Assembly: GCA_013813765.1 (NCBI GenBank)
Contig: JACCRC010000396.1
Location: 1-38,160, forward strand
Source of the DNA: Deltaproteobacteria bacterium
GTDB taxonomy: Bacteria > Myxococcota_A > Polyangia > Haliangiales > Haliangiaceae
Length of the DNA stretch: 38,160 nt
Direction of reading: 5' to 3'
Part shown: positions 1 through 38,160 of the stretch, one piece after another
Layout of the letters: each line of letters opens with the position of its first letter
Position numbering within the stretch: the stretch's first letter is position 1
Made by a program: the position numbers and the translations under genes
Notes under the pieces: model-generated
Seen by the model: only the letters and a program-made list of their open reading frames with translations
Told to the model about the DNA's origin: nothing
The model's database searches: none

Positions 1-140
1 CCCGACGCCGAATCCGAACCCGACGCAGAGCCCGGATCGGTTGTCGAGCCCGAACCTGGATCCGTGCCCTGTGCGCTCACGCCAACCGGCGCGGCGATCG
101 CGGCCGCGAGCAACACGACGAGTCCGGCTCGCCGGCTCAC
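1..140 (-). CDS. Secreted protein, N-terminal part only (runs off the window edge)
   Basis: Only the first 46 codons are visible. The GTG start (138-140) overlaps the stop of the small ORF before it (GTGA) and has an AAGGAG Shine-Dalgarno about 10 nt upstream. The peptide begins MSRRAGLVVLLAAAIAAPVG, a short basic n-region and hydrophobic core, followed by VSA|Q, a good signal peptidase I site. After that comes a Gly/Ser/Asp/Pro/Thr linker typical of exported myxobacterial proteins. It is the third gene after MoxR and DUF58. In comparable Bat-type operons this slot often holds a BatD-like or other periplasmic/membrane component, but nothing in the visible 46 codons identifies the family. The start region is the last of three tandem copies (see the repeat at 55-312). 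Confidence 0.6.
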   Translation of the reverse strand, partial: MSRRAGLVVLLAAAIAAPVGVSAQGTDPGSGSTTDPGSASGSDSAS

Positions 141-226
141 GAGCGCATCGCTCCTTCCGCCCGTACGCCAGCCGGCGCGACGACCGCAGCCGCAACCAAC
201 ACCACCAGTCCAGCGCGCTGGGTCAC
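137..226 (-). CDS. Small ORF, second signal-peptide-like copy (29 aa)
   Basis: The GTG start (224-226) overlaps the previous TGA and follows a GAGGAG ribosome binding site. The product is essentially a free signal peptide: Arg at position 4, a hydrophobic core of about 16 residues, AP-AGVRA, then EGAMRS and a TGA overlapping the next gene's GTG. It closely resembles the first 23 residues of the downstream secreted protein. It could be a translated leader peptide that couples or tunes expression of that protein, or a silent duplication scar. Confidence 0.35.
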   Translation of the reverse strand: MTQRAGLVVLVAAAVVAPAGVRAEGAMRS

Positions 227-312
227 GAGCGCATCACTCCTCGCGCGCGCACGCCGAGCGGCGCAGCGAGCCTGCCGTTCACGACGCCCACGATCGCGGC
301 GCGCGTGCTCAT
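223..312 (-). CDS. Small ORF, first signal-peptide-like copy (29 aa)
   Basis: The ATG at 310-312 overlaps the DUF58 stop (ATGA), so ribosomes finishing DUF58 could restart here. The 29-residue product keeps RAA, AAP-GV and RA positions matching the two downstream copies, but its hydrophobic core is broken by N-G-R. It ends at a TGA overlapping the next GTG start. It may be a degraded remnant of a duplicated gene start rather than a functional peptide. Confidence 0.3.
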   Translation of the reverse strand: MSTRAAIVGVVNGRLAAPLGVRARGVMRS

Positions 313-1196
313 CCGTGCGACATCCTCTTCGAGCGTGCCTTGAAGAACGCGACCAGCGCGTCGACGTACGGCTCGTTCGTGCTGACCTTCACGACATCGA
401 GGTTCAGCCGGCGCAGCGCCTGATCGCGCGCGGCCGAGGCTTGCTTCGCGAGCTTCGCGAAGTCGCGGGCAACGCGGCCGCTGGTGTCGACCTCGACGAC
501 CTCGCCGGTCTCGAGATCCTCGAGCACGAGCAGCCCCACGCGCGGCAGCACCTCTTCCATCGGATCCGAGACGACCACCGGCACCAGCTCGTGACGCTGG
601 CGCGCGATCTTCATCGCCTGCTCCCAGCCCGTCGTGAGGAAGTCCGAGACGAGGAACAGCACGGAGCGACGGCGCGCGACCTTCGAGAAGAAGTCGAGCG
701 ACTTCGCGAGATCGGTTCCGCGCGACTGCGGCTGGAACGCGAGGATCTCTCCGATGACGCGCAGCACATGACGGCGGCCCTTCTTCGGCGGCACGTACTT
801 CTCGACCTTGTCGGTGACGATGTACAGCCCGACGCGATCGTTGTTCTTGATCGCCGAGAACGCGACGACCGCGGCCAGCTCCGCCGCGAGCTCGCGCTTC
901 ACCGAGCCCTGCGTACCGAAGTACTCCGACGCGCTCATGTCGATCATGAGGTTGACGGTGCGATCGCGCTCCTCGACGAACTGCTTGATATGCGGCGCGT
1001 TCATGCGCGCCGTGATGTTCCAGTCGATCGAGCGGACGTCGTCGCCGGGGTAATACGGGCGCACGTCCGAGAAGATCAGACCGCGGCCCTTGAACACCGA
1101 GTGGTACTGACCCGAGATCGTCTCGTCGACGAGACGACGCGAGGCGATCTCGATCTTCTTCGCCTTCTTGAACAGCTCCGCGGTGCTCAGCGGCAT
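309..1196 (-). CDS. DUF58 family protein (von Willebrand A-like fold)
   Basis: This 295-residue protein carries the DUF58 signature at residues 46-59 (RPYYPGDDVRSIDW). A DMSAS motif at 86-90 matches the DxSxS metal-ion-dependent adhesion site of VWA domains. DUF58 proteins are nearly always paired with MoxR AAA+ ATPases and are thought to work with them in assembling or maturing envelope or metalloprotein complexes. The molecular role is not established. The ATG lies 2 bp after the MoxR stop, so the genes are co-transcribed. The stop overlaps the first signal-peptide-like small ORF. No N-terminal membrane segment is visible, so this is the shorter, soluble DUF58 type. Family call is confident; function is inferred from context. 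Confidence 0.93.
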   Translation of the reverse strand: MPLSTAELFKKAKKIEIASRRLVDETISGQYHSVFKGRGLIFSDVRPYYPGDDVRSIDWNITARMNAPHIKQFVEERDRTVNLMIDMSASEYFGTQGSVKRELAAELAAVVAFSAIKNNDRVGLYIVTDKVEKYVPPKKGRRHVLRVIGEILAFQPQSRGTDLAKSLDFFSKVARRRSVLFLVSDFLTTGWEQAMKIARQRHELVPVVVSDPMEEVLPRVGLLVLEDLETGEVVEVDTSGRVARDFAKLAKQASAARDQALRRLNLDVVKVSTNEPYVDALVAFFKARSKRMSHG

Positions 1197-1198
1197 CG

Positions 1199-2251
1199 CT
1201 ACGGCACGGGGAGGTACTCGAAGACGCGACGGATCACGTCCTCCGAGCTGACCTCCTCCGCCTCTGCCTCGTAGGTGACGGAGACGCGGTGGCGCATGAC
1301 ATCGAGCGAGATCGCCTTGATGTCGTCCGGCGTGACGTACGCGCGGTGGTTGATGAACGCGTGCGCGCGTGCGGCAACCGCGAGTGACAGCGTCGCGCGC
1401 GGCGACCCACCATACTCGATCAGCGGCGCGAGCTCGCCGAGGCCGTAGTCGCGCGGGCGGCGCGTGGCCTGCACGATGTGAACGATGTAATCGCGCACGC
1501 GATCGTCGATATAGATCTGCGAGACCACGCGGCGCGCGGCCTTCACCTTCTCGATCGTGGCGACCTCGGTCGCCGCCGGCACGTCGAGCGTGCTCATCCG
1601 ATCGAGCATCCCGCGCTCCTCGGCGGCCGTCGGGTACGTGACCTTGATCAGCAGCATGAACCGATCGAGCTGTGCCTCCGGCAGCGGGAACGTGCCTTCC
1701 TGCTCGATCGGATTCTGCGTCGCCAGCACGAGGAACGGATCCGGAAGCTGATGCGTGGTGTCGCCGATCGTGACCTGTCGCTCCTGCATCGCCTCGAGGA
1801 GCGCGGACTGGACCTTCGCGGGCGCGCGATTGACCTCGTCGGCGAGCACGAGGTTCGCGAACAGCGGGCCACGCTTCTGCGTGAACTGCCCGGTGTGCAT
1901 GTTGTAGATGATGGTGCCGGTGATATCGGCCGGCAGCAGATCCGGCGTGAACTGGATCCGCTGGAACGAGGCGTTGATCGTCTGCGACAGCGTCTTCACG
2001 GTCAGCGTCTTCGCCAGACCTGGCACGCCCTCGATCAGGCAGTGACCACCGGTGAGCAGGCCGATCATGATCCGCTCGACCATGTCCTTCTGGCCCACGA
2101 CGACCCTGCCGACCTGCGTGAACACGTCATCGAGGAACGCGCTCGCTTCCTTGACCTCGTGGGTCAGCGCCTCGACATCGACCGTCGATACCGACGGCGG
2201 CGGCGATGACTTGACGTTCGTGAGCGCGACCGGATCGGAAAGGGTGTCCAT
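1199..2251 (-). CDS. moxR: MoxR family AAA+ ATPase
   Basis: This 350-residue AAA+ ATPase has Walker A GVPGLAKT (75-82), Walker B LVLADEVNRA (about 135-144) and sensor 1 ATQNP (177-181), followed by EQEGTFPLPEAQLDRF, all diagnostic of MoxR. MoxR ATPases act as chaperone-like machines with VWA-type partners, here the DUF58 protein 2 bp downstream. I chose the ATG at 2249-2251, preceded by a G-run, because MoxR proteins start about 25 residues before this helix. An in-frame ATG at 2297-2299 has a better-spaced GGGGAGGAG and would add 16 residues, so it remains possible. Any reading upstream of 2299 is antisense to the DUF1844 and HtrA-like genes. The gene is divergent from the DUF1844 gene, so 2252-2364 holds both promoters. 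Confidence 0.93.
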   Translation of the reverse strand: MDTLSDPVALTNVKSSPPPSVSTVDVEALTHEVKEASAFLDDVFTQVGRVVVGQKDMVERIMIGLLTGGHCLIEGVPGLAKTLTVKTLSQTINASFQRIQFTPDLLPADITGTIIYNMHTGQFTQKRGPLFANLVLADEVNRAPAKVQSALLEAMQERQVTIGDTTHQLPDPFLVLATQNPIEQEGTFPLPEAQLDRFMLLIKVTYPTAAEERGMLDRMSTLDVPAATEVATIEKVKAARRVVSQIYIDDRVRDYIVHIVQATRRPRDYGLGELAPLIEYGGSPRATLSLAVAARAHAFINHRAYVTPDDIKAISLDVMRHRVSVTYEAEAEEVSSEDVIRRVFEYLPVP

Positions 2252-2364
2252 GGACCCCCCTGAGGGTGTCACAAAGAATGGGGATATGCCCGTCTCCATG
2301 CTGTCGCGCTCCTCCCCAGGCAACCGCGTGGCGCCCGCGCGTATTCCAGGGTTATGTTCCCCAC

Positions 2365-2646
2365 ATGGCGGAGCAACCGGTCTCCCTGCAGCCCGTGGAC
2401 TTTTCAACCCACGTGCTCTCGCTCGCGTCGACGGCGCTGATCGCGCTCGGCAAGATGCCGCCTCCGGACGGGCAACCGATGCCCATCGATCTCGAGACCG
2501 CGCGCCACCTGATCGATGTGCTCGCGATGCTCGAGCACAAGACCAAGGGTAACCTCGAGGAAGCCGAGGGCAAGCTGATCGCGAGCCTCGTCTACGATCT
2601 CCGCGTCGCCTACGTCGACGCGCAGAAGGCGCAGGGAGCCAAATAA
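2365..2646 (+). CDS. DUF1844 domain protein
   Basis: The 93-residue product fits DUF1844: an N-terminal helix (FSTHVLSLASTALIALG), a short Pro/Gly linker, then ID-ETARHLIDVLAMLEHKTKGNL followed by an acidic helix ending in LRVAYVD. DUF1844 proteins are small, mostly helical and of unknown function, often near envelope or stress genes. The ATG at 2365 is preferred because the upstream frame reads as non-conserved Pro/Cys/Arg sequence. No Shine-Dalgarno is visible, but TATGTT (2353-2358) lies only 6 nt before the ATG, compatible with a leaderless mRNA. The HtrA-like gene follows after 2 bp, so they probably form an operon. Confidence 0.88.
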   Translation: MAEQPVSLQPVDFSTHVLSLASTALIALGKMPPPDGQPMPIDLETARHLIDVLAMLEHKTKGNLEEAEGKLIASLVYDLRVAYVDAQKAQGAK

Positions 2647-2648
2647 TC

Positions 2649-3764
2649 GTGCGCGGCATCTCACTGCCGCTCGTGCTCGGTGCAACCGCTGCGCTCTGCG
2701 CGTGTCGCGAGCGCACCGATGGCGATTCGCCGCGCCCCACCACGACCGGAAGCGCGGGCGTCTCCCGCCCGACAGAGCAGCCGCGAATGTACGCCGCGGC
2801 GCCCGGCTCGTTCGTCGATCTCGTCGCGACCGCGCGGCGCGGCGTCGTCGCGGTTCGCGCGGCGACCCCCGTGAAGTCCGGACCCGCGGCGATGTTCCCC
2901 GGCGCGCCCGAGACCACCGCCGACGTCGGGCTCGGCACCGGCTTCTTGATCGAGGCGCGCGGTACCTACGTCGTCACAACCTACAAGATCGCGTCGGCCT
3001 CCCCCGAGCTCCGCGTGGTCCTCGACGACACGACCGAGGTGCCCGCGAAGATGATCGGCCGTGATGTCGATCTCGACGTCGCGCTCCTCTCCGTCGATCG
3101 CCCTCGCCTGCCGTCCCTCGCGCTCGGCGACTCGAACGACGTGAAGATCGGCGAGTGGATCGTGGTGCTCGGCAATCCGTTCGGCGAGGAGGTCACCGCC
3201 TCCGCGGGCCTCGTCTCCTCGTCCGGCCGCGAGGCTGCTGGCTCGCTGCTGCAGGATCGCGGCATGGCCTACCGCACGTTCCGCCTGTTCCTGCAGACCG
3301 ACGCGCGCATCCACCGTGGCAACTCCGGCGGTCCGGTGCTCGACACCGCCGGTCAGGTCGTCGGCATGGCGGTCGCCACTGGCGATCGACCCGGCGAGCT
3401 CTCGTTCATCCTGCCGATCAACCGGTTCAAGGAGATCGTCGGTCAGCTCCGCGACAGCGGTCAGGTCGCGCGGTCCTGGCTCGGCGCGAAGGTGAAGCCC
3501 GTCACCACCGAGCTCGCGCAGCAGCTCGGGTTGCCCGGCACCGCCGGCGCGTACATCACGGAGATCGTGCCCGGCTCGCCCGCGATCCGCTCCGCGCTGC
3601 GTCCCGGTGACGTGATCCTGCGCTGGAACAGCCAGCCCGTCGACAACCGCACGCTGCCGTGGTCCGTCGCGTCGGCGCCCGCCGGTCAGGCCGTCGCGAT
3701 CGCGGTGTGGCGCAGCGGCGCCGAGATCCAGATCCCGGTCGTGCCCGAGCGCATGCCGCAGTAG
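2649..3764 (+). CDS. HtrA/DegP-like lipoprotein with PDZ domain, catalytic His replaced by Lys
   Basis: The 371-residue protein starts at a GTG 2 bp after the DUF1844 stop. A lipoprotein signal with LCAC (Cys19) is followed by a linker, a trypsin-like domain (about 55-255) and one PDZ domain (about 270-368). Serine-protease landmarks are present: GLGTGFLI (94-101), the Asp in DLDVALL (Asp143) and RGNSGGPV with Ser226. The segment that should carry the catalytic His (normally TNNHV) reads VVTTYKIA, so Lys113 (codon AAG at 2985-2987) occupies the His position. Classical triad proteolysis is therefore unlikely. The protein may be a PDZ chaperone/sensor or a decoy, although an unusual Ser-Lys arrangement cannot be excluded. 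The predicted location is the periplasmic face of a membrane. Confidence 0.9.
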   Translation: MRGISLPLVLGATAALCACRERTDGDSPRPTTTGSAGVSRPTEQPRMYAAAPGSFVDLVATARRGVVAVRAATPVKSGPAAMFPGAPETTADVGLGTGFLIEARGTYVVTTYKIASASPELRVVLDDTTEVPAKMIGRDVDLDVALLSVDRPRLPSLALGDSNDVKIGEWIVVLGNPFGEEVTASAGLVSSSGREAAGSLLQDRGMAYRTFRLFLQTDARIHRGNSGGPVLDTAGQVVGMAVATGDRPGELSFILPINRFKEIVGQLRDSGQVARSWLGAKVKPVTTELAQQLGLPGTAGAYITEIVPGSPAIRSALRPGDVILRWNSQPVDNRTLPWSVASAPAGQAVAIAVWRSGAEIQIPVVPERMPQ

Positions 3765-3768
3765 CGGC

Positions 3769-4965
3769 TTACGGCAAGCTCTGCTGCACGCCGATCGCGA
3801 CGACCGGCTCTGGCAGCACGAACCGACGGAGCGTGGCGTCGTCGAAGTACACGCCCGCGGTAGAGGTATAGACGTTGACGCCGACGCTGCCGGCCGTGGT
3901 CGCGCCGACCGGCGAGAACCCCGACGCCGGCACGTAGCGCACGCCGTTGATGTCGACCGCCATTCGATCCGCGTAGGCGTAGAACGTGACGCGAAACCAC
4001 GTGTCGGCCACCGCGGGCGTCGCGCCGTTCGGCGGCGGGATGATCACGCTGTACATGCTGTTGACGTACTTCGCGATGTTCCACGTCGGCGGCTGGCCCG
4101 TTGCCGGTGGCTGCAGGTTCGACAGGTAGACAGAATTCGACTCCCCTCGAACGCTCGAGTTCGCATCGGTATTCGCCGGCACGTCGATGTTCCACCAGAT
4201 GTCCCACGCGACATTGGCCTCGTTGATCCCGTTGGTGTAGGCACCGCGGCTGCTCGCCGTGGTCGCCGGCGTAACCAGCGACCGCGTGCCGCGGTGGACC
4301 CGCGCCGTCGTCGTCGTCACGCCGGTGTCGACGGACCATCTGGCGAGACCCGATTCGAAGTCGTCCGAGAACAGGAACACCGTGGACGGATTCGCGGGCG
4401 GCGCACCGGGCGTCGCGTTGCCGTAATAGACCCAGTAGCGCGCGGTCGCATTCGCGGCCAGGGCGGTGTCGGCCTTGAACCACAGCCTCGTGGCCGCCGT
4501 GTTCCACGCCGCTCCGGTGTCGAGCACGCGATCCACCGGCGTTCCGTCGTCGCGGACGATCCGCACGTCACCGCCCGACGCGAGCGACGCGCCGCTTCCG
4601 ACCAGCGCCGCGTGATCGATCGTGATCGCGATCGAGTAGCCCGCCGGCATCCCGTTCGTGCCCGCCGTCACGTCGATCGGGCGGCGGTGCGTCCAGGCGA
4701 GGTTCCACCAGTTCGGCGGTGCGTCGAGCGGCGGTCCATCGGTCGATGCGTCCGCCGGACCATCCCCCGGTGGCGCATCGATCACCGAGGCATCGACATC
4801 GCCGGCGCCTGCAAGCACGCAGACCTCCGTGCCCCCGCGCACCATGCACTCCTGCCCCGCGGGACAGCGGCTCGGCGATCCGGCCGGCGCGCACGCGAGC
4901 CCGACCGGCGCGCTGGGCGAATAGCACCCCGCCACCGTCAACAGCCCGAGCCAGAGGCCACGCAC
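3769..4965 (-). CDS. DUF2341 domain lipoprotein
   Basis: This is a predicted 398-residue lipoprotein. A GTG start gives VRGLWLGLLTVAGC with the lipidated Cys at 14, then a Cys-containing segment and an Asp/Pro-rich linker (about 57-84). The block from about 86 (WWNLAWTHRRPI) through YWVYYGN to FLFSDDFE matches DUF2341. DUF2341 is a beta-rich domain common in large secreted proteins of myxobacteria and archaea and is probably involved in surface binding. The C-terminal half looks like a jelly-roll/concanavalin-type beta sandwich ending in FDDATLRRFV. No ATG is available near the signal peptide, and upstream codons lack coding character, so GTG at 4963-4965 is the best start. It is convergent with the HtrA-like gene, with 4 bp between stops. 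Substrate unknown. Confidence 0.82.
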   Translation of the reverse strand: MRGLWLGLLTVAGCYSPSAPVGLACAPAGSPSRCPAGQECMVRGGTEVCVLAGAGDVDASVIDAPPGDGPADASTDGPPLDAPPNWWNLAWTHRRPIDVTAGTNGMPAGYSIAITIDHAALVGSGASLASGGDVRIVRDDGTPVDRVLDTGAAWNTAATRLWFKADTALAANATARYWVYYGNATPGAPPANPSTVFLFSDDFESGLARWSVDTGVTTTTARVHRGTRSLVTPATTASSRGAYTNGINEANVAWDIWWNIDVPANTDANSSVRGESNSVYLSNLQPPATGQPPTWNIAKYVNSMYSVIIPPPNGATPAVADTWFRVTFYAYADRMAVDINGVRYVPASGFSPVGATTAGSVGVNVYTSTAGVYFDDATLRRFVLPEPVVAIGVQQSLP

Positions 4966-5003
4966 CCGAGGAGTGTAGTCGCGACGCCTCGAACGCGGTC
5001 CGC

Positions 5004-5034
5004 GAAAACAAGGGGCGCACGCGTTTTGGCGCCC
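5004..5034 (-). terminator. Probable rho-independent terminator after the YwqK-like gene
   Basis: On the minus strand, GGGCGC pairs with GCGCCC (arms 5029-5034 and 5013-5018, 10-nt loop), then CTTGTTTTC. It sits 71 bp past the YwqK-like stop and 39 bp before the DUF2341 gene start. This suggests the two lipoprotein genes are separate transcripts. The stem is only 6 bp, so confidence is moderate. Confidence 0.55.
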
Positions 5035-5104
5035 GCGAATGGTGTCCAGCGTCACCGGAACCCCGATCCAATGCCGCGCACACGGTCGGGGCGCGAGCCC
5101 GCGG

Positions 5105-6163
5105 TCACTTCTTCTTCGGTCGCCGTGCGGGACGGTCTCCGAGCCAGATGTCGACGAGCTCGCCGTTCTCGTACCAGGCACCGCTCTCCATTGCCCCCGA
5201 GGGCAGATACGTGCGCTCCTCGGTCACACGTCCCTTGGCGTCGTAGTCCTCCTCCTTCCACTTCGTGGTGGTGTTCGACTGGAACGGCGTCTGCCAGGTG
5301 ATCCACGTGCCGACCTTCACGCCCTTGACGCGTTTGCCTTCGATAAACTTCTGGCCAGTGTCGTAGTAGAGCGTCTCCTGCCCGGTCCGCACGCCATCGA
5401 TCATGGTGCCGGCGATCTCGAGGGACCCGCCCGGATACAGGTCAACGTATGGACCGTTCGGCTTGCCGTTCTTCTCGCAGGTGATCCTCGTGCGATCCTG
5501 GCGCTGGCTCTGCTCGCTGAGGTTCAGCCGCTCCACGACCTTCTTCTCGGTTCCCGCCGGGCACTCGAGATCTGTCGTGGTCAGCTTCTGGTCCTGGAAC
5601 CAGGTGGTGACGCGGATCTGCTTGCCGTTCTCGTCGTACTCGCCGACCTCTCCGTCCTTCTTGCCGTCGCGCCACCGCGTCACGGTCCCGACCCAGCGGC
5701 CCTTCGTGTTGCTCATCGCATGGAACGTCTTCCGGCCCTGCTCGTCCCAGCTCAGCTGCGGACCAGTCATCACGCCGTCGACGTAGGTGAAGTAGGACTT
5801 TCGTTTGCCCGAGGCTGTCGACCACAGCGTCACCAGCGGGCCGTGCGGCTGGCCGTTCTTCGCGCAGTGCTGGACCTCGGGGACGGGATTGGATCCGCTC
5901 GCACCCGGCGGGCACGGGGGAAACCCACCGTCGGCGGTCGGCTCCGCCATCGGATCCCAGGCCACAGGGACCGGACTCGGTGCCTCGATCGACCTCCGCA
6001 CTCCCTTCGGGAGTGCTGCGCTCCCGACGTCCGTCGGGCTTGCGATCGGCGGCGTGACTCGCGCGGGCTCGGAAGGCGCGCACGGCGGCTTGCTCGGTTC
6101 AGCGTTCTCGCTCTTCGAGCACGCCGCCGTGATGACAGCGAGCGTAAACGCGACGCGACGCAT
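5105..6163 (-). CDS. YwqK/MORN-variant repeat lipoprotein
   Basis: The 352-residue product begins with a short signal peptide ending ITAAC (lipidated Cys15), then a long Pro/Ala/Ser linker. From about residue 95 to the end it contains repeated units of the form G-x-W/Y-x-x-Y-x-x-G-x-x. Examples are GPLVTLW, GPQLSWDEQGRK, GEVGEYDENGKQI, GPYVDLYPGGSLEIAG and GQETLYYDTGQKFIEG. This matches the MORN-variant repeats of YwqK-family proteins. YwqK is often annotated as an antitoxin, but in myxobacterial lipoproteins of this kind no toxin partner is visible and a structural or surface role is more likely. The N-terminal linker includes an in-frame copy of a double-hairpin repeat (5991-6044). TAGTAT lies 7 nt before the ATG. 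The helicase gene ends 21 bp upstream. Confidence 0.85.
   Translation of the reverse strand: MRRVAFTLAVITAACSKSENAEPSKPPCAPSEPARVTPPIASPTDVGSAALPKGVRRSIEAPSPVPVAWDPMAEPTADGGFPPCPPGASGSNPVPEVQHCAKNGQPHGPLVTLWSTASGKRKSYFTYVDGVMTGPQLSWDEQGRKTFHAMSNTKGRWVGTVTRWRDGKKDGEVGEYDENGKQIRVTTWFQDQKLTTTDLECPAGTEKKVVERLNLSEQSQRQDRTRITCEKNGKPNGPYVDLYPGGSLEIAGTMIDGVRTGQETLYYDTGQKFIEGKRVKGVKVGTWITWQTPFQSNTTTKWKEEDYDAKGRVTEERTYLPSGAMESGAWYENGELVDIWLGDRPARRPKKK
5991..6044. repeat. Double-hairpin repeat, copy A (inside the YwqK-like gene)
   Basis: On the plus strand, stem 1 is GCACTCCC-TTC-GGGAGTGC (5998-6016, perfect 8 bp). Stem 2 is CCCGAC-GTCC-GTCGGG (6023-6038). Flanks CGACCTCC and CTTGCG match copy B. Compared with copies B and C, stem 1 differs in both arms in a pair-preserving way (CCGCC/GGCGG becomes CTCCC/GGGAG). 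It is read in frame as part of the lipoprotein's linker. Confidence 0.75.
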
Positions 6164-6184
6164 GGCGCCGATACTACCGCGCGG

Positions 6185-8437
6185 TCAGTTGAAGCCGTCG
6201 TTGCCACCCTGCAGGTAGCGCGCGAACACCGTCTTTTGACCGATCACGCCGAAGTCGACGAGGACCTTCTGATCCTTCCCCGTCCCCGTCACGCTGACGA
6301 CGCGACCCGCGCCGAGCGTTCCGTGGATCACCGTCGAGCCGAGGGAGAAGCCGCCCGCCGGGCGATAGTCGTCGTCGGTGACCCGGTACACCGGCTCACC
6401 CGCGTCGTACTCCGCGCGCTGATCCAGCTCGTCCCGCGCGGGACGTGGGCCGCGGCGCGGCTTGCCCGCCCAGTTGCCATCCACGATCCGCGGCGCTGCC
6501 GGTGTCTGCACCGCCCGCGAGCGCACCGGCTGCGCGAGGCAGCCCGGCGGTAGATCGTCGAGGAACCGCGAAGGCCCCTGCATCCGGATCTCGCCCCACA
6601 CGCGCCGCGTGCGTGCGTGCGTGAGGACGAGCCTCTCTCTGGCGCGCGTGATCGCGACATACGCGAGCCGGCGCTCCTCCTCGAGCGCGGCGTCCTCGCT
6701 CTGGTTGTCGCGCTCGCGCAGCGAAGGGAACAGGCCGTCCTCCATGCCCGAGATGAACACGAGCGGCCACTCGAGGCCCTTCGCGATGTGGATCGTCATC
6801 AGCACGACCTGCTCGCTCGCCGTCTGATCGCCCGCGCTCGACAGCGCGATCCGCTCGAGGAACTCCTCGATCGTCTGCGGCTGCGGGCTCTCGTCGTCGA
6901 AGTCCGACGCCGTCGTCACGAGCTCGGCGAGGTTGTCGAGCCGGTCGCGCGACTCTGTCGAGTCCTCGGCCTCGAGCTTCGCGCGCATGCCGCTGCGATC
7001 GACGACCTGGATGATCGTCTCGGCCACGCTCGCGCCCTGCGCCATCACGTCGCCGAGGCCGTCGAGCAGCTCGACGAAGCCGTGCAGCTTCTTGCGCGCC
7101 GCCGCTCCGAGCCCCGACACCTCGCCACGCGCCGCGAGCCGAGCCGCCTCGAGCAGCCCTGCCCCGCTCGCCCGCGCCGCCGCTCGGAGCCGCTCGACCG
7201 TCGTCTCGCCGATTCCGCGCGCCGGGACGTTCACGATCCGCTCGAACGCGGAGTCCGCCGCCGGATTTCCCATGAGGCGCAGGTACGCGATGACGTCCTT
7301 GACCTCCTTGCGCTCGTAGAAGCTGACCGCGCCCACCACCTTCGCCGGGACGCGCGCGGCCCGCAAATGCTCCTCGAGCACGCGCGACTGCGCATTGGTC
7401 CGATACAGGATCGCGATCTCGCTCGGCGACGCCGGCCCTTGATCCAGCGCCTGCCGGATCGACTGCGCGATGTAGTACGCCTCGCCGCGCTCGTCGCCCG
7501 CCTGATAGATCTCGATCGAATCGCCGCCGCCCTTCTCGGTCCACAGGCTCTTCTCGTGGCGGTCGCGGTTCTTGCGAATGATCCCGTTCGCGGCGTCGAG
7601 GATCGTCTGCGTGCTGCGGTAGTTCTGCTCGAGCTTGATCACCTTCGCGTCGGGGAAGTCCCGATCGAAGTGCAGCAGGTTCTTCGGCTCCGCTCCGCGC
7701 CACGCATAGATCGACTGGTCATCATCACCGACGACACACAGGTTCCGCGTAGCCGCGGCGAACCTGCGCACGAGGTTGTACTGGACGAGGTTCGTGTCCT
7801 GGAACTCGTCGACCAGCACGTGTCGGAACCGCACGCCCAGCTGCGCGGCGACCTCGGGGATCTCGAACAGGTCGAGCACCTTCAGCAACAGGTCGTTAAA
7901 GTCGACCGCGTTCTCCTTCGCGAGCTGCTGCTGGTACAGCGGATACACGCGCTCGATCACGTCGTCGAACACACCTGTCGGCTTCCGTGGATCCTCGCCC
8001 TTGTTCTTCGCCCGATCGAACCGGCCCAGCACGGTGCGCGCCGACACCTGCTCGTCGAATCCGGTCTCCTTCAGCAGCTTCTCGACCAGCTTCTGCTGAT
8101 CGCTGACATCGAAGATCACGAAGCTCCGCGTCAGCCCGACCTTCTCGGCGTACCGCCGCAACAGCCGCGCACACGTGGAGTGGAACGTGCCGATCCACAT
8201 CGCGTCCGCCGCCTCGCCCAGCAATTCCCTGAGCCGGTGGCGCATCTCGCCCGCGGCCTTGTTCGTGAACGTGACCGCGAGGATCGACCACGGCTCGGTG
8301 CCGGTCTCCACCAGTCGCGCGATCCGCTGCACGAGGACGCGCGTCTTGCCGGTCCCCGCGCCGGCGAGGACCATCACCGGTCCATCGCCGTGGTCGACGG
8401 CCGCGCGCTGCTCGGCATTGAGGGGCGTGCGCTCCAC
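6185..8437 (-). CDS. pcrA: UvrD/PcrA-type superfamily 1 DNA helicase
   Basis: The 750-residue product is a 3'-5' ATP-dependent DNA helicase of the UvrD/Rep/PcrA group, acting in nucleotide excision repair, replication restart and RecA-filament removal. Motifs in order: Q-motif region LNAEQRAAV; Walker A AGAGTGKT (25-32); TFTNKAA; DEFQDTN; GDDDQSIYAWRGA; EQNYRST; TIHIAKGLEW; YVAITRARERL. The C-terminus, after a disordered Arg/Pro/Gly segment, ends in GSTVIHGTLGAGRVVSV..KVLVDFG, the Tudor-like domain of PcrA/UvrD that contacts RNA polymerase. I chose the GTG at 8435-8437 because the conserved sequence begins right after it (VERTPLNAEQ). Upstream in-frame codons overlap the divergent gene at 8491 and look non-coding. 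No clear Shine-Dalgarno. Confidence 0.95.
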   Translation of the reverse strand: MERTPLNAEQRAAVDHGDGPVMVLAGAGTGKTRVLVQRIARLVETGTEPWSILAVTFTNKAAGEMRHRLRELLGEAADAMWIGTFHSTCARLLRRYAEKVGLTRSFVIFDVSDQQKLVEKLLKETGFDEQVSARTVLGRFDRAKNKGEDPRKPTGVFDDVIERVYPLYQQQLAKENAVDFNDLLLKVLDLFEIPEVAAQLGVRFRHVLVDEFQDTNLVQYNLVRRFAAATRNLCVVGDDDQSIYAWRGAEPKNLLHFDRDFPDAKVIKLEQNYRSTQTILDAANGIIRKNRDRHEKSLWTEKGGGDSIEIYQAGDERGEAYYIAQSIRQALDQGPASPSEIAILYRTNAQSRVLEEHLRAARVPAKVVGAVSFYERKEVKDVIAYLRLMGNPAADSAFERIVNVPARGIGETTVERLRAAARASGAGLLEAARLAARGEVSGLGAAARKKLHGFVELLDGLGDVMAQGASVAETIIQVVDRSGMRAKLEAEDSTESRDRLDNLAELVTTASDFDDESPQPQTIEEFLERIALSSAGDQTASEQVVLMTIHIAKGLEWPLVFISGMEDGLFPSLRERDNQSEDAALEEERRLAYVAITRARERLVLTHARTRRVWGEIRMQGPSRFLDDLPPGCLAQPVRSRAVQTPAAPRIVDGNWAGKPRRGPRPARDELDQRAEYDAGEPVYRVTDDDYRPAGGFSLGSTVIHGTLGAGRVVSVTGTGKDQKVLVDFGVIGQKTVFARYLQGGNDGFN

Positions 8438-8490
8438 CGGAGATGCGTAGCATGGGAGGCTGACATCGGGCTCGGACGACGTGTTCGACG

Positions 8491-8820
8491 ATGCTAGAGT
8501 CAGCAGCCGTGCGCGTCGCAGCCGGAAGGACATTCGCTGGCCCTCAGCTCGGTGATCGAGACCGGCGCATCGTCGAGCTGGCACATGCGAAGATCCTCGG
8601 TGCTCGGGTCGACTTCAGCGAAGCGATGCGTGCGCTCCGAGAGGCAGCGGAGGAGATGATCCCCGGTGGCCGGGTGTTCGTTCTCGACATCGTCGATACG
8701 GGACCAGTCGTCGGTTCGATCGTCACCGGTGTGGGCATCGTCCAGCGCGAGTCGGGAATCGAGCTCGTTCGAGTGCGGCGGCCGGGGCAATCCATCCCGC
8801 TGGGATGGTTCATGCGATGA
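8491..8820 (+). CDS. Hypothetical protein, first gene of a coupled pair
   Basis: I do not recognise this 109-residue protein. It has a predicted helical N-terminal half (DRRIVELAHAKIL...FSEAMRALREAAEEMI) and a beta-rich C-terminal half (GRVFVLDIVDTGPVVGSIVTG..IELVRV). No signal peptide or membrane segment is visible. Its stop overlaps the next start (ATGA, 8817-8820), so translation is coupled to the 242-residue gene downstream. The ATG at 8491 has no Shine-Dalgarno. A GTG at 8509, with TAGAGT 8 nt upstream, is an alternative that would make a 103-residue protein. It is divergent from the helicase gene with only 53 bp between starts. The small, coupled, cytosolic arrangement would fit a toxin-antitoxin or effector-immunity pair, but no motif supports that. 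Confidence 0.65.
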   Translation: MLESAAVRVAAGRTFAGPQLGDRDRRIVELAHAKILGARVDFSEAMRALREAAEEMIPGGRVFVLDIVDTGPVVGSIVTGVGIVQRESGIELVRVRRPGQSIPLGWFMR

Positions 8821-9545
8821 GCGGAGCGCTCGGGTTCGATCCGAACGAATACGACTACGGTCCTGCGACCTCCGCGATCCGGACGATCATCGGGGAGTGG
8901 GCGGCGATCGACTGGTTCGTGCCTGCTGATGCCACCGACCAGGAGCTGACGGAGCTCTTCGATGAACACAACGCTGTAGCTCACCGCCATGCACCTGCGT
9001 TGTTCCCAGCGCACGTGGAGGCGCGCTGCGTGAGCGGTGGATGGTCGGAGTTCGCGGCGTGGTGCAAGCGCGTGCGCGATCAGACGCGGTGGAACTGGAG
9101 ATTCTCCATCCTCAAGACGCTCTCCAACGACCACGCCAAGGCTCGAGGCTGGAGCCTGGACGCGCAGGCCGCGCACATCCCGAGGGGGCTGCCGAGACCC
9201 GGCGACCTGTTCCTCCGGCTCGATGGCGCCGACGGCAAGACCATGGTCCTCTGGAACGGCCTGTTTCTACCCATTTCAGCGCGCCCGACGATCGCGCACG
9301 CCTCGTCGAACGAGAGCGCAGAGTTCTACTTCGATCACGCGCATGCGGACGTCTTTCACTGCATTCAGTGGCAACTCGCCGAGAATCACGGCGAGCCGAG
9401 CGCGAATCCGTTCATTCCGCTGCTGCGTTGCTATCGAGCAGGCGCTTATCCCTTCAGCTTGGATCGCGACACCGTAGTGCTCTTCCGGTTCACCGCAGAC
9501 GAACGCCTGCTGCCACGGGCAACGCTTCTGCCAACGCGGCGGTGA
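8817..9545 (+). CDS. Hypothetical protein, second gene of a coupled pair
   Basis: The 242-residue product is not recognised. The ATG overlaps the previous stop. The sequence is rich in aromatic and charged residues, has no signal peptide or transmembrane segment, and is probably cytosolic. Visible segments include IIGEWAAIDWFVP, GWSEFAAWCKRVRDQ, a possible beta region (GDLFLRLDGADGKTMVLWNG) and a His/Asp-rich stretch EFYFDHAHADVFHCIQWQ that could bind metal. The C-terminus is arginine-rich. Codon use matches neighbouring genes. It ends 12 bp before the convergent gene at 9558. Function unknown. Confidence 0.72.
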   Translation: MSGALGFDPNEYDYGPATSAIRTIIGEWAAIDWFVPADATDQELTELFDEHNAVAHRHAPALFPAHVEARCVSGGWSEFAAWCKRVRDQTRWNWRFSILKTLSNDHAKARGWSLDAQAAHIPRGLPRPGDLFLRLDGADGKTMVLWNGLFLPISARPTIAHASSNESAEFYFDHAHADVFHCIQWQLAENHGEPSANPFIPLLRCYRAGAYPFSLDRDTVVLFRFTADERLLPRATLLPTRR

Positions 9546-9557
9546 GCGGATGGTTGG

Positions 9558-10373
9558 TCATCCTCCCGTCACGACCTCGATCGCGACGGCTTCATCGCCA
9601 ATCCCGACGACGCCGATGCCGAGAGTGAGGAGCTCGACGAGGGGATCGAACGGGCTGCTGAGCTCGGCGAGCGGCCTATCCGGTACACGGACATAGAGCT
9701 TGGCGCCACACTCGGTGGTGGTTGGTGGCATCGTCGCCTGGCGTTCCGCCAGCGCCTGCCACGCGAGCGCGCCGACCGCGATCGCACACACGGGTGCTTC
9801 GCCCCACCAGAAGTTGTGGACGACACGCTCGCCCACGAGCGCTTCGACGGCGGATTCGATCGAATGGGCGTGTTCACGCTCGAAGTGCCGCACCAGCAGC
9901 TTCGTGAGGAGAAGAACTGAACGCTCGCACTGGTGCGCACCACTACGCGTCGTCCACACGACCCGCCGTTGCGCATTTGGTGCGGGGGCGCGGGTTCCTG
10001 CGCCGATCGGCGTACCGAGGACATCGAGCCGCGCCGCGGTCTCGAGAGCGAGCAACTCCGCTCGCCGCGCGCGCGACACATTCGCCGAGAGCCTCGCGGA
10101 GTCTTCGACGGTGAGCGGGAAGCTCGCGTAGTACGCTGGTGGGATCCTGTCGCTCGGATTGACCCGCAAGCGCACGGCGTCGCGATGGAGTTGCCGCCAC
10201 AACCGTCGATGACCTCGACGCCGCACGTGGAACATCGGATGCCACTCCGGGGCGCATCGCATGCTCGCGAACCCCTCCCATGCCTCGCGGGGATCATACG
10301 TTTCTGGACGCGCGATCGTGGTCCACGGTTCCACCGCGCAACGGTCCGTAGCGGCGGCGGCTACGAGGTTCAC
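9558..10373 (-). CDS. Hypothetical protein (271 aa)
   Basis: I do not recognise this gene. The 271-residue product has no signal peptide or membrane span. It contains a Trp/His/Arg-rich N-terminal third (EWHPMFHVRRRGHRRLWRQLH), a helical middle (SRARRAELLALETAARLDVLG) and a C-terminal third with hydrophobic strands (VCAIAVGALAWQALAERQ and LTLGIGVVGIGDEAVAIEVV). The GTG start at 10371-10373 has no Shine-Dalgarno. Instead a TAAAAT hexamer ends 6 nt upstream with CCGACA 17 bp further back, so it may be translated from a leaderless mRNA. The zinc-ribbon gene ends 39 bp upstream on the same strand. Confidence 0.72.
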   Translation of the reverse strand: MNLVAAAATDRCAVEPWTTIARPETYDPREAWEGFASMRCAPEWHPMFHVRRRGHRRLWRQLHRDAVRLRVNPSDRIPPAYYASFPLTVEDSARLSANVSRARRAELLALETAARLDVLGTPIGAGTRAPAPNAQRRVVWTTRSGAHQCERSVLLLTKLLVRHFEREHAHSIESAVEALVGERVVHNFWWGEAPVCAIAVGALAWQALAERQATMPPTTTECGAKLYVRVPDRPLAELSSPFDPLVELLTLGIGVVGIGDEAVAIEVVTGG

Positions 10374-10379
10374 GACGAG

Positions 10380-10408
10380 ATTTTATCAGGGGTGCGTGGG
10401 CCTGTCGG
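10380..10408 (-). promoter_or_regulatory. Candidate sigma70-type promoter for the 271-aa gene
   Basis: On the minus strand CCGACA (10403-10408), a 17-bp spacer and TAAAAT (10380-10385) are followed 6 nt later by the GTG start. The -10 is 5/6 to consensus and the -35 is 4/6 at ideal spacing. A start site 6-8 nt past the -10 would fall on or next to the start codon. Confidence 0.5.
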
Positions 10409-10412
10409 CGGG

Positions 10413-10829
10413 TTACTCGTCGAGCTTGGGCGGCGGCGGCGGCGCGACCGGCAGCGGACCTCCACAGCGCGAGCACACCACCTCGAGGCGAAAGTTCTGC
10501 GCCTGGTCGACGGGGCAGAACCGGATCCCGTAACGCGCGATCTCGTCCGCGGACCACGGATGGCTCCCACGTACCTTCTTCCCGGGTCGCTTGTGATTCG
10601 GCTCCACGGGCCGCCCGAGCGCTGGCAACGGCGCCGCGCAGTGGTCGCAGAACTCGTCGTTGTCGTAGTTGCGCTCGCCACACACGAGACACGCGCGCAT
10701 CTCTGGAATGACGCGTGAGGGCTCCGGCTCCGCGCCCAGCACCGACCCACAGAAGTCGCAGTAGTCGCTTGCCGTGAGCGACGCGTCGTTGTCACGTTTG
10801 CAGCTGGAGCACCGCATCGTCGAGATCAT
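10413..10829 (-). CDS. Zinc-ribbon protein with multiple CxxC motifs
   Basis: The 138-residue product has two complete four-cysteine zinc ribbons: Cys7, 10, 24, 27 and Cys47, 50, 61, 64. A third, incomplete set follows (Cys105, 119, 122). This spacing (CSSC...CDFC, CLVC...CDHC, CSRCG) is that of double-zinc-ribbon modules seen in nucleic-acid-binding or scaffold proteins. The protein ends in a Pro run (VAPPPPPPKLDE). No membrane segment is visible, so it is predicted cytosolic. A second Met at residue 5 (MRCSSC) could be the real start. It is followed by the 271-residue unknown gene, possibly in one operon. Zinc binding is a solid inference; the partner is unknown. Confidence 0.82.
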   Translation of the reverse strand: MISTMRCSSCKRDNDASLTASDYCDFCGSVLGAEPEPSRVIPEMRACLVCGERNYDNDEFCDHCAAPLPALGRPVEPNHKRPGKKVRGSHPWSADEIARYGIRFCPVDQAQNFRLEVVCSRCGGPLPVAPPPPPKLDE

Positions 10830-10989
10830 CGCACCGATTCTTCACCGTTGCGCCAGCGAGGCGGATCCGGCGATTTCATGCGCTGCACTCCACCGGCTCG
10901 CAGCTTCTCGCGGATTGCCGCCGCATGCGGCTTGCGGATGCTGCGTACGGCGCGCTTCGTGGAATCCACACGTAGGTATGCTGGGCGGC

Positions 10990-11349
10990 ATGGACGCCGA
11001 GCCCGACCTGCGCATCCTTCAAGCGAACGAGCGAACTCTGCTCGCGTGGGTTCGCACCGGACTCACGTTGATGGCGTTTGGATTTGTCGTCGCTCGCATG
11101 AGCGTCTGGCTCCACGTGGAGCATCCCGAACGGGAGGATGGTGCGTTAGGGTCATGGCTCGGGATCGCAGTCATCGCGCTCGGTACCGCTTGCCACATCG
11201 TGGGCGCGGTTCGCTTCGTACTGGCGCGTCGGGCGATTATCGCAGGCCGATCGATCGCGCCTGGCGCCGCCGGTCCGGTCGCGATCGCGACGCTGGTCTC
11301 GGCGCTCGGAATTGCAGCGATCGGCTACCTCGCCGCAAGCGCTGGCTGA
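10990..11349 (+). CDS. DUF202 (YidH-like) inner-membrane protein
   Basis: This 119-residue protein has three predicted transmembrane helices (about 18-36, 55-79 and 92-115). Its N-terminal motif LRILQANERTLLAWVRTGL is diagnostic of DUF202, a family of small membrane proteins of unknown biochemical role often found singly or in pairs. I chose the ATG at 10990 because the DUF202 block begins a few residues later. An ATG at 10978 would add four residues. TATGCT (10977-10982) ends 7 nt before 10990, another possible leaderless start. The 160-bp divergent region 10830-10989 otherwise holds nothing I can identify. Confidence 0.87.
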   Translation: MDAEPDLRILQANERTLLAWVRTGLTLMAFGFVVARMSVWLHVEHPEREDGALGSWLGIAVIALGTACHIVGAVRFVLARRAIIAGRSIAPGAAGPVAIATLVSALGIAAIGYLAASAG

Positions 11350-11428
11350 GGCGCGGTCGTGAGGGATGCCGATCAGAGCGCGCCGTCGCGCATGCGCCCG
11401 GAGCTACCTCTACGCGTCGCGAAGAGTG

Positions 11429-11442
11429 CTTGCCCTGGCAAG
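11429..11442. other. Small stem-loop next to a stop codon
   Basis: CTTGCC-CT-GGCAAG is a perfect 6-bp inverted repeat one base beyond the stop of the minus-strand gene 11444-12886, in the convergent gap with the DUF202 gene. There is no T tract on either side, so it is at best a weak or rho-assisted termination or mRNA-stabilising hairpin. Confidence 0.35.
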
Positions 11443-11443
11443 A

Positions 11444-12886
11444 TCACGGCGTTGCGAGTCGGCGATCCCACCACGCGAAGTCGATCTCGACCGGGAGAGC
11501 GATCGGCGCGGTGACCTGCTTCGTCGCGACGTCGATCGATGCGATCGAGTGGCCGGTGTTGGTGCGGACGATCAGGCGGCGGCCGTCCTTGGACCAGCCG
11601 AGGTATGGAATCGTCCACCGCGTCGAGTCGGGGTCGCGAAAGAACAGGCCGAGCGGAACCCTCGTGGGGGTGCCAGCGGCGTCGATGAACGTGACCGCGT
11701 ATTCGCCGGTCGCGCCCCCGTGGTGAAGGATCGCCGTGCCGTCGGCATTCCACTCGTAGTTGATCAGATGGATCGGGCTCGTCGCGTACTCGATGATCGG
11801 ACGCGTGGTGACGCGAAGGGGATTGGTCTCGACGGTACCGAGCAGCACTCGTTGCTGTGCACCGTCCTGCGGGTACTCGCTGTAGGCCACGTGGCGCGCG
11901 TTCGTGCCGGGGCGCCACTGCACGTTGTTCGTGTGGACCGTGGTGACCTCGACCCGCTGCGGCGTGCTGCTCACGTCGGCGATGTAGAGGTGTTGTGAGA
12001 AGTTCTGGATCGTCTTCTTCACCGTGTACCCGATGAAGCGATCGTCGTGGGACCACGAGCCATGCACGACGCTGAGGCCACCGTGTTGCGGCGGGTTGTG
12101 CACGGTCGTCGGCGAGGTGTCGTTGATCCCTGCGATCGAGAGGTCGCGGTGATCGTAGTCGGCGCCCGCGACCATGAGCTCGCGGTCGGAGACGTGGCCC
12201 CACCGCGGACTGAGATCCCAGTAGTAGCCGAACGCGCAGCATTCGCTCTTGTCGACGCCGAGCGCGTTCATCGCCTGAACGGCGCGCACGATCGGGATCT
12301 GGAAGCCGTAGTAGTGCATCGCGACGTAATCACCACTCGCCGCGATCGGCACCGAGAACACTCGCTTGCCCGCGCGGCTCACCTGCGTCGCGGTGCTCGC
12401 GACGCCGGTGGCGGGCAGGTCCACGCCGTATGCCACCTCGGATCCACCGACGAAGAAGAGCTTGTCGTTCGTCCAGGTGAGCCCACTCCAGTAGGGCTTG
12501 CTCGCGTTGTCGACGCGCTGCGGTTCGGCATCGAGATGGCGCACCCATAGCGAGCCACTGGTGGAGGCCTGGTTGTCGAGCCCGTAGAACAACCACGTGC
12601 CGTCGTCGGAGAAGCCCCACACCGATTGGCGGAGCGCGGCATCGATACCGGTGACGAGCGTGACGCGCGGATGGATGCCGGCATCGTCGACGGGGATCCA
12701 CTCGATCGGGCCGCGGCGGTCAGCAGTCGCGAGGAACAGGCCCTGCTCGAGATTGCTCGTGCCGGCGTCGTTGGCAGCATCGGCGTTCGCGTCGGCGCCG
12801 GCACTCGCGTCCGTCGTGGCGCTGGGATCGGAGTCACCGCCACATGCAGCGACGAGCAACGCGACGAGGACAGACGAGGCACGCAT
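11444..12886 (-). CDS. Lipoprotein with TolB/PD40-like beta-propeller
   Basis: The predicted 480-residue lipoprotein starts at the ATG 12884-12886 (MRASSVLVALLVAACGG, lipidated Cys15). An Asp/Ala/Asn-rich linker (about 18-45) follows, then repeated strands of the PD40/TolB propeller type: GFSDDGTWLFYGLD, LTWTNDKLFFVG, SWSHDDRFIGYTV, YEWNADGTAILHHGG and LGWSKDGRRLIVRT. Each has the S/T-x-D-G-x-x-L/I-hydrophobic pattern of a blade. Such propellers usually mediate protein or glycan binding at the envelope. An upstream in-frame GTG at 12922 would add 12 residues before the signal peptide and is less likely. No enzymatic motif is visible. It is convergent with DUF202 and stands alone. Confidence 0.82.
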   Translation of the reverse strand: MRASSVLVALLVAACGGDSDPSATTDASAGADANADAANDAGTSNLEQGLFLATADRRGPIEWIPVDDAGIHPRVTLVTGIDAALRQSVWGFSDDGTWLFYGLDNQASTSGSLWVRHLDAEPQRVDNASKPYWSGLTWTNDKLFFVGGSEVAYGVDLPATGVASTATQVSRAGKRVFSVPIAASGDYVAMHYYGFQIPIVRAVQAMNALGVDKSECCAFGYYWDLSPRWGHVSDRELMVAGADYDHRDLSIAGINDTSPTTVHNPPQHGGLSVVHGSWSHDDRFIGYTVKKTIQNFSQHLYIADVSSTPQRVEVTTVHTNNVQWRPGTNARHVAYSEYPQDGAQQRVLLGTVETNPLRVTTRPIIEYATSPIHLINYEWNADGTAILHHGGATGEYAVTFIDAAGTPTRVPLGLFFRDPDSTRWTIPYLGWSKDGRRLIVRTNTGHSIASIDVATKQVTAPIALPVEIDFAWWDRRLATP

Positions 12887-12955
12887 CGCCGCGGACGCTA
12901 GCACGCTGATTTCCGCGTTCACGCAGATAGTTGCAGCGCACGCAAGTTTGCCGCC

Positions 12956-13966
12956 TCACGGCCCTCGGCGCAGCTCGGCGAGCATCGCCCAGTACGGCTC
13001 GCTCGCGAGGCGGGCCTGCACGGCCGGGAACGCGTCGTCGCGATGGAACGTCGTGTTGCCAGCGCCGCGGTCGGCAGCGAGCGCGACGACCGAGGGCTCG
13101 AGCGCGGCGGCACTCGCCAGCAGCGCGGTCCAGGCATCGTCCGCAGCAATGAAGGCTCGCCGGAACGACTCGTTGCTCATGAGCCCCCGATACACGTCGG
13201 GCCGCCGCTCGCGCGCGTGCACGAGGTAGTGAAGGATGAACAGCTTGAACTCGCCGTGCGACTCCCAGATCCCCTGGAAGCGCGACCGATACTTCACGTA
13301 GACCTCGCGAGTGCGCGGTGCCTCGTCGCGCACCCACGGCCAGAAGTCCACGACCGTCCGCCCGCCGTGCAGGTATGCGGTCCACTCGTCGAGCAGACCG
13401 AACACTCCATCTTGTTGCGTGCCCTGACGCTCGGTCGACGGGCTCACGTACGTCGAGTATCGAAACGTGGCGCGCGCGTCGGCCGGAAACGTCGCGTCCA
13501 TCTCGCGTGCCGGAAACACGGCGGTGTACCGGACCAGTGTTGGTGACGCGTTGCCTCCGACGTAGTGGCCTTCCGCATCGACAAGCTCGGTCGCCTTCGC
13601 CTCCGCCTGAAGCTGATAGCCGAGTCGAAACGACAGCGCGTGATAGACCTCGTGGACGCCGGTGCTGATGTCATCGACGACACGCTCGGGCGCGCTGCTG
13701 TCGAAGTACGACGCGAAGTCGCCGCTACTCGAGACCGTGCTCGTCGTCTTGCCGAACACGAATGTGGTCGGCATCGCCTCGTACGTGCGCACGATCCACA
13801 TGCCCGTCGGCGAGTAGCGCTCGAGCAGCGCGCGCATCGCCGCCATGTCAGGCTCGCCGGCCGCCCGCTCTTCGACACCGCGGTGCGTCCCGCCGCTGCT
13901 CGCGCCACCGCAGCCCAGCGACGAGAACAGCAGCAACATCACCCACCGCGGAATTCGTCTCTTCAT
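12956..13966 (-). CDS. Lipoprotein with HExxH motif, putative zinc metalloprotease
   Basis: This is a 336-residue predicted lipoprotein: MKRRIPRWVMLLLFSSLGC with lipidated Cys19 and a Ser/Gly linker. The segment GVHEVYHALSF contains HEVYH (His105, Glu106, His109), the zinc-binding HExxH signature. About 100 residues later, LLDEWTAYLHGG offers a Glu in a helix, as expected for the third ligand of a gluzincin. No other family signature is recognised. The overall fold is predicted mainly helical in the C-terminal third (EFKLFILHYLVHARERRPD). The gene follows a small membrane lipoprotein gene (stop 13972) after 5 bp, so the two are one operon. Metalloprotease activity is inferred from the motif only. 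Confidence 0.78.
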   Translation of the reverse strand: MKRRIPRWVMLLLFSSLGCGGASSGGTHRGVEERAAGEPDMAAMRALLERYSPTGMWIVRTYEAMPTTFVFGKTTSTVSSSGDFASYFDSSAPERVVDDISTGVHEVYHALSFRLGYQLQAEAKATELVDAEGHYVGGNASPTLVRYTAVFPAREMDATFPADARATFRYSTYVSPSTERQGTQQDGVFGLLDEWTAYLHGGRTVVDFWPWVRDEAPRTREVYVKYRSRFQGIWESHGEFKLFILHYLVHARERRPDVYRGLMSNESFRRAFIAADDAWTALLASAAALEPSVVALAADRGAGNTTFHRDDAFPAVQARLASEPYWAMLAELRRGP

Positions 13967-13971
13967 GCGGC

Positions 13972-14721
13972 TCAGCCCGCAGCCGGGCGCTGTGCCCAGT
14001 TGCACTCGTGCGATTGGATGTTCAGCGGAGACGGCCTCGGTGGCGCGGGCTGACCTCCGCCGAGCGGCGCCGGAGCGTCGAAGTGATTCGCCGAGCCGGG
14101 CCGATACGTCGCCGAGTCGTGACGGATCATCAGGATGCCGATCGTCGTCAGCAGTGCGCCGGCACCGAGTGTGATGCCGCCGGCGACGGCGAGGCGGTTG
14201 TTGTCGTTCGAGAGGCCGGCGGGCAACAGCGCGATGCCGGTGATCCCGGCGGCGGCACCGATCGAGGTGCCGATGATGCCGAGGATCTTCTCGGTGCCTG
14301 TGTTGTCCTCGTAGAGGCTGAGCGAGCGCGTGTACACCGAGGGGTGCGGGCCGACGTGGACGAGCTCGTACTCGGTTCCTTGCGTGCAACCAGCCACCGG
14401 GAAACCGAGCAGGATGTTCCCGCGCGGGTGGTCGACCACGCACGGGGTCTCCTTGCACACGAGCTCGGGCGGGAGCTCGAAGAACCGGAACGTCGGGCGG
14501 CGCGTGCCGTTGTCCTGCGGTCGCGCCTCGATGCGAGCGAGGTACACCGGCGACGGCCCCTCGGGCACGTCGACGACGATGCGGCCCAGCCCGGGTGCCG
14601 GCGGGCCAGAGACGTGGACGGCGGGTACGACGGCCGCCGGCGTCGGTGCGGGAGGTAGCCGCTTCACACACGCCGCGGCCAGCAAACTGGTCACGCATAG
14701 AGATCGTATGACGAGCGACAT
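13972..14721 (-). CDS. Membrane lipoprotein with two C-terminal hydrophobic segments
   Basis: The 249-residue product begins MSLVIRSLCVTSLLAAAC (lipidated Cys18). A Pro-rich segment is followed by a beta-rich domain with paired cysteines (VCKETPC). Two hydrophobic stretches come next (ILGIIGTSIGAAAGITGIAL and LAVAGGITLGAGALLTTIG), then a Pro/Gly-rich tail. This layout resembles PEGA-type myxobacterial lipoproteins, but I cannot assign the domain firmly. I took the ATG at 14719-14721 because it gives the signal peptide directly. It is divergent from the VWA lipoprotein gene with only 31 bp between starts. The HExxH lipoprotein gene follows 5 bp downstream. Confidence 0.75.
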   Translation of the reverse strand: MSLVIRSLCVTSLLAAACVKRLPPAPTPAAVVPAVHVSGPPAPGLGRIVVDVPEGPSPVYLARIEARPQDNGTRRPTFRFFELPPELVCKETPCVVDHPRGNILLGFPVAGCTQGTEYELVHVGPHPSVYTRSLSLYEDNTGTEKILGIIGTSIGAAAGITGIALLPAGLSNDNNRLAVAGGITLGAGALLTTIGILMIRHDSATYRPGSANHFDAPAPLGGGQPAPPRPSPLNIQSHECNWAQRPAAG

Positions 14722-14752
14722 GACGACTAGCTTATGATCGGAGAGCCGCGCC

Positions 14753-15607
14753 ATGCGGGGATTCATGCGCAACTCGACACTCGTCACACTCTTGCTGCTC
14801 TCCGCGTGTTCGTTCCGGGTGCCACGCGGCATTCCGGTGCGCGGCAAGGTGACGGTCCGCGCCGACGTGCGCGTTCAGGCGCAAGGCAGCGCGCGCGTCG
14901 ACACGGTCGTCGTGCCGCTGCAGAACGCACCGGTCATCGAGTTCTTCGGGATCCCGCTCGCCGACGCGCGCGAGGTCGTGTTCGTGCTCGACGTCTCCGG
15001 ATCCATGCTGGAGCGTGCCGAGGGCCAGCTCGCATTCATCCCCCCACCGACGCCTGCCCCGCCGCCGCCACCACCCGACGCTCCGCCGGAGCCGATGGGG
15101 TATCCGTCGGGCTATCCACCGCCGTCGAGCGTGCCGCCCGCGACCCAGCCGTCGCCTGGGGGCGGCCAGTACGCGATGACCGCACCGACCAAGATCGAGG
15201 TCGCACAGACCGAGCTCATCGAAGCGATTTCGAAGCTTCCGACGGGCACGCGCGTGAATCTGCTGATCTTCAGCAACGACGTGGACGCGTACGCCGCGAG
15301 CATGGTCGTCGTCGACGAGACGACACGCAGCGATCTGATCTCGTTCGTCCGCGACATGCGCGCGGCTGGCGCGACGGCCCTGCAGCCCGCGCTGCGCGTC
15401 GCATTTCTGCTGAACGCGACGCGCATCGTGCTGCTCTCCGACGGGCTCGGCAACATCGGCGGCGGCCGCGAAGACATCATGCGCGACGTGCGGGAGGCAA
15501 TTCGTGGCGGCGTGCGCATCGATGCGATCGGCATTGGCCGCGGCCAGGACGGAAGGCTCCTCTCCGAGCTCGCCGCCGAGACCGGTGGCCTCTACCAGGC
15601 GCTCTAG
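14753..15607 (+). CDS. Lipoprotein with von Willebrand factor A domain
   Basis: The 284-residue product carries a lipoprotein signal (TLLLLSAC, Cys19) and a VWA domain. The MIDAS site is DVSGS (80-84) with Thr208 in GATAL and Asp230 in LLSDG, so metal-dependent ligand binding looks intact. The loop after DVSGSM is expanded by about 45 residues of Pro/Ser/Gly/Tyr sequence (97-139), longer than usual. A second ATG at 14765 preceded by GGGGA is an alternative start. TATGAT lies at 14733-14738 in the 31-bp divergent region, a candidate -10. The stop is 5 bp from the stop of the convergent racemase-like gene. A surface adhesion or complex-assembly role is inferred. Confidence 0.87.
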   Translation: MRGFMRNSTLVTLLLLSACSFRVPRGIPVRGKVTVRADVRVQAQGSARVDTVVVPLQNAPVIEFFGIPLADAREVVFVLDVSGSMLERAEGQLAFIPPPTPAPPPPPPDAPPEPMGYPSGYPPPSSVPPATQPSPGGGQYAMTAPTKIEVAQTELIEAISKLPTGTRVNLLIFSNDVDAYAASMVVVDETTRSDLISFVRDMRAAGATALQPALRVAFLLNATRIVLLSDGLGNIGGGREDIMRDVREAIRGGVRIDAIGIGRGQDGRLLSELAAETGGLYQAL

Positions 15608-15612
15608 CCCGC

Positions 15613-16824
15613 TCAGCCGAGGAACGCGTGCCCGAGGCCGCGGTACGTCGGCGCGCGTCCGACGATCTGATCGCCGCGGATGAGCACGTACTCGGCGACG
15701 CGCTCCGCGAGCTCCCCGGACTTCGCGGGACGGAACAGCACAGTATCGCCGAGCGCCAGCTCGGTGCCGCGAGGTAGCGCGATCGGCGTCTGCACCTCGC
15801 CCGCACCTTCGGCCGCGAGCAGCGTCGCGCCGCGCGGCCACACGGGGAGCGGCAGGCGATCGGCGCCGGCGGCACCCGAGGCGGGCCAGCCGCCGCCGAA
15901 GCACGTGACCACGCCGGCGGTGGGACGTCGCGTGACCTGGAGCGCGAACGCGAGCGCGGGTTCGAGGGAGAGGCCGGCGTAGCGATCGAACAGGTGCCCC
16001 GCGAGGAAGCCCGAGCCGATCGTGATCTCGGTGAGGGTGGGATCCGTGCACGAAAAGGCGACCGAGCCGGTCCCGCCGCCGTTGACGATCGTGGGCGACA
16101 GGTCCGCGTCGACGAGCGCCGCGAGGAGGCGTTTGCGCTGATCCGCGACGGCCGGCTGCGATCCGCGCTTGAGCGCGCGCACGAGCGGATTGATCCACCG
16201 GCGAGCGTGGGTGCGATCCGGAAGGCCCGCGAGCTGCGCCTCGTAGCCGAGGATGCCGTGAAGGCGTAGCGTCGGGTGCGAGACCACGCGTCGTGCGAGC
16301 GCGACGACCTCGGCTGGTTCGCGCAGCGGACTGCGACGCACGCCGACGTGAACCGAGGGGCCGACGGGCCGCCAGCTCATGTCGATATCGAGCACGATCG
16401 GGATCGTCGTGCTCGCGGAGCGCGCCGCATCCGCGAGTGGTGCGAGCTGCGCCGGATCATCGATGACGACCGCGGCGCAGGCAGTGCGATTCGCGCGGGC
16501 CACCAGGGCGGCGTCGCTGGGCTGCAGCGTGGGATACGCGAGCAGCAGATCGTGGACGCCATGCTCGGCGTAGTACGCGGTCTCCGACGCGCTCGCGGTC
16601 ATGTAGCCGATCACGAGGTCCCCTCCCCGCTCGGCGATCCGCTGCATCAGCGCGGGCGATCGCACGGACTTCGACGCGATGCGAACACGCTTCCCTGCCG
16701 CGCGTAGCGGCGCGAGGAGGCGGTCGATGTTGACCTCGAGCGCATCCAGATCCACGAGTGCTGCCGGAAGCGGCACACCGGAGAGCGCACGTATGAACCG
16801 ATCGCCGTCGAACCGGGACGTCAC
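15613..16824 (-). CDS. Alanine-racemase-fold PLP enzyme (amino acid deaminase/aldolase type)
   Basis: The 403-residue protein has the N-terminal fold-type III PLP barrel: PAALVDLDALEVNIDRL, then RVRIASKSVRSP with Lys52 as the expected PLP-binding lysine, and later GILGYEAQLAG, VNGGGTGS and ITIGSGF. The ASKSVR context is characteristic of the D-threonine aldolase/D-serine dehydratase-like branch rather than canonical alanine racemase. The reaction is probably aldol cleavage or deamination of a D- or beta-hydroxy amino acid; the substrate is not evident. No signal peptide is visible, so it is cytosolic. The GTG start overlaps the upstream hydrolase stop (GTGA), so translation is coupled. Confidence 0.86.
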   Translation of the reverse strand: MTSRFDGDRFIRALSGVPLPAALVDLDALEVNIDRLLAPLRAAGKRVRIASKSVRSPALMQRIAERGGDLVIGYMTASASETAYYAEHGVHDLLLAYPTLQPSDAALVARANRTACAAVVIDDPAQLAPLADAARSASTTIPIVLDIDMSWRPVGPSVHVGVRRSPLREPAEVVALARRVVSHPTLRLHGILGYEAQLAGLPDRTHARRWINPLVRALKRGSQPAVADQRKRLLAALVDADLSPTIVNGGGTGSVAFSCTDPTLTEITIGSGFLAGHLFDRYAGLSLEPALAFALQVTRRPTAGVVTCFGGGWPASGAAGADRLPLPVWPRGATLLAAEGAGEVQTPIALPRGTELALGDTVLFRPAKSGELAERVAEYVLIRGDQIVGRAPTYRGLGHAFLG

Positions 16825-18740
16825 GGGCACGGAGCGTCTCGCGGTGCATCGACGGGGACGGTCGGCGTGCCGGTCGCGACCCAGCTCGCGAGGAAGCACT
16901 GGTAGGCGTGCTTCGGGGCGTCGGTCTGGAAGAACGCCTCGTGGCCGTCCTCGATACCGTCCTCGGGACGCTGCACGACGACCGCAGTGGCGCTGATATT
17001 GGAGAACGAGACGTTCGCCGTCGCCGGCAGGCCGATCACGCGGCGCCCGATCAGGGGCAACAGCGGGCCGAGCGGCAGCTGTTCGGCGAGGCGAGGATCG
17101 CTTGCCCTGTCGAGCTCGGGTCCGGCGAGATCGAGCCCCATCGAGAGGTTCGTGGCGTTCGCGATGCGCGGCAGGATGTAGTTGTCGACCATGCCCTGCG
17201 TGATCAACACGTGGCGCGGCAGGATCGATGCGCCGTAGACCTGCGGATCCGCGGGCTCGAGCGCCCACTGGGCGAACGTCATGATCGGCTCGTCCGCGCG
17301 GAGCTCGAACACGCGGAGCAGCGACGCGATCACTCCGTAGGGAGCGAGCGGCTTCTTCTTGTGCAGGATGTTCGCGATCCAGCTTCCGCCCGCTCCGCTC
17401 AGGATCAACGCCCCGAACAGCGGCTCGTGTGCGGCGGCGAGCGGCGAGATCCACGCGCCGTTCGAGTGACCCATCAGCGCGAAGTGCTCGTCGTCAAACG
17501 TGACGTCCGCGGCTGCCGCGCCCGGGCAATCACTCGCGTCGAGGTGCAGCTTCGTCGCGACGTGAGCGATCACGTCGAGCTCGAGCGCGTTCTCGCGCAC
17601 GTTGTCCCGCATCGCAGCGATGTTCGAGACGTTGAACAGCAGGAACTGCTCGTCGCCCATGGTGACGTTGCGCCGGCCGCCGAGCGGGCCATCGACCTGA
17701 AGACCTGCAAATCCAGCGCGCGCGAGGTATCGCGCCGGACCCTCGCCCGGTTCGATCGCGGCGCCACCTGCGACCGCGTGCTGTCCGCGATCGACGAGCG
17801 GGCGATCGCCGCCACCGCCCGCACGCACGAACACGACGAGCGGATAGCCTGCGGTCGGCTGCGCGCGCCGCGGGATCGTCACGACGAAGGTCGACGTCGA
17901 GGTCCGCTGCAGGATCGGCGCGCCGGTGGCGTCGTACTGCCAGGTGCCGCCGCTCGTCTCGAACGGCGGCGTTCCCGACTGGTAGTCGGGCATCTTGATC
18001 GTCGTCTCGTACACGCAGTAGTCGGCGAACAGCTCGGTGCGCGCGAACGGTGCATCGATCACGGGCAGCGGTCGTGCGAGCACGGCCGTGCGAACCCGCG
18101 CGAGCTGCGCGGCGGGATCCCCGGTCGAGAACACCGTGAGGCCGGCGATCTGCGTGACGTCGACACCGTGGGACTCGAGCGCCTCGATCTGGGCGGACCA
18201 GCGTGCCTTCTCGCCCGCGGTCGCCGGCGAGAGCGGCTCTCCGGTCGCGGTGCGAAGCTCCGTGGTGACGACCGCCGCATAGCGTGTCGCCGGGCGCAGC
18301 GGAATGCCTTGCACGGGCAACAGGGTCAGGAGGTTCGGCGCGCTGTATTGCGAGGGCTCCTCGACGAACGAGACCTCGAGGGGCGAGCGAACGCCGGTCT
18401 CGAGATCGATCACGAACGTGGGCGACTCGTCACCGATGCTGGCGTCGATGCTCGGTAGCAGCGAGCGATCGAGCGGATCGGAGATCTGAAAGAACACGCC
18501 GCCTGACAAGGCGAACCCGTCGTTGTCGGCGAGCAGACCGCGAATGGTCTCGACACTCGGCGTCGCCCCCGGATTCGGGAAGCCGCTGACGTCGACGCCG
18601 GAGCCGGAGCGGAGGCCGTCGTCGGGGAACGGCGCGTCGAAGAAGCTGGTGCGGCGGCTCGGATCCATCACCACGTGCGGGCCGCGCGAGCTCTCGTCGC
18701 ATCCCACGAGGAGCGCCACGACGACCCACCAGCTACGCAT
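16821..18740 (-). CDS. Alpha/beta-hydrolase lipoprotein
   Basis: This 639-residue predicted lipoprotein has MRSWWVVVALLVGC (lipidated Cys14). The N-terminal 230 residues include FFDAPFPDDGLR and VFFQISDPLD, resembling the Ig-like N-terminal module of large bacterial lipases. The C-terminal alpha/beta-hydrolase domain has LVVFVRAGGGG as oxyanion-side strand and the nucleophile elbow GHSNG (424-428, Ser426). His/Asp candidates occur in ITQGMVDNYILP and IEDGHEAF. The enzyme is probably an esterase or lipase acting outside the inner membrane. It lies between a kinase-like gene (6 bp upstream) and the PLP enzyme gene (overlapping start), so all three share one transcript. The substrate cannot be read from sequence. 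Confidence 0.85.
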   Translation of the reverse strand: MRSWWVVVALLVGCDESSRGPHVVMDPSRRTSFFDAPFPDDGLRSGSGVDVSGFPNPGATPSVETIRGLLADNDGFALSGGVFFQISDPLDRSLLPSIDASIGDESPTFVIDLETGVRSPLEVSFVEEPSQYSAPNLLTLLPVQGIPLRPATRYAAVVTTELRTATGEPLSPATAGEKARWSAQIEALESHGVDVTQIAGLTVFSTGDPAAQLARVRTAVLARPLPVIDAPFARTELFADYCVYETTIKMPDYQSGTPPFETSGGTWQYDATGAPILQRTSTSTFVVTIPRRAQPTAGYPLVVFVRAGGGGDRPLVDRGQHAVAGGAAIEPGEGPARYLARAGFAGLQVDGPLGGRRNVTMGDEQFLLFNVSNIAAMRDNVRENALELDVIAHVATKLHLDASDCPGAAAADVTFDDEHFALMGHSNGAWISPLAAAHEPLFGALILSGAGGSWIANILHKKKPLAPYGVIASLLRVFELRADEPIMTFAQWALEPADPQVYGASILPRHVLITQGMVDNYILPRIANATNLSMGLDLAGPELDRASDPRLAEQLPLGPLLPLIGRRVIGLPATANVSFSNISATAVVVQRPEDGIEDGHEAFFQTDAPKHAYQCFLASWVATGTPTVPVDAPRDAPCP

Positions 18741-18746
18741 GCGGAC

Positions 18747-19688
18747 TCATATCGTGCCCCAGCCGCGAACGGCCAGCGCGTCGAGGGTCGGAGCGTCGAG
18801 GGGTGGCAGGCGCTCGAGGTACCAGCGAAGGTTCGAGTAGCGGTGCACGATCGCGTAGGCAAGCAGCCGGCGCGCGAGCGTCTCGTCGAGGCTGTCCTCG
18901 CGATAGCCGTACGCCAGCAGCAGCGTGCGCAGCAGGCGCGCATCGCCGCACGAGACGAACACGCCGACCGACGCGAGCTCGTACTCGGGTGCGCCGCACA
19001 TCGCGGGCTCGAAGTCGAACAGGCCCGAGAGCTCCCAGCCGTGCTCGCCCTCGCGCACGAGCAAGTGCTCGCGCATGACCTCGGTGTGCAGGAGCACGCG
19101 CGGCCCGGTGAAGTCGAGCGGAACGCTCTCGAGGTACGCGGGGATCTGCGCGAGCCACGCCTCGCCGAGACCCTTCGAGCGCTGGTGCTCGACGACATTC
19201 GTGCGCTGCCCGGCCACGAACGCGCCCCAGTCCGGCGGCGCGAGCGTGTCGAGCAGTGGAGCGCGGATCGCGTGCAGCGCCGCGAGCGCCTTGCCGAGAT
19301 CCGCGAGCAGGCGCTCGCGATCGCGCGCGGGAATGCGCGGCCACGCCGCCGAGAGACTCTCGCCGTGCAGGCGAGACATCAGCACGTAGCTCCAGCCGCC
19401 GTGATCGCCGATCCCTTCCACGCGGGGCGTCGGGATCGAGAGCTTGCCGGCGACCGCGGACAGCACGGATGCCTCGGTCTCGCGCTCCGACGCGAACACG
19501 GGCGGATACAGCTTGAGGACATGCGTGTCGCCGATCGCGTAGACCGGCAGCGATCCGTCGGCGAACCGCACCACATCGCCGCTCATGTGGTGGCTCGCGA
19601 GGATCGCGTCGACGCCCGGGCGTAGTGCCACCTCGTCGCGGCGAATCGCGGCGAGCTCGGCCGCGGTGGACGCGGGGGGCAGCATCAC
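18747..19688 (-). CDS. Aminoglycoside-phosphotransferase-like kinase
   Basis: The 313-residue product fits the APH/choline-kinase fold. Lys59 is in HVLKLYP, acidic residues follow in the next helix, and a hinge-like YVLMSRLHGESL lies near 101-112. The metal-binding aspartate is in GLFDFEPA (Asp225). The catalytic loop reads LLHTEVMREHLL (199-210), so the HxD motif is His-Thr-Glu, with Glu203 in place of the usual catalytic Asp. The real substrate is likely a small metabolite, as for most environmental APH homologs; antibiotic resistance should not be assumed. The start is GTG 19688 or the adjacent ATG 19685. It heads the hydrolase-PLP enzyme operon. Confidence 0.82.
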   Translation of the reverse strand: MMLPPASTAAELAAIRRDEVALRPGVDAILASHHMSGDVVRFADGSLPVYAIGDTHVLKLYPPVFASERETEASVLSAVAGKLSIPTPRVEGIGDHGGWSYVLMSRLHGESLSAAWPRIPARDRERLLADLGKALAALHAIRAPLLDTLAPPDWGAFVAGQRTNVVEHQRSKGLGEAWLAQIPAYLESVPLDFTGPRVLLHTEVMREHLLVREGEHGWELSGLFDFEPAMCGAPEYELASVGVFVSCGDARLLRTLLLAYGYREDSLDETLARRLLAYAIVHRYSNLRWYLERLPPLDAPTLDALAVRGWGTI

Positions 19689-19704
19689 GCCGGTCTGGAT
19701 AGCA

Positions 19705-20025
19705 CTAGATCAAGCCGTGGTGCTCGAACGCGTCACGCCAGAGCACGTCGCAGACCTGGCGGAAGTACGCCGACAGCGACTCCGCGGCACGCGCATCGAC
19801 CGCGCCCTGCTTCACCATCGTGAGCAGCGCCTCGGAGTCGCCGAGGTCCATCCGGCGGATATCCACCGGCGCGCCGCAGCAGCCGTAGCCATCGAATGAA
19901 ATGCGCGCGAGGAACACCCGGCCGTCGGGGTCGACGTCCAGGTCAGCGAACACGCTGCCACGTTGTAAGCACAGGCAGAAGCGACACGGCCGGCTCGACA
20001 TCGTGGGGTAGAGCTCGATGTGCAT
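19705..20025 (-). CDS. Small cysteine-containing hypothetical protein
   Basis: I do not recognise this 106-residue protein. It has an N-terminal cysteine cluster (Cys14, 17, 19) and a Cys-Cys pair (about 49-50 in YGCCGAP), five cysteines that could hold zinc or an iron-sulfur centre. The middle (FADLDVDPDGRVFLARISFDGYG) looks beta-rich, the C-terminus helical (AESLSAYFRQVCDVLWRDAFE). No signal peptide. It ends 16 bp before the kinase gene and could be in its operon. Coding is supported by codon bias and plausible amino acid composition. Confidence 0.6.
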   Translation of the reverse strand: MHIELYPTMSSRPCRFCLCLQRGSVFADLDVDPDGRVFLARISFDGYGCCGAPVDIRRMDLGDSEALLTMVKQGAVDARAAESLSAYFRQVCDVLWRDAFEHHGLI

Positions 20026-20055
20026 CGAGCTCGCAGTATCGCCCGGAGTGGCGGG

Positions 20056-20226
20056 TCAGTCCTTCGGCGTCTCGGGCACGACGGGCGCGGTCTCGTCGCC
20101 CGGGCCGTCGGGGCGGACGTCACCCTTTGCCTGCTCCTTCTTCACGACATTCTCCTGGTTCTCCTCGGCGGGGCGGAGTGGTGGCGTGGACCTCTTCGGT
20201 GCCTGCGGGGGCTTCGGAGTGTGCAT
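20056..20226 (-). CDS. Small Pro/Lys/Glu-rich ORF (56 aa)
   Basis: The ORF begins MHTPKPPQAPKRSTPPLRP and ends with an acidic Asp/Glu/Pro segment (DETAPVVPETPKD). It is fully low-complexity, hydrophilic and predicted disordered. No Shine-Dalgarno precedes the ATG. It fills the gap between the M14 carboxypeptidase and the small Cys protein. The lysine and asparagine content (EENQENVVKKEQAKG) is higher than expected of random GC-rich sequence, which favours a real gene, but support is weak. Confidence 0.4.
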   Translation of the reverse strand: MHTPKPPQAPKRSTPPLRPAEENQENVVKKEQAKGDVRPDGPGDETAPVVPETPKD

Positions 20227-20291
20227 GCGGTGGCTACGTGCAAGGCCCGGACTCACGCTAACCGCGCGGAGCGTCAGCGCCCAGCCGCGTC

Positions 20292-21536
20292 TCACTGTAC
20301 TGTACGAGCACGGTCGGTGATCAGGGACTCGGCGAGCGAGAGCATTGCGGCGGTCGCCTCGTCGCAGGTCGGCGCGATCTGGTCGGGCGGAAGGACGAAG
20401 CCGCCCTCGCGCGCGCTCGCCGGGCGCAGCTCGATCAGGAACGACAGCGCGCCGCGCTCGCCATAGCTCCAGTCGCCGGCAGTTCCGCCCGCGCCGGTCG
20501 TCAGCGTCGAGCCGGGACGGACCGCGTAGCGCACGCCGTGGGTGCCCACGAGCGCCGAGCTCATGCGGTCGGCGAGCGCCGCGAGCTTGTCGCGATCCGG
20601 TGGATCGGCGCGCTGGTGGCTCCACGGATAGACGATCACCTGCGAGTACGCGTGGAAGTCGACGTGCGCCGCGACGCGGCCCTCGAACAGCGTTCGCACC
20701 GCGCGCGTCTCGGGCTCCGAGAACGCCCGCTCGCCGCGGTAGTTCGGCGACGCGGGATCGCCGCTCGAGCCGGCACCACCGAACGCAACGCTGTAGTTGC
20801 GGTTCAGATCGACGCCCGAGCCGTGGCGGTTCTTGCGCCAGTACCGATCGGTCGTCCACGAGTACGCGTAGCCGTCCGGGTTCACGAGCGGCGCGACCAC
20901 GAACGTGACCGCATCGAGGATGCGACGCGTGCGCGGATCTCCGTCGCGCTCTCCGGTGGCGATCCGGTCGGCGATGCAGAGCGGCGTCATCACCGAGAGC
21001 CACTCCCGCGCGTGATGGCCGCCACCGAGCACGATGTTGATCGGTCCGCCGCGCGACAGCTCGATCGCGTGGATCGGACGTCCCTCGTGGGACGCGCCGA
21101 GCGAGTGCGCGCGGACGAAGGATGCGTTCTCGGCCGCGAGCGTGTCGACAAATGCGTCGATCTCGGCGACGTCGCGATAGTCATCGAACCACGTGGGCCC
21201 CGACGCCACGCGCCTGCGGTCCGCGAGGCGAGCGCGCTCGGCATCGGCGGCCGCATCGATGTCCTCGACGAGGATGCGATACGGAACGTTCAGCTGCGCG
21301 AGGTCGGAGCGAGCCACCACCACGTCGAGCGGCGATCCCGGTTCCGCATGCTCGGTCCACACATCCTCCGTGAGGAAGAGGGCCGCGGCACGGTCGCGAG
21401 CGTGGGACGTTTCGATCCGGATCGCGACGCGAGGTCCCCGGGCCTCCGCTCCCCGCCCGTGCGTGGGAACCGCTCCGAACATCAGGAGCGCCGCAGCGGC
21501 AAGCGGCCACGGTGCCCGGGAGGTCTCGGCAAGCAT
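20292..21536 (-). CDS. Secreted M14-family zinc carboxypeptidase
   Basis: The 414-residue product has a signal peptide (about 1-28), a prodomain-like region (about 35-110) and an M14 peptidase domain. Zinc ligands are His175 and Glu178 in HAREW and His295 in VDFHAYSQ. Substrate-binding residues are in YWRKNRHGSGVDLNRNY, and the catalytic Glu369 is in LIELRP. The layout matches the carboxypeptidase A/B-type subfamily, which removes C-terminal residues from peptides. All catalytic residues are present, so it is predicted active and exported, consistent with a proteolytic, possibly predatory lifestyle. The divergent glycosyltransferase starts 50 bp away. TAGACT lies 8 nt before the ATG. Confidence 0.93.
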   Translation of the reverse strand: MLAETSRAPWPLAAAALLMFGAVPTHGRGAEARGPRVAIRIETSHARDRAAALFLTEDVWTEHAEPGSPLDVVVARSDLAQLNVPYRILVEDIDAAADAERARLADRRRVASGPTWFDDYRDVAEIDAFVDTLAAENASFVRAHSLGASHEGRPIHAIELSRGGPINIVLGGGHHAREWLSVMTPLCIADRIATGERDGDPRTRRILDAVTFVVAPLVNPDGYAYSWTTDRYWRKNRHGSGVDLNRNYSVAFGGAGSSGDPASPNYRGERAFSEPETRAVRTLFEGRVAAHVDFHAYSQVIVYPWSHQRADPPDRDKLAALADRMSSALVGTHGVRYAVRPGSTLTTGAGGTAGDWSYGERGALSFLIELRPASAREGGFVLPPDQIAPTCDEATAAMLSLAESLITDRARTVQ

Positions 21537-21585
21537 GGGTGTCGAGTCTACTGCACCGCCGACAACGAGGCGCTACTGTTTGGCG

Positions 21586-22929
21586 ATGCCGACGAGTGGT
21601 GGTGCAGGTGCGATCGTTTTCGGTTCCCCGGTCAGTGTCGGCCACGTGCGGCCGTTGATGCCGCTAGCGAAGCGCCTCGTGCAGCGCGGCTACACGGTGG
21701 TGTGGGCGATCAGCGGCGACGCGAACGAGCCCGCCTCGGTGTGGCGCGAGCCGCTGACCGCGCTGGGCGTGCGGTTCGTCGATGTCGACCAGCACGCCCC
21801 GTTTCCGCGCGGCGCCTCGCCGGAGGTCATGTCGGCCGGCATGCTCGTCGCGCTGTACCGGCGCATCGTGGCGCGCGCCATCGATGTCTCGGCCGGAGCT
21901 GCCGACGCGATCCGCGCGGCGGTCGACGGCGCGCCGATCGTCGCAGGTGTCTACGACTACTTCGCCGTGTGGGCCTACGTCGCCATGCGGCGCCTCGGCA
22001 TCGCGAACCTCGACGTGGTCGTGAGCGCGTTCCCCTCCATCCTCGATCGCATGCCGCCGCTCTACGTCGACGACCCGTACTACCAGCGCGAGCTGTCCGG
22101 GCTCCGCGCCGCGGGCTTCGGATCGTTCGACGAGCTGCCGCGCGCCGGTCTGCTTCCTCGCGATCCCGGCCTTCGCGTCCTCAACTTCTCGTCGCCGCGG
22201 CTGTGCACCGATGCTCCGCCGTACGTCCACGTCCTCGGCGTACAGACCGACGCGCTGCCGCACACCGACGATCTATCCGCCGCGCCCGCGGAGCACCAGG
22301 CACTCGCTCACCGCCTGAAGGCCGCGCGCGATGCAGGTGCTCCCGTGCTCTTGCTCTCGATGGGCACCGTGGTCACGCGGATGTTCGCGCGCATGAGCCC
22401 GGCGCACGTCGCGTTCTTGAAGCGCCTCTACACCACCCTCGCCGCCTCCGCGCTGCGCGCCGGCGCCGTGGTCGTCGCGTCGACCTGCGACTCGTCCGCT
22501 GCCGACTTTGGCGTCGACGAAGCCGCGCTCGGCCCCGCCGCTCGCGACCGAGTGATCGCGATGCCGTTCGTGCCGCAGCCGTTCCTGTTCGCGCACGGCC
22601 TGGTCGACGCGATGCTCATGCACGGCGGCGCGAACACGTTCCACGAGGCCGTCGTCTCGGGCGTGCCTCTGCTGATCAGTCCCGGGTTCGGGGATCAGGA
22701 GAGCGTCGCGCTCGCCGCCGCGAAGCTCGGCGTCGGTGTCGCGGTCGAATCGATCTCGATCCCCGCGCTCGAGGGCGCGACCCCGCTCGATCGCGTCGCC
22801 GACGGCATCCTCCCCGCGATGCTCGCCCCCGGAAACCCCTGGAAGGCAGCCGCGACCAGCCTCGCCGCGCACGTGAAGCTCGAGAACGGCCTCGACGCCG
22901 CCGAGGCACTCCTGCTCGCTCCGCGGTGA
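21586..22929 (+). CDS. GT1-type glycosyltransferase (UDP-glucosyl/macrolide-transferase-like)
   Basis: The 447-residue protein has the GT-B fold signature of family GT1. The N-terminal motif is GSPVSVGHVRPLMPLAKRL, the acceptor-side opening of MGT enzymes. The C-terminal nucleotide-sugar motif is AMLMHGGANTFHEAVVSGVP..SPGFGDQESVA. Between them lies VLLLSMGTVV, the phosphate-contacting loop. It transfers a sugar from a nucleotide donor to a lipid, polyketide or other small hydrophobic acceptor; which one cannot be read here. It is cytosolic with no signal peptide. The ATG at 21586 directly precedes the conserved start. It is a stand-alone gene, with no biosynthetic cluster nearby. Confidence 0.9.
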   Translation: MPTSGGAGAIVFGSPVSVGHVRPLMPLAKRLVQRGYTVVWAISGDANEPASVWREPLTALGVRFVDVDQHAPFPRGASPEVMSAGMLVALYRRIVARAIDVSAGAADAIRAAVDGAPIVAGVYDYFAVWAYVAMRRLGIANLDVVVSAFPSILDRMPPLYVDDPYYQRELSGLRAAGFGSFDELPRAGLLPRDPGLRVLNFSSPRLCTDAPPYVHVLGVQTDALPHTDDLSAAPAEHQALAHRLKAARDAGAPVLLLSMGTVVTRMFARMSPAHVAFLKRLYTTLAASALRAGAVVVASTCDSSAADFGVDEAALGPAARDRVIAMPFVPQPFLFAHGLVDAMLMHGGANTFHEAVVSGVPLLISPGFGDQESVALAAAKLGVGVAVESISIPALEGATPLDRVADGILPAMLAPGNPWKAAATSLAAHVKLENGLDAAEALLLAPR

Positions 22930-22933
22930 CGGT

Positions 22934-24265
22934 TCAGAACATGTGGCCGAAGTTGACGTAGAGGCCGCTGCCCTCCTCGGAGAACCCGTAGTCGAGCGTG
23001 CCGATCGTCGCGAGGTTCCAGCTCACGCGGAACGCAGCGCCCGCCGATGGCCGCCATCGCGAGACGTGCGCGAGCCCGGCGAGGTCGTCGGCCGCGCGCC
23101 CCAGGTCGACGAACGGAGCGACGATGAACGCGAGCTTCTGACACCTGATCGTCGTGCGCGCGAACGTCCAGCGGACCTCGCCCGAGACGGCACTCATCGC
23201 GTGATCGACGTACCGACTCTGTCGAAACCCACGCAGCGTGCGGTGCCCGCCGAGCCCGGTGCGTGGGTCCTCGACGAACGGGAGCACGTCCATCGAGAAG
23301 AACGGCGTACCGGCTGTCTGCGCCTGCACCATGGCGCGACCGGCGAGGACGAGGTCGGCGATCTCCGGCATCGGGCTCCAGTACCCACGCACCGCGAGGA
23401 GCGCGCGTACGTAATCGAACTGCGATCCGACGGCGATGGTGCCGACATCGATCGAGAGATCGGCGTACACGCCGCGATTCGGATCGGGCTCGAAGTCGCG
23501 CGTGTCGTAGACAAGGCCAACGCGGAACGTGTGGTCGCGACCACCGCTGCAACCGACGAGCAGGCCCGCATCGCAGTCCTCGCGGAGGCGGGTCGGCGCC
23601 TGGGGCGCGCTCGACTCTGCGCCATCGTCGGCGGTCGCGTCGACAGTGCGCCCCGTGTAGTCGCGGATCCGCAGGTAGCTCACCCTGACTCCGCCAAGGA
23701 CCCGCAGCCGATCCCCGAGGAGCGCGCGCTCGATGCTCGTGATCGCCGTGGGCCGCAGCTGATCGTACTGGTCGTAACGCGTGTACGTTTCACCGCCGAC
23801 GATGCGGCGCTGTGCAGCGTCATAGTCGCTGTAGCGCTCGAACCTCTGCGAGGCGCCCGGAAACCGCAGCGCTGCGCGCCCCGCCTCGTGGAAGCCGAAG
23901 TAGTTCGAGAATCGATTCCTCGCGAGCACGAGCTGCGCGCGCACGCGATACGGCGACGAGAAGACGCGCGGCGCATCGAGATCGAGCCAGTGGTACTGCA
24001 CGCCATTGGTCGTCGCGAACACGTTGACGAACACGCGCGCGAGATACGGCGTGACCGCGAACCGGGGATCGCTTCGCTTGCCGTTCCAGTAGTAGTAGCC
24101 GCGCACGCCACCACCCACCCCGAAGTCTGCGCTGTACGCGAGCAGCGGCAGGGCCGTGACGTAGCCGCCCTCGTTCTTGCGGAGGAGGTCTTCGTCGGAG
24201 AGTCCCTCGGCGCCCGCCGGCAGCGCGAGGCCGACGACCAGCGCGAGGACGAGCACTCGAACCAT
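22934..24265 (-). CDS. Barrel-only Omp85/BamA-like outer membrane protein
   Basis: The 443-residue product has a cleavable signal (MVRVLVLALVVGLALPAGAEG). It is then almost entirely amphipathic beta strands with alternating aromatic residues, ending in Phe (YVNFGHMF), typical of an outer-membrane barrel. GHRTLRGFRQSRYVD matches the conserved RGF/Y lumen motif of the Omp85 surface-antigen domain, and GLVYDTRDFEPDPNRG is another Omp85 hallmark. No POTRA domains fit before the barrel, so this belongs with the Omp85 proteins lacking an N-terminal periplasmic region. A predicted loop of about 40 residues contains two cysteines (CDAGLLVGC). The ATG lies 10 bp after the stop of the 219-residue unknown gene, so they form an operon. 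Confidence 0.87.
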   Translation of the reverse strand: MVRVLVLALVVGLALPAGAEGLSDEDLLRKNEGGYVTALPLLAYSADFGVGGGVRGYYYWNGKRSDPRFAVTPYLARVFVNVFATTNGVQYHWLDLDAPRVFSSPYRVRAQLVLARNRFSNYFGFHEAGRAALRFPGASQRFERYSDYDAAQRRIVGGETYTRYDQYDQLRPTAITSIERALLGDRLRVLGGVRVSYLRIRDYTGRTVDATADDGAESSAPQAPTRLREDCDAGLLVGCSGGRDHTFRVGLVYDTRDFEPDPNRGVYADLSIDVGTIAVGSQFDYVRALLAVRGYWSPMPEIADLVLAGRAMVQAQTAGTPFFSMDVLPFVEDPRTGLGGHRTLRGFRQSRYVDHAMSAVSGEVRWTFARTTIRCQKLAFIVAPFVDLGRAADDLAGLAHVSRWRPSAGAAFRVSWNLATIGTLDYGFSEEGSGLYVNFGHMF

Positions 24266-24275
24266 GCGCGCTCCC

Positions 24276-24935
24276 CTACGCCGGGAGCTGGCCTTCGAAC
24301 ACGCGGAAGTGCTCGCCGAGCTCGGCGGTCCACGTCTTCGCCAGCTCGTCGGCCGCTTCCTTCGTCGGAACGACCTCGAGCCGCGACATGGTGGATCCCA
24401 CCTTCGGTCCCGCCACGATCCACTGCTGCGCCGGCGTGACCGGCAGGATCGCGATCTCGTACCTCTCGGGATCATCGAGAAACGCCGCGACCGCGACCGC
24501 GTCCTCGCGATTCGACGACCGGAACACCGCATCGTTCGAGCCGCGCGGCACCACGCCAAACCCTCCGCCGACGTACGGCAGGCTCTCGATGTACGGCCCA
24601 CGCGCCGCGCGAAACGCCGGCGCGAGCATGCCGACCGCGTGCAACAGCCCGACGTCCATCCGCCCGTCCTTCACCGCCACCGGCAGCGCGATCCCGAACA
24701 TCGTCACCTCACCACGCCGCTGCCCGGTCAGGCTGAACGGCGTCCCATCGACGAGGCCGGCCCACATCTGCACCTCGCCAAGTCCCTCGACTGTGGCCGC
24801 CTCGGGCTCGTGCTCGAGCAACGCGACAAGGCTCGCCGACATGCGCCCGTTGAAGAACCCGCGCAGCTCGAGCCCCACCGGCGGAATCTGCGAGAGCCGT
24901 GCATCGAGCTCCGCCACCGTCAGCCAATCGATCAT
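24276..24935 (-). CDS. Hypothetical protein co-transcribed with the Omp85-like gene
   Basis: This 219-residue cytosolic-looking protein (no signal peptide) is not recognised. It starts MIDWLTVAELDARLSQIPP and alternates hydrophobic strands with short helices (TMFGIALPVAVKDGRMDVGLL, WIVAGPKVGSTMSRLEVVP). The C-terminal helix ADELAKTWTAELGEHF is amphipathic. Its stop is 10 bp before the Omp85-like start, so it is the first gene of a two-gene operon. A 14-bp perfect palindrome lies 27 bp upstream. It is worth testing as a partner or regulator of the barrel protein, but there is no direct evidence. Confidence 0.72.
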   Translation of the reverse strand: MIDWLTVAELDARLSQIPPVGLELRGFFNGRMSASLVALLEHEPEAATVEGLGEVQMWAGLVDGTPFSLTGQRRGEVTMFGIALPVAVKDGRMDVGLLHAVGMLAPAFRAARGPYIESLPYVGGGFGVVPRGSNDAVFRSSNREDAVAVAAFLDDPERYEIAILPVTPAQQWIVAGPKVGSTMSRLEVVPTKEAADELAKTWTAELGEHFRVFEGQLPA

Positions 24936-24961
24936 GCGTCCAGATTACCGCAAGCGAACCC

Positions 24962-24975
24962 GGGCCACGTGGCCC
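24962..24975. promoter_or_regulatory. Perfect 14-bp palindrome upstream of the 219-aa gene
   Basis: GGGCCACGTGGCCC is a complete dyad centred 33-34 bp before the ATG of the minus-strand gene 24276-24935 and just beyond the receptor terminator. The size and position suit an operator for a dimeric regulator. It could also be a chance GC palindrome, since its core resembles the adjacent terminator stem. Confidence 0.35.
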
Positions 24976-24989
24976 ACTCCCCCGAACGC

Positions 24990-25015
24990 AAAAACGCCGG
25001 CCACGTTGGCCGGCG
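24990..25015 (-). terminator. Rho-independent terminator after the TonB-dependent receptor
   Basis: On the minus strand, CGCCGGCCA-ACG-TGGCCGGCG is a perfect 9-bp stem with a 3-nt loop, followed by TTTTT. It begins 22 bp beyond the receptor stop codon, ending the lipoprotein-receptor transcript. This is the clearest intrinsic terminator in the window. Confidence 0.92.
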
Positions 25016-25037
25016 CTAGCGTTGTTCCAGGCGGAGC

Positions 25038-28000
25038 CTAGAAGTTCAGACGCATACCGAAGTTCGCGTTGAGCGGCGAGTAGCGGCCCGTCGTGTTCCG
25101 GAAGTTCGGGTTCTTGCCGATGGGCACCGCGCTCTCGTTGCCGCGATTGTCGATCGTCTTCACCCAGATGAGGTCCTGGTACGTACCGCCGGACACCGGG
25201 TTCGCGTTCTGCTCGGTACCCGACGTCGAGTTCGGGGCGGACAGCTTGAACTGCGGCGCGAAGTTGTCATCGACGCCCGCCGTTCCCTGGCGGTTGTAGA
25301 TGTTGTGCAGGTCGACGAAGAACTCGAGCTGCATGTTCTTGCCGAGGTTGCGCGCGTAGATCAGGCGGAGGTCGAGGCTGTGCTCGAAGTCCGTACGGCC
25401 GATCTGGCCGCGCGGCAGGAGGAACGACTCGTTTCCGCCGTACAGGTAGTGACCGCCGAGGGCGTTGATCGGCACGCCGGAGAGCGCGCGGAGGCGCGTA
25501 CCCACGGTGATGTTGCCGGCCTTCTTGAGGTCGAACGTGTAGTAGCCGTCGAGCTTGATGTAGTGCGGGCGATCCTGCGGCAGCGGGCCGACGCGGTTCG
25601 CGAGGAGCTCGATGAGGTCGTACTGCGACGAGATGTTCGGGTCGACCTGGCCGTTGTCGTAGGAGATGAGGCCCGGGTAGTTACCCTCGGTCTTCGAGAA
25701 CGTGTACGAGCCCTGCACGTACAGCTTCTTCGAGAAGCGGCGGGTCATCGTGAACTGCAGCGCGTTGTAGTCGCGGCGCGGCTTGTCGAAGATCCGGATG
25801 CCCTTGAAGAGATTGAGCTGGCGGGTCAGGCGCGCCTTCTCGTCGAGATTGGCCGGATCGACGCGGTCGATGCGGTCCATCAGCTTCTCCTCTTCGTCGG
25901 ACGACCACTCGCCCGGGTTCGCGATGATGTACGTGTCGGCGTTGTCGGTCGACACGTCCTCGATCACGCGGCCCATGCGGCGGTTCTGGAACGAGACGCC
26001 GATCTTCAGATCGTCGAGGATCTCGTACTCGAAGCCACCGATGATCTCGTCCATGTACTGCGGCTTGATGCCGGGGGCGATGAGCACGCCGGAGGCGCCG
26101 ATCAGTCGCTCCTGCGCACCGACGGCGTTCGGGTCGGTGAGGCAGCCTTCGCCGTTGCGAGCGTTGCCGATCGGTCCGCCGATGCGGGGGTCCGGGGCGC
26201 CGCACTGGCTCGGCGCGAAGTCCTGCTGGAAGTTCACCTCGCCGCCGAACGAGCGGTCGTTGATGCGCATCGGGATCGACTCGTAGAAGCGACCCCAGTG
26301 CGCGTAGATCTTCGAGCGGCCTTCCTTGGTCCAGTCGTAGAGGATGCCGACGCGCGGGGCAAGCATGCCCGTCATCGTCATGGCGTTCTTGCCGAGTGTC
26401 TCGTTGGTGAGCGGATCCACCTGGCCGCGGAGGAATTCGGCGTAGCGCAGCCGTTGCTCCTCGTACCGGACACCCGCGTTGAGCGTCAGGTTCGGCTGGA
26501 TCTGCCACGAGTCGCGCAGGTACACGGACCAGTTGAGCGTGTTGCCGGAGACCTCCGTGCCCGGCGCGCCGAGGTCGCCGGTGATGTAGTCGCAAACGTA
26601 CTGGATGTTGCCCATCGTCTGGCCCGAGGTGTCGGGCGTCGAACAACGGTTGTCGTAGCGCGGGTCGGTATTGCCCATCACCTGGGGCGAGCCCATCTTC
26701 CCGAGGAGCTGCACCCAGCGGTTCACGCGGATGAGGTCCGAGCCGACGTAGTTCTGGATGAACGCGCCACCGGAGTACAGGCGGGCCGTGTTGGAGGTGT
26801 TGTCCTCGACGTCGATGCCGGCCTTGATCTCGTGGCTGCCACCCGCCTTCATGCGCTGGGTGACGCTGAGCTTCGCGGCGCGGCGCTGCTGGAGGTCGTT
26901 AGAGATCGAGCCCGGCCCGCCGATGACGTAGGGGGCCGTGTCCATCGGGCAGTTGTTCGCGAGCAGCGGGTACGGATCGCTCATGCCGGGCGGCAGGTCG
27001 CGGCAGCCCTCATTCGTGGCATTGCTCTCGGCGCCGAAGCCGGGGCCCCAGACACCGAGCGAGCCGTCATAGAGGACCTGCAGCGGCTTGTCGGCCTGCG
27101 ACGGGTCGTACGGGTCGTCGCTGATCTTCTCGCGGTGCCAGCCGATCACCGCCTCGATCTCGGTCTTGTTGTCGTTGAACTTCGAGGTCCACTTCGTCGA
27201 GATGTCCGTCGTCAGCCCCGAGAGCTTGGAGCCGCTCGTCGCCGGGCCGTAGATGCCGGGGGACTCCGACTGACCGGGCTGCGCCTGGATCGCGAGCTGG
27301 CCCTGGTTCTCCGGGGTCGCCGCGTAGTTGATCTTGCCGAGAAAGCTGAGGGCCCGGGCCGATCGGCTACGGACTTCCTCGTCGAGGGTGTCGGTGATGT
27401 AGAAGCCGGTCTTGGGGTCGACGTCGGGAACGCTGTCCGCGTTGCCGCCCATCGCCTGGAGGCGCGCGTCGCAGGTCGAGAGGTTGCCGCTCGCCTCGAG
27501 CTTGCGGCAGTCAGTCTGGCGCTTCGTGGTGCGGGTGATGTCGACCTTGCTGACCTGGGGCGCCACGCCGACGAAGAACCACAGCTTGTCCTTGATGATC
27601 GGACCGCCGAGCTCGAAGCCGAAGTCGGCGTAGTACGCGAGGTCGCCGGTCGCGTCGATCGACGACGCGTTGTTCGGCGTCCTCTCCGCGGCGGCGGTCA
27701 GCGCGCCGGGCTGGAAGTACGCGAACACCGAGCCCTTGAACTCGTTCGAGCCGGACTTGGTGACGACGTTGACGACGCCACCGGTCGCACGGCCGTACTC
27801 GGCGTTATACCCGCCGGTGATGACCTCGATCTCCTCGATGAAGTCGTTGATCACCGGTGAGCCGACCGTGCCGAACGTCAGGCCCGTCGTGTTGACGCCG
27901 TCGACGTAGTACTGGTTCTCGAGCGACGACGAACCGGAGAACGACACGCCGAGCTGATCGCCCTGCGATCCGGCAGCCGCGCCGAGCGCCGACTCGAACG

Positions 28001-28457
28001 TGCGGCCGGGGACGGGGATGTTCTTGATGTAGTTCTTGTCGATCGTGATGCCCTGCGTCGTCGACGTCGGGTCGATCGTCGGCGCGGTGTCGGTGATCTT
28101 CACGACCTCACCGCCGGCCTGCGCCTGGTTGAGCTTCTGGAACACCGGCGTCACCTTGTTGACGCCGACGTTCACACCACCACGCTCGAGCGTGATGTCT
28201 GCGTAGTAGAACGTGATGAGGTAGTCACCGGGCGGAAGGTCAGTGATCTTGTACCCACCGTTCTCGTCGGTGATCGCCGTCTGCGCCTGCGCGAGCGACG
28301 GCGACGTCGCGATCACGGTGACGCCCGGCAGCTTCTCGCCGGTCTTCGAGTCGACGACCGCGCCCTGAACGGCGCCGGTGGTATTCGACTGCGAGTACGC
28401 CGAGCTCGCGAACGCTCCGAGGAGCGCCGTGGAGAGGAAGAGGTGCTTCGTGTTCAT
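25038..28457 (-). CDS. Oar-like TonB-dependent outer membrane receptor
   Basis: This is a 1139-residue outer-membrane receptor. It has a signal peptide (cleavage after AYS, about residue 22). A carboxypeptidase-regulatory-like Ig domain (about 27-105, with GAVVDSKTGEKLPGVTV and TDENGGYKITDLPPGDY) precedes a plug (about 135-245, with QYYVDGVNTTGLTFG and VITGGYNAEYGRATGGVVNVV). The rest is a beta barrel ending in GMRLNF. This order matches Oar-family receptors of myxobacteria, which are larger than siderophore receptors and have been linked to protein or peptide traffic. A TonB-box-like EVVKITDTAP lies before the plug. The ATG is preceded by GAGAGGATCTT and lies 9 bp after the lipoprotein stop, so the two are co-expressed. 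The cargo is unknown. Confidence 0.94.
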   Translation of the reverse strand: MNTKHLFLSTALLGAFASSAYSQSNTTGAVQGAVVDSKTGEKLPGVTVIATSPSLAQAQTAITDENGGYKITDLPPGDYLITFYYADITLERGGVNVGVNKVTPVFQKLNQAQAGGEVVKITDTAPTIDPTSTTQGITIDKNYIKNIPVPGRTFESALGAAAGSQGDQLGVSFSGSSSLENQYYVDGVNTTGLTFGTVGSPVINDFIEEIEVITGGYNAEYGRATGGVVNVVTKSGSNEFKGSVFAYFQPGALTAAAERTPNNASSIDATGDLAYYADFGFELGGPIIKDKLWFFVGVAPQVSKVDITRTTKRQTDCRKLEASGNLSTCDARLQAMGGNADSVPDVDPKTGFYITDTLDEEVRSRSARALSFLGKINYAATPENQGQLAIQAQPGQSESPGIYGPATSGSKLSGLTTDISTKWTSKFNDNKTEIEAVIGWHREKISDDPYDPSQADKPLQVLYDGSLGVWGPGFGAESNATNEGCRDLPPGMSDPYPLLANNCPMDTAPYVIGGPGSISNDLQQRRAAKLSVTQRMKAGGSHEIKAGIDVEDNTSNTARLYSGGAFIQNYVGSDLIRVNRWVQLLGKMGSPQVMGNTDPRYDNRCSTPDTSGQTMGNIQYVCDYITGDLGAPGTEVSGNTLNWSVYLRDSWQIQPNLTLNAGVRYEEQRLRYAEFLRGQVDPLTNETLGKNAMTMTGMLAPRVGILYDWTKEGRSKIYAHWGRFYESIPMRINDRSFGGEVNFQQDFAPSQCGAPDPRIGGPIGNARNGEGCLTDPNAVGAQERLIGASGVLIAPGIKPQYMDEIIGGFEYEILDDLKIGVSFQNRRMGRVIEDVSTDNADTYIIANPGEWSSDEEEKLMDRIDRVDPANLDEKARLTRQLNLFKGIRIFDKPRRDYNALQFTMTRRFSKKLYVQGSYTFSKTEGNYPGLISYDNGQVDPNISSQYDLIELLANRVGPLPQDRPHYIKLDGYYTFDLKKAGNITVGTRLRALSGVPINALGGHYLYGGNESFLLPRGQIGRTDFEHSLDLRLIYARNLGKNMQLEFFVDLHNIYNRQGTAGVDDNFAPQFKLSAPNSTSGTEQNANPVSGGTYQDLIWVKTIDNRGNESAVPIGKNPNFRNTTGRYSPLNANFGMRLNF

Positions 28458-28466
28458 AAGATCCTC

Positions 28467-29624
28467 TCAGGGTCCCGTCATGAAGTTGACGACGAACGGG
28501 GTCGGCAGCGGCTGCGCGAAGCCGTCCTTGATGTTCGCGGTCAGCGTGACCACGATGGCGGCGTTCGGCGGGAAGCCCGTACCCGTCGGGGTCAGCGTCA
28601 GGACCTTGCCCATTGTCAGGACGACGGTGAAGTTGGTGAACGCTGCGCCACCGGCGGTGACGGTGATGCCGCTGATGGCCATCGGGTCGAGCACGGTGTT
28701 CGAGACGAACACGATTGGCTCGGTGCGGCTGATGCCGGTCGCGTTGTTCGTGACGGTCACCGACTGGAACGTCATCGGCTCGGTCTTGAACTTCACGTTC
28801 GCGGTGTCACCCGGCGTGCACTCGGCGTCCGGGTCGCCGTTCGGAGGCGCGCACACGCGAACGTTCTGCTTGTCGACGACGTCCTCGGCGAAGAACAGGC
28901 TGCAGTCGAGGTTCGACGGCAGACCGCGCTCCGGGATCAGCACGATCGCCGGGCCGAGCGCCTCGAAGCCACCCATCGCGGGCGGCTGCTGGTTCCCCGA
29001 CGGGTTCCAGTAGCTCATGTTGATGTCGATCGGCACGTTGACCGTGCCGCAGCGGATGCCGACCGAGCCTGCGATCAGGTGCGTGTCATCGGCCGCGCCG
29101 TCCTGGTTCTTGTCATCCACGCCGACGGGACCGCCCTTGGGGATCATCGTCGTGCCGACGGTGCAGCCCCCGTCGAGCTCGCGCATGCACGTGGCGTAGA
29201 TGCCCTTGCAGGTGCTCGGCAGCACGTCCTGCGCGGTGGCGCACTTCGCGATGTCGTCCGGTGTCGCGCCGAGCGGCACGCGCGAGTACGCGTCGCCGTC
29301 GACGTTCGAGCGGCAGGCGATCTCCTCGAGGTTGTTACCGACGAGGAGCTCGTCCATGATGATGCGGAAGCCGTTGTTCGACAGCGCAGCGGACTGCGTC
29401 GAGTGCTGTTCGACGTCGATCGCGTCGGGATGCGTACCGAACGCGAAGATGCGACGCGAGCTCGTGCTCGTGTCGCCCGGCGTCGTGAACGTCTCGCGCA
29501 TCCGAACCTGCTGGACCTTGGGAGGTCCCTCGGGATGAAGGTTCGTCGAACTTTCGTAATCGGTGCAGGCTGCGACGCTCATCAGCGTCACAGCAGCAAA
29601 CAGAGTTCCAAGCGCCCTTTGCAT
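28467..29624 (-). CDS. Lipoprotein with Big_5-like Ig domains, receptor partner
   Basis: The 385-residue predicted lipoprotein (MQRALGTLFAAVTLMSVAAC, lipidated Cys20) is the first gene of the receptor transcript. The C-terminal 100 residues (PIVFVSNTVLDPMAISGITV..TLTPTGTGFPPNAAIVVTL..NIKDGFAQPL) follow the SbsA/Big_5 Ig-like pattern. An earlier segment (RETFTTPGDTSTSSRRIFAFGTHPDAIDV) may be another such unit. The middle has several cysteines (IACRS, AKCAT, STCKG, ATCMRE, GGCTVG), probably disulfides. Proteins of this kind paired with a TonB-dependent receptor can act as a surface lid or ligand binder, as in SusCD-type systems; no SusD similarity is visible. The start has a purine-rich RBS, and a strong promoter lies 48-77 bp upstream. 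Confidence 0.85.
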   Translation of the reverse strand: MQRALGTLFAAVTLMSVAACTDYESSTNLHPEGPPKVQQVRMRETFTTPGDTSTSSRRIFAFGTHPDAIDVEQHSTQSAALSNNGFRIIMDELLVGNNLEEIACRSNVDGDAYSRVPLGATPDDIAKCATAQDVLPSTCKGIYATCMRELDGGCTVGTTMIPKGGPVGVDDKNQDGAADDTHLIAGSVGIRCGTVNVPIDINMSYWNPSGNQQPPAMGGFEALGPAIVLIPERGLPSNLDCSLFFAEDVVDKQNVRVCAPPNGDPDAECTPGDTANVKFKTEPMTFQSVTVTNNATGISRTEPIVFVSNTVLDPMAISGITVTAGGAAFTNFTVVLTMGKVLTLTPTGTGFPPNAAIVVTLTANIKDGFAQPLPTPFVVNFMTGP

Positions 29625-29914
29625 AGTCTCTCTTGCTCCCAGCTCGATACCTAACGGCACGAAATCGACCGCTTGTATCCGTCGACGATGAAAGTTGTCA
29701 AGCGGTTCCCAAGACGTCTATCACCGTGGGATCTCCCGTCGAAACAGAGACGTGATCACGCACCGTGACAGCGGAGCCGATCTGGCGAAGGGCAATCAGC
29801 AATTGGTGTCGCAGGGCGCGCGACCGTCGACAGACTGCGACAGCGCGTGATGCACGCGCATCGCACTGAACACCGTCGGAGCTGCGTCAGACCGCCGCAG
29901 GAGGCGGCCCGTCA
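29625..29914. other. Intergenic region between the ExbD and lipoprotein-receptor genes
   Basis: This 290-bp gap holds the lipoprotein-receptor promoter (29672-29701). A small GC-rich inverted repeat near 29890-29910 (CCGCC...GGCGG) might help end the ExbD transcript but has no T tract. I see no ORF with coding character, tRNA or repeat. Local base composition is visibly less GC-rich around the promoter. Confidence 0.6.
29672..29701 (-). promoter_or_regulatory. Strong sigma70-like promoter for the lipoprotein-receptor operon
   Basis: On the minus strand TTGACA (29696-29701, perfect -35), an 18-bp spacer and TACAAG (29672-29677, 4/6) precede the lipoprotein ATG by about 47 nt. This gives a leader of about 40 nt with a purine-rich RBS. 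The receptor operon can therefore be controlled separately from the ExbB/ExbD/TonB operon upstream. Confidence 0.75.
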
Positions 29915-30385
29915 CTACAGACCGGGCTGGTCTTCCTTGACCTTGAGCGCGACCTTGATCTCGTCGTGATTCACGTCCGAGGCAAGGCTCCGGATCGTGT
30001 CCATCGTGCCGACAACGTCCCTCCAGGGCACCGCGGGCTCGAAGTCGACGAACACGACCTTCTCGGTACCGGTCGCCATCGCCTCGAGCTTGGGACGCAG
30101 CGTGCGCAGGAGGTCGGCGGACGGCACCGTGATGGGGCTGCCGTTGCCGTCGTCGAACTCGAAGTCGCCGCCGACCTTGGTCTTCACCGTCAGCTGGCTG
30201 GCGTTCGGGTCCGGCATCTCCTGCTCGTTGTCGATCTTTCGCGGAACCTGCAGGGTCTCCATCTTCATCATGATCGGCATCACGACGAGGAAGATGATGA
30301 GGAGCACGAGGAGCACGTCGATCAACGGAGTGACGTTGATCTCGGCCTGCAGTCCGCCGGGCTTTCCGCCGGTTGACATCGACAT
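29915..30385 (-). CDS. exbD: ExbD/TolR family protein (second copy)
   Basis: The 156-residue protein has one N-terminal membrane segment (about 21-37) and a periplasmic domain. The proton-path aspartate is Asp23 in INVTPLIDVLLVLLIIF. ExbD works with ExbB to convert proton-motive force into movement of TonB. The start is 2 bp after the previous exbD stop and has a strong AAGGAGG about 10 nt upstream. The periplasmic domain differs clearly from the first ExbD (DFEFDDGNGSPITVPSADLLRTLRP), so these are diverged paralogs, not a recent duplication. It is the last gene of the TPR-TonB-ExbB-ExbD-ExbD operon. Confidence 0.93.
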   Translation of the reverse strand: MSMSTGGKPGGLQAEINVTPLIDVLLVLLIIFLVVMPIMMKMETLQVPRKIDNEQEMPDPNASQLTVKTKVGGDFEFDDGNGSPITVPSADLLRTLRPKLEAMATGTEKVVFVDFEPAVPWRDVVGTMDTIRSLASDVNHDEIKVALKVKEDQPGL

Positions 30386-30387
30386 GG

Positions 30388-30903
30388 CTACTTGTCCTCC
30401 TTCGCGATCGCGAGGTCGACAGAGCCAACGCCCATCTGCTTGTTCAGGTACACGAGCACCGGGTAGACCTTCGAATACTCGACGTCGAGGTCAGCCTTGA
30501 GGTAGATGCGGCCGACACCCTCGGGGTTCTTCGGCGCCGCCCACGCTGCGTTGACCTGCTGGCTCATCTCCTTGAGCGTCGCGTCGGTCACCGGGCCCAG
30601 GTTGTTCTTCTCGATGAAGAGGTTTCCATCCTTATCGATGGTCACCACCGGCTGCATCTTGTCCTTCTCGGACGAGTAGTTCTTCGCCTGCGGGAGCCGC
30701 ACGTCGTGGCCGCGACCCATGATCAGGGTCATCAGCATGAAGATGATGAGCAGCACCAGCATGACGTCGACGAGCGGCGTCACGTTGATGTCGTTGCGAA
30801 CGTGGTCGAGCACGGCGGGCTTCCCCGACATGCGCCAGCGGCGCTTGTGCTTCGAATGCTTCCCGCGGGAAGCACCGCTCATCGATGAGGACGCGAGGGA
30901 CAC
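30388..30903 (-). CDS. exbD: ExbD/TolR family protein (first copy)
   Basis: The 171-residue ExbD has a longer, very basic cytosolic N-terminus (SRGKHSKHKRRWR). One membrane helix follows with the conserved Asp46 in INVTPLVDVMLVLLIIF, then a periplasmic domain (VVTIDKDGNLFIEKNNLGP). It is predicted to form the stator with ExbB. The GTG start is 2 bp past the exbB stop and lacks a strong RBS, so expression probably relies on coupling. An ATG at residue 8 or 25 is possible. Two different ExbD subunits next to one ExbB is also the arrangement of the Agl gliding motor (AglR-AglQ-AglS) of Myxococcus, so a heteromeric stator is plausible. Confidence 0.93.
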   Translation of the reverse strand: MSLASSSMSGASRGKHSKHKRRWRMSGKPAVLDHVRNDINVTPLVDVMLVLLIIFMLMTLIMGRGHDVRLPQAKNYSSEKDKMQPVVTIDKDGNLFIEKNNLGPVTDATLKEMSQQVNAAWAAPKNPEGVGRIYLKADLDVEYSKVYPVLVYLNKQMGVGSVDLAIAKEDK

Positions 30904-30905
30904 GC

Positions 30906-31592
30906 TTAGGCCCGGCCCTCACGCAGCACGTAGTCGATGAACTCGCTCGACACGTCGTTCATGTCGATGACGTACTGCTCGACGCGCGACGTGAAGAAGT
31001 TGAACGCCATGGCCGCGATGATCGCGACGCCGAGGCCGAGCGCGGTGGACACGAGCGCTTCGGAGATCTTCGGGCCGATCTCGTTGATGGTCACCGTGCC
31101 GCCCTTGAGCAGCTGGAAGGTTCCGAGAATACCGATGACGGTACCGAGGAGGCCGATGAACGGCGTCGCGGAGGCGACGGTGCCGAGGTACGCGAGGCCC
31201 TTGCGCATGTTCGAGGTCTCGCGCTCCTTCACGCGCTCGAGGGCGCGGTTCACGGAGTCGACGAGGTCGAAGTCACCGACGTCATCCGGGCCTTCCGTCT
31301 TCAGCGCCTCGCGGCCCTGGAGCAGTGCCGTGAGACCCGCCTGCATCACGTTCGCGACGGGGCTCTTCGGCATCCCGCGCGCGGCGTTGAGCGCCTCGTT
31401 GACCTTGTGCTGGCGGAGGAACTCGCCGAGCTGCTGTACGTACCGGATGCTCTGCTCGCTCGCCGAGCGGAACGTCAGGAGGCGCTCGGTGATCACGTAG
31501 AACATGAACACGGACATGCCGATCATCATCACCGTGATGAGCTTCACGATGATGCTCATGTGTTCCCAGAGCTCTACGAGGTCGATTCCCAT
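30906..31592 (-). CDS. exbB: ExbB/TolQ/MotA-family proton channel protein
   Basis: This 228-residue inner-membrane protein has three predicted transmembrane segments: IIVKLITVMMIGMSVFMFYV near the N-terminus, a central GLAYLGTVASATPFIGLLG and a third STALGLGVAIIAAMAFNFF. The last two carry the conserved Thr/Gly-rich TolQ/ExbB pore motifs. A cytosolic loop of about 100 residues separates the first two, as expected. It forms the pentameric scaffold around ExbD. The start has AGGA 8 nt upstream. TonB ends 38 bp before it and ExbD follows 2 bp after. Confidence 0.94.
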   Translation of the reverse strand: MGIDLVELWEHMSIIVKLITVMMIGMSVFMFYVITERLLTFRSASEQSIRYVQQLGEFLRQHKVNEALNAARGMPKSPVANVMQAGLTALLQGREALKTEGPDDVGDFDLVDSVNRALERVKERETSNMRKGLAYLGTVASATPFIGLLGTVIGILGTFQLLKGGTVTINEIGPKISEALVSTALGLGVAIIAAMAFNFFTSRVEQYVIDMNDVSSEFIDYVLREGRA

Positions 31593-31630
31593 GGCACGTT
31601 CCTAGCTGAGGTTTCTCAGTCCTCGCAGCG

Positions 31631-32521
31631 TCACTTCTGCGAGTAGATGAAGGTGACGGCGGTGCACACGGGCACGGCCTTTCCGTTCACGGCGTAGGGG
31701 CGGTACTTCCACTCTCCACGCATCTTTCCCTGGATCTTCGAGTCGTACGCACCGAAGCCGGTGCTCTTCAGCATCGTCACGCCGGTGACCTCGCCGCCGG
31801 CGTTGATGCAGAGCTTGAAGCTGCCGACGAGCTTGTCCTTGCCGGACCGCTGGATCTCGGTCTTCGTGACGTCGTCGGGGATGATCATCTTCTCGCCCGA
31901 GATACGGCTGCCTTCGAGCAGCGTGGGGGGCACGTTCTGCGGCGGAGCGGGCGGAGGAGGCGGCGGCGGAGGCGGCGGAGGCGCACCGACGACACCATTG
32001 ATGTCACCGCCGACCACACCGCCGGCAACACCACCGACCTCACCACCCTCGACGCCGTTCGGATCGCCCTGGTCCTCGACCTTCTGGACTTCCTGCTTCT
32101 CGATCTTGACCGGCTGGACGATGTCCTTGACCTTGATCTTCTTCGGGACGATCTGAACGTTCTGCGGACGCGCGCCACCGGGCGGCGGCGGTGGAGGCGG
32201 CGGCGGCGGCGGGGCGACGGCGAGGTCGACCTGCGTCTTCGGCCGCTCGAGCATCTCGATCTCCCAGATCGACTGGATCCACAACGACACGAACACGACG
32301 AGGTGAACGAAGACCGCGCCGGTCAGCAGCGGTGCGGCCCACTTCGGCGCCTTGCGGTTCTTCGCATCCGCGAAGTTCTTTCCGAACTGACCGGCGGCGG
32401 GCGCGCGCTCCTTCGGCGTACCCGGCGAGCGATACGGATCCAGCGCTGGCTTCCCCTTCACCACGGGCTCGTCATCCCGGATGAACGGGGTGGTCTTGTC
32501 GTCGTCTTCGTTGATCGGCAT
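31631..32521 (-). CDS. tonB: TonB-family energy transducer with two 11-proline tracts
   Basis: The 296-residue protein has an unusually long cytosolic N-terminus (1-60). One membrane helix follows (about 62-84) with a central His73, placed like the essential His of E. coli TonB. The periplasmic part has a first run of 11 prolines (104-114), a Lys/Val/Glu-rich rod (KKIKVKDIVQPVKIEKQEVQKV), a Gly/Val-rich flexible stretch (157-179) and a second run of 11 prolines (181-191). The C-terminal TonB-like domain (about 225-296) contains Cys238 and Cys286, which could form a disulfide. It should couple the ExbB-ExbD-ExbD stator to the nearby Oar-like receptor. RBS AAGGAG is 12 nt upstream. Confidence 0.92.
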   Translation of the reverse strand: MPINEDDDKTTPFIRDDEPVVKGKPALDPYRSPGTPKERAPAAGQFGKNFADAKNRKAPKWAAPLLTGAVFVHLVVFVSLWIQSIWEIEMLERPKTQVDLAVAPPPPPPPPPPPGGARPQNVQIVPKKIKVKDIVQPVKIEKQEVQKVEDQGDPNGVEGGEVGGVAGGVVGGDINGVVGAPPPPPPPPPPPAPPQNVPPTLLEGSRISGEKMIIPDDVTKTEIQRSGKDKLVGSFKLCINAGGEVTGVTMLKSTGFGAYDSKIQGKMRGEWKYRPYAVNGKAVPVCTAVTFIYSQK

Positions 32522-32547
32522 GGTGTTCGGCTGCTCCTTCGAGGCGA

Positions 32548-33621
32548 TCAGCCGCCGGCCTTCTCAGCCGGGCCCCCCGTGGCGGACGGGGTTTGGGTGG
32601 GTGTTACTGGTGCCGACGCACCTTCGCCTGCGGCCTTCTTCGCCTCTTCGGCTAGAACGCGCGACAGTCGCTGGAGATCTTGCGCACTTGCGCGATCGAT
32701 TGCGGACGCCCAGGAGGGGCCGTGGGCGAGCGCGCGGAAGTTGTAGATCGAGGCCTGGAGCCCGTAGAGTTTCGGGTTCTTGGGCGACAGCTCGGCGGCC
32801 TTCTGGAGCGCACCGATGCCGCGGTCCGCCAGCTCGATCGACTCGACCGCGGTCAGCGACTTCGAGTTGAGCTTGGACCAGGCGACGTTGCCGATGAACT
32901 GGTAGGCGCCGACCTTGTTCGAGGGGTCCGTCGCGATCTCGGCGACCTTCGTGTACCACTCGATCGACTTGCGCCAGTCGCCCGCCTTGAGGTTGATGCC
33001 AGCGAGGTTGCCCATGATCTCGGGGTCGTTCGGCTTGTCCTTGAGCAGCCCCGTCCAGTAGTCGAGCGCGAGCTTGAACTGACCGGAGTCGATCCACACC
33101 TGCGTCATCTGCTTGCGGGTGTCGTCATCCTTTGGGTTGGCCTTGAGCCACGCGAGGAAGTGCGTGGCGGCCGCCTCGGCGAGCTGCTCCGGTGAGAGCA
33201 GGCAGAGGTCCGTCTTCTGGCAGTGATAGCTCGAAGCGCAGACGTTCTTGTCGTCGCAGTCGTCGAACCGGCGGTCGTCGTCTTTGACGCAGACCTGGTG
33301 GTTCGAATACGTGACCTTCGGGATCACATCGCAGGCGAACGTGCCCTTGATGCCGAGGCGCACGGGCTTGTCGAGACCCGGCTTGAAGATCTTGGAGTAC
33401 GCGAGGCCGAGGTTGTAGTGGATGATCGGATCCTCGACCTGCGTCAGCGCCTTCTCGTACTCGGCGGCCGCATCGATGAACGCGGTCTCGCGGAACAGGC
33501 GGTTGCCCTTGCGGGTACGGTTGCGCCCGTCGAGCTCTTCACATCCCATCGATCCCAGCGAGACCGCGGAGATCACCGCGATCGCGAGGATCGTCTTCCA
33601 ACCGTCGAGGCGCCGGCTCAT
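32548..33621 (-). CDS. TPR lipoprotein with a six-cysteine insert
   Basis: The 357-residue protein starts the TonB operon. A lipoprotein signal ends SLGSMGC (Cys27). TPR-like helices follow (GNRLFRETAFIDAAAEYEKAL, then NYNLGLAYSK-type pattern, and further repeats from about 170 to 310 such as GNLAGINLKAGDWRKSIEWYTKV). Between the first and later repeats lies a hydrophilic insert with Cys97, 111, 122, 128, 134 and 140, probably disulfide-bonded. The C-terminus is Ala/Pro/Thr-rich and disordered. TPR lipoproteins in such operons probably scaffold the trans-envelope complex in the periplasm. The ATG directly follows a promoter with almost no leader. Confidence 0.86.
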   Translation of the reverse strand: MSRRLDGWKTILAIAVISAVSLGSMGCEELDGRNRTRKGNRLFRETAFIDAAAEYEKALTQVEDPIIHYNLGLAYSKIFKPGLDKPVRLGIKGTFACDVIPKVTYSNHQVCVKDDDRRFDDCDDKNVCASSYHCQKTDLCLLSPEQLAEAAATHFLAWLKANPKDDDTRKQMTQVWIDSGQFKLALDYWTGLLKDKPNDPEIMGNLAGINLKAGDWRKSIEWYTKVAEIATDPSNKVGAYQFIGNVAWSKLNSKSLTAVESIELADRGIGALQKAAELSPKNPKLYGLQASIYNFRALAHGPSWASAIDRASAQDLQRLSRVLAEEAKKAAGEGASAPVTPTQTPSATGGPAEKAGG

Positions 33622-33631
33622 GGGGCGCGCG

Positions 33632-33660
33632 ACTATACATATCCGGGTGGGGTGCATCAA
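33632..33660 (-). promoter_or_regulatory. Sigma70-like promoter for the TPR-TonB-ExbB-ExbD-ExbD operon
   Basis: On the minus strand TTGATG (33655-33660), a 17-bp spacer and TATAGT (33632-33637, 5/6) end 10 nt before the ATG of the TPR lipoprotein. Transcription would start about 2-4 nt before the ATG, so the mRNA is predicted to be leaderless or nearly so. Confidence 0.75.
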
Positions 33661-33781
33661 CCGAGTTGCCTGAGGGACCTGTACTACGCTCCCGCGCACA
33701 TCTGCATGGCGGTTCGGTGACACGTGATCGCAGGGTGCAGCACGTGCGACGCCATGACGTCCCAGGTCCGCCCAGATCCAA

Positions 33782-34417
33782 TTAGATGAGCGTGAATGAC
33801 AGGTTGATGTCGTAGCTCTCGAGATCCGCTTCCTCGCCGGCGGCGTGCGTGATCGCCATCGTTTTGCCGGCGATGCACTGCCGCGTCGCCTCCTTCGCGT
33901 CACCGTTGACGTCGTTGACGATGAGGTCGGCCTTGTTGATCAGGACCTTCTTGTCCTTGATCGCGATGTTGATCGAGCCCTCGAGGCGCGGCTTCTCGCC
34001 GCGCACGCCATCGGGCATCAGCTTGACGCACTCGTGCATGGCGTCGCGCACGCGGTCGGCGATCGCCTTCGTCAGCGTCGGCTGGAGCTTGCGGTTGTTT
34101 GCCGGCGCCGGGTTCGCGCTCGGCGTGAATGGCTCGTGATTGCCGCTGCGCATGTCGTGAACGATCGCGCCGTTGACCGAGTACGCCTTCGGATTCTCGG
34201 GAGGCTTGCTTCCCGGCGGCGTGGGCAACGACGGGTCGAGCGGCCTGCCACCGGCCGGGCCGTGCTGGGTTCCCACCCACGCGCCAGAGCCGCTACCCTT
34301 GGCAGACGTCACGGTCGGCTTCACCTCGTCGCCGCCGCCCTTGATCGCGAACCAGAGTCCCACGATCGCCGCGACCGCCACGGCCGCCATGATGGCGAAG
34401 ATGGTGCGGTTGCTCAT
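33782..34417 (-). CDS. Membrane-anchored protein, possible AgmX/PglI-like C-terminal domain
   Basis: The 211-residue protein has one N-terminal membrane helix (about 5-25, FAIMAAVAVAAIVGLWFAI), a Gly/Ser/Pro-rich linker (about 30-80) and a C-terminal domain from about 108. That domain holds two cysteines (MHECVKLMPDG and TRQCIAG) around an alternating strand region (GSINIAIKDKKVLINKADLIVNDV), ending in YDINLSFTLI. The arrangement resembles the AgmX/PglI-type C-terminal domain (C...strand...C, ending in hydrophobic strand) found in myxobacterial envelope proteins, but the match is tentative. It lies 10 bp after the birA stop, so it may be part of the nadC-birA transcript, and precedes the TonB operon by 160 bp. 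Confidence 0.78.
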   Translation of the reverse strand: MSNRTIFAIMAAVAVAAIVGLWFAIKGGGDEVKPTVTSAKGSGSGAWVGTQHGPAGGRPLDPSLPTPPGSKPPENPKAYSVNGAIVHDMRSGNHEPFTPSANPAPANNRKLQPTLTKAIADRVRDAMHECVKLMPDGVRGEKPRLEGSINIAIKDKKVLINKADLIVNDVNGDAKEATRQCIAGKTMAITHAAGEEADLESYDINLSFTLI

Positions 34418-34427
34418 ACCGCTTGTA

Positions 34428-35237
34428 CTAGCACGAGGTGGAGAGAAGCTCCGGCGGGGCCCGGAACCCGTCGGGCCGGATCACTTCCACGTCGCCGCTG
34501 CGGACCCGATGGATCGCGCCGCCACCGTCGCGCAGGAGAAGCGCGCCGTCGTCGTCGAGCCCCCACACCCAGGCGGTCAGTGGAGTGCCATCGACCGTGG
34601 CGCGCGCCACAAGGCCCAGCGCCATGCGCTCCTGCCACGCGGGGATGATCTCCTGGAGACCCATCGCGACGTAGCGATCGACCCACCGCTCGACGTGTGC
34701 GAGCAGGATGGCGATGAACGCCTCGCGATCGACCGGCGCACCCGCCGCTCGCTCGAGCGTCACTGCGATGTCGGTCACGGGCTCGGGCAGCGCGCCGCAG
34801 AGGTTGACGCCGATACCCATCACGACGGACTCGAGGCGCGTGCCCTGGCTCTGCGCTTCGACCAGGACACCCGCGAGCTTCTTGCCATCGACGAGCACGT
34901 CGTTGGGCCACTTCAGCGTCGCGTTCGCACCGACGGCGCGCGCCGCATCGCACAGGCCGATGCCGATCGCGAGCGTCATCGGCGGAACGTCGACGAGCGG
35001 CAGCGGCGGACGCAGCACCGCGGACAGGTACAGCCCCATGCCGGGCGGCGATTGCCACTCCCTGCCCTCGCGGCCACGGCCGGCGCGCTGGGCGTGGGCG
35101 ATCACGATCGTTCCGTGCCGCGCGCCTGCGCGAGCGAGCCGGCCGGCTTCGTCGTTCGTGGATCCGCACTCCGCGAGATCGATCCGCTGCGAGCCCAGCC
35201 ACCGCGCGATCGGCGGGATCGAGTGGTTGCCGGTCAT
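34428..35237 (-). CDS. birA: Biotin--[acetyl-CoA-carboxylase] ligase (class I, no HTH domain)
   Basis: The 269-residue enzyme attaches biotin to a lysine of biotin carboxyl carrier proteins via biotinyl-AMP. Key motifs: STNDEA (26-31); the adenylate loop GRGREGREW (53-61) followed by [16 protein letters not shown] (109-114) with the catalytic Lys; and GVLVE (123-127). A C-terminal SH3-like domain follows ([27 protein letters not shown]). No N-terminal winged-helix domain is present, so it is a monofunctional ligase without biotin-operon repression. Its ATG overlaps the nadC stop (ATGA), so translation is coupled. Confidence 0.94.
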
Positions 35238-36100
35238 GTCCGCACGTCGAGGCCGATGTCCACGGACGGTGCGGAGTGCGTGAGCGCGCCGACGGAGATG
35301 AGGTCCGCCCCTGCACGCGCGTAGTCGCCGATCGTGGCGAGCGTGATGCCGCCGGAGACCTCGACGATCACGTTGCGACCGTGCGCACGTGCGGCCGCGA
35401 CCTGGACCTGCGGCGGCGTCATGTTGTCGAGCAGCACGATCTCGGCGCCGGCGTTCAGCGCCTCGTCGAGCTCGCCGAGGTTCGTGACCTCGACCTCGAT
35501 CCGCAGCGGATGCGGCGCGCGGGCTTTCGCGGCCTCGACCGCGGCGCGCACCGAGCCGCACGCGGCGATGTGGTTGTCCTTGATCAGGATCCCGGAGCCG
35601 AGATCGAAGCGGTGGTTCCCGCAGCCACCGGCGAGGACCGCGGCCTTCTCGAGCACGCGGAAGCCCGGCGTGGTCTTGCGTGTGTCGACGACGCGCGCCT
35701 TCGTGCCCGCGACCGCCTCCGCGTAACGCTTCGAGAGCGTGGCGACACCGGAGAGCCGCTGCGCGAAGTTCAGCGCCGTGCGCTCCGCGGTGAGCACGCT
35801 GTGCGCCGGACCGCGCGCCGTGAGCAGCAAGCCACCGCGCTCGATCCGCGAGCCATCCGGTCCGTGGATCTCGACCTCGATCCGCGGATCGACCATGTGG
35901 AACACCGCGGTCGCGATGTCGACACCGAACGCGACGATCGGCTCCCGTGCGTTCATCTCCGCGCTGACAACCGGACCATTGGCGCCGAGCGTGACCTGGC
36001 TCGTCACGTCGCCGCGACCGAGATCTTCGTCGAGCGCGAGCTCGATCAGGCGGCGGACGGCGGGGATCGCCGCGAGGCCTCGAACAGCCGAGCTCGTCAT
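35234..36100 (-). CDS. nadC: Nicotinate-nucleotide pyrophosphorylase (quinolinate phosphoribosyltransferase)
   Basis: The 288-residue NadC converts quinolinate and PRPP to nicotinate mononucleotide in de novo NAD synthesis. Signatures: [10 protein letters not shown] (25-34), [13 protein letters not shown] (106-118), DTRKTTPG (139-146) and HR then LIKDNHI (163-178) with the catalytic Lys174. Length is normal for the family. I chose the ATG at 36098-36100. A GTG at 36118 would add six residues but lies upstream of the -10 hexamer, so it would not be on the transcript. TATAAC ends 9 nt before the ATG. The downstream birA start overlaps the stop. Confidence 0.95.
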
Positions 36101-36109
36101 TTCGGCGCT

Positions 36110-36140
36110 GTTATACACGTCCCGTCCGACGCGGGATCAA
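36110..36140 (-). promoter_or_regulatory. Candidate promoter for nadC-birA
   Basis: On the minus strand TTGATC (36135-36140) and TATAAC (36110-36115, 5/6) are separated by 19 bp, slightly long. The -10 ends 9 nt before the nadC ATG, so the mRNA would have a leader of only 1-3 nt. The region is divergent from the unknown gene at 36236. Confidence 0.6.
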
Positions 36141-36235
36141 CGGATTTCGTTCGATCCGATCTCGAACAACCTGACTGAACGTCCACGTGAACCGCGCTTG
36201 GCTCCGGCGAATGCCGAGGTACGTTGTGTGTGACC

Positions 36236-36637
36236 ATGGCCGACGACAAACCTCCCGTCACACGCACGGCGTGCGTGATCGCCGGAGCGACTCCCGAGCA
36301 GGTAGTCGCGGTGGGAATGAACCCGCGCATTGCCGTGCGCGCGAACGCGCTCGGGACCCTCGTCACCGGGCGGCCCGGCGACCTCGCCATCGACTACGCC
36401 GCCGAGCTCGACGGGCCGGTCTACGACATCATGTACAACTCGGACACCGGCTGGTTCAGCGTCACGGTGTTCGAGGGCCTGGCGACTCCGAGCCGATGGG
36501 ACAACCGTCCTGGAACCAACCCCGGCTACCCGCGGATCCCCGACATTCGGGGAGCGAGCACGCCGATGGCGATCCTCGCCGTGCTCGACGTACCTCCGGA
36601 CGCCGTCGGTTACGTCGCGCGCACGCTCGGCGCCTGA
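36236..36637 (+). CDS. Hypothetical protein (133 aa)
   Basis: I do not recognise this protein. It lacks a signal peptide. The first half (RTACVIAGATPEQVVAVGMN) and the middle (GDLAIDYAAELDGPVYDIMY) suggest a small alpha/beta domain. A Trp/Pro-rich stretch with SRWDNRPGTNPGYPRIPD follows, then a C-terminal helix (VLDVPPDAVGYVARTLGA). Codon use fits its neighbours. It is divergent from nadC and convergent with the HAD-like gene. Double-hairpin repeat copy B lies immediately after its stop. The ATG at 36236 is preferred; a start at 36224 is possible. Confidence 0.65.
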   Translation: MADDKPPVTRTACVIAGATPEQVVAVGMNPRIAVRANALGTLVTGRPGDLAIDYAAELDGPVYDIMYNSDTGWFSVTVFEGLATPSRWDNRPGTNPGYPRIPDIRGASTPMAILAVLDVPPDAVGYVARTLGA

Positions 36638-36642
36638 CGATC

Positions 36643-36696
36643 TACCTCCGCACCGCCTTCGGCGCTGCTGCGCGGCCCGACTCGTCGGGCCTTGCG
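36643..36696. repeat. Double-hairpin repeat, copy B (convergent intergenic)
   Basis: Stem 1 is GCACCGCC-TTC-GGCGCTGC (36650-36668, one mismatch). Stem 2 is GGCCCGAC-TC-GTCGGGCC (36674-36691, perfect 8 bp). It fills the gap between two convergent stop codons (36637 and 36698), the position of a bidirectional terminator, though no T tract follows. Confidence 0.8.
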
Positions 36697-36697
36697 C

Positions 36698-37354
36698 TCA
36701 CGACCACTGCTCCACGGCCCAGCCCCGGCGGCGCGCGTGCCGGCGCAGGCGCGTGTCGGGGTTCACCGCGATCGCGGTGCCGACGCGCTGGAGCATCGGG
36801 AGGTCGTTGTAGCTGTCGGAGTAGAAGTAGCTGGCTCTCAGGTCCACGCCGTGGCGCTCGGCCCACTTCTCGGCGAGCGTCACCTTGTGGCGGCCGAAGC
36901 ACAGCGCGCTGGCCTTGCCCGTGAACGACCCGCCCAGGACCTCCAGCTCGGTCGACAGCACGTGATCGATGCCAACGCCGCGCGCGACCGGGCGCGCGGC
37001 GTAGCAGGTGGAGCCGGTCGCGAGCACGACGAGGTGACCCGCGCGGCGGTGGTGGTCGATCGCGACGCGCGCGGCGGGAGCGACCTGCGCAGCGATGTGA
37101 GCCCGGTACCAGACGTCGCACTTCGCGATCATCTCGTCCTCCGAGTCACCCTCGAGATCCAGGCAGAGCTTCGTGAACACGGTCTCCATGTCGAGCACGG
37201 CGAGCTTGTAGAGCGCGCTCCAGTACACGGCCTTCGCGACCATCTTCCCGGGGAGCTCGCCGCGCCGGTAGAGGAACTTCGTCCACGACATGCCGGAGTC
37301 CACGCGCAGGAGCGTGTTGTCCATGTCGAACAGGGCGGCGGTCTGCAGCGTCAT
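36698..37354 (-). CDS. HAD-IB family phosphatase (SerB-like)
   Basis: The 218-residue protein has all HAD motifs: [11 protein letters not shown] (motif I, nucleophile Asp and acid/base Asp), [11 protein letters not shown] (motif II) and [11 protein letters not shown] (motif III, with the metal-binding Asp in DLP). The cap between motifs I and II is helical ([15 protein letters not shown]). HAD-IB enzymes are phosphomonoesterases; phosphoserine is one known substrate, but neighbours here give no support for serine biosynthesis. Lipid or sugar phosphates are equally possible. The ATG overlaps the stop of the upstream membrane protease gene, so the two are translationally coupled. Confidence 0.91.
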
Positions 37355-38091
37355 CGGAGCACCATCAGGTCCAGGAGGCGGATCAGAATGTTGGATCCAG
37401 CATGGGTCAGTGTCGAGGCCAAGATCGACCCCGTCGAGGACCGCATCCATCCGAACAGGAGGCCGGGGAAGAACGTCGCGAGCGCGCGCGGGTCGCCGTC
37501 CTTCGGGAGATGGATGAGCGCGAACATCGCAGCAGAGATCACGAGCGCGAGGCCGATGCCGCCCCCGAGGATCCGGCGCTTCGGCGGGAACCGGCGCTCG
37601 AGCAGGCCGAGCAGGAAGCCGCGAAAGAACAGCTCCTCGGGTAGCGCGACGACGATCAGCTGCACGGCGCAGAACTCGGCGAGCTTCCCGGTGAGCGCCG
37701 GCGCGTGGATCCCCGCGAGGCCGCCGTAGCGCGAGCACATGTTGTTCGGCACCAGGTTCGAGAGCAGATCCGAGCCGCACGCGATCTCGTAGAACGCGAA
37801 GTACCCGAGCGCGAAGATCGGAAAGATCACGGCGATCGCGACGCCGGCGGTGATCAGGCCCTTCTTGAGCGGCTCCGCGTGGAATCCATAGTCGACGAGG
37901 TCCTCCTTGCGCCGCCACACGTAGAACACGGGCACGTAGAGGAACAGCACGGCCACCAGCGCCGAGCCCAGATGGCCGATCGCCGGCAGCGTGACGTTGA
38001 TCCGGACGAGGCCGGTGACGAGCACCGCGACGACCGCCCACGCGATGTACGCGTCGCGGGCGTCCCGGGCCGGGTCACGAGCAGCGGGCAC
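37351..38091 (-). CDS. CPBP-family intramembrane glutamic endopeptidase
   Basis: This 246-residue protein has about six predicted transmembrane helices. The active-site motifs of the CPBP (Abi/Rce1-like) family are present: PEELFFRG (Glu152, Glu153), FALIHLP (His194) and LTHAGSNI (His230, Asn234). Members cleave substrates within the membrane. Some myxobacterial ones process C-terminal sorting signals, but I see no such substrate in this window. The initiator ATG lies at the end of a short non-hydrophobic lead ([13 protein letters not shown]). It is coupled to the HAD phosphatase gene by an ATGA overlap. Repeat copy C sits about 20 bp upstream. Confidence 0.92.
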
Positions 38092-38111
38092 TGCCCGCAG
38101 ATTACCTCATC

Positions 38112-38160
38112 GACCTGCGCACCGCCTTCGGCGGTGCTGCGCGGCCCGACCCGTCGGGCC
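38112..38160. repeat. Double-hairpin repeat, copy C (at window edge)
   Basis: Stem 1 is GCACCGCC-TTC-GGCGGTGC (38119-38137, perfect). Stem 2 is GGCCCGAC-CC-GTCGGGCC (38143-38160, perfect), cut off just as it ends. The leading CGACCTGCG and spacing match copies A and B. It lies upstream of the CPBP protease gene. Confidence 0.8.

What the first reader, a model, noticed from the sequence alone, without database searches (positions are those of the whole stretch)
55..312. Triplicated start module: two free signal peptides in front of a secreted gene
Three 86-bp tandem units each hold a start codon and a signal-peptide-like sequence, the last two each preceded by a Shine-Dalgarno. The first two end at a TGA overlapping the next start, so ribosomes could pass along MoxR-DUF58-sORF-sORF-secreted protein by reinitiation. 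Units 2 and 3 differ by many silent and conservative changes and keep Arg, the hydrophobic core and the AP-x-GV end, consistent with selection to be translated. This could be an unrecognised leader system that titrates or senses the secretion machinery, or a relic of promoter/start slippage.
Basis: partly seen in the sequence, partly recalled or inferred. Interest (0 to 1): 0.62.

Follow-up and report, generated by a model that had tools for sequence, protein, structure and literature searches.

The report
Triplicated gene-junction repeat before batD
In one uncultured myxobacterial genome, the short DNA segment where one gene ends and the next (a secreted BatD-like protein) begins has been copied three times in a row; this leaves two tiny extra reading frames that probably just pass ribosomes along, and related genomes have a single copy, so it looks like a tolerated accident and not a new control system.

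Summary
On the minus strand at 312-55 lie three ungapped 86-nt units (identities 54/86, 59/86, 48/86; shuffles about 27, maximum 44). Each has a start codon, a signal-peptide-like reading frame and an upstream Shine-Dalgarno. The first two frames (29 codons) end at a TGA overlapping the next start. In 22 of 28 relatives the DUF58 stop directly overlaps the next start (within 4 nt in the other six), and the ORF there is the long downstream gene (BatD-like wherever read, except G027), with one signal peptide. No related genome has the repeat. The tails of units 1 and 2 resemble the DUF58 3' end (p=0.001, 0.014). So the stop/start junction plus signal-peptide region was tandemly duplicated in this lineage. 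Because the unit is 86 nt (2 mod 3) and carries its own SD and overlapping stop, a termination-reinitiation chain is preserved. Polarised changes show constraint only in unit 3, the real signal peptide (5 silent:1 replacement). Unit 1 is neutral (6:12) with a broken hydrophobic core; unit 2 cannot be told from neutral (4:5), though its core is intact. The leader/sensor idea lacks support; relay translation is plausible but unshown. BatD continues intact on another contig (C4).

The parts
1199..2260 (-). MoxR-type AAA+ ATPase gene, upstream in the operon (true start uncertain; the frame is open to 2938)
   Evidence: Pfam AAA_3 E=7.6e-66, AAA_lid_2, bpMoxR
309..1196 (-). DUF58/vWA protein gene; its TGA overlaps the ATG of unit 1 (ATGA)
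   Evidence: Pfam DUF58 E=5.9e-79; in relatives this stop abuts or overlaps the next gene's start
324..329 (-). SD-like AAGAGG inside the DUF58 3' end, ancestral
   Evidence: duplex -6.3 kcal/mol; AAGMGGATGGC present in most same-genus relatives
223..312 (-). unit 1: 29-codon ORF at the ancestral batD start position; degenerate signal peptide
   Evidence: 6 silent:12 replacement lineage-specific changes, core hydropathy 1.43
237..242 (-). SD-like GAGGAG before the GTG at 226
   Evidence: duplex -8.8 kcal/mol; the tail resembles the DUF58 3' end, p=0.001
137..226 (-). unit 2: 29-codon ORF, intact hydrophobic core, ends at a TGA overlapping the GTG at 140
151..156 (-). SD-like AAGGAG before the GTG at 140
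   Evidence: duplex -8.6 kcal/mol; tail versus DUF58 3' end p=0.014
3..140 (-). unit 3 and start of the BatD-like secreted gene: true signal peptide, then a Gly/Ser-rich linker, cut by the contig end; the gene resumes on contig C4 of the same genome (L077:1-1020)
   Evidence: remainder found at E=6.8e-157, 76% identical to the G003 protein

Best explanation
This is a lineage-specific tandem triplication of an operon junction. The copied segment ran from the last ~20 nt of the DUF58 gene (with its embedded Shine-Dalgarno and the stop/start overlap) through the signal-peptide region of the batD-like gene. Ancestrally, ribosomes ending DUF58 restarted on the overlapping ATG at 312 and made BatD. 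After duplication that ATG opens only a 29-codon remnant, and the functional signal peptide is the third copy (GTG 140). Because the unit length is 2 mod 3 and each copy brought a stop/start overlap and an SD, ribosomes can still hop DUF58 -> sORF1 -> sORF2 -> BatD, or start afresh at the strong third SD, so the insertion is tolerated. The two peptides are most likely by-products without a job of their own. Shown: repeat, frames, overlaps, single-copy relatives, resemblance of the tails to the DUF58 end, detectable constraint only in unit 3. Inferred: that the chain is translated, and that coupling is why it persisted.
For: Repeat far above chance. In all 28 relatives with a readable junction the next long ORF starts at or within 4 nt of the DUF58 stop, is at least 314 codons where complete, and has no period-86 repeat. 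The unit tails align with the DUF58 3' end (p=0.001, 0.014) and not with the sequence after unit 3 (p=0.27, 0.76). Units 1 and 2 agree 13/14 in the SD/stop-start tail but only 39/69 in the body (Fisher p=0.008), as expected if the relay and not the peptide is kept. Lineage-specific silent:replacement changes: u1 6:12, u2 4:5, u3 5:1. Downstream junctions of the same operon also use GTGA/ATGA overlaps (batD/vWA at L077:1017-1020, vWA/vWA 2267-2270, vWA/TPR 3481-3484). Published work: 13 of 14 tested overlapping pairs are strictly coupled (PMC6728339), distances of ~20 nt nearly abolish coupling (PMC10666635), and the last 15 nt of an upstream gene suffice. Two same-genus relatives carry other insertions at this point that stay in frame with the overlapping ATG (G003, two 51-nt repeats; G013).
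Against: No expression data. The resemblance of the tails to the DUF58 end is short and needs gaps. Unit 2 keeps a core as hydrophobic as the true signal peptide (P about 0.005 if it drifted neutrally from unit 3, post hoc), so constraint on unit 2 is not excluded. The strong third SD could make coupling irrelevant. No close strain of the same species was available to date the event.
Confidence: 0.68

Rival explanations
1. The two sORFs are a selected leader/uORF system: the free signal peptides, or ribosome traffic over them, tune or sense export and adjust BatD synthesis.
For: Both frames are open, have SDs and overlap the next start. Unit 2 keeps a signal-peptide-grade core. dN/dS between units 2 and 3 is about 0.27 (dN 0.19, dS 0.72).
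Against: Absent from all 28 relatives with a readable junction. The silent excess comes from unit 3, not unit 2. Amino-acid differences 2-3 (8) are compatible with constraint on unit 3 only (P=0.38) and even with none (P=0.11). Unit 1's core is destroyed. No RNA structure (z=+2.66), no Rfam match.
Confidence: 0.05
2. Pure relic: neutral tandem duplication; the sORFs are not meaningfully translated and BatD starts de novo at GTG 140 from its own strong SD.
For: Unit 1 changes are exactly neutral (6:12), unit 2 not distinguishable from neutral. SD of unit 3 is strong (-8.6). Under neutral drift 67-87% of such GC-rich 29-codon frames stay open anyway at pGC 0.7. Divergent tandem arrays are common here (59 TRF rows with period >=30 in 793 kb).
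Against: Perfect 86-nt spacing and no frameshift despite 37% divergence of units 1 and 2. The relay tails are conserved more than the bodies (p=0.008). Ribosomes ending DUF58 meet ATG 312 in the context in which the next gene starts in relatives.
Confidence: 0.22
3. Assembly artefact near a contig end in a metagenome-assembled genome.
For: The window begins at a contig end, in a Gly/Ser repeat where relatives' contigs also break.
Against: Units differ by 31-44%, far beyond sequencing error or mis-joined identical reads. The junction lies 55-312 nt inside the contig and continues into an intact operon. The gene resumes in frame on C4.
Confidence: 0.04

Closest known systems
Translational coupling by termination-reinitiation at 4-nt overlaps (ATGA/GTGA), PMC6728339 and PMC10666635
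   Same: Stop and start overlap by 4 nt with an SD in the upstream gene's end; at least 15 nt of upstream gene end seems to be present in each unit; the downstream operon uses the same overlaps
   Different: Two 29-codon mini-cistrons, copies of the downstream gene's own start, are interposed; coupling has not been measured here
ORF-11/ORF-17/ORF-18 of class 1 integron attI1 (reviewed in PMC8876359)
   Same: Short ORF with its own SD upstream of a gene, thought to hand ribosomes to it; the peptide sequence matters little, the initiation region matters
   Different: ORF-11 feeds genes lacking an initiation region; here the last gene has its own SD, and the sORFs derive from tandem duplication of the stop/start junction
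MoxR-DUF58-Bat operons (BatD with export signal, e.g. Leptospira, PMC3557215)
   Same: Gene order MoxR, DUF58/vWA, BatD-like secreted protein, vWA, vWA, TPR
   Different: Pfam BatD match of the relatives' protein is below the curated cut-off (19.9 against 24.1 bits); the junction repeat is not part of any described Bat operon known to me

Membership tests
Termination-reinitiation coupled gene pair | Stop and start codons overlap or lie within a few nt | tested here: met
   ATGA 312-309, GTGA 226-223, GTGA 140-137
Termination-reinitiation coupled gene pair | Overlap conserved in relatives | tested here: met
   22 of 28 relatives overlap by 4 nt, the other 6 lie between -1 and +4; holds for the DUF58/next-gene junction, not for the extra sORFs
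Termination-reinitiation coupled gene pair | Downstream translation depends on upstream translation | not testable with these tools
   needs reporter fusions
Regulatory leader peptide / uORF attenuator | Leader ORF conserved across relatives | tested here: not met
   0 of 28 relatives; no true DNA match in 30 family genomes
Regulatory leader peptide / uORF attenuator | Alternative RNA structure or attenuator/terminator | tested here: not met
   fold z=+2.66, no Rfam match, no minus-strand terminator-like site
Functional secretory signal peptide | Basic n-region and uninterrupted hydrophobic core | tested here: inconclusive
   met by units 2 and 3 (KD10 3.40, 3.15), not by unit 1 (1.43); no signal-peptide predictor available
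BatD family | Pfam BatD domain above the curated score | tested here: inconclusive
   closest relative's protein 19.9 bits against cut-off 24.1, E=0.0012; gene context fits

The most novel reading that the evidence does not exclude
Duplication of a stop/start junction is self-tolerating: because each copy carries its own SD and overlap, it creates ribosome relays, so coupled operons can lengthen by minting mini-cistrons. The free signal-peptide copy in unit 2 could be a nascent secreted or membrane small protein.
Probability: 0.2. Interest if true: 0.4.

Novelty: new variant of a known kind. Interest (0 to 1): 0.22.

Why it matters
If the relay is real, it shows how a tightly coupled operon survives insertions at its junctions, and a route by which short ORFs with signal peptides can arise from an existing gene start. 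It would be a natural three-step reinitiation chain whose links have diverged at different rates. If not, it is a tolerated minisatellite in one lineage and matters only as a warning against reading function into tandemly copied start regions.

Tried and rejected
Rfam search of 1-1500: nothing. RNA fold: less stable than shuffles, so no leader structure. Promoter scan: no sigma-70-like site. Search of the unit DNA in 30 family genomes: apart from the window itself only short GC-rich matches of up to about 93 nt, which I read as chance. Units 2-3 dN/dS first looked like selection on both (third positions p=0.022), but polarising with unit 1 put the signal in unit 3. A -1 frameshift fusing the units was considered; by eye there is no slippery heptamer before the TGAs. 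The 51-nt repeat at the same place in G003 was tested as a dispersed element: its core occurs only twice in that genome, both at this junction, so it is a local duplication.

Full report
Observation. The minus strand of 312-55 holds three contiguous 86-nt units. ORFs start at ATG 312, GTG 226 and GTG 140; the first two have 29 codons and end in a TGA that overlaps the next start by 4 nt. Tandem Repeats Finder finds the array (period 86, 2.2 copies). Ungapped identities are 54, 59 and 48 of 86, against about 27 (sd 4, maximum 44) for shuffles. All three starts have an SD-like site (duplex -6.3, -8.8, -8.6 kcal/mol).

Setting. The window is contig C37 (38,160 bases) of a 562-contig genome. Its relatives include metagenome-assembled genomes titled Myxococcales and Kofleriaceae. 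Upstream genes are a MoxR ATPase and a DUF58/vWA protein. The secreted gene is cut off by the contig end inside a Gly/Ser-rich stretch, and its remainder is at the start of contig C4 (E=6.8e-157, 76% identity to the G003 protein). There it is followed by two vWA proteins and a TPR protein, each joined to its predecessor by a GTGA or ATGA overlap (domain names of these three read from the sequence, not tested). This is a Bat-type operon; the relatives' secreted protein matches Pfam BatD only below the curated score, while L. biflexa BatD is described as having an export signal (PMC3557215).

Relatives. I read the sequence after the DUF58 stop in 28 relatives, 10 of them of the same genus. In 22 the DUF58 stop overlaps the next start by 4 nt; in the other 6 the start lies between -1 and +4 nt. 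In every one the ORF starting there is long (at least 314 codons where complete). It is the BatD-like gene wherever read, except in G027, where a different gene follows. None has a 29-codon ORF or the 86-nt repeat. The ATG at 312 is therefore the ancestral start of the secreted gene, and the triplication is specific to this lineage. The unit DNA has no true counterpart in the 30 family genomes held.

Origin. The tails of units 1 and 2 (GAGGAGTGATGCGCTCGTGA, GAAGGAGCGATGCGCTCGTGA) align with the DUF58 3' end (GAAGAGGATGTCGCACGGATGA; p=0.001 and 0.014) and not with the sequence following unit 3 (p=0.27, 0.76). The duplicated segment thus seems to run from the last ~20 nt of DUF58 through the signal-peptide region. 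That explains why each copy has an SD and an overlapping stop. With 86 nt (2 mod 3), the frame of one copy runs into the copied DUF58 stop of the next, so the chain of overlaps is automatic and did not have to be selected step by step.

Selection. Polarised with unit 1, the lineage-specific silent:replacement counts are 6:12 (unit 1), 4:5 (unit 2) and 5:1 (unit 3); about 30% silent is expected at random. Only unit 3, the real signal peptide, departs (p=0.015). Unit 1's hydrophobic core is broken (10-residue hydropathy 1.43; relatives without an insertion at the junction 1.9-3.3). Unit 2's core is intact (3.40), which neutral drift would rarely give (P about 0.005, post hoc); this is the one residual hint of constraint on it. 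The SD/stop-start tail is more conserved between units 1 and 2 (13/14) than the bodies (39/69; p=0.008), which fits preservation of the relay over the peptide, but the boundary was chosen after seeing the data.

Mechanism. Overlapping stop/start codons couple translation strictly in 13 of 14 tested pairs (PMC6728339). Coupling is almost lost at ~20 nt spacing (PMC10666635), and 15 nt of upstream gene suffice. Moving the BatD start 172 nt away from the DUF58 stop should have broken coupling; the copied overlaps bridge it. Two same-genus relatives have other insertions at this very place: G003 has two 51-nt in-frame repeats found nowhere else in its genome, and G013 has a longer in-frame insert. 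Both keep the overlapping ATG in frame with the signal peptide. Three insertions of three kinds that each leave the ribosome path open is suggestive, not significant. Whether ribosomes use the path here, or start afresh at the strong third SD, needs an experiment.

Ordinariness. Divergent tandem arrays are common in this genome: 59 rows of period >=30 in 793 kb, of which only five (including this one) have a period not divisible by three. GC-rich 29-codon frames stay open in 67-87% of neutral simulations at pGC 0.7. RNA structure, Rfam and promoter searches are negative. I find no support for a leader that senses or titrates secretion.

Verdict. A real, lineage-specific tandem duplication of a coupled gene junction, giving two probably translated but probably functionless mini-cistrons; interest low to modest.

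Noticed in passing
L007 (G003:C681) about 46240-46345: The closest relative has its own local tandem repeat at the same junction: two 51-nt units (98% match) inserted in frame between the overlapping ATG and the signal-peptide core, found nowhere else in that genome.
   Followed up: yes
L008 (G013:C12), the ~270 nt after the DUF58 stop: About 270 nt of repeat-like sequence (CGCAAAGACGCAAAGG-type) sits in frame before the signal peptide of the BatD-like gene.
   Followed up: partly
window 1-60 and L077 1-80: The Gly/Ser-rich linker of the BatD-like protein is low-complexity DNA at which assemblies break in this genome and several relatives; C37 and C4 are evidently neighbours.
   Followed up: yes
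G000:C378:6210-7106: A second DUF58 paralogue in the same genome reads with one in-frame TGA, a possible pseudogene or frameshift.
   Followed up: no
L019 (G027:C451) after the DUF58 stop: In this relative the overlapping downstream ORF is not BatD-like; it looks like an SGNH-type hydrolase (KVVAFGDSWG) at the same ATGA junction.
   Followed up: no
window 31939-32222: Three short-period arrays (12, 12 and 3 nt) lie within a 310-codon minus-strand open frame (31634-32563).
   Followed up: no

What the first reader, a model, noticed from the sequence alone, without database searches (positions are those of the whole stretch)
33619..33660. Leaderless start for the TonB operon and a wider leaderless pattern
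TTGATG-17-TATAGT ends 10 nt before the TPR lipoprotein ATG, leaving no room for an RBS. nadC (TATAAC, 9 nt before its ATG) and the 271-aa gene (CCGACA-17-TAAAAT, 6 nt before its GTG) show the same layout. Weaker cases are DUF1844 (TATGTT, 6 nt), the YwqK-like gene (TAGTAT, 7 nt) and DUF202 (TATGCT, 7 nt). First genes of units lack Shine-Dalgarno sequences, while internal genes such as the second exbD have strong ones. Frequent leaderless initiation is well documented in actinobacteria and Deinococcus but less so for this kind of organism.
Basis: partly seen in the sequence, partly recalled or inferred. Interest (0 to 1): 0.58.

Follow-up and report, generated by a model that had tools for sequence, protein, structure and literature searches.

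The report
Leaderless gene starts in Kofleriaceae-type myxobacterium
About a fifth of the genes in this soil myxobacterium appear to begin their messenger RNA at, or within a few letters of, the start codon, so the ribosome must start without the usual landing sequence; this start mode is known elsewhere, but here it looks as common as in the groups famous for it.

Summary
All six layouts exist as stated. In 1.09 Mb of the genome, 173 of 865 genes carry TANNNT with its 5' base at -15 to -12 of the start; decoy positions give 6-14. A count that needs no gene calls shows the same peak: TANNNT-N6/N7-ATG 70/82 against about 20 at other spacings. It is seen before ATG and GTG, not before TTG or CTG. 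Boxed genes lack Shine-Dalgarno motifs: 2 of 173 against 95 of 692 in -10..-4. The TonB-operon promoter is strongly conserved: TATAGT (at most one mismatch) 9-12 nt before the start in 16 of 23 loci, window included. Best explanation: sigma-70-type promoters whose start site falls on or just before the start codon, giving leaderless mRNAs. This is a known kind: Zheng 2011 predicted leaderless genes in 8 of 33 delta-proteobacteria, 5.7-20.6% of genes. Within Myxococcota the signal is patchy. No 5' ends were measured.

The parts
33655..33660 (-). -35 element TTGATG of the TonB-operon promoter
   Evidence: TTG conserved in 13-14 of 16 aligned loci
33632..33637 (-). -10 element TATAGT, 17 nt from the -35, ending 10 nt before the ATG
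   Evidence: at most 1 mismatch, 9-12 nt before an in-frame start in 16 of 23 loci, decoy distances 2, 1, 4 of 23
33622..33631 (-). CGCGCGCCCC between -10 and ATG; predicted transcription start lies in its second half (inferred leader about 2-4 nt)
   Evidence: sequence; start site inferred, not measured
32548..33621 (-). TPR lipoprotein gene, first gene of the exbB/exbD/TonB-receptor operon
   Evidence: Pfam TPR families; match in 28 of 35 relatives (29 of 36 genomes with the own one)
36110..36115 (-). -10 element TATAAC, 9 nt before the nadC ATG
   Evidence: a TA-type box 6-12 nt before the start read by eye in 13 of 19 distinct relatives
35234..36100 (-). nadC
   Evidence: QRPTase_C/N
10380..10385 (-). 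TAAAAT 6 nt before GTG of the 271-aa ORF (start not supported)
   Evidence: no homologue in 35 relatives; coding model starts further in
2353..2358 (+). TATGTT 6 nt before the DUF1844 gene (2365-2646)
   Evidence: Pfam DUF1844; relative L192 has TATCTT 7 nt before its ATG
6171..6176 (-). TAGTAT 7 nt before the 352-aa gene 5105-6163
   Evidence: no Pfam family
10977..10982 (+). TATGCT 7 nt before the DUF202 gene (10990-11349)
   Evidence: Pfam DUF202
21574..21579 (+). TACTGT 6 nt before a glycosyltransferase gene (21586-22929)
24942..24947 (-). TAATCT 6 nt before gene 24276-24935
12895..12900 (-). TAGCGT 8 nt before gene 11444-12886
4972..4977 (-). TACACT 6 nt before GTG of gene 3769-4965
38099..38104 (-). 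TAATCT 7 nt before GTG of a Rce1-like gene (37351-38091)

Best explanation
These are ordinary housekeeping (sigma-70 type) promoters whose -10 box sits so close to the start codon that transcription begins on, or one to a few bases before, the A or G of ATG/GTG. The mRNA therefore has no leader or one of a few bases, carries no Shine-Dalgarno sequence, and must be translated by leaderless initiation (start codon recognised directly by a ribosome carrying initiator tRNA). About a fifth of genes in this Kofleriaceae-type myxobacterium use this layout. Genes overlapping or nearly overlapping the one before them use Shine-Dalgarno sites instead. Shown from sequence: the box, its distance, its specificity, its conservation and the lack of SD. 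Inferred: the position of the 5' end and the mode of translation.
For: Distance peak of TANNNT in 173 of 865 genes, decoys 6-14; gene-call-free peak at spacers 6-7 before ATG (70, 82 against about 20) and GTG (69, 51 against about 33), none before TTG (4, 10) or CTG (30, 36), as expected if RNA starts on a purine. TA...T is the best of 64 patterns. SD 4-mers in -10..-4: 2 of 173 boxed, 95 of 692 unboxed. Replicated in another genus of the family, G085: 45 of 288 genes, decoys 1-6; SD in 3 of 45. TonB-operon promoter conserved in 16 of 23 loci by script, plus L151 and L162 by eye, whose ATG the script did not test. nadC box conserved. Spacer 6-7 matches the usual distance from -10 box to start site (recalled).
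Against: No 5'-end data. The two flagship cases have spacers of 9-10 nt, so a leader of about 1-4 nt is likely: leaderless only in the loose sense (under 8 nt, definition seen in PMC10783764). The -35 signal is weak across boxed genes. My gene caller is home-made and its start calls are imperfect. Seven of 30 TPR loci were dropped because the N-terminus did not align, and 5 of the 23 tested show no good box. Other promoters further upstream may coexist.
Confidence: 0.87

Rival explanations
1. The boxes are real but minor promoters: the main transcripts start further upstream and have ordinary leaders.
For: Only sequence is available; several boxed genes lie 5-29 nt behind another gene and may also be read through from it.
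Against: Boxed genes have almost no SD (2 of 173 in -10..-4), so a leadered transcript would have no ordinary ribosome site. In the TonB operon -35, -10 and distance are conserved together.
Confidence: 0.08
2. AT-rich, weakly structured or S1-binding translation signals upstream of the start codon, not promoters.
For: AT content rises around -8 to -13. Nakagawa 2017 (PMC5397173, passages seen) discusses such signals in other groups.
Against: The enrichment is for TA-three any-T and not for other AT-rich patterns, is sharply placed at spacers 6-7, and GCTA is the top 4-mer at -14, as for an extended -10. The TonB case has a matched TTG -35 with 17-nt spacing.
Confidence: 0.03
3. Chance, composition or wrong start calls.
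For: Some starts called by coding score are wrong (nadC and the TPR gene were called 18 and 36 nt too far upstream); the 271-aa case is doubtful.
Against: The peak appears without any gene calls and in whole-genome counts. Two named Desulfobacterota genomes show none: 3222 against 3414 and 542 against 593.
Confidence: 0.02

Closest known systems
TA-led (leaderless) genes of bacteria, Zheng et al. 2011 (PMC3160421; passages and Table 2 seen)
   Same: TANNNT about 12 bp upstream of the start; sharply placed; lacking SD; high-GC genome with a TAnnnT rather than TAtaaT pattern; share of genes close to Actinobacteria (19.2% average) and to the top of their delta-proteobacteria (20.6%).
   Different: Here also common in genes 5-29 nt behind a codirectional gene, not only proximal genes; uncultivated Kofleriaceae-type lineage, unlikely to have been in their 2011 set (not checked; supplements not readable here).
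Leaderless-rich Actinobacteria and Deinococcus-Thermus (Shell et al. 2015, search listing only; Zheng 2011, passages)
   Same: About 20% or more of genes with -10 at leaderless distance. The D. radiodurans plasmid MP1 gives 17 against 7 at the decoy spacing (small numbers).
   Different: This lineage keeps ribosomal protein bS21 (own genome and 262 of 282 Myxococcota), while the same search finds none in Corynebacterium glutamicum.
GeneMarkS-2 class of bacterial genomes with leaderless transcription (described in the StartLink paper PMC9581028, passages seen; original paper not held)
   Same: Promoter-box signal upstream of a large minority of genes, SD for the rest.
   Different: Whether any Kofleriaceae genome was placed in that class is not stated in the passages seen.

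Membership tests
Leaderless (TA-led, sigma-70) genes | TANNNT-type -10 box about 10-12 bp upstream of the start codon, above chance | tested here: met
   173 of 865 genes, decoys 6-14; TA...T best of 64 patterns
Leaderless (TA-led, sigma-70) genes | No Shine-Dalgarno sequence in the boxed genes | tested here: met
   2 of 173 against 95 of 692 in -10..-4; 11 of 173 against 200 of 692 in the wider window, which the box itself partly fills
Leaderless (TA-led, sigma-70) genes | Start at a purine (ATG/GTG), since the start codon is the transcript's 5' end | tested here: met
   Excess at spacers 6-7 for ATG and GTG, none for TTG or CTG
Leaderless (TA-led, sigma-70) genes | Confined to first genes of transcription units | tested here: inconclusive
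   10 of 190 when gap is under 5 nt but 36 of 119 at 5-29 nt; these may be separate units
Leaderless (TA-led, sigma-70) genes | Primary 5' end at or within a few nt of the start codon | not testable with these tools
   No transcript data
Leaderless (TA-led, sigma-70) genes | Translation by direct binding of the start codon without SD pairing | not testable with these tools
   Needs in vitro or reporter assays
Sigma-70 promoter (TonB operon case) | -35 TTGnnn and -10 TAnnnT about 17 bp apart, conserved in relatives | tested here: met

The most novel reading that the evidence does not exclude
In this part of Myxococcota leaderless initiation is the default for every gene that does not overlap its upstream neighbour. 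Apparent operons are broken into single leaderless units whose promoters are squeezed into gaps of 9-30 nt, and the upstream gene's TAG/TAA stop codon itself can serve as the first bases of the next gene's -10 box (10 of 45 boxed pairs with gaps 5-40). Because the trait varies strongly between families of one phylum that almost all keep bS21, the phylum would be a natural test bed for what lets a bacterium switch between SD-led and leaderless starts.
Probability: 0.3. Interest if true: 0.55.

Novelty: new member of a known kind. Interest (0 to 1): 0.36.

Why it matters
Start-site annotation in these high-GC myxobacteria is biased if tools expect Shine-Dalgarno sites. Leaderless mRNAs respond differently to some antibiotics and stresses (stated in the StartLink passages for antibiotics; stresses recalled). 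A phylum in which the leaderless share differs between families, while bS21 is nearly universal, could help to find what permits heavy leaderless use.

Tried and rejected
Loss of bS21 as a cause of the leaderless excess: rejected; PF01165 is found in the own genome and 262 of 282 Myxococcota, and the 20 misses include many incomplete genomes.

A regulon sharing the TonB-operon promoter: a search of the 646-kb sample for TATAGTCGCG and TTGATG-N16-18-TATA-like sites found only the operon itself.

Anti-SD of the 16S rRNA: not obtainable; RF00177 gave 0 of 1 and 1 of 36 (a class-level genome, not used).

Ratio of spacer 6 to spacer 16 as a measure across the phylum: it correlates with background density (rho -0.89), so I rely on excess per Mb instead. 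Codon phase as a confounder of spacer 16: checked with spacer 15 in 28 of the 282 genomes, picked by me from high and low results; 16 high ones stay at 2.0-6.7 fold, 12 low ones at 0.87-1.93. The built-in reversed-pattern control is poor: for the own genome it gives 325, while decoy spacings give 150-177.

TGNTA without the final T as a second box: gene-based counts rise to 117 of 503 (decoys 4-14) and a TGCTA form is conserved before two window genes, but annotation-free counts are too small to stand alone.

E. coli as a negative control: the record was fetched but the genome search did not hold it, so it was not tested.

Rows dropped: 64 of 929 called genes without a usable start or upstream stretch; 7 of 30 TPR loci.

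Full report
What and where. The window (38,160 bases, 67.7% GC) is contig C37 of an 8.1-Mb, 562-contig genome, 88% complete. Its nadC is 87% identical to that of a Kofleriaceae MAG, and the other eight of the nine best hits are titled Myxococcales, Deltaproteobacteria or delta proteobacterium, so the organism is a Kofleriaceae-type myxobacterium. The gene at the finding is a TPR lipoprotein gene (32548-33621, minus) at the head of an operon with one MotA_ExbB and two ExbD proteins, a Big_5 protein and a TonB-dependent receptor.

Observation. TTGATG-17-TATAGT-10 nt-ATG is exactly as described, as are the nadC and 271-aa layouts and the three weaker ones. Five more window genes have the same layout. 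The second exbD does have an AAGGAGG site.

Genome-wide test. I fetched 1,085,544 bases (92 pieces) of the own genome and called genes with a simple dicodon model whose start choice does not use any upstream signal (first version on 646 kb). TANNNT with its 5' base at -15..-12 occurs in 173 of 865 usable genes. Six decoy windows of the same width give 12, 14, 11, 6, 6 and 9. Without gene calls, TANNNT-Nk-ATG peaks at k=6 and 7 (70 and 82, background about 20), GTG likewise (69 and 51, background about 33), TTG and CTG not (4, 10 and 30, 36). In the first 646 kb, allowing alternative starts of similar coding score raises the corrected share from 18% to 23-24%, and adding the TGNTA form to 27-29%. 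Whole-genome counts: 495 at spacer 6, 177 at spacer 16, 150 at spacer 15.

Box and Shine-Dalgarno exclude each other. SD-like 4-mers lying in -10..-4 occur in 2 of 173 boxed and 95 of 692 unboxed genes. By context, box and SD shares are: divergent genes 26% and 12% (SD decoy 10%); codirectional gap 100 or more 11% and 23%; 30-99 nt 28% and 19%; 5-29 nt 30% and 23%; under 5 nt 5% and 48% (SD decoy 13%). In 10 of 45 boxed pairs with gaps 5-40 the box begins on the upstream stop codon. Stops starting TA are 14 of 21 at gaps 9-10 against 47 of 122 at other gaps, the 11 pairs at gaps 11-12 left out (p=0.03): suggestive only.

Conservation. Thirty loci with TPR relatives (one of them the window's own, L133) came from 36 genomes searched (29 with a match). 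Of the 23 whose N-terminus aligns, 16 have TATAGT or TATAAT with at most one mismatch 9-12 nt before an in-frame ATG (10 nt in 11 of 16); decoy distances give 2, 1 and 4 of 23. L151 and L162 also carry it, by eye. TTG of the -35, the C-rich spacer and the CGCGCGCC after the -10 are conserved as well, most strongly within the genus, with TATAGT and TTG kept in other genera. In some relatives (L137, L138, L144) the ATG inside the -35 TTGATG is out of frame, so it is not the start. nadC: among 19 distinct relatives with an aligned N-terminus (duplicates between collections removed), 13 have a TA-type box 6-12 nt before the start by eye, but only five are strict TANNNT. In two relatives (L060, L061) the start is shifted to a downstream GTG and the box follows it. 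The 271-aa gene has no homologue in 35 relatives.

Replication and range. G085, another genus of the family: 45 of 288 genes boxed, decoys 6, 1, 3, 5, 2; SD in 3 of 45. In 282 Myxococcota genomes (tables transcribed by hand into), spacer 6 exceeds spacer 16 at a Bonferroni level of 0.001 in 102 of 282. The own genome's excess (39.3 per Mb) ranks eighth. The fold ratio depends strongly on base composition (rho -0.89), but families with similar background differ: f33 (19 genomes) 29.5 per Mb, against 5.8 in f23 (13), 5.4 in f25 (14) and 3.4 in f19 (21). A second decoy on 28 chosen genomes agrees. Two named Desulfobacterota genomes (behind L079 and L109) show no excess.

Mechanism. The simplest account is a sigma-70 -10 box placed so that the RNA begins on, or a few bases before, the start codon. 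Spacer 6-7 puts the start on or next to the A or G itself; the TonB-operon and nadC spacers (10 and 9) predict leaders of about 1-4 nt. Steps shown: box, distance, specificity, lack of SD, conservation. Steps inferred: 5' ends and leaderless translation.

Known or new. Zheng et al. 2011 described exactly this signal (TANNNT, about 12 bp upstream) and found leaderless genes in 8 of 33 delta-proteobacterial genomes, average 15.8%, range 5.7-20.6% (PMC3160421, passages and Table 2; which genomes is in a supplement I could not read). Searches for 'leaderless' with Myxococcus, Haliangium ochraceum (22), Sorangium cellulosum (23), Myxococcota (48), Anaeromyxobacter (49) and myxobacteria (50, ten of 16 listed) showed no paper whose title or abstract start concerns leaderless mRNA in myxobacteria; only listings were seen, and most subscription papers are not in that library. 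So this is a new, well-supported member of a known kind.

Noticed in passing
own-genome loci L002, L014, L030, L042, L043, L049, L228, L231, L236: The upstream gene's TAG/TAA stop codon doubles as the first bases of the next gene's -10 box in 10 of 45 boxed pairs with gaps 5-40; TA-type stops are over-represented at gaps 9-10 (p=0.03).
   Followed up: partly
window about 33680-33689 and the same place in L134-L137, L141-L144, L146, L150, L162: A GTAGT-type element recurs roughly 20-40 nt upstream of the -35 of the TonB-operon promoter; possibly a regulator site.
   Followed up: no
window 33782-34417 and 6185-8437 (UvrD helicase): An ATGCTA/GTGCTA box without the final T of TANNNT lies at leaderless distance and is conserved in most relatives whose N-terminus aligns, suggesting an extended -10 (TGnTA) form.
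   Followed up: partly
Myxococcota genomes: bS21 is nearly universal (262 of 282), unlike Corynebacterium in the same search, so leaderless-rich bacteria need not lack bS21.
   Followed up: yes
window 25038-33621: Operon with a TonB-dependent receptor having a carboxypeptidase-regulatory-like domain (resembles Oar of Myxococcus, recalled), two ExbD, one ExbB and a TPR lipoprotein.
   Followed up: no
window about 36648-36700 and 38115-38160: Two similar GC-rich stretches (CGCACCGCCTTCGGCG...GCGGCCCGAC) beside gene ends, possibly a repeated terminator-like element.
   Followed up: no
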